From NCBI GenBank assembly GCA_964036045.1, contig OZ038389.1, positions 40,481,064-40,545,063 on the forward strand: a stretch of DNA of 64,000 nt. Direction: 5' to 3'. Both the position numbers and the translations under genes were made by a program. The stretch comes from Eutreptiella sp. 'Long Island Sound 2002' (taxonomy: Eukaryota > Euglenozoa > Euglenophyceae > Eutreptiales > Eutreptiaceae). The stretch's first letter is position 1, and every line of letters begins with the position of its first letter. This document shows positions 1-64,000 of this stretch, one piece after another. Under the pieces are notes generated by a model. The model did not search any database. It was not told the origin of the DNA and saw only the letters and a program-made list of their open reading frames with translations.

Positions 1-181
1 TTTTGGGGGGCTCTATTGACCCCCCCCCCTCATTTGAAAACCCGCCACCCAGATTTGTACCCACAAGTGTGTAGGTCAACACATGCTGCACATTAGCGAT
101 GGATAGATCCGATATGACCGCCCCGTTGATCGCAGCTTTCACAGTCCGTTGCTGAGGGGCTGCTGTGGCCCCGGAAGCCAT
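1..181 (-). CDS. Possible N-terminal coding segment running off the left edge
   Basis: On the minus strand an open frame starts at an ATG at 181 and stays open to base 1, about 60 codons. It begins MASGATAAPQQRTVKAAING and continues with a balanced, non-repetitive composition (segments such as VISDLSIANVQHVL), unlike the shadow ORFs around it. A possible donor (CTT|gtgggt) lies near base 65, so the true exon may end there and the later part may be intron. No family is recognised. The call rests only on composition and the open frame; it could be chance. Confidence 0.25.
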   Translation of the reverse strand, partial: MASGATAAPQQRTVKAAINGAVISDLSIANVQHVLTYTLVGTNLGGGFSNEGGGSIEPPK

Positions 182-481
182 GTCGATGTATGCCAGCCCC
201 CCATACAACACTAGACTTGGCGCTCTCGTGCGGCCGTAGTGGCCCGCCGGCAAGTCGCCACGATCCACGGCATATCAAAGAGCCCCACACACACGGCACA
301 CAGAGGGCAAAGCGCCTTGTAAATGAAACTCTTGGTGATCTGGGGTCCCTTGCCCTACGATACACAGCCCGCACCACGGCTCAGGGTAGGCTTGCATATG
401 AAGCGTGCTGGTGCCGGCAGCAGAGTGGAAGCCATGGGGGCAAAGTGCTGCGAATGCGGGCCGCCGTTCTACCCTCTTCCA

Positions 482-760
482 AAAAATTCTATTGCCTTCG
501 GCAAGGCACCTCAAAGAGAGTGCTAGAACACTAGAGTCAGTCAGTTAGGCTGACAGTCAGTCAGTCAGGCAGGCAGGCAGGCAGGCAGGCAGTCCGGCAG
601 TCAGGCAGGGAGTAAGTAAAGCAGGCAGGCAGGCAGGCAGAAACATCCAGTTCGGCTTTTTGGTGGCAGCCTACATCTACGTGTGATGGGGAGCAGTAAG
701 TGCGCGGTCAAGCACGGTGGTCGAGCGGATAACCTGCTCGGCCGGTATTGGAGGTGACCC
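482..760 (+). repeat. Degenerate tRNA-related repeat with CAGT/GGCA simple repeats
   Basis: The segment at 487-520 (attctattgccttcggca followed by a cacctc-aagagag string) recurs at 11948-11985. In both places it is followed by runs of cagtcag/caggcagg and then a tRNA-like A-box (tggtcgagcgg at 718-728 here). No clear B-box is seen in this copy, so it would be a decayed or rearranged member of the family at 11945-12320. Confidence 0.35.
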
Positions 761-2852
761 TGTCTGCAAACTGTTGTACTGCCCGCAGCATGTGTCTGCA
801 AAGCAGGCAGCCCACACCCTCTATTGTGAAGTGGACGACCGTCCCCATGCAAGACCAAAGCGAGCAACCAATGGCGCAGGGGGCTCAAGAGGCATCTGAC
901 AACATGGAACGGGGACCAAACGAACAAAAAATGACAGGGGCCCCTGGGCCACCTACGCAACACGCTGCATGAAACCGGATGAACATGTCGAATGTTGCCG
1001 CCCCCCCAAGCGGGCACGAGACCCTCTTCCTGTGCTTCGGACGGCCCCGACCCCATTGTCCGTCGGCACCGAGGCGACCGAAGCCGGTCCTACATCCGTT
1101 CACAAACCATGCACTGGCACCCTCTGCCTCTCGTGCTTGGGGTACAACAGTGCTCGCAACGAGGGCCAAGACACACCGAAATCTGGTCCCAAGTGTCGCA
1201 GGAGAAATTGGGTTCAAAGAATTTGTTGGCTTCGGTGGCTTCCGGACTTTGAAAAAGTTTGAAACGCCACCTGCACAGCAGTAGGCACGGGATACAAGCG
1301 ATGCACAGCCTCTCATGCTTCTTTGGTTGTGCATGGACACTAATATCCAGGGAGGGCCGGAGGGGAGCTCCTGGCAGCTATGAAATCATAGCTTTACGCT
1401 GCACCCATGCGTTTCAACACATGGAAGAAAACAAAACTCGCATTGCTAAACACTTTTTCTCACAGAAGTGCACCGTGCTGTCAATACACGATTGTGTTCC
1501 ACATCGCGTGCCAAATAGCCTCCATGCATACTCATGCGAGTAATCATGGTTTGACAAGGTGAATGAAGAAAATCTTCCACCTTAAATCAGAATTGGGGCC
1601 CTGTACATTTCCAGATCAATGTCAGTGTTCATAACATGATGCTGTTGCTGAATAGCACCAAGGAACCCCAATGATCCCGCGACAATAAACACAGATACAC
1701 TGATTGGGCCAGGGGATAGGTACATGGGTACCGCGCAGAAAGAGGACATCTCCGAGGATCAAGGTCCAGCTCGCCGTTTGACATATTTCCGTGGGCGCAA
1801 GCCTAGGAAGGTCCCAATCTGAGACGTTCCTACTGTCCGGGTGTGACAACACTGGGTATTACTGAGAAGCTTACGGCAACAGGCTGATTCCTAACGAAAC
1901 TCCGATCCTCTCTTCAACACTAGTGGTACGTCTGCTGTTGCGGAGGAGGGCTGGCGAGCGGGTTACCCCATGCCCTGAGCCGCAACACTACCGCTATAAA
2001 AACGCAGTGTGCAAGAGGGGCACCTCCACAGAAAGGACATTCCTAGGCATCCCGTGGAGGACGGCACAAAAAACAATGTGCCTCAGCCGCGGGCCTTCGA
2101 GTGGCCCATTCCTGAATCTTTTAGCAAGTGGTTTGACAAACAAGTTCATTGTTCAGAAGCTCTGCCGACTTTCCTGGCCAGTGTTCCTGGGCATGGGGAG
2201 GGAGGCGCAGCATCGCTTCCAAGGTACTGGACGGGGCCGAGTGTTGCCTCTGAAGTTTGACTCCAATCCTGATGCAAGTAGACCCGTACGTTTGAACCCC
2301 CCCCACATTGGCTGTATCTTGGGTGTTTGCTCTACGCATGGATGAAAGGAATGGATAGATCACTTGCATATGGGACATGGCATTCGTGACAACCAAGATA
2401 ATGTTGTGGCTGAAGAACAGGGACACCGGACCCCAGGGCTCACTGCCCCCTTTCTGACACCATTCTCGCAGCAGCTGCGTGTGCATCGTGACAGCCTGAT
2501 GCGCACCCATGTGTGGGGGGGACGCCGTAAGATGGAGGCGAGGCAGCATAGATCTGTGGAATGATGCATCACTCACGAGAACCAGACCTTACATGGGTGG
2601 ACCAGCCACGGCTAGGAGGCAGTTCTGCACGGGTGTGTGGCCCTAGGAGGATGCGGACTGCAACCCAACCGAAGGGACCTTCGACATTGGACACTGGACA
2701 AGGAGCCGGTACTGTGTGTGCGCTTGTCTGGGCTTGCAATGGTGGCAGAGTGTGAGCAACTTGCCTTCCACCGAACCGAAGGAACTGGTAGCACTGGACT
2801 ATCTCTCATGTATTCTCTGTGTGGCCCCAACTCAATGCCCGTCCACGCCCAC

Positions 2853-3031
2853 CTGCCATCCAAGCTCTTCACATAAGGCGTCTGGCCCTTGAGCAGCGCA
2901 CTCTCCACCGTCGGGTACGGGTTCAAGGGAACGTGCGGCGGGGTCTTGTTGCGCTCCACAACCACAGGGTTCTCCCAATCGGGAGGCAAAATGGGCGTGG
3001 GCGGACCCGGCCCCATGCCCATCACATCCAT
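2853..3031 (-). CDS. First exon of a glycoside hydrolase family 2 beta-galactosidase (partial)
   Basis: The minus-strand reading frame starts at an ATG at 3031, fixed by an in-frame TAA two codons upstream. It encodes the typical N-terminus of large GH2 beta-galactosidases: a DWENP block, then NKTPPHVPLNPYP, an ESALL acidic/hydrophobic stretch and the PYVKSLDGRW sugar-binding-domain start. In the family these blocks precede the jelly-roll domain. The exon is 179 nt and ends at a good donor (GGCAG|gtgggc, gt at plus 2852-2851), giving phase 2. I find no following GH2 exon (for example the NWQ..G.D.P.Y.N block) in the 2.85 kb to the left. The rest must lie beyond the window after a long intron, or the gene is truncated. 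The enzyme hydrolyses terminal beta-galactosides; this exon alone has no catalytic residues. Confidence 0.7.
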
Positions 3032-3289
3032 GGCTTAGAGAAACGAACGACTGGAAGACAGACCACAGGACAGAGTGTGGGTTTCCAATGGCTCAGACAA
3101 TGGTAAAGCACAGTTTGATTACCTGGGCGGGGAGAAAATTGGGTTGAGGGGGAATTACGCACGCAAGCGCAACCCACAGCCGGTGTGTGCCAAACCAATC
3201 CCATTGATCCTTGAAACTGTTTGGATTACGTTTTAACGAAAACAACCGACCGACACTATTTCCAATTTTGCAGTAGTCCCTTTCAGTGT

Positions 3290-4060
3290 GGGGGCACCAT
3301 AAGAAATTGACCAGCTACAAGATGAGTACCGCTGGACTGGGCACCAGGGGAGGGCCTTGCCGCAGCCTAAGGCGGGGCTTAAAAGCGGAGGCAAGCCCCT
3401 CCCCCCCCGGCGGTGGTCCCTTGGGAGCCCAGTTTCCAAACCCCCCCCCCACCCACCATGGGCTCCCGAGTCTGCCTCCTTACTATGCCTTGGGGGGGGG
3501 GGGGTCTGAGAGGGCGCCCATGGGGCCATGACATCAGGTTTTGAAAAAAAACACCATATTCCTGACCTCCTGCCAGACTCAATCAGTTCAATCCATTGCA
3601 AGTTTGCACAACCATAAGTGTTTTGCCATGCTGCTCCTGCAGCGCAAACCAAATCTGCACCGAACGTGGCCTTGAGGTCAGTGTGCTCCCACGGCTATCA
3701 AATGTTTCTTGGGCAGTCTGGGTTAGCCCACTCACCCCTTGCCGCACAGCCGGGTCGGCCCTTGCCAACCTAGCTAGCACAAAACCAGCCCCCCCCCCCC
3801 CCCCCGCCGTCTACATCACAACACCCTCGATCAAAAACAAATCAACCCCCGGCGTCACAACCACGCTCGGGCACCAATCCAGCCCCCTTGGTGCATCCCA
3901 ATCAGACTTCAGATTCAGAAGATGCGACCCCAAAAACTACGGCCCAATAAATAACGACACGGTAACTGCTAGCGTACCGGGGCACCCCCACCCACCACCC
4001 AAAATGACCTGCCCCAAGGTGGGAACGGCAGTGTCACCAACAGTAGGGAGATTTTCATCA
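3290..4060. other. Non-coding stretch with poly-G and poly-C runs
   Basis: No coding frame with recognisable composition is visible. The stretch contains a G run near 3493-3505 and a C run near 3790-3803, typical of the homopolymers scattered over this window. Confidence 0.5.
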
Positions 4061-4067
4061 ATCACAA

Positions 4068-4145
4068 GATGAAGCCCATGCACGACGAGCCTCCACGGGG
4101 CTTGAACCGGCGCCTTCTGCGCTCCAAGCATAGACCACGAAGACA
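4068..4145 (-). repeat. tRNA-like SINE head
   Basis: Read on the minus strand, this carries a B-box-like ggttcaagccc (around 4095-4106) preceded about 35 nt upstream by an A-box-like tggtctatgcttgg. The spacing is that of an internal RNA polymerase III promoter. Acceptor-stem pairing is not convincing, so this is better read as a tRNA-derived SINE remnant than a functional tRNA. Confidence 0.35.
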
Positions 4146-4878
4146 GCATGCCCAGTACAAGACCAGCCGAAAAAACACCAGAGACTCCCTAACAGCCAGA
4201 CAATGAGGCAAAATGCCACGCCGCGCCAAGTCGCCACACAGTGCCCCATGTATAAGGAGCTCTTTGGCAGTGCAAAGTGTCCCCACACCCATAAAAAAGG
4301 GCCTTTTTTGCTGCGCAAAGCCTCCCTCACAAACTCCCTAGTAGAGGCACTCACTTGCAGAGACAATAGTATGGATGGGAATGTTTATTGGGGTATTCAC
4401 GATCCGGCACCAAGAACTGCGCAAAAAACCCACTCCCCCGAAGTAGGTACCATTGTGATGGTTGATCATAAAACCCATGCCGCAGGCTTGACCGCCCGTA
4501 GTGTTGATTCCCTACCCAAAGACACCAGCCTCAGGGGAGCAGGGATCATGTGCAAACGTCTATCCCGTTCCTTCGACATCAACCAACGCCAACAAAAATC
4601 TCCCCATACCTAAAGAAAACCGAATGCCAAAAAGGCACCTCCTCAAGATAGTCTGCTGGACACACTGGCATCACTCATCTGCACGGAGGGGGCTTAGGGG
4701 GAATGTTTGCCCGGCCTGCTACCTTTGTATCAAGTAGCCTGGCTCTAGCCCCAAGTTTGTCCTCGCCTAGGGAAGTCCCCCAAGTAGACTGCACTGGACT
4801 GCAAACCTTCCCTGCAAAGCACTTTGGATAAGCCGGAATATGAGAATTCAACAACCCAAAATGTCACTCAAAATGTGA

Positions 4879-5565
4879 TTAACAAATAATATTATTCCCA
4901 CAAGTGTGCATGTCAATGCATTCACAACAATAGTGCTCCGTACACTCACCACAAACTGTGACCGTGGAGCGCTTGTGACAACACAACGCACGCACTTCTA
5001 CCTCATCCTCTCCCTCATCCTCCGTGGCGGCCAAGTTGCTCTTGTCTTTCCAAGCATGAGGCGGAACATGGTCCCATGGTCCATAAAGAGGGTGGTGGGC
5101 CTGCCTCCCAATGCAAAATTGAGGAAAATGCAATAACATACGGACGAACTGGTGCAACTCATCGGGGCCGCCACGCCAAATGTTCCTAACCAAGCCCCAA
5201 TGCCACAAGCGAGCAAACAATTGCTCAATGCGTGCGCGGTACCACCCATGTGCATCATTGTAACATTGTTGGTGGGCTGTCAAAGTTCCATTCTTTCTTC
5301 CAATGGATGGCACAATGACATGAGCCCGGCCTTTGTAAGCACCATCATGGCCCCCAACTTCAAAAATCAAAGAAATCACCTTGGGTACAAGAAGGACCAC
5401 ACCCATCCCACATGAGAACATCAGCGGATGTCTTTCTTCTCGGGGATCCCCAATAAAAGGGGACAAAACAGAAACAGCCACATCACCCTTGCTTCGGGGC
5501 CCAAAAATGGGCGGATTGGCTACATAAACCCTGCCTTCTCGGGGGTCCCCAATGGAAGGGGACAA
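4879..5565 (-). pseudogene. C-terminal part of an IS5/Harbinger-like DDE transposase
   Basis: The 228-residue frame contains the signature end of DDE superfamily transposases: VPKVISLIFEVGG, then DGAYKGRAHVIVPSIG (second catalytic Asp region), a YN dipeptide, and RARIEQLFARLWHWGL carrying the third acidic residue (Glu). It ends with a Cys-rich tail (CGECTEHYCCEC), perhaps a small zinc-binding module. Full-length proteins of this type are about 350-450 residues with a helix-turn-helix and the first Asp upstream. Here the N-terminus is missing and is replaced by two degenerate copies of a roughly 97-bp repeat (5430-5600), each coding an SIGDPRE-like string. No terminal inverted repeats were found. 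Best read as a dead fragment of a DNA transposon. Confidence 0.6.
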
Positions 5566-5639
5566 ATTCAGAAGGGTCTACATCACCCCTGAGTTCTTGG
5601 GGGCACATATTTGGTGGGGGGGGGGGGGCAGGCACGAGT

Positions 5640-8000
5640 GGGGAATGGTCTAAAAAAGATGCCCGGCGCGCGCCCCGCGCGCTAATACTCCCCCTTAATG
5701 ATGTGCATGGGTGGGAGATTTTTCAGGTGGAGCGTTGCTTTGCCTAAATGATGGTGCTGGAGGGTAGTTTGTGACATTGGGCATTCCAGCCCATACGTCT
5801 TGTACCATGGCCAAACACCAGCCTCACAGCTTGGCTCACTAGGTTTGTTGTGCTCCCAAGGGCAGGTTCAGGGCCAACTTGGCTGTCTAGTGGACCAGGA
5901 AGTTGTTATGGTACTGGTTTGAGGTTGGCATTGTTGTGAAGCAAATCAGTCCCAACTTACCTGAGATCCCTCCCCCAAATCCCTTGAGGGCCACCCCACC
6001 AACATGGCCAACGGTTGGTTTTGTGTGCTTTCTGTTTGTTCACCCCATTGCGCGACAACATTGCAAGCTAAAGGGGGATATGTATATACCTTTTGGGAAT
6101 CTGCAGGAAAAATTCATTGAGCAATTGCCTTGATCTTGGCTAAGCTGTCTCACAATTTTACAATGATGCTAAAACTGGGTGTTGGGCCCACTACACTGCA
6201 ACATGGAACAAAGCATGCAGCCACCATCAGGGCTCTCTTCTTGGTGTATTGCCATCAATTGCACGTTTCACTGTGATTTGAAGGTCAACACCCACGGAAC
6301 TACCCCCAAAAAAAAGGTTTCATGTAGCCACTGAGGGGTACTCATTTTGCACCAAAGAGCTGACAGCAAAAATTACCTCTGTGGACGATGTGACCTGGCA
6401 TCTATGTAATTGCAAGGAGGTGCATAAGAGGCAGTCCTGCAGCTTGTCTTGCTCCTATCACGCCTGTTCTGAGTGGCTCTAAACTTATTCTCTTAGAAGG
6501 TGTCTTTTCTTTCAACCGTAGGCTTCTATGATGCATCAAGGGAAGAAACGCTTTGTGCAGCAAATGTGGACGTGGCAACAGCACAGGACTGTGAACAGAA
6601 CAGGGCAGGTGGCAACCGAAAATTCCCCAAATGGAGAAAAAAATCTGCTGTCAGCAGCAGAACTGTGGTGTTCCAGTGCTTGGCTATTATCATCAATTTA
6701 GAGGGAAATACCTAGTAGTAGTACTTCTGCTCTCTTTTAAAAGGGAGGGAACTTTATTCGTGATGAATGGTGCACCATTTTCACCCCGTGCAGCACACAG
6801 AATTGCAGCCACAACGAGGGCTCATAGAAGCATGACAACTCAAGAGTTCCAGTCAGTGGAAGCAGCTCCTGTGATTGGACTACACTCAACACTGAGAGTG
6901 GCCATGCACAAAGCCCACAGAGAGAGCCAAGCGGTCCTCCTTCTGGGTCTTTTCCTTGGCCTCTCACAGCAGCCCCTCCTAGCGGCCTCTCTCGGTACCC
7001 CCTCCCCCCTTGAGCAAGCACTGCCTTGTCCAAGCACGTGGACGGGTCTGACCGTCGTTTTTCCGACCGCTCTTTTATTGTCTAAGCACAGGAACCCGTC
7101 TGACCGCTGTTTTCCTGGCTTTCAGCGTGCTTGCACAAGGGGGAGGGGGGAGGTTACCTCTATCCTCTTTCGGATCGCCGTCTCCCCGGCTCCTCTCGCC
7201 GTCCTGTCTCTACGGCCCAACCTGGCGACCGCTGCCAACAATCACTCGTGCTGACTCCCCTCGCTGGCATCTCTTAGCGCCCCCCTCTTGGCAGCCCCTC
7301 ACAACATCCGTAGCATCTCCTGGTGCTCTTTCACAGTGTAAGAAGAATTCCCCCCACCCCAAGCCAGCTGCCATCCTGCACTACCCCAACCCCCCCGCCC
7401 CCTCCCAGGCAGATCCGAAGCGTCGTATGGTTGGGGAAGGTGGTGCTGACGAAGGGCAGGGATGGGGACTAAGGGACAGAGGAATGTTGTGCCCAAGAGG
7501 CGTGCATTGGATTGATCACCCAATCACTTTTTAGTAGCAAATGATTGTTTGCATTAGCAAGAGAACTAACATGGGCACCTGAAAATTGGAACGAATACTG
7601 GTTGATCAACTTGCAAAGATTCTTGTTCTAAATTGTACAACCACCTCCAACATTGCAATCTTTTATGATCACCACACAAAAGCACTCGAGTGTGCATAAA
7701 TCTTAAATCACTTCACTGACAAACCACCAAGCACAATCAAAATTTGATGCCTTTGTGCAAGCATCTGCAAAACAGATGGCTGTGCAACACCACGGCAAAA
7801 ATAAAATGAAATGAATTGTGTCACCCATCAGAGGGAAAAAATTGCAGCCAACAACACCTCAATATACCCCATATCGTCAGAAAACCCCCAGCTCTGTAAA
7901 CGCTGCTAAGAATGCTGACGAAAATACAAAGATCAAAATAAAAAACGGTTTTCGCTAAAATGAACTGGGAGAGAAAAGAATCTAACCTAACTGCCCAACA
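5640..8000. other. Intergenic, no gene recognised
   Basis: AT-richer sequence downstream of the prohibitin gene. Short ORFs are present on both strands, but none shows conserved motifs or codon-like composition. The part next to 8000 is presumably the 3' untranslated region of the prohibitin gene; I see no clear polyadenylation signal. Confidence 0.5.
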
Positions 8001-8001
8001 A

Positions 8002-8880
8002 TTAATATCGTTTTTGAGGTGGTGGCAACGAATCAGGCATTTTGCGGAAAGGGTTCACACCACCATCACTTGCGTTGACAAGGATGTTTGACCCCCCTGG
8101 GATGAAACTCACATTTGGAGCACTGCTCATGGACTTTGCGATGTCTTTTGCTGCTTCTATGCGCCGGAGTTCAATGAGACCTGGGCCAGCTCTGTACAAA
8201 GCGCTTGAAATCATTGCAGCAGCTTCAGCTTCACCTTCGGCTCGAATGATCGAAGCTTCTTTTTCTTGTTGGTTTTTCAGCACAACAAATTTGTGGCGTT
8301 CGGCTTCTTGTTGAGCAACTTGCTTAGCTTCAACAGCTTGCATAAACTCGGCACCGAATTGAAGATCCATGAGGGAAACGTCCTCCAAAATCATGCCGAA
8401 TTCCTCCTTTGCCCTACCTTCCATCAAGCTTCGAATCTTCAAGGACACCGCTTCACGCTTGGTGATCAATTCTTCCGCGTTGTATTGGGCGACAACAGCC
8501 TTCAAAATTTCATTGCCAATGGAAGGCAAGATCCTTTCGTCGTAATCTGTACCGTATCTATCGTACAACCAAGGTAGTTTCGATGTGACGGGATGGTGTA
8601 GCACTCTCAACTTCATGCGAACTTGCTGTTGATCTTTTGTGCCGCTTCGTGTTTGGATTTCCCTCGGTCTAATCTTGACGTCATAAATGTGGGGTCTTTG
8701 GATGAAGGGAACCATGAAGTGCAGGCCCTCAGGGTACGTGCCGGGTAGGACGCCAAAAATTCGGTCATACTTCACAGCACATTCCCCAGCATCCACTACA
8801 AACAAGCAGTTTCCCGCCACCATCCATGTGGCACTTAATCCGATGAGACCAGCTCCGAGTTTGCCCAATTGTTGGTTCAT
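8002..8880 (-). CDS. PHB2: Prohibitin-2
   Basis: An intact, intronless 292-residue protein, close to the usual 290-300 of prohibitin-2. Prohibitins 1 and 2 form alternating ring complexes in the inner mitochondrial membrane that stabilise newly made proteins and cristae. The N-terminus (residues 8-30) is a hydrophobic anchor. The SPFH/PHB domain follows (about 30-190), with IYDVKIRPREIQTRSGTKD and the hallmark DYDERILPSIGNEILKAVVA. A coiled-coil segment comes next (VEAKQVAQQEAER ... IIRAEGEAEAAAM), then LRRIEAAKDIAKSMS. The RSGTKD..QVRMKLRVL block and the VEAKQVAQQEA block fit PHB2 better than PHB1. The start is the first Met before the hydrophobic anchor; the frame ends at TAA (8002-8004). 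It is single-exon, unlike the split genes elsewhere in the window. Confidence 0.95.
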   Translation of the reverse strand: MNQQLGKLGAGLIGLSATWMVAGNCLFVVDAGECAVKYDRIFGVLPGTYPEGLHFMVPFIQRPHIYDVKIRPREIQTRSGTKDQQQVRMKLRVLHHPVTSKLPWLYDRYGTDYDERILPSIGNEILKAVVAQYNAEELITKREAVSLKIRSLMEGRAKEEFGMILEDVSLMDLQFGAEFMQAVEAKQVAQQEAERHKFVVLKNQQEKEASIIRAEGEAEAAAMISSALYRAGPGLIELRRIEAAKDIAKSMSSAPNVSFIPGGSNILVNASDGGVNPFRKMPDSLPPPQKRY

Positions 8881-11800
8881 GCTGCAATTTCGTCGTCTCC
8901 CTTTGCGACAGACGTCTCAAAAGGCGTGGAAGAAGAGGAACTGGTAGCAGAAGTGGGGGAAGAAAAAAGTAATGGCAAAGGGGATAGAGGGAGGTTTGGG
9001 GCAAAGAGGGGGAACAGGATCATTGCACCGGAGGAGTGGGAGATGAGCCCATGGAGAGGGAGGGGATCCTCTAATCCTCTAATTGTCCCACCCTCTACTC
9101 AACGAATCCTCCACAAAAATGATGGGGAAAGTAGAAGTCACCACATCTGACCCAAACTATTCATTGCCGGGACGTTGTGCAGACGTAGTAGACATAGAAG
9201 CCCTGCAAGGATCAATCCCAGCTCCTCTCCATGAGTCTGTGCTTTCCACCTACTGCTGTGGATGCATATATCATTGACCACTTTTCAGTCACAAAACAAA
9301 TCAGGCCTTCTTGCATGCCTTGACACTCAAAAACTCAAACAGCAGATCAAGAAAGTTGATAAATAAGACATCAGTTGCAATGCAACATTTACACAACAAA
9401 AGGACACAAGACAGCAAATGCCAAAAAAGGGTTCCTGGTCCACAAGGTCCTTGTTTATGTTTGTTCGATGATGAACCCTTTCTTTTTTTCATTCTCAGAC
9501 TTATGTGTGGCTCGTAAGTGCTTCGACAGTGTGACCGGACCTTAGTGGCAGGTAAAATACAACGTAGATTGTGCTTCTTGAGTGCTACAAATTGCTCAGG
9601 GCGGTGGAAGTGTATTGGACCTTGAAGTCTGTCCTCCGTGCATTCAGCAGGACAATTACCAATTCCTTGGAGGCCTCCCTGAAGCCGGACTGACTGGAAA
9701 GAGAAACTGGCTGTCTTGGTTGACACTGAAAGCATGGTGGTGGGGCACGGAAAATACATCCTGATGCACGCAAGGGATAATTATGAACCCTTGCCCTCCC
9801 ACCCATGGGAATGTCCATGCACTGTGTGCGCACTGCGTGCAGGGCCCATGCAATGAAACCAAGCTAGGGAGGATCCGAGGAACCCCCCCCGCATTTATGC
9901 AGGCGTCACAAGGTTCTTTATATCCCTCGTGGTTGGTGGCCGTGGCCAAGCACATTCTGCTGTTGCCTGAGTGTGTTGGAAGATGGCGGCAGCCTTCCAA
10001 GGACATAGACATTCTGCCTAGACCCAATTGAGGCCCAAGTTGTAGCAGCCCTATGTGGGCCGTTATTGATAAGCCGGTGATTCGCAATTATCCGAGAGCG
10101 CGGTTGCAAGGTTCAAGGGCTAGCTCATAAAGAGAATCCACAAAGAATGTTGTTTACTAGAGATAGCAAACCGGTGGCCATAAAAGTTGGAATCCGCTTA
10201 GGAGTGTGCAACAACCCGCCTGCCGATTTGCTGTATTGCGACATCCGGCGATTCCCCATCAGCACAATCCAGCATCCACCTATAGCAAAGAACGTGCAGC
10301 GCAACCGGGTGAAAATGGGTTAAAATGGTCGAAAATGGGTGAAAATGGGTGACTATTCAAATGTGCCACATCCTCAATGCAAAAGCGGCGCAAAAAACAT
10401 TGCACTTTGTGCGCACTGCGTGAACGGCATGTATTCGTTTGAAGTAAGCCATGGTGAAATCCACGCATAGACCAGCCCATGCATAGACCAACCCATGCAA
10501 GATTCTTCTGGTGAAAATTCCACATAGACTAGAAACTCCTGTTCAATCTTGGGGGCCACAACTCGTGTCCCCAACGAATTAGCACCATAACCCCACTTTT
10601 TGTTGAACCCAACTACTTTAGAGATGTTGCTCAGGTTCATGGATATGTTTTACTTATGCTCACTGTGTGCATATGACATGCATGTATTACAAAATCCACC
10701 CAACGGGAAACCCTCTAAAAACCCCCCTCCACCTCTAGGCAGCACGCATTGTAGCAATACAAACGCGTGTAAAATTCTGATGGCTCGAAATGTGGAAAAA
10801 CCCTTGCATGATTATGTAAGAGTGGCGAGCTATCAAGCTATATGGTCGTGCATCCTTGACGCCTGCCCCAAGATTGTATTCAGGCCACAGATTAGTCTTG
10901 TCATGCATGAATGAGCTAGCCATACATGGCCTTTGGGTCATGAATGTATGAGTCATCACGTGGTTCCCCGTCATCTCAAGCCAATCACCAAGGACAAAGG
11001 AGAGGAAGGGGTGAAGGTGGGTGAAAATGGGATGAGAGGAGGTGGAAAGGGGTGAAAAGTGCCGTGGACCCCTTACATGGCTGGCTGGTTGCATGACAAA
11101 CATGTGTCAACTGTGTCGGCCAATCACCCGAACAACCACCACCCTTTCTTTAAACCGTTTCCACACAAAAAAAATTATTCTGACATGGATGCCATCAATA
11201 CAATTCATAGCTTGTGGAAAATATATAGACCCAAATCAAGGGGTCGATTAATTGCTGACAAACAAACCTTTGCACCACGTGTGCATTGCACTAACGACTT
11301 TCACCATATTTGGACTCAAACCCATGACCTCATCACAATGTTCATGCTCGGGTTTGTATCCATGTACCCGGCTTGTGAGGCTCCCACTCTTGTTCATACA
11401 GAGGCTCGTGCTCATGACTAGGCCCATGAAAATGTTTGTAGTCGGACTTTTATCCATGTCCATGGAAGTCCATTCCAGTGGTTTGGAGCGTATGTGTTCT
11501 CTACGAGTGCAATGTGCCCAAATTGATGTGTTGTGACACACACTGTTGCATTTGGAAGGGGTGGACCAACCGTCTAAGAGGAGGTCTGATTCCAACATTC
11601 AAAACTGCAAAAGATCACACACGGGATCACACCCTGGTCCAGGTTCCCAAATTGTGCACTGTACAAAATCCACACAACAAAACAACAATCATAAAACATG
11701 AGAGCGACACAGACCACGCAAAGTCCCCAAAAAAATTGAGGAAGACTGAACGAGTAAATATTGCAACTGGTACTGAACGGAGGGCCTGTCGCCCTTGACT

Positions 11801-11940
11801 AGTGTTCTGAGGAGGCGCTGTACAAGGAAAATGCGACTAAGAGGGAACGTGTGCCCAGCGCGCCCAAATTCCATCGTACTAGGCCAGGTCAGAAAATCTC
11901 ATACAGACACATGCTCCCAAACGGTTGGAGGTGGGAAGTG
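8881..11940. other. Intergenic, no gene recognised; short tandem motifs
   Basis: About 3 kb upstream of the prohibitin gene without a convincing coding frame. At 10313-10350 a gggtgaaaat-type 10-bp motif is repeated several times. At 10467-10500 a catagaccagcccatg-type 16-bp motif is tandemly duplicated. The 5' end of this stretch is expected to hold the prohibitin promoter, but no recognisable element is visible. Confidence 0.45.
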
Positions 11941-11944
11941 ACTG

Positions 11945-12320
11945 TTGAAAATTCTATTGCCTTCGGCAGTGCACCTCGAAGAGAGGTTGACAGTCAGCCA
12001 ATCAGTCAGTTAGACAGGCCAGCAGTCAGTCAGACAGAAACACACACTTTGGGTTTTTTGTCAGTAGCAGACATGGGATCAAGCAGTCGGGAGCACACTG
12101 GGTGTCAGGATTGACAGTGGCCGAATGGTAATGCAGGCGACTCTGGGCATGTCGATCGGCGGTTTGAACCCCGGTGCGGTCGATGTCGGGGCGGCGCCGC
12201 CAGCGTCTGCCCGCCGGGATTCGGACCACCGACCTAAAGCTCTGCGGCCGAGTGTGTTACCATTCGACCGGCGGAGGTGTGCAACCGGAATGTCTCCCCA
12301 CTGCTTGGAACCTTCTCAGC
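11945..12320. repeat. tRNA-derived SINE cluster with two opposed tRNA-like heads
   Basis: On the plus strand, tggccgaatggtaa (12118-12131) matches a pol III A-box and ggtttgaaccc (12162-12172) a B-box. On the minus strand a second tRNA-like unit covers about 12205-12275, with A-box cggtcgaatgg, B-box ggtccgaatccc and ends that can pair as ccgccgg/ccggcgg. The T-arms do not fold properly, so these are not functional tRNAs. The left part (11948-12060) shares sequence with 487-640, indicating a dispersed family. A poly-C tract (about 12330-12365) follows. Confidence 0.45.
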
Positions 12321-12329
12321 GAAAACTTT

Positions 12330-13792
12330 TGACCCCCCCCCCCCACCCCACCCCCCCACCCACCCACCCCTCAAAAAAGTGTTATCCAGTTTTAGGGGAT
12401 AGAGGCCTCAGAATCACAAAATCCATTGGGGGATGGTCTTATTGGGCAAAATAATGATTTTACAAGGGGTTGGACATCAAATATCATGCCTTGGGGTATG
12501 CTACGCGAATGACCCCAAAAAAGGGGGGTATATGACGCCCGCGCCTGCGCTTGATCTAACAACCTCTCTTCGAGGTGATTTTGCCCGGCCCCCCGGCGCA
12601 CTAACGTTCCCTCTGAACTTTAAAATCATGGCAACACGCTATCAAATTGAACAGCATACTGACACTGCCATCCTATCCATGACAGCACACAAAACCTTCC
12701 ACAAAGCGCAGTAGAACAGGCAAGGCAAAGTAGCAAGGAGCAGAGACTTGAAAACAGTTGTGAAAATGTCTGCATGGTATGCCTCAATCAACATATTGTT
12801 TTGCTGTGTGAAATTGAAGCGCTGCCGACCCCTCAAAAAAGATGTGCAGAAGGCTGCCCCTCAGCCTAAATCATTGCCTCCTTGAGCCCTGTAAACTGTG
12901 TCAACACATTACAAATCAGAACCTGCAATTTGATGATCACAGCCAACAACCCGCGCATCCTTTGCGCATCAGTTGTTCTTTTTTTTGTTCCGACTCAAAC
13001 TGTCCATCAAGTTCAAAGTGAGCTTTCGGGCAACAGCCCGGATCAACGAGTCGGGCATACAGTACAAACGAGGGTCCCACATGCAGCATCATGCCAACGT
13101 GTTGTGTAAAGTTGTCTACAACTGTCTCAAGTACCCCTGCAATCCCCCACATCACCAGCTTCAACAGGGGCCCACAGCAGGCCAGGCAACTTGCCATTCT
13201 GGCTCAAATCCTGAGGACCAGACCCTTCCGCAAACATGTGCACCCCCAAAACACGCACCAATGTGGTATTTCTTTGCCATCTGCCCTATCTCAGCGACCC
13301 AAGCTGTAGCCAATCCCCTCTGAGAAACGAACAACAGCCTGCTCAGACCAAACCCATGGAAAACGCGATCCATTCACTTCTTCAAAATATCGCTCACGGT
13401 AAAGGATGCCACTTGTTTCATTGGTTTCCGGACATCAGTGCGCAATGTTGTTCAACCCTTTCAAAATTGATGTGCAGGCGATATGTTGGGGTAACAACTC
13501 CCAAAAGCATTCCGTGGCCCACTGTGCAAGACTACAGCGCAGTCGGCGTCAAGTAGCTGAAAGGTTGACCCAGTGTAAAGCGCATCAACGTAGGCTTTTG
13601 AAGCAGATCTCAAAAAGGTATGCCCCCCCAGTTGGTATTTGTGGCCCATCACACCCTTCGCTTTGGTAACACTTAAAAAACCAGGCCCACACAAACTGCA
13701 CCACATTGATCTGAGGCTTGACAGCTTGACAGCGATCGACACACAGGCTCGGACGACGTAAAACGATCACACACACACACACACACACACAG

Positions 13793-13825
<33 letters not shown>

Positions 13826-13880
13826 GACTTGATCTTGAGAGGTCTTGAGCTCCTGCATACATTCGAACACCATGTCCAGG
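12330..13880. other. Intergenic, possible decayed gene remnants on the minus strand
   Basis: Several short minus-strand frames between 12937 and 13742 have protein-like composition (for example KGVMGHKYQLGGHTFLRSAS and ALYTGSTFQLLDADCAVVL). They are broken by stops and frame changes, and no family is recognised. They may be remains of a mobile-element ORF. A (CA)n microsatellite with a gaa interruption occupies 13770-13823, just downstream of the TMEM14-like gene. Confidence 0.35.
13770..13823. repeat. (CA)n microsatellite
   Basis: Two CA runs, each about 11 or more repeats, are separated by a short agaaa interruption. Confidence 0.95.
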
Positions 13881-13888
13881 TAATGGCC

Positions 13889-14200
13889 TCAAACAATGTT
13901 GAACAGATTGCACACCCCTGCAAAGAGGCCCATTATCAGTAGCATCCCAGCAGGCATGACCTTCTTGCTCTTCTTGTAACGCATGGCGCCCACTATTGCC
14001 ATGACTACCGAGGCCGCCAAACCAACGGTGTAGCCCGCGCTCGGATTTTCATCACACAGCCAGGCAGAGACACCGTATGCTGCCCCTAGACCCACACCGC
14101 CGACGAGGGATGGGACACTGCCCTTTTTAGCATATCCCATGCAGCCGCCCAAAGATGACAGCACCGCCATGCCGATGTTCAGGTTCTCCGTCGAAGCCAT
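13889..14200 (-). CDS. TMEM14-family small membrane protein
   Basis: The protein is 103 residues when started at the Met at 14200 (MASTENLNIG); this start is chosen because TMEM14 proteins are 100-115 residues and begin just before the first helix. Upstream frame extension to 14296 gives an unlikely Cys-rich leader. The diagnostic first segment GGCMGYAKKGSVPSLVGGVG matches the GY.K.GS.PSL.aG motif. Three or four hydrophobic helices follow, with the late MRYKKSKKVMPAGML block (family: R...S.K.MPAG). Members sit in mitochondrial, ER or chloroplast-envelope membranes and act in haem synthesis (TMEM14C) or fatty-acid export (FAX proteins); which applies here cannot be told. The gene is single-exon and ends at 13889. 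Confidence 0.9.
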   Translation of the reverse strand: MASTENLNIGMAVLSSLGGCMGYAKKGSVPSLVGGVGLGAAYGVSAWLCDENPSAGYTVGLAASVVMAIVGAMRYKKSKKVMPAGMLLIMGLFAGVCNLFNIV

Positions 14201-14326
14201 GGTCAGCACAATGATCTGAGGGCAGACGAAAGCAATGCGCAATGCGCAAAATTTGGTGAAAAAATCCCAGATTGTCGCACAGGAACAAGCATACACCGCA
14301 ACTGTTGGCTTCTTGATGCTTGTTGG

Positions 14327-14508
14327 CTTCTTGATGCTTGCTGTTATTTCCCGGAGGCTTCTGAATGCCTGCTGATATTTTCTGATCGCTCCTGAATGCT
14401 GGCTGACATTTTCTGGAGACTTCTGGATGCTTGCTGCTATTCCCTGATCGATCCTGGACGCTTCTTGCTATTTCCTGGAGGCTTCTGGATGGTTGCTGTT
14501 ATCTGGTG
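14327..14508. repeat. 31-bp minisatellite with alternating unit types
   Basis: About six units of exactly 31 bp run from cttcttgatgcttgctg onward. Units ending ctggagg alternate with units ending ctgatcg, giving a 62-bp higher-order dimer. It starts about 130 bp upstream of the TMEM14-like start codon. Confidence 0.8.
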
Positions 14509-14519
14509 TGCCCCAGCAT

Positions 14520-15805
14520 GAGCTTCCAGCAACAACACATTGGGCACTGAGTGAAGCAAATTTCAAATATTTGGAAACTGGACCACACATCACGCCACTA
14601 AGACCACGCAGCACAACCTGTGTCACCAAATTCTCTTGGGAATTATGGAGCTAATATGGGTCGAACATGGCTCAAAATATCCTTAAACCCCCCGTTTGAG
14701 CACCCCAAGTGGCCGAGGAACAATTTTGGAAAAATATTTTTTAACCACTTTTGAACACTCCCGGCCAAACCCAAGCAACAACAAAAAATGCCACATGCTG
14801 AACGAACAATGCCACATGCTGTAGGTCATGGCTAATTCGTCACTGGTGCATTTTCTGGCGTTTCAGGGTAGAATTGTCAGATGCACTTTTCGGGGGCCCC
14901 TTGTGCTTGGGCAAAAGCAGCGCGTGTTGTGGCACGTGTGCTGCAAAGCAACCACCCCAGACCGTGCCCACAAAGAAAGACACGAAAGGCCTACGGCAGA
15001 CGGATCATGGCGAAGGCGCTGCTCAGCCTTACGGCCCATCACAGCCCACCACAGACCCTCGCAGATCCTCATGGGCCCTGCAGAACTAAGTCAGTAAACA
15101 TGGACAACCAGAAACACCTCGTACTAAACCGACAGGGGCGCTGTCCTTGCAAAGGCCATGAGGCAACGGAAACTGGGCTCGCATACGCCCCCGTGTCACA
15201 GGCGCATGGTCATAACCACATTGTTCAGTGTGTTTCTTGCTGCACTGCAGCGTCAGTACTGTCCTTGCAAAGGGGGGGGGGGGGGGTAACTCAACAACAC
15301 CTTTGAGAACACTCTTCTGGAGGGAATACCAATGGCGCAAACAGTGAGTCCGGGGCTTTTGATCAGGCCATGGTGTCCCGTACACGCAGCCGTGGTCCAA
15401 ATATCACAACATTTTTGGAAGATCTTTTTTTTCCTGTGATTTGGGGCTGGGGATGGTGCTTTGGGGATGCCGATGACTGTCCTGCCGCTTGTTGCGAAAT
15501 GTGTCGCTGTCATCATAGGGGAGGGGCGGATTGGGAATGGCCGAATTTTGGAATGGCAATATTTGGCACAACAAAGGCGCACCAAGTTTTGCCATGGAAT
15601 TTAAGAATTTGTCCCAAATATTGCCACCCCAATCTACACGACGGTTTGTCAGTCAACAACCTTCAATCCCCCATCGGAGTCGTGAGGCTCGTACAGTGCA
15701 CGTGCTAGGGTAGGGGTACGGGGGTCACTTGGGTTCAAAATTGGTCAAAGATGACTTTTCCCAATGTTGTTCTTCGACCACTTGGGGTGCTCAAACAATT
15801 GACAT
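14520..15805. other. Intergenic, nothing recognised
   Basis: No gene-like frame. A G run (about 15274-15288) is present. Toward the right end, phrases such as 'accacttggggtgctcaaaca' already resemble the repeat array that follows. Confidence 0.5.
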
Positions 15806-17149
15806 TGAGCTGGTGGAACCGGTCTTGGTTTTATAACCCTTTTTAGTGTCTAGGGTGGACCTACCAAATGTAGCAAGAAGTAGCAAGCAGAAGGAGCAAG
15901 CAAGGAAGGACGCGCGAAATGGGCGACAAACACAACTCCGTTGTGGTGCTCCAGATTCCTCCGAAATTCTAGTGGATGATACCCATGGGTGTAAAGGACA
16001 ATCACACAACTTATAGCAAGAAATTGCATGGTGGCGGCCGAGAACGGGGGTCCCACACGGCGGACCGTATTTTCAAAAGCTGTCAAAAGTAATAGAAAAA
16101 AATGCTCTTCTTGGGGCAGTTTGGGTGTCTAGGATGTCCTTGGAGGGGTCCATTTACATTGGAACCAACCTAGATGATGAACAAACACCTTTGACCACTG
16201 TCTAGTGTGTTTTGTACCAAATTAGTGGCCTCACCGACCTCTTTTTGGGCCCAAAAATACCACAAAATCAGCCTTCAAAGCACCCTTTTTGCATACTTTT
16301 TCACGTTCCACCTTCCTGTGGTGTGTTTGGTAGCCATGGAATGCATTGCGCACCCTTGTGGTGAGAAATGATGGCGAAGGGGATCGCTTGCAACATATTT
16401 CAATGTTGTCAACACCCTTGAATGCCCTATTGTGCACCACCAGCGTGCACGGCACAAGTGGGTAAGGTTAAGGGGTGACAAATGGGTCCAAAAGTGGTCA
16501 AAAATGCTTTTTTCCAAAATTGTTCCTAGACCACTTGGGGAGCTCAAACAAATTATTTGAGACTATTTTGAGCCAGATTTGACCCATATTAGCCAATTCC
16601 CAAAAAGCCATGAAATGGGCATTTTTGGGATCGATGATGTGTACAAGGGGGGTCTGGGGGGGGGGGGGGGGGTGCTGTGTTTGAATGCCACGGGTTGTGT
16701 TGGGCACCCTTGTGGTAATAAATAATGATGAAGAGGATTACTTGCAAGCTATTTCCGCGCTGCTTACACCCTTCAATGCCCCATTGGAGTGGTGTGCACG
16801 GCGTGCAAAGTGCATGTGCTAGGGTAGGGGTACAGGGTGACCGGTGGGTCCAAAAGTGGTCAAAAATGCCTTTTTTCCAAATTTGTTCTTGCACCACTTG
16901 GGGAGCTCAAACAAGTGATTTGAGGCTATTTTTAGCGAACCTTGGACTCACATGAGTCTATGCAAGCTCCAAAAAAGCCTTGAAATGGGCAATTTCGGGA
17001 TTGACGGTGCATCACACAGGGTTCTGCTGGAATGAGGGTGGTGGTGTGATAGGTGACGGGTGCAGGAGGAGTGCTTGGGGGCATATCTCTTTTGCGAGCG
17101 GAGCCATTGTGGACCAATTTGAGCGCATATAGACTCCTGGTTAGGGTCA
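15805..17149. repeat. Diverged leading part of the large tandem repeat array
   Basis: The phrase gagctggtggaacc.gtcttgg with its following cccttttta..tctagggtggac context, which marks each array unit, appears here at about 15810, followed by an AGCAAGC-rich stretch, in diverged form. Later blocks (16490-16640 and 16850-16990) repeat each other: gtccaaaagtggtcaaaaatg, ttttttccaaa, accacttggggagctcaaaca. A long G run lies at about 16656-16672. The small ORFs here are repeat shadows. Confidence 0.6.
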
Positions 17150-20100
17150 GGGTCACCGAGCTGGTGGAACCAGTCTTGGTTTTATAACCCTTTTTAGTGT
17201 CTAGGGTGGACCTACCAGGTTTAGCAGCAGCAGCAGCAAGCAAGCAGCAGCAGCAAGCAAGCAAGCAGCACGCGCGAAATGGGTAAAAATCAGAACTCCG
17301 TCGTGGTGCTTCAGATTCGGGTGAAATTTTGGTGGATGATACCTATGGGTGTGAAGTACAATCACACAAAGTTTGAGCAAGAAACTCAACGGTGGCGGCC
17401 GGGAACGGGATTCGCAAGTGGCGGACCTCAGTTTCAAAATCTGCAGTTTAGGGCCAAAAACAGCCATTTTTGGGCCAAAAATGCCCTGGAACACATTCAA
17501 AACGGCCAAACGAAGGGAAACGGTGGGTACACTCCACGTGCGGCTTGACTTCCCCGTGTCAACGAGCTCTTTGCGGCCCTCTAACTCCATGATATGTCCC
17601 GGAAACGGCCCAAAAAGGCCCCCAGAAGCTCCAACTGCCGACAGCCACAAACCAAGAATAGGCCATATCTTTGGCTACATGGCTCAAAATGCGATTCCGA
17701 GGGCACCTACTCCACCCGCAACCCCCCACGTTTTGTGGTTTTCACCCCTCAGAATTGCCCAAACGGACGCCTAGACCCCCATACCTAGGCCCACTAGGTT
17801 GTGGCAGGCTGCAAGCTCAAGCCCAAACAGGTGGGTACCCAAATGGGTCAACAGGGTCCGAAAGGGGTAAAAATATGACTTTCCGCAAAAATGATCCCAG
17901 ACCATGTGCGACGCTAAAACAAGTGTTTTTGGGCTGTTTTGAGCTTGTGGTGGCCCATTTGGGTCCTCCAAACATCCCAAAATGCCTTGAAAATGGGCTG
18001 TTTTGGGAGCAAAAATGGGTCAAAAATGGGTCAAAAACACATTTTTCCAAAACTCATCGTAGACCATTTGGGGTGCACAAAAGGGTGAAATGAGCCCATT
18101 TTCAGCCCATTTTGGGGCATTTTGGCCCCTGAGAAGTCCCAAAAGCCTTGAAAGTAGGCCTCATAGTGATGGGGTTCACTTGCAAGCAGATTTCACATTG
18201 TCAAGAGCCATCAATGTGTGAATCATTCTTGATGTCCCTCAGCAGTCATAGCTGATGTTCCCTCCCCCACCGATGTTCCCTCCCCCACCAGCTCGGTCCC
18301 AATATTCAGTCTTGATTAGGATTAGGGCAATTTTGGGACTCACGGTGCCGCAAAGGGCGGTTTAGGGGGAACATAGAGGGAAGGGTGATAGGGGAGGGGT
18401 GCGGGAGGAATGCTAGGGGGCATGTCTCTTGAGCGAGCGAAGCAAGTGAGGAAGGGTTCCGAGGGCGGAGGATGGTATAGGGGAAAGTGGCGGTGATTGT
18501 TGTTGGTGTCCCTCAACATGCATTGTTATTCAGCCTCGTAGCCGATATTCCCTCCCCCACCAACTCGGTCCCACATCCCGGGGGACAAACGGGCGCAGGC
18601 GCCAGACGTGGGAAAAAAGGCCCACCAACGCGCCCTGGCCCACATCACCGTCCACCCCACAGCCCACCTACCAAAGGACTTCGGCACGGAGCGCCACATC
18701 GTCCTGGAGGGGCAAGCCCACCACATCATCACCGCCGCCCTATCAATATTCAGTCTTCATTAGGATTGTGGCCTTGGTTAGGGTTAGGGTTTAGGGTTTG
18801 GGTCACCGAGCTGGTGGAACCAGTCTTGGTTTTATAACCCTTTTTAGTGTCTAGGGTGGACCTACTAGGTTTAGCAGCAACAACAGCAAGCAAGCAGCAG
18901 CAGCAAGCAAGCAAGCAGCACGCGCGAAATGGGTAAAAATCAGAACTCCGTCGTGGTGCTTCAGATTCGGGTGAAATTTTGGTGGATGATACCTATGGGT
19001 GTGAAGTACAATCACACAAAGTTTGAGCAAGAAACTCAACGGTGGCGGCCGGGAACGGGATTCGCAAGTGGCGGACCTCAGTTTCAAAATCTGCAGTTTA
19101 GGGCCAAAAACAGCCATTTTTGGGCCAAAAATGCCCTGGAACACATTCAAAACGGCCAAACGAAGGGAAACGGTGGGTACACTCCACGCGCGGCTTGACT
19201 TCCCCGTGTCAACGAGCTCTTTGCGGCCCTCTAACTCCATGATATGTCCCGGAAACGGCCCAAAAAGGCCCCCAGAAGCTCCAACTGCCGACAGCCACAA
19301 ACCAAGAATAGGCCATATCTTTGGCTACATGGCTCAAAATGCGATTCCGAGGGCACCTACTCCACCCGCAACCCCCCCACGTTTTGTGGTTTTCACCCCT
19401 CAGAATTGCCCAAACGGACGCCTAGACCCCCATACCTAGGCCCACTAGGTTGTGGCAAGCTGCAAGCTCAAGCCCAAACAGGTGGGTACCCAAATGGGTC
19501 AACAGGGTCCGAAAGGGGTAAAAATATGACTTTCCGCAAAAATGATCCTAGACCATGTGCGACGCTAAAACAAGTGTTTTTGGGCTGTTTTGAGCTTGTG
19601 GTGGCCCATTTGGGTCCTCCAAACATCCCAAAATGCCTTGAAAATGGGTTGTTTTGGGAGCAAAAATGGGTCAAAAATGGGTCAAAAACACATTTTTCCA
19701 AAACTCATCGTAGACCATTTGGGGTGCACAAAAGGGTGAAATGAGCCCATTTTCAGCCCATTTTGGGGCATTTTGGCCCCTGAGAAGTCCAAAAAGCCTT
19801 GAAAGTAGGCCTCATAGTGATGGGGTTCACTTGCAAGCAGATTTCACATTGTCAAGAGCCATCAATGTGTGAATCATTCTTGATGTCCCTCAGCAGTCAT
19901 AGCTGATGTTCCCTCCCCCACCGATGTTCCCTCCCCCACCAGCTCGGTCCCAATATTCAGTCTTGATTAGGATTAGGGCAATTTTGGGACTCACAGTGCC
20001 GCAAAGGGCGGTTTAGGGGGAACATAGAGGGAAGGGTGATAGGGGAGGGGTGCGGGAGGAATGCTAGGGGGCATGTCTCTTGAGCGAGCGAAGCAAGTGA

Positions 20101-21590
20101 GGAAGGGTTCCGAGGGCGGAGGATGGTATAGGGGAAAGTGGCGGTGATTGTTGTTGGTGTCCCTCAACATGCATTGTTATTCAGCCTCGTAGCCGATATT
20201 CCCTCCCCCACCAACTCGGTCCCACATCCCGGGGGACAAACGGGCGCAGGCGCCAGACGTGGGAAAAAAGGCCCACCAACGCGCCCTGGCCCACATCACC
20301 GTCCACCCCACAGCCCACCTACCAAAGGACTTCGGCACGGAGCGCCACATCGTCCTGGAGGGGCAAGCCCACCACATCATCACCGCCGCCCTATCAATAT
20401 TCAGTCTTCATTAGGATTGTGGCCTTGGTTAGGGTTAGGGTTTAGGGTTTGGGTCACCGAGCTGGTGGAACCAGTCTTGGTTTTATAACCCTTTTTAGTG
20501 TCTAGGGTGGACCTACTAGGTTTAGCAGCAGCAACAGCAAGCAAGCAGCAGCAAGCAAGCAAGCAAGCAGCACGCGCGAAATGGGTAAAAATCAGAACTC
20601 CGTCGTGGTGCTTCAGATTCGGGTGAAATTTTGGTGGATGATACCTATGGGTGTGAAGTACAATCACACAAAGTTTGAGCAAGAAACTCAACGGTGGCGG
20701 CCGGGAACGGGATTCGCAAGTGGCGGACCTCAGTTTCAAAATCTGCAGTTGAGGGCCAAAATCAGCCATTTTTGGGCCAAAAAAGCCCTGGAACACATTC
20801 AAAACGGCCAAACGAAGGGAAACGGTGGGTACACTACACGTGCGGCTTGACTTCCCCGTGTCAACGAGCCCTTTGCGGCCCTCTAACTCCATGATATGTC
20901 CCAGAAACGGCCCAAAAAGGCCCCCAGAAGCTCCAAATGCCGACAGCCACAAACCAAGAATAGGCCATATCTTTGGCTACATGGCTCAAAATGCGATTCC
21001 GAGGGCACCTACTCCACCCGCAACCCCCCCACTTTTTGTGGTTTCCACCCCTTAGAATTGCCCAAACGGACGCCTACACCCTCGTACTTAGGCCCACTAG
21101 GCTGCAGCAAGCTGCAAGCTCAAGCCCAAACAGGTGGGTGCCCAAATGGGTCATTAGGGTCCAGTAGGGGCAAAAAGATGACTTTTCTCAAAAATGATCC
21201 TAGACCATGTGCGACGCTAAAACAAGTGTTTTTGGACCATTTTGAGCTTGTGGTGGCCCATTTTGGTCCTCCGAACATCCCAAAATGCCTTGAAAAAAGG
21301 CTGTTTTGGGACCAGAAATGGGTCAAGAATGGGTCAAAAACGCATTTTTTCAAAAATCATCCTAGACCATTTGGGGTGCACAAACGGGTGAAATGAGCCC
21401 ATTTTGAGCCCATTTTGGGGCATTTTGGCCCCTCAGAAGTCCAACAAAAGCCTTGAAAGTGGGCCTCGTGGTGATGGGGTTCACGTGCAAGCTGATTTCA
21501 CTTTGTCATGAGCCATCAGTGTGTGAATCATTCTTGATGCCCCTCACCAGTCATAGCTGATGTTCCCCCCCCCACCAGCTCGGTCCCAAT
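17150..21590. repeat. Tandem array of ~1650-bp units (two full, one partial)
   Basis: Unit joints are marked by gtcaccgagctggtggaacc at about 17150, 18800 and 20451, so the period is 1650-1651 bp. Units 1 and 2 are almost identical. Unit 3 carries many substitutions and stops after about 1.1 kb. Each unit contains an AGC/AAGC microsatellite, several caaaaatgggtcaaaa-type internal repeats and a duplicated gatgttccctcccccacc string. The ORFs in it recur at the same offsets in every unit but match no family, so they are treated as non-coding. Telomere-like strings precede the joints. Confidence 0.9.
18776..18812 (+). repeat. Telomere-like string at a repeat-unit joint
   Basis: ggttagggttagggtttagg followed by gtttggg lies immediately before the unit joint. 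The same string precedes the next joint at 20427-20463, and a shorter version lies at about 17140. The mix of TTAGGG and TTTAGGG suggests degenerate telomeric or subtelomeric DNA. Confidence 0.7.
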
Positions 21591-21599
21591 ATTCAGTCT

Positions 21600-21705
21600 T
21601 GATTAGGGTTAGGGTTGGTGTTAGAATTAGGGCCTAGAGTAGGGGCAGGGTTCGGGTGAGGGTTAGGGTTAGGGTTAGACCTAACCCTAGCCCTAGCCCT
21701 AGCCT
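21600..21705. repeat. Interstitial telomere-like tract with head-to-head junction
   Basis: Degenerate TTAGGG repeats run 21602-21678. After a two-base spacer (ac) the sequence continues as CTAACCC/CTAGCCC repeats to about 21702, that is, in the opposite orientation. Around the centre, 13 of 14 outward positions pair. Confidence 0.8.
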
Positions 21706-21721
21706 ACACACCAATCCGCGG

Positions 21722-21775
21722 TCCTTATGGGCAGTCCTTATCAAAAAAAATGAGTCCTAAAGGACTCCCCCGACC
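21722..21775. repeat. Small A-loop hairpin element (copy 1)
   Basis: gcagtccttatc, then an A8 tract and tgagtcc, then taaaggact form a short stem with an A-rich loop. The same layout (stem, A8-9 plus tgagt loop, stem) is found at 26519-26564, so it is a dispersed element rather than chance. Confidence 0.5.
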
Positions 21776-21779
21776 TTTG

Positions 21780-24700
21780 GGGGCGGTGGGTGCGTGACGC
21801 GCACATAGTGGGCACCGTTCTTGTTTGTCATGGAGATTTCCACCCCCAAAACAGGCCCATAAGAAAAGCAAGAGCCTCAGTGTGAGTAGAGGACCAAAAA
21901 ACCAAGAGGCCAACTTTTGTCAACAGGAGGAGGCAACACTTTACTTTGCCCAACACTCTGCCATGCGTTGTGGCTGCCCGAGGCCAACCTTGTTTTAGAA
22001 GAGTGGGAGCCCGGGGGGAGGGGGGGGGGTCTGAGATCCAAGGATTTGTGTACCAAAAATGGCGCAACAACCTTTTCCCTTTACCAAATGTATCTTTTCC
22101 CCCGAAGAACTTTCTGACAGATCCGACAGGGGAAAGGGGGGGCTGAGGAGGGCTGGGGGGGCTGGGGGTGCTGGGGAGGGGGGCTCCCTTTTTCCGATTC
22201 AAGCACAAGGCTGCCCTTCGCACTGTGCTCGTCAGCTGTTTGCCTCTGTCATCCCGTCTCATTTCCACATGCTCAAGGGGCTGAGCAACAAGACAAAGCG
22301 TTGCTGGGCCATAAGACTGACGATGGTCGTCACCCTTCGGAATCCCTCGAGCGTTCATCACAGTGACTTGAGCAGGAATGCGATGACGCCGCAACAACGG
22401 GCGGCAGAGGCGCCGCCAGTGTTCCGAGGCGCCCTCAGGGCTCATGGGTCGTGAGTAGCCTCCATCTCCTGTCTCCTCCGACAACCGCGGGCCACAATGC
22501 CGGAGTTCAGACACCCACACAAAGAAAGGCCACAATACAAACAATCCCCCTGCCGGCACCACCAGCCGCAACCATGGGTGGTCCACGACTTCTGGGGCCC
22601 TGCCTGCCGCCCATGCCCCAAGGCCGTCCACATTGCCCCTTCAACGTCCCCACACGCCACGCGTTCCCCAGTGTATTTGGCGTGGTGTACTGCTGCACCA
22701 GCCCCTGGAGCCCCTGAAGCCCCTTGCATCCCCCAGTGGAGTGGAAGTAAAGGCGTTGAACAGCACAAACAGAAGGGCCACATGCCTCAACGTACTTCAA
22801 CCTGCAACACGGTCCCCTCGTTCTTATTCACCCTCTCCCTTCCCCTTCCTCTGCCTTCCCACGGTATGGAATTGGAGAGTCACTGCGCGGGGTGTTGGAG
22901 GTCCCTATCAAAAGGGAGCAAAGCCAAGCTCCCAGCTGGGCCACCCGAAGAGGCAGGTAATACGTTGAAGGGGTGTGTGGACCATACACGCAAGATGAGA
23001 ATCGCCTGATTGGCTGATGTGTGATTTCTGTTAAGAAAATCCTCCGGAGGGGGGGTAAGAGCGGGGAGGGTCAAACCCCATCGGAATCTGTGTGGTCTGG
23101 TCGCAGGTAGTGAACCATGTGAACCATGAACGCCAAAACAACTGGCTTTCTGAAGAGTGCAAATGAATCCTGGATACTGAATGTACTACATAGCCCAGCA
23201 CACAACGGTGTGGTGGCTGGAAGGGGTCTTCCAGGATGCGTTTTCGTTCGTCGTGGGCGTCTGTCGCCGGGCGCATGCCGAGGCGAGGGACGGCCGCAAA
23301 AGCCCTTGTGCTGATCGCCTCCGTGGTATTGCGCCCAGCGGCGGGTGGGAGGGCGGGGGTATGAGTCGATTCAATCACTGCTCAACGCGAGGCCCAGCGG
23401 GATGCAGCAACCCACAAGTTCATGTTCGGATGGGGAAGGGTTGGGGGGTGACCCATACGCGCGGAGTATGTTTGCCGATTCGTACTTCTGGCCTGGCGCA
23501 TTTGGTTGTACCCTGTGGAGGCGTGCCCCCAGACCGCGCTGTTGGAGGGTCGGGGGGGGGGGGGGGGGGGGCGGGGCAGTGTGGTGGCTGAGAGCGGGAT
23601 GCGTATCCCACCGCTCACAAGTGCGCCTTTCTGCCCCCGCGGCCCCATGTCCCCTCCCCTCCGAGCGCTGACAGTCACATCCAATCACCCACCGGACAAT
23701 GAAGTTAGGAGGGTGCTTTGCGACGCTGAAGATGTGGGAAGTTGTAACGCAGGGACGCGGGGTCCTGAGTGCCAAGTGTGTCACAGGGAAGAGGGGGGGG
23801 GGTTGGTATGACGCCTGGATGGATTGCTGCCTGAAGCGGGCGGCGCCTACCGGCCTCTCGCCACTTACCCTTGCCCTTTCCTCGAACCCTCTCCCTGCGC
23901 AGCGGTGCCCATTGGCCTCTCATCCCCTTGTGCCCTTGATCTCCGGGCCTGGCCTGTCCTTACCCCCCCCCACGCCCTCTTCCCTTCCCTTTGGTCGGTG
24001 GTGCCAACAGAGCCTCCGGACCGTCCCTGTTCCACTGCCCTGTGTCGGGTCCACACGGAGGAGGGCGACAGCCCTTCCCATTGGCCGTTGGCGAGCAGGG
24101 GGGGGGGGGTGACCTAATTAAAAAACAGACAAATGCAAACCAGAGGTAATGCACTCCACAGTCAGGCATAAGTGCATCTTTATTCTCTATGCCAAACCTG
24201 GTTAACCCTCAAGACACACACTGTGTCTGAAACAGAAAACAGAACATCATGTCTGACTACATTAGTCAGACAATCACAGTCAGTAGCTGTAGCAGGGGGG
24301 GGGGGGGGGCTGGGCACAAGCGCAATGGAGCGGCCCTGAGTGGTGAACAAACATGATGAGTCCTGCCCGCCAGTGATGGCCATAGTGGTACCCCCCCTGG
24401 CTAAGCCCCCCCCCCCCCCGAGTCAGATGGATGGGCCAGGAGCCAAGGGCCCACTTGGAGGTCGGGGCAGGGGGCCGAACTTTTTTTCGTGTTTTTCACC
24501 CGCATTTGAATTCTCCACAAAAATCTGAGCATTTTGAGTACAGACCCATTGGGCAAAAAAAAACCTTTTCCCCCGTCGGCAGGCCAAAAAAATTTCCGGC
24601 GCCTTCTGCGCCCCATTTTCCCACATCTGTGCCAAAATATCTGTCACTCTCCACTCGTCACTGAGTGACAGATAGCCCCCCCCCCCCCCACCCACCCACC

Positions 24701-24780
24701 CACCCACCCACCCCCACAAAAAAATGTGGCCTGTTCTTATGGCCATCACTGCCGCCCGCCCGTCATCTTCGGCCGAGTCC
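21780..24780. other. GC-rich intergenic stretch with long G/C runs; no gene recognised
   Basis: Many overlapping open frames result from high GC and low stop frequency. None contains a family motif, and adjacent frames on both strands are equally open. Long runs of G or C occur near 23551-23570, 24297-24309, 24408-24418 and 24677-24689. Unrecognised exons cannot be excluded, particularly on the minus strand at 21828-22631. Confidence 0.4.
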
Positions 24781-24792
24781 TCAGCAGCGCGC

Positions 24793-26379
24793 TCACGTGC
24801 TCGGCGCGTCGCTGAGGTCGCCGTCCCACGTGATCTCCGCGCCCGGCCACTTCGTCTGCAGGACGCTGACGATGCGCGGCGCGTGCTGCACCGTCACGCT
24901 GCGCTGCTGCGCCGCGGGCAGCTGGTCGTACGCCATCCAGAAGGAGAACCCGGCGTCCTGCGGCCGCTGCCCGCAAGTCCCGCAGGTCGGCGCGCCGGCC
25001 TCGTTCATGCCGAAGTTGAAGGTCTTGAAGCGCGTGGCGTAGCACGTGGCGCAGCGCCACGGCTCGTTGGGGTCGGGCCCCCCGGGCGGCAGCTTGAACA
25101 GCGGGGGCAGGGCCATCCCCTCGGGCCGGTCCTCGCCCCCCACGTCCGCCTCCTCGATGGCGAGCACGACCTCGAAGCCCCACGTGCGCCACTGCCCCGG
25201 CCGCGCCGCCTTGTCCGCCGGCCGCGCCTGCACGACGGAGTCCACCTGCGAGCCCTCCGGGTGCCCCACGACGGGCTTGTAGAAGAGCCCGACGCCCTCG
25301 CGGTGCGTGGGCGGCGCCGCGCGCGCGACGCTCCGCACAGCCACGCGGATGCGCCGCATGCGCGGGCCTCCCGGCGGGAGGCCGTTCCAGTGCAGCAGGC
25401 CAAAGGCCGCGTCGCACGTCTCTTGGGGCGCCATCGCCACCCCCGCGTCCTCGGCAAAGGCCAAGGTAAAATGCGAGCCGCCGTGGATGAGCCACACCGG
25501 ACTCGGCGGGGTCTTGAGCTCGTCGGCCAGCGGCACCCCCGGTGCCTCCAGCTCCATGAAGCTCAGCAGCCCCACCGGGCACGCCGCGCCCGGTGCCGCC
25601 CAGCTCACCTTCGCGCCCCCCGTTGGCCCGTACGCGCTGACGTTGCCGTCGGCGACGCCGCGCAGCAGCAGCGAGACGAGCTCGGAGGTGCACAGCGCGT
25701 GCGGCGCGAACACGAGCGGCGGGGACCCGCCGCTGCGCGCCATGTCCGCGCGCACTTGCGATACTCCGCGCGTCATCACGCAGCCGTACACCAGCAGCAG
25801 CAGCCCACCGGGCGCCTTGACCTCAGGCAGCCGCGCGGTCACGGCCGCCAGCAGGGCGTCAGGCGCCACCTCCGCCACCTCCACGTCGCTGCCCGACGGC
25901 CCGCCGCCGGGAGCCCAGCGCACCACGTGGCACGGCCCACCGCTCGCGCGCGCGACCGTCGCCAGCACCGCCGCGACCGCTGCGGCCAGGTCCGCGTCGG
26001 ATGGGCGGAAAGCCGGGCCCCAGCCCGCCTGGCGGCGGCACTGCTCAATGAGAACGGCGTTGACCGCCGCGAGTACACCGCATGGCCCGTTCTTCAGCTG
26101 CACCAGCCCCACGCCCGCGTAATCGCCACCGTCGGCGAACGTCAGGGGCTGTTCGGTCCAGGACGCCGGGGGTGACACGTCGCCCCAGACCACGTCGAAC
26201 CACGGCGGCCGCGTCACCGCAGGCTGGGTCGCGGGTGCAGCGTCACCGCCAGGGGCTCCACCGTCAAAAAACAAACTCAGGGCCACTTCGAGGCTGCCAC
26301 CAGACATCTCGAGGAATGACGCTGCGGTCCCACTGTCGCAGCCGGCAACGGCCGCGAACTGTGCTACTGCATCGTCCAT
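24793..26379 (-). CDS. MINDY-family (MINDY-3/4-like) deubiquitinase with N-terminal UBA-like domain
   Basis: The protein is 528 residues from the Met at 26379 (MDDAVAQFAAVAG); this start is preferred because it opens the UBA-like domain, while the upstream Met at 26436 adds a basic leader. Residues about 1-42 form a UBA-like three-helix module (TAASFLEMSGGSLEVALSLF). The catalytic domain begins LVQLKNGPCGVLAAVNAVLI: the NGPCG Cys is the nucleophile and the Gln before it shapes the oxyanion hole. The catalytic His is in VWLIHGGSHFTLAFA. MINDY enzymes trim K48-linked ubiquitin chains. A C-terminal CATC...CGTC pair of Cys knuckles suggests a small zinc finger, unusual for the family as I know it. 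The gene is single-exon, intact and markedly GC-rich. Confidence 0.88.
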   Translation of the reverse strand: MDDAVAQFAAVAGCDSGTAASFLEMSGGSLEVALSLFFDGGAPGGDAAPATQPAVTRPPWFDVVWGDVSPPASWTEQPLTFADGGDYAGVGLVQLKNGPCGVLAAVNAVLIEQCRRQAGWGPAFRPSDADLAAAVAAVLATVARASGGPCHVVRWAPGGGPSGSDVEVAEVAPDALLAAVTARLPEVKAPGGLLLLVYGCVMTRGVSQVRADMARSGGSPPLVFAPHALCTSELVSLLLRGVADGNVSAYGPTGGAKVSWAAPGAACPVGLLSFMELEAPGVPLADELKTPPSPVWLIHGGSHFTLAFAEDAGVAMAPQETCDAAFGLLHWNGLPPGGPRMRRIRVAVRSVARAAPPTHREGVGLFYKPVVGHPEGSQVDSVVQARPADKAARPGQWRTWGFEVVLAIEEADVGGEDRPEGMALPPLFKLPPGGPDPNEPWRCATCYATRFKTFNFGMNEAGAPTCGTCGQRPQDAGFSFWMAYDQLPAAQQRSVTVQHAPRIVSVLQTKWPGAEITWDGDLSDAPST

Positions 26380-26518
26380 TGCAATGCTGTGACCCTGTGA
26401 ACAGGGAACAGGGTAGCCTCGCCGCACCCGACCCACGTCATGCGGTTAGGTTGGCGGTTGGCGGTTGGTGGCGGTGGGCAGTGGGCGGCTGTTTGGCGGT
26501 CCATAGGGGCTGTCCTTC

Positions 26519-26564
26519 AGGGCTGTCCTTAACCAAAAAAAAATGAGTTCTTAAGGACAGCCCT
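26519..26564. repeat. Perfect 14-bp inverted repeat with A9 loop (copy 2 of small hairpin element)
   Basis: Arms agggctgtccttaa (26519-26532) and ttaaggacagccct (26551-26564) are exact reverse complements around an 18-nt loop containing A9 and tgagtt. It lies about 140 bp upstream of the deubiquitinase start. It resembles the hairpin at 21722-21775. Confidence 0.75.
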
Positions 26565-26599
26565 GCTGGGCACCAATCCTTAATCGGTGGATGGATGGA

Positions 26600-27560
26600 T
26601 GGATGAGTGGATTGGCAATCAACGGCCACCTGGGGCCCTGAGGGGTGGTGCACTATTCTCTGTTTTTTGACACTGTCCGGTGGTGAGACACAATGAGAAC
26701 TGTGGCACCGGCACAATCAGACAAATGGTCAGAGGTCCTAAAGGCACTTCCCTCCACCTCCCCTCAATCCTCATAGGGAGGCAGAATAAGGATAGCACGT
26801 GCCTGGAGGGTGTGGCCTGCCCAAGACCACCACCCGAAACGGGTACAGCCAATGGGCAGTGAGGGATGGGTCGCTTCCTATTGTACGGATTCAATCGTCG
26901 AGAAGCCCCCGGCTATCCACAGGGAAGGGGGGGACTTCGGCAAAACCACCACAACCACCAAAAACCACCAAAATCTCCAAGATCAGCAAAACCACCGAAC
27001 GCACCAAAACCACCAAAACTACCAAAACCACCTACCACATCCTTCCCATCCCCCCACCAAATGTGGCTGACTGTCACCTCCACTCCCTTCGGATACTCCA
27101 TTTACCAATGTGGCAGACCATTGCAGTTGGGGCGCCCATTGGACCCGCCAATGGGACGGGGGTCCCCAGGGTGCATCTGCTGTCCCCCGCGTTTAGCTGC
27201 CACCTCCTATGTGACATGGCGTGCTGTTGGTTTGTCTCAGGGCCCGGGGCAGCCACCCATTCTGCTTTTTGCCATCCCAGACCAGTTACCAGGTGGATAC
27301 ACGCACGCACACACGCACGCACGCGCGCGTGCACACACACGATTGCAAGACAAACGGGCACAACTCAGGTTCCGAGTGTCAAAATCCTCGTCAGTTGGAT
27401 TGTCAAACAAGACAGAGCATGTCCGACGCCAATAGGCGCCTTTCTGCAGCACAGGTGATGGGTAAGCATCGTGGGGGATGCACCGTGACCTCCATGAAGC
27501 GAAGGGCGGCCTCTGGCAGCATCGCTGGACCAGAAGCGTGCACAGGAGACAATAGAATGT
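26600..27560. other. Intergenic with ACC-rich and CACG simple repeats
   Basis: At 26938-27035 an imperfect accaaaacc repeat gives a strongly C/A-rich plus strand. At 27300-27340 there is a cacgcacg/cacaca tract. No gene is recognised. Confidence 0.5.
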
Positions 27561-27570
27561 CAAAACTCAC

Positions 27571-27690
27571 CTGGGTACCCGGATAATTTGGGAGAGTCAG
27601 GTGTCGCAGTCCCTGCCTCTCCCCTGGTGCTGCTTCAGGCCCATTGAGGTTGCGGATGACAGCGGTCAAGGGGACGGAGGGTACGAAGCA
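27571..27690 (-). CDS. Candidate exon of unknown gene
   Basis: A minus-strand frame with protein-like composition (VIRNLNGPEAAPGERQGLRH, then LTLPNYPGTQ) ends precisely at a strong donor, CAG|gtgagt (donor at plus 27570-27565). The upstream boundary is uncertain. Possible acceptors followed by open frame occur downstream on the minus strand near 27520 and 27445. No family is recognised and the exon could belong to a host gene broken up by the neighbouring retroelements. Confidence 0.3.
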
Positions 27691-28017
27691 TGTAATTTCA
27701 GAAAAGTATTTTTTCAGAAAAGTCCACCACAGAGCTAGAGAGTCTCGGAATGCACCATCATTGGGGCATTACATGTGCTGTCAGATACCATGACAGCAGC
27801 ACGTGTCATCAGTGCACAGGTCAAGCAGGCGGCCCAGGCTGGGAGAAATCGTCATTCCAGGCGCCGCAGATACCTCCCACCGTCAGTGTGTCGGGTAGTC
27901 GCCAAGAACTATAGCAATCCCCAGCCCAGTAGGCATGCTGCCCCAACCATCTGGCGATTCATGCCACTACGATGCATCTACGAGCTGGCATGTGATATGA
28001 CAGGTGGTGCAGTGCTT

Positions 28018-28655
28018 TCACAGTGAGTGCGGCGTGCTGTTGTAGGCCCGCGCCAGGGACCTGTGCATGGAACGCATAGCTGCAATTCTGCTGTACCCCG
28101 ACAGCAGTGCAACCTGCAGCCACACCGCAGCACTCAGGATTTGGGACACCCATGATTCTGCCCAGCCCAGGCTGTTCTTCAGGACTCCTGTGAATATGGC
28201 TGGCAGGTAATCCTTCGGCACAAAACGGGGGCTCTTAAGGGGTGCACCTAGTTTCAGTTGCCAGGTTGAAGTGGGGGCCACTGGTTCAGCAAATGCTGTA
28301 CCACCATTCTCGGAGTTGAGGACCATGACAACCCCCACTGCCTTTGTTACCGGTTGGCAACAATGACCAGTGCAACGTGAAATTTTCTTGGAAATGCATT
28401 CACAATCAACCTCCAGGCGCCAGCAGTCACTCAGTACCTCGCGCACCATCTGTACCACAGTTGAGCGTTTTGCAGGGCTGGCATCGGTGGCAACCATTAT
28501 GTTATCCCTAAACTGACACATCGACAGACGACCATATGGTCCGTGCCACACTGGCCATCCTTCTGCAGCAATCTCCAGCCGCCCTAGTCGCCGAAATTTT
28601 CCCCTACCCTGGAACGCTCCCCACACTGAGTGGAGGTCTGCCCCTTGAGCAGAAA
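28018..28655 (-). pseudogene. 3' fragment of a second reverse-transcriptase element
   Basis: The minus-strand frame contains an RT catalytic-motif-like MCQFRDNIMVATDASPAKRS, followed by a hydrophobic/Cys-His region (CECISKKISRCTGHC) and a C-terminal helical tail. The position of the YxDD box is taken by FRDN. It has no upstream RT motifs and begins directly at the (CA)n tract that borders the element at 28716-35991, so only the thumb and tail of this element survive. Its sequence differs clearly from the equivalent region of the neighbouring element, so it is another, related family. Confidence 0.5.
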
Positions 28656-28668
28656 AAGGACCTCCCAT

Positions 28669-28671
28669 TGT

Positions 28672-28704
<33 letters not shown>
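28669..28704. repeat. (CA)n microsatellite at the element boundary
   Basis: About 16 CA dinucleotides lie 11 bp from the outer end of the 566-bp terminal repeat at 28716. Confidence 0.95.
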
Positions 28705-28706
<2 letters not shown>

Positions 28707-28715
28707 GCGGTCATT

Positions 28716-29281
28716 TCTTTCTATCTTTGTCACACAAGCAACGAGCACTGGATCATCAGTGGTCACGCTGGCAGAGCCCTCACACAGGGGATGCCCAAAC
28801 ACAAAACCTGTCCAAAAGGCAACGTAATAGGTGGACAGTTTTTGGCTTTCACTCAGCACTGGATAGCTACTTGTGTTTCGTTTACACCCAGCTGCATGAT
28901 TGGTGATCCTCTTGTGGGCTCAGGCCTCGGCGGCTGAATACCCTACTGTACAATGTATTCTTACTCTGTGGTCTGGCTGAAAGGAGAAACATCTTGCAGC
29001 GCCAAACCCAGCAGTGTGTGCCGTTACATACTGGCACTTCACACCCAGCGATCATCTGGCCATTCTCGAAACCCGGATTTAAAGGTGCTCAAAATTCAAA
29101 CTAGTCTTAAAAATAAGATTGCTGTTTGAAAAATTGCATTTTGTTCACTGAATGCGCTGGTCTGTCCAAAAGGCCACTTTTGAACAGGCGATTCGGGCCT
29201 CTACGGGTTTTTTCAGGCGGCAACAGTCGCGTGCGCTGTGAAATGTTTCAGGACAGCCTGAGGGCCGGTGCGAAGTGCGCA
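28716..29281 (-). repeat. Downstream 566-bp terminal direct repeat
   Basis: It starts tctttctatctttgtcac and ends gccggtgcgaagtgcgca. It matches 35426-35991 over its full length with about three substitutions and no gaps. The last codons of pol (stop at 29248) lie inside it. Confidence 0.95.
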
Positions 29282-32200
29282 GCACTCGCCGGCCCGAAGG
29301 CTGTCGTGAACGCCCTGCCCTCCCCGACCCATTTTGACACTAGTGCTGTAGGGAGTAGGTGTTCTTTGTGTGCAGCTCTCATTGTGGTTCGCAGTGGAGG
29401 CCACCACCAACTCCTGGGGTATGCCTTATAGGCACACCCGCGCACAATGGATGCCACGTTGATTTGCATATGCAACTCCTTTTGCGCGTACGTGAGTGCC
29501 TTCCCTGCCATCGTGGGGAGCATGGAATGCAACACGGATCTGGCATTGGGGGACTCTCTGTCTACCCACCTGTCCCAAATCAGCAGGTCTGGCTCAGGGG
29601 AGTTTGTGTCTGGCGGCTGGAAAGTGACCCCTTTCATAAGTAGGGCCAATTCTGGCGAAGTAACGACCCGAGATTCGCACCAATCATTCACCGGGCCACT
29701 TGGTTCCCACTTCATGGGAATGTTATATAAAGTATCAAGGAACACTTGTGTGAACTGTACGACCTGCTGGCAGGCATCTGCAGAGCTGAAGTCCACATAC
29801 CCTATGTAATTATTGTCCATGAATCTGCTGAGCAATACAGTGGGGCCCTCCTGTGTCACAGGTGCCTGGTCTGGCAGACAACTTTTTGGAAACGTCGTTT
29901 CAGCAAGCATGACGTCCCTGGGATTCAATGTGTCAAAATGTGCAGTCAACAGGGGGCGTGCTCTTTTTGGGGCGGCAGCTATAATGTGACCGAAACGTCC
30001 TGATGGGAACGAATCCCACAGCCCCAGCACTTGTAAAGCGAAGCTTACGTCTCCCAGCCGGACCCATCCTAGAATCTTGTGCTATTGGTCAAACCACCCT
30101 CTCATACCGTAACAGGCAAAGAAATCGCGGCGCCTGGGCAGCACAATATCCTTGGGAAAGGTTAGCTGGGGGCCGGGTGTAAACGTACAGTGTGGTAAAC
30201 CCCTTCTCGACAACCCTTCATTAACTGTCTGCATGTGCTTCTGCATGCTGTCACGATCTAACAATACAGATTCACAGAAAATGGCCCACAAGACCATTAT
30301 TTGTGCAGACAAAAAACCTCCTATGGGGACCCCTCGCGGGCCCTGCCTCAGGAGTATGGAATCGCAACAGAAAAATGTGTTCTGCAACAGGTCCCACAAC
30401 ACATAATCGTACACCTGCTGAAAATGCACATTCATAAATGCAGACTCGGAGTTCTTGCCGACACGGTCTCTATGCCGGTCATTGCCATGTGCAATGCTGA
30501 ACCACAGGTCCACCCGCAAATTTAAATTGGTCATGATCTTGTCCTTAGCAAAGGTGAGTGCCTGTACTGCCTGTTTTTTGTCAATGTTCCAGTAACAGTT
30601 ACCCATATCCCTCTCCCTGACGAAGGTACAATTTCTGCCTGCATCCAATCTGTATAACCCCATAGACATGTCCCTGACCCCTAAAAGCGACGGCATAGAC
30701 ATGAATGGGACAGCCTTCATGGATTCCCTGACCATGAGTGTCAAGCATCTCCCCACTGTGCGTGCCAACGGCTTCAGTGGGTGTGGTGCAAAGGTAATTA
30801 CGTTCCGCCAAACAAAGTGGTTAATCAGCTCATCGAGCTTCCACTTGGGGAGTGAGAAAATGGCAGGGGGGGCATACTTTCGGCGTGGGGCATCGTTGCT
30901 GTCCGGCATGGGAAAAGGCATTACGTCCCACAATTCAGTAGGGATGCAGTGTCTGGCGACAAACTGTTGTCTGTACATGGGGTTTTGCAAGCTGTCAGAC
31001 ATAACACCGATGTCCTCGGCCAGCTTTAATATTCCATGTACTTGTGCAGACCGTAAAATCAGGAGTAGCCCCATAGCATTACATTGCCACGTGGATGGTG
31101 CTACCCCTACCACATTAAACTCTTTAGCACCCAGGATGCCATGCTGTATGTGCTCCTCCAGCAGTGAAACACAGAAACCGCCTATCTTGTGCAACTTTTT
31201 ATCCCACTGGGACACTGTCACTGACCAGCCTTTGAGACTGTCATTTACATCATGCAGGGTGTTGACATCTGTGTGTGTAGCAAGGCACGCATGCTCCTGG
31301 ATATACTGTACCGCCGTAGATTCAGTAAAAGCATACAGCGACTCGAATGTTTCGGGTAAGGATGTACCTGTCTCGGGCATATCTGGGTGTTTTGTCCTGG
31401 CAATAGGCTCTATTGAGGTGCGACAAATGTGTAAACCTGTCTGGAGGGATTCAGTGCTTGGCAGTGTTGCATTCCTAGCATTTTGGGTGCACGGGTTTGA
31501 GTCCCTGAGCAACGCTCTCCACTGGTCTGGGCTCCTGAACACGACATGTTGTTGTTTATCCCCACATGGGACCCTGAGGTCCTGCTTCAGCTCATGGCAA
31601 TGACACCGTCTGTTCATAGACTCAGTGCACTGTAGCTGGGTAATCTGTGAGCGTATACTTTCAGGCGTAGACCTCAACAGCTTTCCTAGTTGCAGTCCTG
31701 ACAAACATACAGGGTCACCTGATTTTGATGACAATAGTTCAGTGACGTGATTCACCACCACTCGTGGTCGTGCTCCACGTAACACTTGATGCACTTTCTT
31801 TGTTTTCTGTGGCAATATGGACAAACAGGACACAAGCCACGCTGTCAGTGGACTGGGCAGTCTGCACTGGGTCAGCATCTTAGCAAATTCAGTGCGCAAC
31901 AGCAACAGTAAAGAACGGTCTGGGATTGGGACTCTAACAGGGATTCTGTCTGGGATATAAATCCCGTAAGTGGCCATTAAGTGCAGTTGCACTTTCAGGT
32001 TTAAGGCTCTAAAGGGTTGTGGGCGCATGGGTCTTCTGCACTCCAACAGTATCGTGAGGAGCTGTGGGACGGAGTATTTTGACTTCAGGTTCTTGCACGT
32101 CATTATCTCCGCTGCTAACTGTCTCAAACATCCTACGGTTTCCAAGTTGAACGCTCCTGCTAGCAACCAGTCTACTCTTTGTGTTCCAGCATACGGCTGT

Positions 32201-33960
32201 ATCGCATTGCAGCAAGGGGAGAGCAGACGCTCCAGTTTGTATTCAGCACTGTCCAATTTGCCTGGGGGGGCGTCTTCCATGGGTCGCATGGTAACTTGGT
32301 GTGTCCCATGCATCGCCAAGAGCCGTGGCAGGGAGGGGATGTTACCAAAAAAGGGTGTCTTCTTCCGTTTTCGCTGTGTGCTTCCCATGTACATGGCTTT
32401 CAACGACTTTGCACGTGAAAAATGGCCCTTTAGCCTGTCCATGAACGGCCGCCGGCGTTTCCTCGCTTTTGCACCTACCTGGCCCACATATGTAGGGAAT
32501 TTTCCCAAGATTGCGTATGCGGAGCAGCTGGGTGTCAGTAAGCTCCTACGTACATCAATCTTTGCAAGTCTCGCTGCCCTGGACAACCGGGGTACCGGGC
32601 AATCAACCAACATGGCATTTGTGGTTTGGTAGTTTTGATCCAATGTGTGCCAGTCCGCCCTGGTCATTCGTTTCTTGGATAGCAGCAGGCGTCTCTTCTC
32701 AGCCAATTTTTCCCACTCTGACCAAAACTGTTTCAGCTTCGTCAGGTGATGCTGCGGCCGTCGCACATCGCTCGGGAGTGGGTACCAACAGGACGCTCTG
32801 TTGGACCTGTGCTCCTCCGGCACGTTCATTGACGCTTGTGTCTTGCACAGTCGCTGTAGCGCCGCAGCATACTTGTGAGGGGAAATGGAAACCCCAAGGG
32901 GGTCTTTGCCTTGCTGTACCAGGATGAGCTCCCATGGTCCACGCAGGGCGAGCCATTGAGGTCGCATCGCATGTTCCATTGAACGTACTTTCAGCGTGTG
33001 CCATGCAGCACAGACATGCACCCTATTGGACTCTTCATACCCACTTACCCACTGATTGAACACCCTGCAATGCGCACGGTTGTATAACACAAAGACTAAG
33101 AATGGCTGTGCTCCTGCAGGCAGGGGGTATTTCAATTTTCGATCAATGGTTTCAAGTGTAGTGATTAGTTTGGACTTGGGTACACCGTCAGGTCGTAGGA
33201 AAACGTTGCAGGATTTGGTTTCACGGTGTAACAGATCAGTCAGGGACAACGGGGATGCTCCGAAAGGGATGCAGTAAGGAGACATGCTTACAAAGGACAT
33301 TTCCGGCGGTGTGGTGAGTGCAGAGGTGCCTATAGCTAAATCTGCGCGCAACACGTCGGTGACAAAATCTTCAAGGCCTCCTGTAAGTCGGCAACGCAGT
33401 GGCTGGCACTGTGGCAGTAGGGTATGTAGGGCGTTTGCTTCGTCGTAAAAGGCTCGAAAATCTTGGGGGCTAACCCCTGACCATGTGTAGAAATTGTTCA
33501 CCATGGCTGATGCAAGCCACAACCGTCGGTATGCAGATGACTGACGAACTTTCAGAAAAAGGGCACGTTCTCTGACCGGCCAGTGCTCTGGGGGTTTGAC
33601 CCAGGAGAATTCTGTATTTTCGTCAACAAACAGGCGGGAAGGGAGTCTACATAGGTATGGGAGCTCAGGGGGCTGTTGGAACGGGTCTTCATGTGTGTCG
33701 CAACTGAACATGTCATCGCTAGCGAGACTAGATCTTGGCGTTGACAGGTTTGATGTTGTGGTCTTGGACATCGGTGATGCCGCAATGTCGCAGAATTTTC
33801 GCCCATGGTTTGCTGCATCCAACTGCTGTCGCAGATCATGTATCTGTCCTCTCAGCTGCTTTAATACAATCCTCTCCTGCATCATGGTGTTCCACTGTGC
33901 ATCAAGGACTGCACGCATGTCCGGTGCGATCTGTTTGGCTAGGTTTTCCGGCAGGGGCAT
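29248..33960 (-). CDS. Element pol: GIY-YIG-like endonuclease plus reverse transcriptase, with one in-frame UAG
   Basis: Starts 2 nt after the gag stop (TAAACATG overlap region). Residues 1-60 look coiled-coil. At residues 481-590 is a GIY-YIG-like block: AYAIL, TYVGQV, an Arg-rich stretch, RLKGHFSRA and later SAEYKLERLLSP with candidate catalytic Glu. RT motifs follow: RERDMGNCYWNIDKKQAVQA (motif A Asp), GPRGVPIGGFLSAQIMVLWA (motif B). Codon 1293 is TAG (30082-30084, context CAA-TAG-CAC). The frame stays open beyond it with motif C as SRFMDNNYIGYVD and the following LYNIPMKWEPSG block, to a stop at 29248. The stop thus splits the RT palm between motifs B and C. It is either a nonsense mutation or suppressed. 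The catalytic FxDD is FMDN. Confidence 0.6.
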
Positions 33961-33962
33961 GT

Positions 33963-35309
33963 TTACGCATCGTCACGTCCATCGCCTCCTCGTCGACGTT
34001 TACTCGGAGATGTGATTACGGACGCGGCCTTATGTGCTTTCAGTGCACCTTGGGCTGTGCCCCAGATTTTTTGCAGGCTGAACTCAACTCCTGCATTTTC
34101 TCTCCATGGTGGAATGTTCCACAGCACCGCATCTGGCTTGTCTTTTTGCGTAAGGATGACACAGCCCTCCGTGACAGCCGTGCACGCCACTCGTAGTGGA
34201 ACCACCACTACTTCGTCATCGAACAGCTGTGGTTCCCATTTTTCTTTTTTAGCTTTGTCGGCCGTGGTACATATGAAGACTCCGTGCTGGTAGAGTTGCG
34301 CCAGGACATGCACGAGTTCTGACCTTGTGCGCAGCTTCATAGCTTGGGCTGCTCCTGTCGGGTACAACGCGCACACCTCTGCTTTCATTACATCCAGCGG
34401 CATGTCAGCGGCGTTCACGGGGTCTGCTGCAGCATCTTGCCACTTCCTTTTTGGTTGCACACTGAGATCTGCATCCATCGCATCGTCGCCGAACAGGTCG
34501 TGATCGTCATCAGAGCCGTCTAACGCCGCTTGCAACTGTGCAGGTTGTACACCTTGCAGTGTGAGCATGAGCTTCATCATTCTGTGGGACTGGGAGTGTT
34601 TGGCATCCAGACTTCCGACCGATTTCTCAAGGCTGTGCAGTTTCCCATCAACTTGCCTTTTCCACTCAACAGTGAACTCAGAGTTGAGGTTACGTGCTTT
34701 TTGTGCGCCTTTTGGTCTTCTTTCATTGGCTGATTTCTCCGAGTGCGCCGATTCCGAGTCTGACACTTCATGCACCTGTGTAGTCCTCACTTCTTCCGGT
34801 GTTACCATATCTCCTGCAGCCATAAAGGTGCCCACTTTGTCAACTGGTAGCCATGATTGTAAACCCGTTTTCTTCCAGATCACCAACGCCAGTCCTCTCT
34901 TCTGCCCAACGTTACTCAGATCTAAATCTGAAAGATCGGCTCCTACATCTTTTGCCACGTCCCTGAAATTGCGGATTTCTCCATGTTCATCTTCTGCTAG
35001 TCTGCTGCACACCCCATGCCATTTTTTGCCCAGGTTGTACCTTTTGTCCAACTCTGTGGATAGTGGCCAGTTCACGTCGTGGTCGCTGCCCGTGTGTCCA
35101 TAGGCATAGCAGAAATAGCAGGTAGCGATGCGGGCCCACGCTTGTTTTGCCGGTGATGCACCTTTGCCTCCTTTGCCACGCCCTCGACCTCGTTGCCATT
35201 GGCTCCCGCTCGTACTCTTCTCGCTTGTTCGTTTCTCGCGCCGGTTGATGCACGCTAACAACTTGTCAGCGATCTTGTCCCCAAGGCGGTCAACTTGTTC
35301 GTCAGACAT
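33963..35309 (-). CDS. Element gag-like ORF with zinc knuckle
   Basis: The Met at 35309 (MSDEQVDRLGDKIADKLLA) is preferred as start. The frame is open to a Met at 35447 inside the terminal repeat, but that leader is Cys-rich and unlike a protein N-terminus. The order is a basic Arg/Gly/Ser/Lys stretch, then a CYFCYAYGHTGSDH knuckle of the form C-X2-C-X4-H-X4-H (retroviral type ends in Cys). A charged middle with acidic clusters and a helical region ending in KRRRGGDGRDDA completes about 448 residues. It probably binds the element RNA. The stop (TAA, 33963-33965) is 2 nt from the pol ATG, so pol may be expressed by reinitiation. Confidence 0.55.
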   Translation of the reverse strand: MSDEQVDRLGDKIADKLLACINRREKRTSEKSTSGSQWQRGRGRGKGGKGASPAKQAWARIATCYFCYAYGHTGSDHDVNWPLSTELDKRYNLGKKWHGVCSRLAEDEHGEIRNFRDVAKDVGADLSDLDLSNVGQKRGLALVIWKKTGLQSWLPVDKVGTFMAAGDMVTPEEVRTTQVHEVSDSESAHSEKSANERRPKGAQKARNLNSEFTVEWKRQVDGKLHSLEKSVGSLDAKHSQSHRMMKLMLTLQGVQPAQLQAALDGSDDDHDLFGDDAMDADLSVQPKRKWQDAAADPVNAADMPLDVMKAEVCALYPTGAAQAMKLRTRSELVHVLAQLYQHGVFICTTADKAKKEKWEPQLFDDEVVVVPLRVACTAVTEGCVILTQKDKPDAVLWNIPPWRENAGVEFSLQKIWGTAQGALKAHKAASVITSPSKRRRGGDGRDDA

Positions 35310-35425
35310 CTTTATAGCGCGGTCACACATGCACATGCTTGTTCTGCAACAGCACCACAATCCCGCGGCTCCAACGAACAGTAGTGAAAGACAAACACTT
35401 ATGTGGTTGTGTTCGTCGCGACGGA

Positions 35426-35991
35426 TCTTTCTATCTTTGTCACACAAGCAACGAGCACTGGATCATCAGTGGTCACGCTGGCAGAGCCCTCACACAGGGG
35501 ATGCCCAAACACAAAACCTGTCCAAAAGGCAACGTAATAGGTGGACAGTTTTTGGCTTTCACTCAGCACTGGATAGCTACTTGTGTTTCGTTTACACCCA
35601 GCTGCATGATTGGTGATCCTCTTGTGGGCTCAGGCCTCGGCGGCTGAATACCCTACTGTACAATGTATTCTTACTCTGTGGTCTGGCTGAAAGGAGAAAC
35701 ATCTTGCAGCGCCAAACCCAGCAGTGTGTGCCGTTACATACTGGCACTTCACACCCAGCGATCATCTGGCCATTCTCGAAACCCGGATTTAAAGGTGCTC
35801 AAAATTCAAACTAGTCTTAAAAATAAGATTGCTGTTTGAAAAATTGCATTTTGTTCACTGAATGGGCTGGTCTGTCCAAAAGGCCACTTTTGAACAGGCG
35901 ATTCGGGCCTCTGCGGGTTTTTTCAGGCGGCAACAGTCGCGCGCGCTGTGAAATGTTTCAGGACAGCCTGAGGGCCGGTGCGAAGTGCGCA
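35426..35991 (-). repeat. Upstream 566-bp terminal direct repeat
   Basis: Matches 28716-29281 as described there. The element promoter is expected here. A ctgatga string occurs on the sense strand about 35 nt from the inner end, but a hammerhead fold around it is not convincing. Confidence 0.95.
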
Positions 35992-36418
35992 TGGGTATTG
36001 GTATTAAGGGCTGCCATCGAGGGATGTGGGGCTGTATACAACGCAATGCCCACGCCAATGCTATGCATACAACCCACAGCCCACGTCAGCCAGTGGACTA
36101 AGAGCTAATGGTGGACCATGATGGCAGCCCATCCCTTTGGGGCACAAGGAGAATGTGAATCGTCGAGAAAAAAAACCTACATTTTTTGTTCCACCTTTCA
36201 ACGCAAAAACGATCCTTGGGGTGTCACTGACAAACAGTGCCCAAGTGGTCTGTACTGGTCAAGTGTGCAGCAGAAGCTAGATCAAATCCCCTTTATTCAC
36301 TCACTTTGGGCGGGAGCTAGAGCAAGCAAGCACTACCTCCGCCGAGACCTGGCGGCATACTGCAGGCCGGGGGATGTATGCCCTATGCGGCCGGGGGGTG
36401 TATGCCCTATACCATGTA

Positions 36419-36456
36419 ATTGGGATGCAGCGTTCTAGGGCGTGGTGCGGAACCCC
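36419..36456 (+). repeat. Left 38-bp terminal inverted repeat
   Basis: Begins attgggatgcagcgttctag and ends gtgcggaacccc; it is the exact reverse complement of 40952-40989. Confidence 0.95.
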
Positions 36457-36609
36457 TAGTTAGAACGCAATTTCTGGAACACCCACCTACCCTCAATTTT
36501 GGGGCAAACCACCTAAAAAAATGGATTCGGCACCCTCAAAAACCCCCCATCCCCTTTCTTTCCCCACATAACCCGCATCATGGGGGTGGTTTTTGGGGGG
36601 GGGGTCAAA

Positions 36610-36740
36610 GAGTTAGAGCACAGTTAGAACAGAGTTAGAACGCAGTTAGAGCACCTTGCTCTAACTAGTTATCGCGCTAGTTATCGCGCGATAACTCAGT
36701 TATCGCGCAGTTATCGCGGGTAGTTATCGCGCACCCCTCC
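36610..36740. repeat. Left subterminal repeat array
   Basis: Four copies of agttagagc/agttagaac-type motifs are followed by about five copies of agttatcgcgc, some forming the palindrome gttatcgcgcgataac. These are likely transposase-binding sites. Confidence 0.8.
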
Positions 36741-36801
36741 TCCCTCCCTCCCTAGGACAAACAACACAAAACACTTGGCACAAAGCATCTGTGGTCGTTT
36801 T

Positions 36802-38364
36802 TCATACAAAGTCATCAATGTCTGAGGCCTTGGCTGCCTCCAGTCCCAAAAGCCCTTGCTCCAGGGCGTTCATGGACATGCAATGGTGCATGTGGCGGAG
36901 GGACATACTTGGCCTCACCAAAGACCAACCCTTAAAACAATTTTTGAGCCTCCTCTTGTAAGGCCCATGCCGATACTCCGTTGGGATGGAGGAAAACTGA
37001 AAAATGTTCCTCCATTTCTCGGCAAAAAAGGTGGAATGTGCCAAGCACCAATGGATCCACCTGGTGGGGGACCAACCTGAGTCTCCCCACGCTTTTGAAA
37101 ATTTTGTGGTCAACGCACGGTGGCGTTCCACTTGGGTTAGAGTGTACAACTCCCTCACCCTCCAAAGCTCATACAAACCCTCAATGCATTTCACCATGAC
37201 ATGCACAACAACCCATAACATAGGTCCCCCAGGGGTCCTCACTGTGGGGACATGCTCTTTGAGGCATTCCACAAATTGCCTTTGGAAGGGGGGGGAGGTT
37301 AGGAAAACTTTGGTGCTGGTTAGATCGAAATCTTTTTCTGTGGCCCTCGAGGCCGAAGGGAGGCGTTCCCTAAGAGGGATGCCTGCGGTCTCATCTTTGA
37401 GGGCTTGTTTGAAGGCCTGCAAAGCTGCAAGAGCTTGGGCCTTACCAGGGGTACTAGGGGGGAGGGCCTGGAGGGTGGTCTCAATGCGCTTTGCAATGCC
37501 GTTTAGGATGCGGCATGCTGCATGTTGGTAGTCCCCCGGCCGCCTATCAGGGGTCACACTTCTCAAGAATGACCCCCATCTTGAGGTGGACTCCACCCCC
37601 ATTTGCTCAACAATCCCATTGGGGTCTTTGCACAACCAACACTTAGACCCAGCCCCCCCCATTGCTTGCATCCCCTTCCCATCCCCTGTCAAAATGACAG
37701 TGCAAGTCAAAAATTGGTTTTGAAAGAGGACAACGTCCTCTTCCACATCCCTCACCTCTTGGTTGAGGTTGGCGGAGATGTCAAGGCTTCTCAAAAAAGC
37801 CTGTTCATCCCCGCCATCCATGCAAAACCATGAGGCCCATAGCTTCACCTTCGAAGCATATTTTGCCCCCCCCCATACATTAACCCATACATCCGCACGG
37901 GTGGAGGATGCCTTCCACAAGGAAGTCGCATCAACTGAAATAACAATAATGGCAACGCCACTAGGGGGGGGTTTCCCAATAACTCGGGCCATAGATATTG
38001 CATTTTGCACAATTGATTGCAAAGGCACATGGGCAGCTGCCCTATTGCGGCCTGTGGTAGACTTTACAATGGTGGTTTGGGGAAAGTAGGGCATGATCCG
38101 TTGCCGAACGGTCCTTAGGTCCCGTTGTGTGCAACGGCGGGGCATTCGCAAAAGGGCCCGTTGGGAGAGATGCATGCTGCATGCCATGCGTAGCATGCTC
38201 AGGGCCTCATGCTCCTGAGCTGTTAATGCAAGATGGCCGCCAAGTGGGCCAGACAGGGCAGTGCACGCCCCACCACTTAAACAAACTTCGCCTTTGGTGT
38301 TGGTGCCACACACGACGTCTGGGTCACCCAATAGAACTCGCACCAGCCGCTGAACCGCCTTCAA
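36802..38364 (-). CDS. Transposase-like protein of the TIR element
   Basis: A 520-residue intact frame. The centre holds VAIIVISVDATSLWKASS (candidate first catalytic Asp, residue 145) and CTVILTGDGKGMQAMGGAGS followed by KCWLC (candidate second Asp, residue 228, with a CxxC pair at 242-245). A beta-strand ending in D.T/S and a second strand ending in GD followed by a CxxC are features of RNase H-fold DDE transposases. The GD..(x)..G..C..C spacing recalls the CMC/Plavaka/KDZ groups. The third acidic residue is not assignable by eye. The C-terminus is helical with W/H-rich segments (RWIHWCLAHSTFFAEKW). It is the only plausible recombinase within the inverted repeats. Family assignment is inference. 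Confidence 0.5.
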   Translation of the reverse strand: MKAVQRLVRVLLGDPDVVCGTNTKGEVCLSGGACTALSGPLGGHLALTAQEHEALSMLRMACSMHLSQRALLRMPRRCTQRDLRTVRQRIMPYFPQTTIVKSTTGRNRAAAHVPLQSIVQNAISMARVIGKPPPSGVAIIVISVDATSLWKASSTRADVWVNVWGGAKYASKVKLWASWFCMDGGDEQAFLRSLDISANLNQEVRDVEEDVVLFQNQFLTCTVILTGDGKGMQAMGGAGSKCWLCKDPNGIVEQMGVESTSRWGSFLRSVTPDRRPGDYQHAACRILNGIAKRIETTLQALPPSTPGKAQALAALQAFKQALKDETAGIPLRERLPSASRATEKDFDLTSTKVFLTSPPFQRQFVECLKEHVPTVRTPGGPMLWVVVHVMVKCIEGLYELWRVRELYTLTQVERHRALTTKFSKAWGDSGWSPTRWIHWCLAHSTFFAEKWRNIFQFSSIPTEYRHGPYKRRLKNCFKGWSLVRPSMSLRHMHHCMSMNALEQGLLGLEAAKASDIDDFV

Positions 38365-38471
38365 ACGCCGCCGCCGGGCCTTGGGGCACTGCAGATCGGT
38401 GTACCGCCGCAGGTTGGCTGTGTTGAGAGCCCGTTAGAGCAGGGGTTAGAGCAGGGTGTTGTGGGAGGTTT

Positions 38472-40607
38472 TCACACCTGGTGACATGGACACATGCCTT
38501 GGCCCTCCTTCTTGGCGTCGTCCAGCACCAGGCCCAGCCTCCGCAGCCACACGAAGTCCGTGACGGCCGCATACTCCCCCACCTGCCGCCACTCCACCAC
38601 CTGGGCCACCCCCTCCGCCTCAGGGGCCACCCTTGCCACTCCCCCATACAACCCCCTCCTCACCACCAAAATGGTGCCCGCCGGCACCTTCATCCCAACA
38701 TGCCCTTGCAGGGTGGGCCAGGGCAGTGCCTCCCCATGGCACACCTTGGCCAAGGGGCACTGATCGGGGTGGCCTGCGACCGCCCCCGCCTCCTCATTAG
38801 TGAGGGGGGCAATCACCTCCCTCCCAACCCCCCACCCCGACAACAAAAAATGCCCTGTGGTTGTTCCCACCGGGAGCAAGCACTGAGCAGATTGCTCAAT
38901 GCTGACCCCATTGGGGTCCACCACCACCTCCTCCTCCTCCCCCCCCTCCACCTCCTCCCCCTCCTGGCATGGCACACAAAGGCCATCTTTGTGGGCGGTG
39001 CACAAAATCAGCCGATTGCATCCGTAGCAATTGGCTACCACCTTCCCCCTACACCTAACCGCCCCATCACACTGGACTGTCCTGGCCACCCGGCCACCAG
39101 GTGCCCCCAGCTGGGGCCTCTTAATGGACTGGGTCACGTGCAGGTTGGGGAATCGAAGATTCCCCCCCACGGTAAGCTCAATGGCAAAAAATGCCATGAG
39201 GCGGGGGTGGGACACCCCCGTGGGGGAGGCCTTGGGAATCCCCGACCCCCTGTGGACATCAAGGGCATTAAAAAAAAAGGCAGTGCCCCTCTTGAATGGC
39301 ACAGCCCTCTCCACCCAAGGGTCAGGGAACCCCGAACTGCTGGAGGGCACAAAAAGAAAATGTGACCCATCCTCCTCCTCATGATTATGGGTTAGCATAA
39401 TAAGGCAATTGACAATCAATGTGCCTTCAGGAATGGTGTAGGGGGGGGCGTCGCGATGGAGGTGCTGGGGGGTGTGGTCATAGCTCGAAATTTCGGCCAT
39501 GTCAAGGATGGTGCAGCTCCATCCAACCCCCCCCACCACAGTCTTCTTCGCCGTCTCAAGCACACGATCTGCCACCCTTTTGAGGACTGGCAGATCATGG
39601 AGCTTGTGGGGGTTGTGCCTGTGGTGGTTGGCACCCCCATAGTTGCCGTACAATGTACGGCGGGTCCCAGAATCTTGGGGCCTGCCGACAATGGGGGGGT
39701 TCTCATTGAAAATGGGTGCCTTCTCTGAGAGAGGCACCCTATCCAAATCATCCAAAAGACTTTGGAGCTGCACAGCACTCAAAAAATCGTGCTCCAGGAG
39801 GTGGTTGACCACCAGCTTCCCCCCCACCGTGAGCACAAGGTCATTGGGGTCCCTATTAAAGGCCCCCAAGGGCTCGGCGGCAACCACCTCCTCCGCCTCC
39901 CCAATAAGGGGGGGTGTTGCCCCAAATGGAAAAAGAATCACCCCCTGCCCCGAAACAATGTTGGGAGTGGTGACCCCATACCACTCACGCTCCCACTCCC
40001 TTGTGGGGCAAAGGGAGTGCATGGGGAGCTTGTTTTCGGGGTCGTCAGTGCAGACCCGGCGGGTGTTGTGGGTGAGGGGTTGGGGGAACCAACCATCCGA
40101 CTGCCCCTTCCCCTTACCCGGTCGGATCCTTACCTTCTGGACACTAATCATGAGGGGGTTGTGGGGCTTCTCCTTCCTCCCCCCAGCCCCCACCCCCCCC
40201 GCATCCTCCTCCTCCTCCTCCACTTCCTCCACTTCCTCCTCCTCCTGACCCACATAGAGGGTCGTCTTCGTCCCCGCACCCTTCTCGGCATGGGCGGTGA
40301 CGGACTCCACCACCGCGTCCACATCGTCCGGATGAAGCTGGATCAAAAATCCAGCAACCCCTGGATTTACCTCTAGCAACTCGAAGATGTAGTTGCTGAG
40401 AACCAGGGGGTCTCGGTCGTCCGCCATGAAGGGGGACTTATGGACAAGGAGTCCAAAGTCCACACCATGTTCAAAGCGGGTCGCCACAGGGCGCCTCACA
40501 TTGGCATCACCCATCGTAAACCCCTCAGGACCGCCAAGGCGACGGACCCCAAGGAGCTTTTGATGGTGCTCGCACCAAGCGTGGGCAGCAGCAAGGGCCA
40601 TTATCAA
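38472..40607 (-). CDS. 2-oxoglutarate/Fe(II) dioxygenase with Cys cluster, carried by the TIR element
   Basis: A 711-residue intact frame. Residues 384-386 are HRD (the HxD iron ligands, in PQHLHRDAPPYT), followed by a core strand GTLIVNCLIMLT. The distal ligand is His452 (ALDVHRGSG), and Arg469 in SHPRLMAFFAIE is the probable 2OG carboxylate ligand. The double-stranded beta-helix spans about 360-480. N-terminal of it is an acidic run (about 121-135, mostly Glu); C-terminal is a Cys-rich block (CRGKVVANCYGCNRLILC..., about 517-550) that may bind zinc. Such enzymes oxidise nucleic-acid bases (TET/JBP, AlkB) or proteins. The HRD form and strand context recall TET/JBP, but that subgroup is inference. 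Placement inside a transposon suggests modification of element or host DNA. Confidence 0.65.
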   Translation of the reverse strand: MIMALAAAHAWCEHHQKLLGVRRLGGPEGFTMGDANVRRPVATRFEHGVDFGLLVHKSPFMADDRDPLVLSNYIFELLEVNPGVAGFLIQLHPDDVDAVVESVTAHAEKGAGTKTTLYVGQEEEEVEEVEEEEEDAGGVGAGGRKEKPHNPLMISVQKVRIRPGKGKGQSDGWFPQPLTHNTRRVCTDDPENKLPMHSLCPTREWEREWYGVTTPNIVSGQGVILFPFGATPPLIGEAEEVVAAEPLGAFNRDPNDLVLTVGGKLVVNHLLEHDFLSAVQLQSLLDDLDRVPLSEKAPIFNENPPIVGRPQDSGTRRTLYGNYGGANHHRHNPHKLHDLPVLKRVADRVLETAKKTVVGGVGWSCTILDMAEISSYDHTPQHLHRDAPPYTIPEGTLIVNCLIMLTHNHEEEDGSHFLFVPSSSSGFPDPWVERAVPFKRGTAFFFNALDVHRGSGIPKASPTGVSHPRLMAFFAIELTVGGNLRFPNLHVTQSIKRPQLGAPGGRVARTVQCDGAVRCRGKVVANCYGCNRLILCTAHKDGLCVPCQEGEEVEGGEEEEVVVDPNGVSIEQSAQCLLPVGTTTGHFLLSGWGVGREVIAPLTNEEAGAVAGHPDQCPLAKVCHGEALPWPTLQGHVGMKVPAGTILVVRRGLYGGVARVAPEAEGVAQVVEWRQVGEYAAVTDFVWLRRLGLVLDDAKKEGQGMCPCHQV

Positions 40608-40659
40608 AGAATACGAAGGCTTTGAGAGCTAAAGCGAAAAGGGGAAACATAAAATGAAG

Positions 40660-40805
40660 CGCGATAACCCACGCGATAACCCACGCGATAACTAGTTATC
40701 GCGCGATAACCCCCGCGATAACCCCCGCGATAACTAGGTTATCGCGCGATAACCCACGCGATAACTAGTGCTCTAACCCCGTTCTAACCCCGCGATAACT
40801 AGTTA
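40660..40805. repeat. Right subterminal repeat array
   Basis: At least eight copies of cgcgataac, several as the gttatcgcgcgataac palindrome, are followed by gctctaac/gttctaac motifs. It mirrors the left array in inverted order. Confidence 0.85.
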
Positions 40806-40951
40806 GAGCACACAAAGATCAAATCGCAAAAAGTGCAAAACGGGCAATATCGAGCAAACGAAACATGGAAGGCACATTGTTGCATCATAGTGCACCCTTG
40901 TAACATGTGAAATTCCGGGTTCCAACCATATTAACAACACCCAAAATTGGG

Positions 40952-40989
40952 GGGGTTCCGCACCACGCCCTAGAACGCTGCATCCCAAT
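40952..40989 (-). repeat. Right 38-bp terminal inverted repeat
   Basis: The exact reverse complement of 36419-36456, ending cgctgcatcccaat. Confidence 0.95.
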
Positions 40990-41089
40990 CGTGTGTTCCC
41001 ATAATGGTACGCCGTGTGGGGTGATGGGGAAACCCTGCTACAACCCGGCGGCATGCTACAGGCCGGGGAATGAATGCATGACGGACAAT

Positions 41090-41362
41090 TTAAGTGAAAG
41101 TTCGCACAACAGTTTTAGAGAAAGCCGCTTTGAACATGACCTAGCTGATGATAAGGCGCAAGCACACCATACCAAACCATGCCATGGCATCCCTGCAACG
41201 CCTTGCGTTGGCTGGGCGAGGAAAGGCGAGGCGATCGAGCGTGCGCAAGTGTATGTGCAAGCGTGCATGTGGAGAAAGGTGCTGCAACCAAACCCTCGCT
41301 AAACTAACCCCGCATGCCATTCAAACACGCCTCTCTTTCTCAAAATTGATACCCGAATTCTT
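41090..41362. repeat. Satellite unit (~300 bp) left of the YR retrotransposon
   Basis: It contains the phrases of the satellite found at 46445-48385: gcgcaagcacaccataccaa, gtggagaaaggtgctgcaa, and cacgcctctctttctcaaaa followed by ttgatac.cga. It is cut off at 41362 by the retrotransposon and resumes at 46445. Confidence 0.85.
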
Positions 41363-41433
41363 AGTTTAACCCTAGTGCATGCACGATACACGACAGCTCA
41401 ATGCCACAAAAATGCTTGCCTCAGGCACTCCGG
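41363..41433 (-). repeat. Split direct repeat B2
   Basis: agtttaaccctagtgcatgc to ggcactccgg; same as 41913-41983. It ends the element. Confidence 0.95.
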
Positions 41434-41842
41434 CCCAATCAGTCACCACTCTGCAGTGGACAGTATACATCGTTGAGGGTGCAACATCGTCCGCCTCCCC
41501 GCAGGGGACCCCACCACAAGTCACACACACAGAACTCTTTACCCGCGGTCGCTGCCTCCCCTCGCCGACGCCTACACCTATTGCGCTATCTAACATACAT
41601 CTCATACATGCAAAAAAAACGACACCACCCTTCACGGCCTGCTCACAGTGGCCTCAGGGGGTGGGTGGGTGGGGACAGGTCATGGATCCGCTTCTCCCCC
41701 TCCCCTCCGACTCCTCCGTAGGTAGCGGGCTGCTGATGCTCCTGTGCCTTCCACTACTGTCTTCATCATAGTGTATCACGTTCACCCGCTTCGGCATACC
41801 CACCCGCCTCAAGAACAGTCGACAGGGGGGGGGGGGGTGGGG
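41434..41842. other. Non-coding spacer between A2 and B2 of the YR element
   Basis: 409 bp without a credible frame on the sense strand. It has a G run at about 41826-41837 next to A2. Confidence 0.6.
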
Positions 41843-41983
41843 ATCAAAACGGACAAATGCCTAATGAAGAGGTAATTAGTTAAACTAGTGTTTTGAGCAA
41901 GCTCAAAACACGAGTTTAACCCTAGTGCATGCACGATACACGACAGCTCAATGCCACAAAAATGCTTGCCTCAGGCACTCCGG
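41843..41983 (-). repeat. Internal B1-A2 junction repeat with recombinase-site palindrome
   Basis: A2 (41843-41915) and B1 (41913-41983) overlap by the AGT core. Inside A at 41889-41910 is the inverted repeat gtgttttgagc-gctcaaaacac, 11-bp arms flanking a central aa pair (slightly different offsets). The same palindrome is in A1 at 46418-46441. It is a plausible tyrosine-recombinase binding site. Confidence 0.85.
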
Positions 41984-42240
41984 AAAACTCTACCAGACAG
42001 ACATCTCTCACCGGCGGCTCGAATCAGGGCATCTTCATACGTAGCTCAGTCCCTGCACCCAACACAATTCTGGATGTCTTTGCAACACATCCCAGCGCCT
42101 CCACGCCGCCATCTCTGCCTGATGAACCTCGCCTCCAAAATCCACTGTTATCCTACTCATCGGATCCGCTGGATGCAATACAGAAGGTACCCATACCAAT
42201 TTCACCAGGATTCCTTAGACTGTATTATGCAATACCCAGG

Positions 42241-43869
42241 TCAGAGCATGTAACACACGCAATTAAACTGTGTACGCAGCCCAGACGACGCTCTCAATCC
42301 CCTGACCTGCGCAATACCAACCAAACTGTCAGCAAAAACTGTCACCAGCCTCCAACCCAACCGCACCGCCAACCGAACCGCCCACGCCACGCCCATCAAT
42401 TCCGCAACCTGCTGATTACAAGGACCATCTGGACACACCCACGTACGCACCGCAGGCACCGTGGGCAACACGCCTCCTACCCTATAACACGTTCCATCTT
42501 TAGCGGCATCTACAAAAATCACAGCGCCAAATAAATCATCCAATACAGCCTGTCTTTCCTGCAAGCACCAACCACCCAGCTGACGCACCCTGCGCATACG
42601 AACAGCAGAAATCGGGCGCCAGCTCTGGCCGATTCTCGCAATCGCAGACGCCAGTCCCTCAAGCACCTTAACAGGCGTGGCTGCCGCCGTCTCTGGCCCA
42701 AAACGAGACCAAGCGTAGGACCCAGCCAACAGACCTGAAAACCCCCTCCTGGGCCGTAAATGCCACTGCAGTGTACCTAGCAATTTATCCAACCTCCTCT
42801 TGCTATATCCACAAGTTGCCAACCTAATCCAAGCCACAATCAACTGCAGAAAAACAAAGGGCTGCACCTGAATACGTCTCTCCTTCAAATTAACTACTTT
42901 ACCCAAAGCCTTCAAAACCTGCACAGGTGTCAGTGTACTTTTCAAACTAACCAGAAATCCTGCCCGTCGGATACGCTCCGCGACCTCTTCAGTGGTCATA
43001 CTTAACAACATTCTGTTCGCTGATAATAATATAAAATCATCCAAATAGTGGACAAGGAAAACGCCGTCCGGCACTGCACCCTGTACCACCCTGCCCAGTA
43101 GTTGTTGGCACAAAAAAGGTGAAAAAGCCCACCCGAAAGGCAGCCGGTCCAAAGAAACCAACCCACTGTCCTGACTCGTGTAAAAGCGAAAGATTCGTTG
43201 TGCCTTCGGAGGCAAGAGAAACGACCAATATGCATTCGTGAGGTCAATGTGTGTCCCGTACAACTGCACCGACGGATCCTGTTCCGCCCTCCACCGCCCA
43301 ATGTTTTCCCACGACGCCAGCGAAAACTTAGGAGGTTTCAAATGCATCCCCTTGTGAATCCCCACACAACTTAAAATCAGAGAGCACTTGATTTCGTTCT
43401 TCGGAATCACAAACGGGAAGCACGTAGGCGACAGAGACATCGGTTCATCATGCAACACACCCGTCTGCCTAATAGCATCGGTATTCCCACGAACCGGCGC
43501 CCTCACACGCCCATTACCCTCAACAGAACTTCGCACACCAAACGTACACATGAAATTCAAAAACTCCGGCGGCACCACCTCATCCCACTCCTCCTCTGTG
43601 ATCCTATAACACCCCACCTCCCCAATGCCGGCTTGCAAGATCTGGGGCGTAATGGACGCCCTCTTCGATTTCGGTGAAGTTGACAGATGGTTAATGGAGT
43701 CCCACGCCCCAGGCGTCATCAAACACACCGCCATGGGCTCATCTAACCGAAAATCCTCACACGCACACGCCATCCTATTCAAGAAAATCCAAAATCTGCG
43801 TACCAACAACGCGACGGAACACTTTAACCGTGCTGTCAACCACACCAGATGCTGCGTCACAACGGACAT
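42241..43869 (-). CDS. Reverse transcriptase / RNase H of the YR retrotransposon
   Basis: The start at the Met at 43869 is chosen as the first Met after the recombinase stop (43988). The frame itself is open to 45786, but there it lies antisense-like under the YR and gag genes. RT motifs: FPFVIPKNEIKCSLI, HIDLTNAYWSFLLPP (motif A), DRLPFGWAFSPFLCQQLL (motif B) and HYLDDFILLS (motif C, catalytic YLDD). RNase H: AVIFVDAAKDG (Asp), QQVAELMGVAWAV (Glu), VTVFADSLVG (Asp). All catalytic residues of both domains are present, about 542 residues in total, so the enzyme looks competent. It copies the element RNA after recombinase-independent transcription. Confidence 0.85.
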   Translation of the reverse strand: MSVVTQHLVWLTARLKCSVALLVRRFWIFLNRMACACEDFRLDEPMAVCLMTPGAWDSINHLSTSPKSKRASITPQILQAGIGEVGCYRITEEEWDEVVPPEFLNFMCTFGVRSSVEGNGRVRAPVRGNTDAIRQTGVLHDEPMSLSPTCFPFVIPKNEIKCSLILSCVGIHKGMHLKPPKFSLASWENIGRWRAEQDPSVQLYGTHIDLTNAYWSFLLPPKAQRIFRFYTSQDSGLVSLDRLPFGWAFSPFLCQQLLGRVVQGAVPDGVFLVHYLDDFILLSANRMLLSMTTEEVAERIRRAGFLVSLKSTLTPVQVLKALGKVVNLKERRIQVQPFVFLQLIVAWIRLATCGYSKRRLDKLLGTLQWHLRPRRGFSGLLAGSYAWSRFGPETAAATPVKVLEGLASAIARIGQSWRPISAVRMRRVRQLGGWCLQERQAVLDDLFGAVIFVDAAKDGTCYRVGGVLPTVPAVRTWVCPDGPCNQQVAELMGVAWAVRLAVRLGWRLVTVFADSLVGIAQVRGLRASSGLRTQFNCVCYML

Positions 43870-43987
43870 GATAGTCAAAAAAATCCCACCCTTAAATCTA
43901 AGGTCAGGACCAGTGCCCACCACACCACCGACGAGCCCCGGCACAGAAATCCCCACCTCCCGCTCCCCCTCATCATCCAAGACTCGG

Positions 43988-45613
43988 CTAGCCCCCCCTC
44001 CTGTCGGAACTACTGGGTACAGTCCTGGATCGCTTTCTCCTCGGCCCGGACTCTCCGTCACTCTGGCGTCCACGCCGCTCAGCTCTCGCCACCCCGTCGG
44101 CAGCCGAGCCCCTCTCCGAATTCTGCGCCAACGCCACCTGCGGGCGACCCTGCCGTCTTGGTGGTACTGAAAGGGCTCTGCCACCCACCGACCTTTTGAC
44201 TCCACGTCCTCCTCTGCCAGCCGCATTCGCCGACCGCCAAAGCCCGGCTGTAGGCTCCGCCGCTGACCTTCCCGAGGGTGGCGCTGTGAATTTGAACTCA
44301 AGTCCGCGGGACGTGGAAGATCGCCTCTCCTGCCGTCCAGCTCCACCTGCATGTCGTTCTCCACTCCCCGCGGGCACCGACGGCCCGGGATCACTCCCCG
44401 GACGCCCGCCGTCGCCTCCACGGCCCACCGACGATCCTGATCGCTCACTCCTTCTCGTGCCTGCCTGCAGAACAACTCGCGCATCCTGTCGCAAACCCGG
44501 CCGTGGACCAACTTCCTCATCTGCGGACACACCGGAGTCGGACTTGTCCGAAGAACTCCCCAAGTCTGCCGCATCAGACCTAGGCTCGCCTGCAAACCGC
44601 TTGCCCCGCGCCATACTTGGAGCCGCCCGTCGCCTCTCGCCTCGTCCCCAGACCGGCTTGTTCTTCTGCTGGCTCCTGTCATCGAACATGATGTCACCCC
44701 ATACTCCTTCCGGATCAACGAACATCGCCCTAATAGGCGCCATGTCCCAAACCTGCGGTAGACAGAGAGGTGACACAACATCTTCATCTCTGTACCCCAA
44801 TGCATAGGCCATAGCCGTGGCCGTCGCGGCCCATCGACCCCACCACTTAAAATGCGGTAAGGACGGACCACGCTTCCAACAAGCCGCAGCCCCACCGCGT
44901 CTGAAACAGTGCCAACGATGTCCTGCCCAAGTGGTGCCGTACACGATGTCTGTGAGGGTCTTCTCCAAAAAGGCAGCCCCCGCAGGAAACAACAAATCAT
45001 CTCGCTCACATCCACGTTCCACAGCCCATTCATAGATCCACTCCACAAACGGCCGCAACCACTTAGGCACAGGGCGCCGCTGCCAACCCTCATCTCCAGT
45101 TTTGCTGTTCCAAAAAACAACATAGCCACTGTCACGCACATCGCCAACCCGCACACTCGCCGCCTCTGCAACTCGTAAAAAACAAACATAAGAAACCAAA
45201 GCCATGACCACCACCGACCGTTCATCGTTCGAAACCGCCTTCTCCACAAGATGCCGCAACAATACAGGACTAGCATACTCCTGCACTCCCGCTTAAGCCC
45301 CAGCCTTTGCCAGTCTCCAATGAATGGGTTGAACCACCCCCGATACCAGCTGCAAATCCTCACACGCTCGCACGGCAGAGATAATACCTCTTGCTGCACT
45401 TGCACTACCCCCATGTTGGACATGGCGGGCCAATTTTCGAGACAATACCTCTGGCAAATTGCCTTCCTCTCCGATCTCATCTTCAATGTCCGCCAGCCTT
45501 CGCAAGTGGGATAGATACCCCGCCGTTGTTGAAGGTTTCCATCCCCGAATCGCAACACCCACAACGCTAGTGGGTTCCTCTTCGCGTCGGCTCGACTCAA
45601 ATTCCATCGCCAT
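43988..45613 (-). CDS. Tyrosine recombinase of the YR retrotransposon, interrupted by one in-frame TAA
   Basis: Residues 1-106 (45613-45296) form a SAM-like core-binding domain (STTAGYLSHLRRLADIEDE...). A single in-frame TAA (45293-45295) follows, then the same frame continues with the catalytic domain. Catalytic residues: Arg in CFLRVAEAASVRV (box I); HCFRRGGAAACW (the HxxR of box II); a Tyr in WAATATAMAYALGY (nucleophile region). The Arg/Ser-rich C-terminal tail (about 200 residues after the domain) is low-complexity and may serve nucleic-acid binding. The stop would separate the two domains, so this copy may be dead unless the stop is read through or internal initiation at 45286 is used. 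It excises or integrates circular DNA at short identical cores. Confidence 0.8.
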
Positions 45614-45715
45614 CCAACGGAATGTCGGCCTCTCCGCCCTGGGCGGATAAATTCCCGCGACGGCATCTCGGTACCGCCACGGATTGGCTCGTCAGGACCA
45701 CAAAGGGCATCGGAT

Positions 45716-46360
45716 TCACCAATGACGGAGATTTTCCGTCTTCCCAGCCGCCGCACACCTCCTGCAATCCTCACCCGGTTGCGCATCCACCGGGATCCAA
45801 TCTCCGGCCTTTGACAACCAATAGGCTACCCCATCGCGCTTCTTGAACTGGATACTCTTGTAACTCCACGAATCGCCACCGGCCGCCATCGAATCTTCAA
45901 ACGACTCCGACTTTCCCTTGGGTCCCGACTTCTCACCTGCGGAGTATCTCTTCAAGTAGGTTGTGTGAGCGACAATCAAAATCTTCCACATCCTATATGC
46001 CAACGCATCCCCAACACTTAATTGTTGTCCCTGCTTGCCGCCCACGTCCGACGGTCTCGTTGGATTCGGCACGGATGTCACATACTTCTTGAGCACCTCG
46101 GACGCGTCCTTCATCCAAACCGCAATCCGGTCCTTCTTCAAAAATCTCTCTATCTCCTCCAAGCTCAAATCCGGAATCTCATCTTCCTTTCTGTTCTCAA
46201 TCTCGGCAGCCGCCAATTGACTACGGAGCCTCTCCATCTCCATATCTTGTTTACGAAGCATCAACTTCAATTCAGCCAATTCCTTGGCCGTCTCTGTCGG
46301 TACACTCGGCTCGTCGGAAACAACGACAATGTCCTCTTGCATATTATTTGGTGCATTCAT
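45716..46360 (-). CDS. Gag-like ORF of the YR retrotransposon
   Basis: 214 residues, beginning 12 nt inside the A1 repeat. Residues 20-60 are a strong coiled coil (ETAKELAELKLMLRKQDMEM then RLRSQLAAAEIEN). A globular helical segment follows, and a C-terminal CRRCAAAGKTENLRHW tail that could be half of a zinc-binding site. No protease is seen. It is the first gene of the element and probably forms the RNP particle. Confidence 0.6.
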   Translation of the reverse strand: MNAPNNMQEDIVVVSDEPSVPTETAKELAELKLMLRKQDMEMERLRSQLAAAEIENRKEDEIPDLSLEEIERFLKKDRIAVWMKDASEVLKKYVTSVPNPTRPSDVGGKQGQQLSVGDALAYRMWKILIVAHTTYLKRYSAGEKSGPKGKSESFEDSMAAGGDSWSYKSIQFKKRDGVAYWLSKAGDWIPVDAQPGEDCRRCAAAGKTENLRHW

Positions 46361-46371
46361 GACAAAACAAA

Positions 46372-46444
46372 ATCAAAACGGACAAATGCCTAATGAAGAG
46401 GTAATTAGTTAAACTAGTGTTTTGAGCAAGCTCAAAACACGAGT
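46372..46444 (-). repeat. Split direct repeat A1
   Basis: The same 73 bp as 41843-41915, including the 11-bp-arm palindrome. It ends in the AGT core followed directly by satellite DNA. Confidence 0.95.
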
Positions 46445-48385
46445 GTCCCCTCATATTTTTCCATTATTTTGTTCTGACCAAGACGCAGTTTGAGTAGAAG
46501 TACGCGCAAAAAATTTGGAGTAAGTATCTTTCAAAATGACCTATTAGATGATAAAGCACAAGAACACCATACCAAACCATGCATATTTGTGTGGAGACCG
46601 GTGTTGCACCCAAACCCTTGCACACATGCACTAACCCCCCATGCCATCCAAACATGCCTCTCTTTGTCAAAATTGATACTCGAAGTGTCCCCTCATATTT
46701 TCCCATGATTTTGTCGTGGCCAAGGCGCACTTTGACAGACAGTTGGAGTGAAAGTTCGCACAACAGTTTTGGAGTAAGCAGCTTTCAACATGAACCACCA
46801 GATGAGAAGGCGCAAGCACACCATACTACCATACAAACCATGCCATGCCATGCCATGTCATGCCATGCCAGCCATGCCTTGCCATGGCTTGGCGAGGTGC
46901 GGCAAGGTGAGTGCGTGTGATGTGTGGAGAAAGGTGCTACATCCAAACCCTTGCAGACATGCAATAACCCTGCATGCCACCCAAACACGCCTCTCGTTGT
47001 CAAAATTTATCCTTTTTGAGTGAATTCCAATTTTAGTGAAGGTTGATGCAACCGTTTTGAAGTAAGTAGCTTTCAACATGACTCAGAGGATAAGGCGCAA
47101 GCACATCATACCAAATCATGCCATTGGATGCCATCTAGCAAATCCTTGCCTGGGCATGGCGACGCGAGGCAAGGGGATTGAGAGCGCGCATTGACATTGA
47201 CATGTGTGGAGAAAGGTGCTGCATCCAAACGCTTGTAGACATGCAGTGGCCCCCCATGCCATCCAAACAAGCCTCTCTTCCTCAAAAGTGATCCTAGCAG
47301 TGGCCCCTCATATTCTTCCATGATTTCGTCGAGGCCCAGACGCACTTTGACGCACAATTTGAGTGAAGGATCGCACAACCATTTTGGAGTGAGCGGCTTT
47401 CAACATGACCCATCAGATGATAAGGCGCAAGCACACCAAACCATGCCATACCATGCCATCCATACCTTGCCTTGGTTTGGCAAGGCGAGGCAGGGCTATC
47501 GAGCGTGTGCGCATGTGGAGACCCGTGCTGCAACCAAACCCTCGCAAACATGAACTAACCCCGCATGCCATCCAAACACGCCTCTCTTTCTCAAAATTGA
47601 TACTCGAAGTGTCCCCTCATACTTTTTTTCCATCATTTTGTTGCGGCCAAGATGCACTTGACAACAATGTGAGTAAAAGTTCGTGCAAAAATTTTGGAGT
47701 AAGTAGCTTTTAAAATAACCCATTAGATGGGTCATACCCAACGTGCAAGCAAAATCCTCAATGATGCATCATAGGCTGTGAGAGTACGGAAAACGTCTGG
47801 GGCGCAACACACAGTGCACAGGACACATATGCACAGCTCTAGCTCGTATATGCACCGTCGTGTGTTTTCCCTGCACTCGGCCTTATGTAAAGTAGAAATC
47901 ATACTACCGGTGCCATGACGTACATAGTACCATGCCTCATGACCCTGTCACTTTGTTACTCGTCCCTGCCATGCCCTTGCATTGGTGTGGCAAGGCGAGG
48001 CAGGGCTATCGAGCGTGTGCGCATGTGGAGACCCGTGTTGCAACCAAACCCTCGCAAACATGCACTAACCCCGCATGCCATCCAAACACGCCTCTCTTTC
48101 TCAAAATTGATACTCGAAGTGTCCCCTCATATTTTTCCATTATTTTGTTGTGACCAAGACGCACTTTGACAAACAATTAAAAAGATAATAGTAAAGTAAA
48201 AGTTCGCACAAAAACTTTGGAGTAAGTAGCTTTCATAATGACCTATTAGATGATAAGGCACGAGAATATCATACCAAACCAAGCACATGTGTGTGCTTGG
48301 TGCAAGGTGCTACACCCTAACCCTTGCAGACATGCACTAACTCCCCATGCCATCCAAACACGCCTCTCTTTCTCAAAATTGTTGA
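46445..48385. repeat. Satellite array of ~240-330-bp units
   Basis: The unit phrase gtgtcccctcatat..tccat recurs at 46443, 46683, 47295 (as gtggcccc), 47609 and 48118. Each unit then has a ttttggagtaagtagcttt segment, an acaccataccaaaccatgcc segment, a gtggagaaaggtgctgca segment and a final cacgcctctctttctcaaaa segment. An unrelated block (about 47735-47955) interrupts the array. 47960-48120 is almost identical to 47470-47610, so local conversion or duplication is recent. All ORFs here are shadows of the repeat. Confidence 0.85.
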
Positions 48386-48611
48386 TCACTTACAAATCCT
48401 CCGGGTCGTTGTCATCGGACGTGATTTCTTCATTCTACGGGGCTTGTGTTTATCGCAATTATAATTATCACAATAATCATAATTATTACAATTATAATAT
48501 CAACAGCATGTGTCATATGGGACAAATCTCACCCGCCATGGTTAGGCCATGGGGTTTTTTTGCATACTGGCCGCCATAGTTTAGCTGTGAATCTGAACAT
48601 GTTCCCTCTAC
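48385..48611. other. AT-rich spacer
   Basis: The array edge is followed by an AT-rich attataattatcacaataat-like simple sequence (48455-48500). Nothing coding is recognised. Confidence 0.5.
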
Positions 48612-48826
48612 ATAGGAGTGCCTCCAAAGTCAGAGCACTCCACAATCCATGTCTTGTGACTTTGGAGTGCAAAAACAAGATCCCAAAAGCAAGAATTTGC
48701 TTAATTGTCTCAGTGCTTTTATTGAAAAACAAAGAAAAAGCGAAGAGTTTGAGTGCAAAATCTGCCTCCCAAGGGAGGCCTTTGACTTTCAAGTGCCATG
48801 ACTTTCGGCACTCCCCTATAATTCAA
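48612..48826. repeat. MITE-like repeat, copy 1
   Basis: About 215 bp with imperfect terminal inverted repeats: ggagtgcc..aaagtca..gcact at the left pairs with agtgcc.tgactttcggcact at the right end. A diverged copy is at 59484-59700. No coding capacity. Confidence 0.6.
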
Positions 48827-48839
48827 AAGCTGTGAGAGC

Positions 48840-51740
48840 CTGAGATATTGTTGGCGTACGTGGTGGCAGCCACTGTGCAAAGCACAAATGTGACAGCCAT
48901 CAGTTGCATGCAAAGTTCGTTGCAGCTCAGTGTGAGGCAAGTCTACCTGTCCACCGCCAGCCTCATGTATCACATGTATCCCCGCCCAAGACTAGCAACC
49001 TTCCACTCTTGCGCTCTCAGTGTTGAGAAACCCAAATCCCCAGCTCCTTTGTCCAGTGAAACCACAGGAATTCACTAACTTGCTTATTCTCATATGAAGC
49101 CAAGTTAGATCACGAAGTTTAGCGGAGGGGTCTCAGGCTCAAAAATTTTTGCTCATCACAACGAGGGGTTTGTACGATGCCAGCCATCAAGCCGTGTGTT
49201 ATGTAGTGGTTTGTTGACCATTCAGAAAACATGGTTTTAGGTTGTTTTCGGTTGATTGTGCTGCCTGTCCTAAAGTCACACGCTCAACACCGAATTCAGA
49301 TATGTCATTGATGTCTTCGAAGGTGCGTCACACGCATGTTGAGATTTTAGTATGCATGCCTACAAAATCGAAAGGAGCATACGATTCACGTTCTTTAAAA
49401 TGTATTCACTGTCATAGGAACTGTCATTTACGCACGCGTGCGCTTCTGATCGAGAGCACCCCAGCTGTTCGTAACGGCACTGCGGCAAACGCCACAAGAA
49501 GTAACAGGGTGATGCAGAGACCTCGGTGTGAGGAATCAAGCAGGTAATCTTCAATCTTGCATTGACTCTGAAAGTTTTCAGGTCGGAAGTACATACATGG
49601 ATGTCTCTTGTGTAGCGAAGAAGATTTGTCCGATGAAGATAACGCTGATAGAGGAAAGCGAAGGCCCTTGAGACGGTATGAAATAGTCCGCCCGCTAAAT
49701 CGTTTTTCATGTTCATGATACCCATGGGTAGTAAAAGGATGACTCATGTGGACAAAGGAGAGAGGCGAGTTCTCACCATAGGGTGAAGCACATTTGGTCC
49801 GAGATGTGAAATCTTGTGGTTCCTCCTTTTCATGGGCGTCGTGCGGGATCTACACATGATGAGATCTCTCTCTCTCTCGTCGGCCCAAGAACCGGCCTCC
49901 AATGGGCTACGCATGGCAGAAACACCGCGGCTGCGGGTCTTGTAGCCAAATCTTGAGTCATGTCCTCAATCCCTCAATGTTGTGAGTGCCACTAAATTCT
50001 AAGCTACCGCACAGTCTACACTTCTTGGTCACACTTTTCATGGGTATTGTTCGGCCATTTGTGGTGCGTTCACGCGGGCGCCTAGAACCAGTTGTGTTGT
50101 TGTGCGTCGCGAGCTTTTCCGAACGCGGTTGTGGTGGTGAAATGGCTTGACTCGAAGCATCATGGTCCGTAGCAACGATGAAAACCACCCGCCGAGAACA
50201 TTTGGAGTAACCAAAAGAGCGTCCTATGGGATGTGAAACGAACGTTGACATCTTCCACGGGCTTTCAATACTGGACGCCAAAGTGGCCAAACAACAGATT
50301 AAGAGACGAGGCGACGCCCTGAACGCTTTGGGCCCCACTACTGTGCGCCCCGAGCAACGCCAAGCAAAAACAAATGGGACCATCACGCAAGATAGAAGAA
50401 ATGAGAATTACATGACCTACATGATCTACATGACCTACAATCTAGGACTTTCGTTAGCATGTGTCCTCGTAATACGCTACCTTGCGCACTTGACGAAATG
50501 CCACGTCTCTTCGTATTAATTCACCAGAACCAAAAAGAATGGGGTTCCCCGTTCCCTACTTGTGAAATCCGAAACGGGGACGACCCAAAGTGAACAACGT
50601 GCGGAACGAACGCAATGTTGCTCATGACGACACATGACTCCACTTGTGCCGTCCGTTTGCCCATCCTTGCGCAGCGTTAGCGGCGTGCAGTTTCTACGCG
50701 TGTGAGCGCTTGATTGATGCGCGTGTCGCTAGAATTCGCGACACGTACAAATACTTCGGCTCGCCATGAACGCTAGTTTTGCCCATGGTTAAGCCGCTTT
50801 TGGTGCAACGCTTCAGGCGGGGGAGCGCCATGCCTCAAAGAAACATATAAAATACGAGTGTCGGGGATCGCGCGCTCCACAACAACCACAACACTACCCC
50901 CGCACACAACTTGTCGTTGACACAGCGAAGCACGGGATGCAATTGCCCTTAAAATAAGAATTTGCATTTGTGCCATTCGTTAGGGAACTTCCGTTCCGAA
51001 GAATTGCCTCCCTCCAAGCCCTAATGAACAAGAGGCAAGCGGAAGGTACCTGATAAAGCGCTTCGTGCATGGATGCCCTTTAAGAAAGACGGCACCATTA
51101 ACAAAAGCCCTTGTGGAAACTGGGGCGAATGGGTAATGTTGGTCCCCTTTTCGAGAGTTTTCGAAAGCGTCAAGCCTGTGTCCGAATCCCGGACACACCG
51201 AAAAAGGATGGCAAATGCCAAACATCATCTCGTGGTGATGTTGGTTACTTGTTACCCCAAGTGTTTGGTTGGTTTGGCATTCTTGCTTTGCTGAGCCCCA
51301 ACCTTTAGGCCATTGATAAGGCACAAGGCAACGTTGAACGGTATTCGGTTCAGAGTGAACTCCGTTCTCTACGGAGAGCTTTCCGCGTTTTCGCGGTCAA
51401 GAAAGTTGACGCCTTATTCTTATGGCCACTTGGTCTTATGCATTGCGATGGGCAATTGTGGGCATGAATGATTTTCTTTCACATTGACCGAGAGGTGGTG
51501 ACATCAAGGAATTCGATTGAACCCCTTTCAATCGCCGACGTTCTCTAGGTCTCCCGTATTTTTTGAAACTAGTTGTGGGGGATGGCGCACTCGCACTCAA
51601 AAAAAGGTTTTTGCGAGGAAAGGAAAACAAACAATCCAAGGCAAGGGCTGTTTTGATGGCGCGCCACGAATTGCGTGTGCCGTGGTTCCCGATACCCTAG
51701 TTTGCTCTCTTCTTTTGTGGCATTTTCATTAATTTCCGTG
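48840..51740. other. Stretch without recognised genes; possible upstream exons
   Basis: No family motif is seen. A plus-strand frame ending at 49546 finishes in GAATCAAGCAG|gtaatc, a good donor in phase 2 that would be compatible with the exon starting at 51745, but the upstream boundary is unclear. A minus-strand frame at 49958-50386 with a KKCRLCGSLEF knuckle is another weak exon candidate. Confidence 0.35.
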
Positions 51741-51744
51741 CTAG

Positions 51745-51819
51745 TCCGAACGACGATTCCGAGGACACTAGTGACGATGATAACCACCGCCGCCCAGGGC
51801 CGCCGCAACCACGGAGAAG
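51745..51819 (+). CDS. Exon 'a' of a repetitive acidic / Arg-Pro-rich protein gene
   Basis: First recognised exon of a plus-strand gene. Acceptor ccgtgctag|T, donor GAGAAG|gtatgc, 75 nt, phase 2 in and phase 2 out. It encodes a spliced Ser, then PNDDSEDTSDDDNHRRPGPP and QPRR: an acidic cluster followed by an R/P cluster, the same module as in the next exons. Splice boundaries are predicted by eye; the agreement of frame, phase and module across seven exons is the main evidence. Confidence 0.55.
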
Positions 51820-52874
51820 GTATGCTTCATACACAGAGCGGTTTGTTGTTGAACTTTGGGCATCGGTCAAGCTACTAATGTCACATGCCTTTGCAAATGC
51901 CTTTGAACACCATGAGGAGGGGATAGCCACCAACCATGATTGATGCGCGACGCCCGACCATGTAGTGAGCGCGAGCGTGTGGCCACCAACAATGCAGGCG
52001 GTGTGTGGTCAAGCCGGGCACGCCACTGCTCGTTTCACCTTCGTATTGAGCTGTGCTCCAAAGGTATGCAATGGCGACCAACTATCACCAATGACGACCA
52101 ACGAGCCATGTGTGAGGGCAACAGTAAACACAAACATAGCACAATTGATGTTCGGATACGATTGTGCCAACACATGGGCTCCTTTTCACAGTCTAGAGCA
52201 TTTCTCCCTTGCGCCGTCGAGGTTCCCCTTCACCAACACCTCTACCGCGCCCCAAACTTGTGTCCATGAATTGTTGTCCCACAATTGAGAACGGGTGTGG
52301 TTCGATAGTCAAGGGCCCGAGGGCGAGTGGTGTCACACTCTCTTCATTTGCCTTTACATTCTTCACACCGTAGATTGCCATGTGGTTCGAATTGTTTAAG
52401 CGTCGACCAAAGGAAGCACGTTGTCGGGCGTGGTACTCCTCAGGATAGCACACGAGCCGGTGAAGGTGCCTGTAGGGCCCAAAGGCTGCCCATGGTGGGT
52501 ACAACCGTTTATGACAGAAGCGGTGAAAACCCGGCCTAGCTGAGTGAAGCCTTTGGTTAGCTGCTATCGGAGGGCCAGGAAGGTACGAGGGATCCGTGCT
52601 TCGTCTTCGTGAGGGATTCAAGGGGTCATGACCCACATTTCCATTCACATCATGCCCCCCGGACGGTATGCATGGTTGCTAATACCTCCCGCAGAACGAA
52701 TAGATGGCGCCGTGAAATAAGACCGTTGGGCGCAATCTCGTCTTTGGTCCGTGGTGTCCCTTGTTGTTGACGGAAGCATGGGATTCTAGCTACTTTGTCG
52801 CTTGGGTGTTGAGGGCCCTTTAGTATGATTGCTCATGCATCTGTCTAGTTAAAGCCCCACCAATTTTGCAATAG

Positions 52875-53006
52875 GCATAATGATTATTCCGACGATGAGT
52901 CCGAAGATGAGCGTTACCCACCTCGAAGACCTCCCCCTCGGGCTGCTGCTCCTGCTGCGGATGATAGCGAGGATGATCGCGGGCCTCCTCGCAGACCCCG
53001 TGGAAG
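52875..53006 (+). CDS. Exon 'b' of the acidic / Arg-Pro-rich protein gene
   Basis: Acceptor ttttgcaatag|G, donor GGAAG|gtgtgg, 132 nt, phase 2 to 2. It encodes HNDYSDDESEDERYPPRRPP, then PRAAAPAADDSEDDRGPPRR and PRGR: two module copies. Symmetric 3n length means it could be skipped or duplicated without a frameshift. Confidence 0.6.
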
Positions 53007-53292
53007 GTGTGGCGTATACTCTCAGCGTGGCCATGAGATGCATGTCTGCGCTCGGCCAAAAGCCGGGGCCGACGCTAGTCAGCCCAAGCACATTCTAAAC
53101 CATGTATAAAGTAGAAGGTAAACGACAACCATTCATTCGAAGAATGTCAACTCATCTCTTCTACCGAGGACAAAAGGTGCACATTTCACACCGTCTATCG
53201 GATTTCTGTATTTTTTAATTGATACAAATTCGATTTTTGTATTTTTTTGCTGTACTGGTATATACCAATATATATATCTAGTACAGCGGCGG

Positions 53293-53372
53293 TGTGCCGC
53301 AGGCTCCGCAGCCCAGTGGTTGCACATGCGCTGAGCAGGCGCTGGGTACTGGGTTCGAACCATGCTGCAGGT
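53293..53372 (+). repeat. tRNA-like SINE head inside an intron
   Basis: A-box cagcccagtgg (53309-53319) and B-box gggttcgaacc (53351-53361) are 31 nt apart with a tRNA-like anticodon hairpin between (gcgc...gcgc). The acceptor and T stems pair poorly, so it is read as a tRNA-derived SINE in the intron between exons b and c. Confidence 0.5.
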
Positions 53373-54624
53373 GTTTTTCAGCACCAGCCTGACACTCCCA
53401 CAAGTTGGTACACAGGGAGGGCATTGCCTGTACAGGGCAGGGTTGGTGTTGGACGCTGTTTTGCTGTTTTGGAGAACAAACTACAGCCCCAGTTCAACAT
53501 CAACAGCGCACATTGGGATACACAGGACAAATCTGGGATACACTGGGATGCACGGGAAAAAGCTTTGGCATGCACACACAATACAAATTTGTTTTGGGAT
53601 ATGCACACTCACTGAAAGTCTGCTCCGTGCACTTGCCTCGCCGGAGCACACTGGTGCAGGGGTCTAGGCGTACGTATGGGCCAATCTGAGGAAACAGTAG
53701 CAGCCCCTTGTGGGTGTTACAACAGGAAAGGGGTGGGTGAGGAGGGGCAGGCGTGGAGGCCGGATCATATTGGGTGGCATATCGCACCTTGCGTAGCATC
53801 AACCCCACTTGCCCAACTCGTGGGTGCAGGGCTGACAAATCCCAAGGGGGCCAGCGATGGATTTGTGCACATGACCACGGATGGATGCACCAAAGGTGCT
53901 CGTTTCAACTGGGACGAAGTGGTGACGAATAGCCGCAGGTCCTAATTTTTCAACCAACTTCAGCACCCCTGTGTATATCTGTAAGATTTCCCCTGTATCC
54001 CACTGTATCCCGAAATTTTTTTTGTTAATTACATGTTAGCGGGAAACGCAGTGGCTGAAAGTCTGGCCCGGAGCCCACCCTGTCCGGGCTGAATGAGTAC
54101 AACATGGGTCCACCAGGTCAATAATGATTTGGTTTGATTGGTTTCATACCCAGTCCAGCGATATAAGCCCCAAATGTGCTGCAGAAATTTCCCGGCCGCT
54201 GTGCGGCTTAGGAGTTTGGCCGTCCGGCCCGGCGGCACCGCTAATTCCCGCGCACATTCTTCTGGTGCAGCGAAATTGCGCGGCAAAGGGCGCTAAGGTC
54301 TCCCCCCTCCCCCCCAAACTGGGAGTGGGTGGTTTGGCAGCGTGCCCTTGTGCCCGGCATCCAAGGGCCCCAACGTACAGCCCCTCATCGACAAAATGCC
54401 CAACGGCCTCGTTGTTGCCAAAAGAAAGAACGCCCAGAACGTAGCGCTGCTGTTTGACGGCAGGCCTTGACATTCCTACGTTTGCCTTGCATCACCACCA
54501 TTTCTACATCATCGGGTACCAGGCGGGTCCGGCTGGGGCTCGCACACAATGGAGGTGTACGGCACACGGTGCTGCGTGAGCAGGATCGCGACCGTGGCCA
54601 CCCAGACCCCGTTCCACGACGCAG

Positions 54625-54903
54625 GCCGGGCGATTACTACGATGAGGACAGAGACGAGGATCACCGACCCCCCCGAAGGCCCCCTCCCAGGGCCCACGAC
54701 GACAGCGATGACGACCGCAGCCCGCCCAGAAGGCCCCCTCCAAGATCCGACGACGACAGTGAAGAGGATCGCCGTCCACCGCGAAGGCCCCCTCCGAGGT
54801 CCCACGGCGACAGCGACGAGGGTCGTCGCCCACCGAGACGGCCCCCTCCGAGGTCCGATGACAGCGAGGAGGATCGTCGTCCGCCGGGAAGACCTCCGGG
54901 AAG
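54625..54903 (+). CDS. Exon 'c' of the acidic / Arg-Pro-rich protein gene
   Basis: Acceptor ccacgacgcag|G, donor CGGGAAG|gtgtgt, 279 nt, phase 2 to 2. After PGDYYDEDRDEDHRPPRRPP it contains five tandem modules of the type [SD]DDSEEDRRPPRRPPPR, each about 48 nt, so the exon itself grew by internal duplication. This highly charged alternation resembles RS/RD-type nuclear RNA-binding segments, but no folded domain is present. The acceptor's pyrimidine tract is weak. Confidence 0.6.
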
Positions 54904-55387
54904 GTGTGTGGCTGGCGTGCGACAGTAGTGCCTTGCAGAGGGCTGCGCCATTCTTACGTAGTTCCTACCTGGCAGCATTGAAGGGCCCAACCCTCTTCCG
55001 TCGTGGGTGCTGATTCACTCCATATTTTTGCTGCGTTGGCATGGTGAGTCGCCCGCATCCCCTGCGTACTGTGCGGCTCATTCCTCAACGATCTGTTGAT
55101 CCCAAATGAAACTGCTTTCTTTTTCCCGTGTCTCTGTCTGTTTCTTCGTGCATGTGATTGGGCGGATTGTTGTACAATCAGCGAGCTGGTACGTATCATG
55201 TTTGCAAAACTGATCTGGTTCGTATGGGTGCGGTGTGGTGTTGCTTGGGAAAGAGCCAAGCAGTGTGTTGCAAGCTCGCGCCCGCACCAGTCCAACACGA
55301 TGCAGAATCGTTGGCTCGGTGTTGGCCCATTGCAATGGTACTGGGGCGACACTGGAGGTGCGAGGCCCCGCCATTATTTTCTAACAG

Positions 55388-55448
55388 GCCAGTCTACTAC
55401 AATGTACCCGCTGATGATTCGTCTGACGAAGATGAGTATTATTATGAG
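55388..55448 (+). CDS. Exon 'd' of the acidic / Arg-Pro-rich protein gene
   Basis: Acceptor ttttctaacag|G, donor TATGAG|gtgttg, 61 nt, phase 2 in, phase 0 out. It encodes PVYYNVPADDSSDEDEYYYE: a Tyr-flanked acidic cluster that resembles the head of exon b (NDYSDDESEDE) and exon c (DYYDEDRDEDH) but lacks the R/P half. Confidence 0.5.
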
Positions 55449-56069
55449 GTGTTGCGTTGTGGTGGCTCTTGCTGCCGGCGACTCTGTGAGCACTGCACTG
55501 AATGCGGTTGGGTGTGCTGTCGTCTGTTGTGTGATTTTACGTCAGCTTGGGATCGAAAATTACTGTGGATTGAGCGGTCACAACACACATGCTCTGCCAC
55601 CAGTGCATCGCGTGTTGCAAAGCTGGTGCCAATTTTTGCATTGGTTCCATGTCAGTATCCTTTGAAAGCGCCTACCCATCATCCTACGTAAAAGCAACAT
55701 GCAGTTGCTTTGTTTATCGCGACAGAGGCTGTTTTTTGTTTGCAGACAAACAGAGGCTGCACTTTAGTTCGTGGTGCTCATCGAAAGCGTTGGAGCGGTG
55801 CATTACTGTTGGCCTGTCTGATGTTGGGCGGATGCATGTTCCTGTTCTACCTTCGAGGCCACATCTCGCGGCCGCATTCATCATGAGTGCTTCCCGAAAC
55901 TCGTCACGCGTCGCTACGCGAGGCATCTGGCATCAAGTTGCGCCCCGCTGAGTCACTCGCAGCCCCAGCCCCCTCAAAACGACCCCAACCCCGTGACGTG
56001 TGGTTCTTGGTCCATTTCTGCGGCATCTACGGATCCCACCTCATGTCCCTGCTCTTTGCTGCTTTGCAG

Positions 56070-56257
56070 GGAAAAGGTGGCAAAGGCAAAGGCGGCCCGC
56101 CACCCAGGGGTAGAGGCTGGTCCCCTCCGAGGGGCCGTTCTCCACCTCGAGACAGGCGGGGCAAAGGTGGAAAAGGCCGTGAAGAACCAAATTACGTCCC
56201 AAGCACAGGGCATTTCTATTTGCACGACGACCGATGCCAGCCAGCTCAGGGCAGAAG
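56070..56257 (+). CDS. Exon 'e' of the acidic / Arg-Pro-rich protein gene
   Basis: Acceptor gctgctttgcag|GGA, donor CAGAAG|gtgctt, 188 nt, phase 0 in, phase 2 out. It encodes GKGGKGKGGPPPRGRGWSPP, then RGRSPPRDRRGKGGKGREEP and a less repetitive tail with FYLHDDRCQPAQ. It has RGG/SPPR-like RNA-binding composition. Confidence 0.5.
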
Positions 56258-56453
56258 GTGCTTGCATTGCTGCCGTCGCCATACTAGGTCGCCATCATGC
56301 GCTTGTGTCATGGGCAGTCAACGCAGGAGACGGTTGCAGGGCATCGTAGACAACAGCGGATTGCCAATAAGATGCCAATAATGCTGCAATAACCGACTGG
56401 CAACACGAGAACAATGAATGCCAAAAAAAATGCCAAAAAGAGGACAGCAACAG

Positions 56454-56610
56454 ATTGCCAATCACACCACAACGCTACAGCTACAGATTGCCAATCACAC
56501 CGCAACTCTAAAGTTATAGATTGCCAATCACACCACAACGCTTACAGTTACAGATTCCCAATAACACCACAATTACAGATTGCCAATCACACCATAGCAA
56601 CAGGTTGCCA
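56454..56610. repeat. ~33-bp minisatellite in the intron between exons e and f
   Basis: The phrase agattgccaatcacacca recurs at 56454, 56487, 56520, 56554 (as attcccaataacacc) and 56579. Confidence 0.8.
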
Positions 56611-57106
56611 ACGAGATGACAAGGGGATGAACACCAAATTTTCTGTTTTGCCATATGGTAGGTCAGTCGGCCCCCCAAGGTGTTCCCCATATATGCAGGC
56701 ACATTTGGTTTAATCCAACAGCCTTTGTGTGGTGAATTTTCTCATGTGAGTTCATGCGTTGGTCGCTGGACCCCCCCCCCCGCACCAAACCCACCCCACC
56801 CCACCTTGGGGGTTGATGGATAGGCCCAAGTGTGGTCTGCTCTTTTTTGCTTCACGAAAAGTTCCCACACAAGTACATTTCTTAAGAGCAATACCCTGCC
56901 ATACTGCTGCATGTGAGTGGATCCCTGGGCTCTACTGTCAGCCCCTCTTTCGTTTCTGAGCCCAACCCTCTCCCCTACCCCTCACCCCCACCGAACCCCC
57001 CGGTGCCCTCGTCCCTATTCCTTCCTTTGAGGGCAGCCCTGCTGTCAGGTCGTGTTGAGGCGGTTGCTGGTCGCAAGCCCCACAAATTGTGTTTTATGTG
57101 TATCAG

Positions 57107-57168
57107 GCGGCCTCAACAGAAAGGTCGATTATACAGCCCAAGTCGAAAGGAACCCGATGCAGACGAAG
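57107..57168 (+). CDS. Exon 'f' of the acidic / Arg-Pro-rich protein gene
   Basis: Acceptor tatgtgtatcag|G, donor GACGAAG|gtgtgt, 62 nt, phase 2 in, phase 1 out. It encodes RPQQKGRLYSPSRKEPDADE. It is the least repetitive of the exons and the join to exon h is supported mainly by matching phase. Confidence 0.4.
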
Positions 57169-58778
57169 GTGTGTCATCTTGGACACATGGCACTCCCAAC
57201 TTTATGCCGCTTGGTGGTTGGGGCTTGGCGCTACCAGCGCCAGAAAAAACACTTTGTTCGGATTCTGTGGAAGCCTCCGTACTGTGGACAGCTGATGTTG
57301 AGCAGTGCGTGGATTGGGAGGAGGGGGAAGTGGGGTTGCCATAAAGGCTGAGCAAGTGTACCATGTACGTGAGGCTGATGCAGTGTGGGGGTACCGGTGC
57401 AGGCGTTTGTGTTGAGGAGGTTTGCTTTGACATTTGCATTCCCAACCTTTACCATGTGGTGCATGGCGCGCGTCGTTGCTTTCAAAGCAGTCCGTCACCA
57501 AAAAGCGTTCCGGCTAGTGACGGTTGTCCCCCCAGAATTGGAGCACGAAACATTCCGCGCTCATCCTGCAGAAGAGTTTGATCGTGGTGCAATTGCTCCA
57601 AGGATTTTTTCCTCTCAAAATTAGCAAAAGACTCAAGTACATGAGTATTTGATCACCTACGCCTCACTGGGCCCCATTGCAACGAAGCCCTTCACCCAAC
57701 CACAGCAGCAACAACTGCTCATGGTGGCACCCAGAAACCAGGTATCGACCCGCCGCAGGGCTGATATATCGCCTTGGGTGTGGGTGCTCACGCCCCTTCA
57801 AAATGCAGAATGCTTGGACAAGCTGCACACCACCGATGCGTCGCACTCTGTGAACCATTGCAGCTGTGCCAATGCCGGCATGGCAGGGACGCCACGGGGC
57901 AGAAGCAGCACCTGGAGCAGAGGAAAATGCCTCGCTCTTGGGACAACCAAAATGGACGTTCTCCACCTCAAAATTCAAACCAGTGCACACAACCGGCGCA
58001 TTTCGCTTTGATGGCAAACCTGCCAGAAAAATGAAACATGTACGCAGACAGCCATGGCCCTTGGGTAAGATTGGCAAGGCACGAGTCCTTGCAGTCTGCG
58101 AAGCAGCATCGCGCGTGCAAGACGATGCGCCCACAGGGCCGATGCTGACGAAGACCGCCACAAAGCCGGTCCTGGAGGGCCCGTGGTACGCCACCTCCCT
58201 CGCTCCCTCCGAATCCATTGTCTGCCGCCTGTGCTGGGCATATCACAGTCCTGCCCATCTCCCTCCCTCATTTGCAAGGGCATTGTGCTCTCTTATTTAG
58301 TCCCATACAAAAATTCTTCGGGTCGCTTTGAGAGAATTCTTCGAAGTGATCTCGCTCAGCCAACGGTTCCTGAGAGGAAGTGCTTAAGCACCTGAGCGCA
58401 GCACCAAAAGCAATGGGTGCTGTAAAATGAGTCATGTCAGTTCTACGGACCTCAGCTCGCCTTGCCCCATCGGTGGGGCTGCCTGCCCCTGCTTGGCCGT
58501 GGGCTGGCCTGCCTAAAGTTCTTGTTCGACGCTGTTGCGCTATCCAACCAGATTTTCAAACTCTGCAAAGTGTCTGCTACTTCCTTCTGTATTGGTGCCT
58601 ACATGTACATGGGGGCGATTGCTGAAATCAGATAAAGAGGATCGCTGTCACACCAATGACGCCGGTATTTCTTTCGGTTCGGAGCCCAGCCCACCAAACA
58701 CACATTTTTTCACATGTCTCGTTCTGTGGTTGCTGCAGTGCCGTTTTCCAGGTTGCGTTCTTTGTTACCCCTCTGCAG

Positions 58779-59423
58779 ATGATGTGTGGAAACATGATAT
58801 GTTTGAAGAATTGGAGGCAGAGGAGTCTGTTGGCTACCAGTCATCGGTCAAGGGCAAGGGCAAGGGGAAAGGTCGGAGAAATTTGGACTGGGACGTTGAC
58901 CAGCGCCGCCAATACGATGATTGGGATGAATGGGATGACAGGAACAAGGGAAGGGGCAAGGGAAAGGGGGGGGCTGAGTGGGACGATATGGGTAAGGGCA
59001 GGGGCAAAGGCAAGGACACCCCCGACTGGGATGACACGGGCAAAGGCAGGGGTTGGGGAAGGGACGCACACGCGGAGTGGGACGATGTGGGCAAGGGGAA
59101 GGGCAAGGGAAGGGAAGAGTGGGACGACATGGGCAAGGGCAAGGGCAAGGGAAGGGAAGAGTGGGACGACATGGGCAAGGGCAGGGGCAAGGGCAAGGGC
59201 AGGGACGCGCCCTTTGAGTGGGGTGACATGGGCAAAGGTAAGGGCAAGGGCAGGGGAGCAGCGGAGTGGGACGATGTAGGGAAGGGCAAGGGGAAGGGAA
59301 GGGACCCGCCCTCTGAGTGGGAGGACATGGGCAGAGGCAAGGGCAAGGGCAAGGGCAAGGGCAAGGGCAAGGGGGGCTCTTACGAATGGGAGGATTACCA
59401 TTACGATGATCGAATGCCTCGAG
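58779..59423 (+). CDS. Exon 'h' (possibly terminal): GKGKG/WDDMG repeat exon
   Basis: Acceptor ttacccctctgcag|AT, phase 1 in, which completes GAT with the last base of exon f. 645 nt to a possible donor CTCGAG|gtgtgt; if that is not used the frame runs to a stop at 59510-59512. After DVWKHDMFEELEAEESVGYQ come about ten imperfect copies of a 14-17-residue repeat, [DE]WDDMGKGKGKGR, with a DWDEWDD head. Alternating acidic/Trp and Lys/Gly blocks like these are common in algal (notably dinoflagellate) low-complexity proteins. No catalytic domain. Confidence 0.6.
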
Positions 59424-59483
59424 GTGTGTCTCACGGGGGGTGTGCCACAAAAGGCGGAATGAGTACAAATGTGTTTCCAAAGT

Positions 59484-59700
59484 CAGTGCGCTCCAAAGTC
59501 AAAGTACTCTAAAGCCCTTTGGCTTTGGTGTGCAAAACACACAACTTCCAAAGGTAAGATCTGCCTCATTGCCTCAGTGTTTTTATCGAAAGACGAAGAA
59601 AAGTCAAAGAGTTTGGTTGACTGTAGAGTGCAAACCCACACTTCCAGGAGAGGCTTTTGACTTTCGAGTGCTGTGACGTTCGGCACTTTCCTGTAGTCTT
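59484..59700. repeat. MITE-like repeat, copy 2
   Basis: Diverged copy of 48612-48826: shares ctccaaagtcaaagtac at the left, cagtgtttttatcgaaa in the middle and gacgttcggcactttcctgt at the right. Confidence 0.6.
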
Positions 59701-60078
59701 AGAGGGGGAGGGGGGGGGGTGCCGTGTTAAGGGCCCGCCAGGGCACACAGAAGTAGGGGCACACGCGTATCTCGTCCTCCAACAGAAAGGCCTCTGTGGA
59801 ATATGTGCGACTGACGAGCCTCTTTCTGCCTTCGCTTGCTGCCACACTTGTGCCGAGTTCTTCGGTCGCTGCGCGGCAATCCTACGGGGGTGACGTGCAC
59901 AGGGCTGGACCCCCCCCCCCTCCTCCAGACCCCCCAATCTGCGCCCCTGGGGCACAGCAGGTTTCCCGCTGGGCCTGAACGGTTGGCGAGCACGGGCGTC
60001 TGGATGCTTCGGCACACCACTCAGCGGTCATCCGATGGCCAAAACCATGAAAAGTGTTGCCCCCCCCCCCCCCCCCCA

Positions 60079-60513
60079 ACGGCACGGGCAACAGCTCGTC
60101 TCCAGGACAGCCGACCCCCGGAGTAGTCAGGACAAGTCATCCGGGGGCTCCGTTGACACAACCAAAACACGTTCGGGCCCACAGAGGGTCGGGATGAGCA
60201 GTGGCAAGAGGCCAATAGGCGCCGCCAAAGGCAAAGAAATAGATACCGAGGCCTTGTGCCACCCCCCCCCCCCCCAGTTAGAAGCCCCTGTCAGGAACAT
60301 GATCCTGCAGATGCACACCCCAGCGCGCACAAGTCAGTGCCGGAGTCGGCCCGCATGGACTCGGAGTGTGCATCTGGATGCACCTGGTCAACGGCACGGG
60401 CAACAGCTCGTCTCCGGGACAGCCGACCCTGGAGTAGTCAGGACAAGTCATCCAGGGGCTCCGTTGACACAACCAAAAACACATTCGGACCCACAGAGGG
60501 TCAGAATGAGCAG
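60079..60513. repeat. Pair of ~123-bp direct repeats (312-bp spacing)
   Basis: acggcacgggcaacagctcg to gggatgagcag at 60079-60200 recurs at 60391-60513 with about ten differences. Confidence 0.85.
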
Positions 60514-60716
60514 GAACATAACAACCTTTCGCCTGCCCATTCCCGCACTCGATCCTCCTTGTGGCGAGCGCATCATGTACCCCCTCCCCCCCCCTCTTGT
60601 GTCCGTGGTGTGTGTGTTGTGTCTCCATTCCCACGCATGGCATGGGTGCCATCCGATCGGGGGTTGGCACAAGGCCTCGGTATTAGGTTGTTTGCCTTTG
60701 GCGGCGCCTATTGGCC
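60208..60716. repeat. Inverted repeat with ~52-bp arms
   Basis: ggccaataggcgccgccaaa ... ccttgtgcca (60208-60259) is nearly the reverse complement of 60664-60716. Arms enclose about 405 bp that include the second direct repeat. No ORF with recognisable function lies inside. Confidence 0.75.
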
Positions 60717-61024
60717 TCTCGCTACTGGTGACCCCGCAAGTGCCCCCCTGGTGTGTCTGCTGTTGCAGAGGTCAGGGATGGGTCAGCTGCCGAGTGCATA
60801 TGGACCAGACCTTTGCTTAAGGTGGATCCCACCCTACCCCCCCCGGGGGGGGGGGGCTGTGGCCTGTGGGTGGGTTACTTTGGTTATGGGCAATTTGGCC
60901 CAAAGTGCCTACTCCCCCCCAGGGGGGGGGTAAGGGTCTGGGTGAGTGGGTGGTTGGGTGGGGATTTGCTGTATTTACCATTGTTGAGATTTCTGTTTGG
61001 GAAGACGGCAGTGTTTTGTGGTAT

Positions 61025-61106
61025 AAAAAATTCGCCAGGCGGGAATTCAACCAACGTCGATATTTCTGTAGCCAGGGCATATACCACTGGACCATATTCC
61101 TGCTCA
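61025..61106 (-). repeat. tRNA-like SINE head
   Basis: On the minus strand: A-box-like tccagtggtatatg followed about 35 nt later by a B-box-like ggttgaattccc. It is probably a decayed tRNA-derived element. Confidence 0.4.
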
Positions 61107-61129
61107 AATAGATGTCAAGTACCATTTAC

Positions 61130-64000
61130 AGCCTGACGCCCAATTGTTTTTTGAATATTTTAACGTCTAATAGACATCGGATGAGGGATGAGAGACCCCC
61201 CCCCCTGTGGGGGGGAAGGGTGGGTGGGTGGGTGGGTCAGCTTGGGTGGGTGGGTGGGTTACCTGGTCCTCAGGCAGCCCCAAATGACCCCCCCCCCCGT
61301 TGGTAAGCAAAGCTCTGGTATGGACATGTGGCCCAAGGCCCAGGGCCCGTGCATACCCTACGCCTTTTGTGACTGACCCCGCCCTCCCTGAACCCTCCCC
61401 CAGCCCTCGACACATTTCCGCTGTCCTCCGCACCCCCGGTCCCACGGCTCTCGCCAGCCATGTGCCCCCCTCCCTCAAGTTTGTGGGTCGTTCACTTCGA
61501 ACACGGACTCGTGTCCCGCACGGCCGCCGTGCAGAGGCCCTTTGGCCGGCTTGAGTCAGCGTTGACTGTCCGCCTCCTCTTGCCGCTCTTTTCAATTTTG
61601 GGGCCTGAAAGGGCGATGCACGCGCGATGCGCGCCTCCTCGTGTACTGGCCCCCACGTGCGTTCTGTGCACAGAGGCGTGGGTTTAGGGGTGGCGGTTCT
61701 GGCAGATTGCCCAGACCGGATTGCGTGTGCTGTGGGCGGGGCTTAACTTCAGTGCTGCGCGGCTTCCCATTTTACATTTGACGGTGCACTGCAGCAGAGC
61801 TGCGGCTTAGAACCTTCCGGCATGTGCTCCTTCAGATGCTGACGAAGAGCAGGACCGCGGCTGGGTTCCGGTTTTATCGTTCTCTGCGGTACGTCTGCGT
61901 TTTGTTGTTCTTTGCCCCGTCGAAAGCGCCTTATTCGGTAGGGCCGGTCGCGGGTGTCAGTCACCCGCCAATAACCGTCGCGGAGTAGCCGACCGACCGC
62001 CGTCGAAGGCCCCCGAACGCCTCATCGCGAATGGAGATTTGACGTCTGCGCGTCCCTGGTCGCCGTTTGGCACCCGCCACCGCCCCTTTCGGCAGTCGAG
62101 TTCGAGTGGGTGCAACGGCATTTGGTGTTGGGGTGGGTGGGTGGGGGGGTGAGGGGGGGTGGATGGCCAGAGCACCCGCCCCCCTCCCCCGTCGGGATGG
62201 GAGCATTTGGAGGGGCGGGGGGTCCCCAGCCGGGGGTGTGGCAGCCCGCCCACGGGCACAGCCACCGCGCGAAAGCCCAGTCCAAACAAGCCGTGCTCAA
62301 GCGCGGCGCTGCAAGCGTTTTGCTCGGGGATTTCTCACGGACGAGGAATGCCTGGCCCCCCCCAACTCCAAACCACCGGACGACCACCGGCGTATCCACG
62401 GGCCCTCTTCCGGTGAGACGGTACCAAACTAGCGGACACAAGGCTACGACGCACAGCGGGTGGAGGCGTGGTCGGGAAATGGAGGAAAATGGCTGACGCT
62501 TCCCCTTTGTCCCGGTCCCACGCCCTCAGGTCCGGTTTTAGAAGAAAAACTCACTGCACTCGCCGACGGAAAAATGGGAAATTCTCGCCACCCCCACGCA
62601 CACACTGCGATGTCCCCATCAAACCCTCCGCCACCAGCCCTTGATTGGTTGTCGATTGACTATCAAGTGCCCAATTCCCCCCAAATGCCCCCATTCCCCC
62701 CCATTCCCTCCCTTTCCCCCATTTCCCCGCCCTCCCAACCCCTCAATTCGAGAGTTCGTGAGTGCGGTGACGGTTGGTGCAGATGCTTTGAACAAATAGG
62801 CGGGGGGCTACCCCCCCCCCCCCCCCACCCAAGGGGGGGGGACCCCTCTCCCAACCCCCCCCCCCCTCCCCAGACCAAAGTGACCATCGTGAAAATTACA
62901 ATCGGGAAAATATTGTCGGGCCATTTGTGGTACACAAACTTTTGGGTCCCCAAGCCCAAAACGGCCGAAAATAATAAAAATGCACCCTCTCCCCCCCCAG
63001 CTCAAAACACCCCCCCCCCCCACCCCCGTGCACCCACCCTGGCAAGGCGGGGGGGGGGGGGGGGGTTGCGCTTTTGTACTGGCTGCGCACCGTGCTCACG
63101 TGCATTAGCTCAGCATTCCATTGGGGTTGTGTGGGTCCACGGCCGCACTGGGCAGCGGCTCCCCCATCCCCCGCCGAATAATTGAGTGTGTGCTTCGGTG
63201 AGGGGCGAGCCCCTCCCTGAGGAGGGTGCTCGGTGGGGCATGGGGAGGGGTTCCAGCATACCTTTGGCCCGTGTCCATGTACGGAAGAAGGGCACTCAAC
63301 ACAGTCCGTGCCCAGGCTTTTGCTCTGTGGGGGTGGTGGCTGGGGGTGACCCCCTGCCCTGGTGAGGGGATCTCAGTAGGATCCAGCCCCACATACCCGT
63401 CAGCTCAGTAGGAAGGAGCCCCGACGTATGGGCAACTGAGTAGGACCCAGCGCCTTCCACAAGGCTCTTCACTAGGGACCCGCCCTGAAACCGGAGGCTT
63501 GAACGCCCCACGCGGTGGAAGTGTTCACCCGCCATGTGTCGCTGCGCTCGGGCAGGTTGGCCACCGATTTGGGAGATCAGACCCCTGCCGTATCACACGG
63601 CATACGTAGCACGATATTCCTGACGGTAGAACAAGGTCTCTTCAGTCAAGATGGGGGAACGGGGACCGCCACCCACCAAGATCGGTTGGGATAAGATTTG
63701 GGGCGGGCGGTTTGGAAAGGGGGGCCGTGCATGTTTTGACTCAGAAAGCCAGCTTGAGGTTGGGCTGCGAAGCGGCCGGACGGAAAGTTTCAGGCAAACG
63801 GTTTCACCCCATGACGCATCCCTCAGAATGATACGTGCGTCATGGGGATCATTTTGACTGCGGTACCCCCACCTCCCACGCTCGCATCCCCCGTCGGCGG
63901 GTCAGTAAGGACCTCGGTCACGGGAGCCCTTTTGAAGGCGCCGGGTGGGGGTGTCAAGAAATGGTGGGGTCAAGACAGCGGCTTGGCGGACCTTCAGGAG
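61130..64000. other. GC-rich intergenic end of window, no gene recognised
   Basis: Open frames abound because of GC content, but none has a motif. Several long homopolymers are present: C runs at about 62813-62826, 62859-62868 and 63010-63020, and a G run at about 63051-63064. A cattagctcagcattccatt string at 63103-63122 is only vaguely tRNA-like. Confidence 0.45.

Follow-up and report, generated by a model that had tools for sequence, protein, structure and literature searches.

A DNA transposon of 4571 bp (4.57 kb; positions 36419-40989) lies in the window, the whole 64-kb stretch of DNA analysed here, and carries on its minus strand a DDE-type transposase frame together with a gene for a putative 2-oxoglutarate (2OG)-Fe(II) oxygenase. 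We hold this anatomy and the identity of the two genes with high confidence. A DNA transposon with a 2OG-Fe(II)-type oxygenase gene of its own had been claimed in an original prediction, and this claim is supported. Our best explanation, advanced tentatively at just short of an even chance, is a cut-and-paste family of the RAG1/Transib/EnSpm type with a transposon-borne, non-TET 2OG oxygenase that aids the element against silencing.

The transposon ends read ATTGGG...CCCAAT and are bordered on the inside by repeat arrays:

36419..36456, plus strand: left terminal inverted repeat (TIR), 38 bp, 100% complementary to the right one
40952..40989, minus strand: right TIR, 38 bp, 100% complementary to the left one
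36609..36731, no strand assigned: left subterminal array, GTTAGARC units followed by 6 CGCGATAAC sites at 36668-36731
40660..40809, no strand assigned: right subterminal array, 11 CGCGATAAC sites at 40660-40799 plus GTTAGARC units

The perfect 38-bp repeats announced in the original prediction were confirmed and are unique in the window, as a 24-nt TIR probe with up to 3 mismatches matched the two ends only (0.00 expected). All 17 copies of the 9-mer CGCGATAAC found in the 64 kb lie in the ends of the element (6 left, 11 right), compared to a mean of 0.09 and a maximum of 1 in 100 shuffled sequences. Their orientation is mirrored, with 5/6 sites on the minus strand at the left and 9/11 on the plus strand at the right; one-mismatch variants are absent from the element's ends. 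GTTAGARC occurs 11 times, 9 times at the transposon ends and twice between the genes. The subterminal array and the many homologues of the element's genes are more than chance. At the borders, a scan for target site duplications (TSDs) detected none, apart from a possible palindromic AT that is inseparable from the apparent TIR; the sole candidate that it reported, TGCA, is located inside the TIRs. A 35-nt direct repeat (36347-36381 and 41043-41077, 86% identical) flanks the transposon and is too distant from its ends to be a TSD. Homologues of the TIRs were found neither in viral nor in bacterial or archaeal contigs.

Other repeats and genes share the window. The region 28716-35991 contains 566-bp direct repeats (99.5% identical) around the minus-strand frames 33963-35462 and 30082-33972; the latter, inspected by eye, shows a GIY-YIG-like stretch ahead of a reverse transcriptase (RT)-like one and is perhaps part of a permuted Penelope-like element; Pfam gave no match. 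In the region 41079-48381, an RT frame (42241-45825, RVT_1 E 1.7e-12) overlaps a tyrosine-recombinase-like frame (43988-45292, Phage_integrase E 0.17, below cut-off), and together with the related repeats 41079-41357 and 46442-48381 these perhaps constitute a DIRS-like element adjoining the transposon. A tandem repeat with a unit of about 1.65 kb occupies 17141-21614 (2.8 kb self-match at that offset, 97% identity). Host-like single-frame genes encode a prohibitin-like Band_7 protein (8002-8916), a Tmemb_14 protein (13889-14467) and a MINDY-3/4 deubiquitinase with UBA (24793-26445). We further observed a possible DDE_Tnp_4 transposase remnant at 4879-5577 (E 9.7e-4, below cut-off) and a 66-nt fragment of eukaryotic large-subunit rRNA at 10161-10226 (51 bits versus a cut-off of 50). 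A dinoflagellate, from a group for which no thymine hydroxylase has been named, was considered as host; the spliced-leader relic gave one match with 2 mismatches (0.38 expected) and its shorter form gave none, which lends this idea no support.

The first of the two genes of the transposon, listed below with its spacer, is predicted to encode a DDE transposase with the motifs of the RAG1/Transib/EnSpm ('CMCT') group, for which the sections of Kojima 2025 used here (PMC12730594) give C(2)C and H(3-4)H as signature motifs. Motifs were read from a six-row alignment in which four rows have 33-37% identity.

36802..38433, minus strand: frame of the DDE transposase (543 codons and a stop), in which the nine-codon start of its relatives is missing
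37930..37932, minus strand: D168 (VDATSLW), putative first catalytic Asp, invariant in 6/6 rows
37681..37683, minus strand: D251 (TGDGKGM), putative second catalytic Asp, 6/6 rows
37630..37641, minus strand: CWLC, residues 265-268, C(2)C motif, 5/6 rows, C(4)C in P0067
37036..37053, minus strand: HWCLAH, residues 461-466, H(4)H, 6/6 rows
36976..36978, minus strand: E486 (IPTE), putative catalytic Glu, 6/6 rows
38434..38471, minus strand: short spacer between the two genes, without the transposase leader and start of other copies

A moderate predicted structure model supports a fold of the RAG1/Transib/EnSpm type; in structural alignments, the sequence identity to RAG1, Transib and ProtoRAG (BbRAGL) amounts to 8-12%, and searching the PDB set by sequence gave no match better than E 0.14. 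At E up to 10, Pfam returned no family for the window frame, a search in which the HMMER filters may hide weak matches, and none of the Pfam matches of 6 transposase relatives was a KDZ family. The CMCT motifs suggest that the transposase is probably not of the KDZ group, in agreement with what had been predicted. Transposase homologues were detected neither in viral nor in bacterial or archaeal contigs.

Our protein searches, which reach relatives sharing exact 5-residue words and in one case scored the best 7994 candidates, listed 74 proteins. Sixteen of these 74 database proteins, among them P0034 with 552 aa, contain the transposase start MDNAVNEAL. This start is encoded in no frame of the 64-kb window within 2 substitutions; the window frame opens nine codons after the start of its relatives, directly behind a stop. 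An intact transposase in the window copy is therefore ruled out. Accordingly, only part of the prediction of two intact minus-strand open reading frames stood: both long frames are present and the oxygenase is intact, while the transposase has no initiator of its own. Two GTTAGAGC units sit at the gene junction, starting at 38433 and 38445, and in P0015, translation beyond the end of the oxygenase yields a tail that implies the same repeats behind the oxygenase in another copy. The transposase start would have been lost by a deletion between such a junction repeat and the transposase start. The window copy, which combines perfect ends with a start-less transposase, probably inserted recently, and it would need protein from other copies to move.

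The missing start at the junction, where the end-like GTTAGAGC repeats sit, could also be taken as the trace of two different elements that came to lie side by side by nesting or recombination, so that the pair is accidental at this locus. Such a reading would fit the lack of a clear TSD and the different sizes of the oxygenase and transposase clusters. We nevertheless regard it as very improbable. BLASTP located parts of both genes in 16/74 listed proteins, which supports the co-occurrence of the two genes, a test set in the original prediction; the oxygenase part precedes the transposase part, as in the window, in 15/74, and the 16 joined proteins, P0062 included, come from contigs with 15 distinct lengths (P0029 and P0064 share one). 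These joined proteins are computed gene models, in which the exact joints are unreliable but neighbourhood and order are reliable. Moreover, there is one pair of TIRs with no inner copy, and the P0015 tail implies repeats behind the oxygenase stop in another copy too.

The oxygenase frame extends over 38472-40628 on the minus strand (718 codons from stop to stop). A protein of 711 residues had been predicted; the long frame is indeed present, but the ATG at 40601 gives 709 aa. Over 680 aa, the protein is 99.7% identical to P0001. Its parts are:

38472..40601, minus strand: 2OG-Fe(II)-oxygenase-like gene; its product counts 709 aa, or 680 aa if translation starts at the ATG of P0001
39132..39824, minus strand: predicted oxygenase core, residues 260-490, PhyH-like by a match of E 7.3e-4 that misses the Pfam cut-off; TlxJ E 0.31
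39450..39458, minus strand: HRD, residues 382-384, with H382 and D384 as putative Fe(II) ligands
39252..39254, minus strand: distal His 450, putative Fe(II) ligand
39201..39203, minus strand: Arg 467, putative 2-oxoglutarate ligand
38967..39071, minus strand: Cys/His module, residues 511-545 (CxxxxxC, CxxC, C-H, CxxC)
38475..38924, minus strand: C-terminal domain, residues 560-709, partly conserved in P0062, no Pfam family

HRD, distal His, Arg and a Cys-rich module had all been foreseen and are present. The four putative ligands (H382, D384, H450 and R467) follow the order and rough spacing of an Fe(II)/2OG oxygenase, and the module comprises eight residues (C511, C517, C525, C528, C534, H537, C542 and C545). 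In Pfam, the whole protein matched PhyH (E 0.011) and 2OG-FeII_Oxy_3 (E 0.079), and the core alone matched the same two families, PhyH over profile positions 11-202 of 213 (20.3 bits versus a cut-off of 22) and 2OG-FeII_Oxy_3 with E 0.017, likewise below the curated cut-off. Among 11 copies scanned, 2OG-FeII_Oxy_3 was matched by 4/11 and PhyH by 3/11, with four other families once each (E 0.08-0.28); P0062 has no PhyH match in Pfam. Searches of PHROGs and NCBIfam yielded 0 families for three proteins. Homologues of the oxygenase were found neither in viral contigs nor in phages (two phage matches, E 4, are at chance level), and those of P0062 were not found in viral contigs.

The same HxD...H...R plan would be expected if the enzyme belonged to TET/JBP, acted on 5-methylcytosine or thymine by oxidation and had diverged too far for profile methods to detect; six phage TET/JBP proteins read HRD and have an Arg 15 residues after the distal His. 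According to the sections of PMC12730594 used here, fungal TET/JBP genes entered 11 transposon lineages, CMCT included, and one fungal TET-like group is tied to TET solely via HHpred. However, no match to Tet_JBP was obtained at E up to 10, whether with the whole oxygenase, the core only or the 11 copies, whereas matches to PhyH and 2OG-FeII_Oxy_3 were obtained. Among the controls, the TET/JBP protein of phage Nigel matched Tet_JBP (4.3e-6) and nothing else, and PiuC matched 2OG-FeII_Oxy_3. A profile-profile comparison gave a probability of 0.10% against phage TET/JBP (6 sequences) and of 0.15% against phage PiuC (3 sequences), by a method that also failed between TET/JBP and PiuC, two real 2OG families (0.05%), so that these values carry no weight. 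On the Pfam results, TET/JBP kinship, as suggested in the original prediction, was not upheld, and we consider it improbable.

Among solved structures, the core sequence matched TlxJ (PDB 7vbq), an Fe(II)/2-ketoglutarate dioxygenase which we take to be a PhyH-type 2OG oxygenase, with E 0.31; HRD falls on HRD, and the distal His and the stretch between also align. It ranks behind a repetitive RanBP2-type protein (E 0.0018), of which no individual stretch passes. Nothing was found among solved structures for the whole oxygenase, and matches to its profile and to a three-row core profile were chance-like. Unlike the TlxJ chain of 318 residues, the window oxygenase has 709 and adds a long N-terminal part, the Cys/His module and the C-terminal domain; from PhyH-type oxygenases in general, it differs in staying below the Pfam cut-off and in its location within a transposon. 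Its structure model, from an alignment of 10 near relatives (74-97% identity) and the window protein, reached a mean pLDDT of 26.8, too low to speak for or against the double-stranded beta-helix named in the original prediction. Taken together, weak but consistent matches point to a predicted PhyH-like enzyme.

A PhyH-type core could be compatible with DNA, histones or another protein as substrate, and the enzyme might raise transposition by acting on protein or RNA, be it the transposase, a histone, a tRNA or a silencing factor. The PhyH-like core without a Tet_JBP match would fit such a substrate, as would the weak matches of the P0062 counterpart of the Cys/His module to DUF3330 (E 0.018) and zf-C2HC5 (E 0.03). 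zf-C2HC5 is known from the transcription coactivator TRIP4. Both matches are, however, far below cut-off and the module of the window protein has no Pfam match of its own, so that we judge action on protein or RNA to be unlikely.

P0062, the sixteenth joined protein, contains the first part of the transposase and, after it, a different oxygenase, which is 27% identical to that of the window over 358 columns (E 1e-16; 59.7 bits versus a maximum of 27.3 in 500 shuffles, 489 of which gave any alignment). Common ground extends from the later half of the core through the Cys/His module into the C-terminal domain. All 12 residues checked are kept in P0062; 10 of the 12 had been chosen in the window protein before the alignment with P0062, and C534 and H537 were added afterwards. 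Residue conservation at such an identity suggests a long constraint on the oxygenase. A second, old branch of the predicted enzyme is thus present within this genome or one very near to it, and it too adjoins transposase sequence. In near copies, counted where aligned and with P0062 included, H382 is kept in 23/24, D384 in 20/24 (two Glu), H450 in 16/19 and R467 in 15/16. The exceptions have the look of ageing copies, and some may fall in frameshifted tails of gene models.

This loss of putative ligands in some copies might also indicate a captured host or metabolic gene that travels as a passenger without a role in the life of the element, and PhyH enzymes are often metabolic. A passenger is nevertheless decidedly improbable. 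Against it stand the 12/12 residues kept in a second form that again adjoins transposase sequence, the hundreds of cluster members, a count which may include several assemblies of one species, and, as weak evidence, the absence of a plain host relative among the matches listed, which share exact 5-residue words and in one search come from the best 7994 candidates.

The copies also carry a mutational pattern of the kind left by methylation. The observed/expected ratio of CpG amounts to 0.67 for the whole window; it falls to 0.42 and 0.46 in the two genes and reaches 0.78 and 1.43 in the left and right end stretches, respectively. In 69 proteins whose ungapped matches reach 75% identity or more, deamination-type changes of Ala, Pro, Thr and Ser affected 22/41 NCG versus 59/257 NCH positions (odds ratio 3.9, P 1e-4), and those of Arg affected 22/47 CGN versus 5/39 AGR positions (odds ratio 6.0, P 9e-4), P values that serve as guides since the copies share ancestry. 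For other changes, CpG codons were not enriched (odds ratio 1.04, P 1.0, and odds ratio 0.43, P 0.08, respectively). Given the excess of CpG deamination, the element was probably methylated at CpG by the host in these copies. For the CpG-rich right end, both protection and selected binding sites fit. CpG-rich ends alone were rejected as proof of demethylation, as selection for binding sites explains them too.

We propose the following course of events. The transposase, or a partner, would bind the mirrored CGCGATAAC arrays and cut at the TIRs. A CpG-methylating host would place a silencing mark on the element, and the putative zinc-binding Cys/His module would bring the oxygenase to nucleic acid or chromatin, where it would remove or convert this mark, either 5-methylcytosine in DNA or histone methylation. 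As an outcome, the element would stay expressed, or its CpG-rich binding sites would stay usable. Taken alone, the anti-silencing role seems conceivable at somewhat below an even chance, and DNA rather than protein as the substrate is doubtful; oxidation of the element's own ends or of host DNA is possible.

In EnSpm elements, short subterminal repeats stand in arrays with inverted order at the two ends; the window element resembles EnSpm/CACTA in such inverted arrays and in its CMCT transposase motifs. The ends of RAG1, Transib and ProtoRAG differ from those found here. Unlike EnSpm/CACTA, which is described with CAC..GTG termini and a 3-bp TSD in the sections of PMC12730594 used here, the window element lacks such termini, a 3-bp TSD was not seen, and its transposase has no match to a Pfam transposase family. 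Because its ends read as given above, we do not assign it to any named lineage of the CMCT group. The nearest precedent for the proposed role would be the TET/JBP-carrying transposons of fungi, whose carriers comprise KDZ, hAT, PHISTA, IS3EU, EnSpm, ESTA, Plavaka and Helitron and whose anti-silencing role is likewise a proposal that, by the paper's own account, lacks experimental validation (PMC12730594, section 4.2). They have in common with the window element a Fe(II)/2OG-oxygenase gene within a DNA transposon and, in some carriers, a CMCT transposase. They differ in that the window oxygenase is weakly PhyH-like without a Tet_JBP match and has its own Cys/His and C-terminal domains, and in that its TIRs start with ATTGGG where theirs read CA..TG; the cases in the sections of PMC12730594 used here are fungal. 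In the open-licence papers searched, the only transposon-borne 2OG oxygenases were TET/JBP of fungal transposons.

A more far-reaching proposal lies on the unlikely side: a PhyH-derived anti-silencing oxygenase outside TET/JBP would oxidise a DNA or chromatin mark, would exist in two diverged forms in apparently one genome, and RAG1-type transposons would have captured 2OG oxygenases independently and more than once. If a non-TET oxygenase does act in a RAG1-type transposon, the same solution would have been invented independently. The element would also supply, in high copy number, a new candidate for an oxygenase of nucleic acid or chromatin, and self-erasure of silencing marks by transposons would become testable with a non-TET gene.
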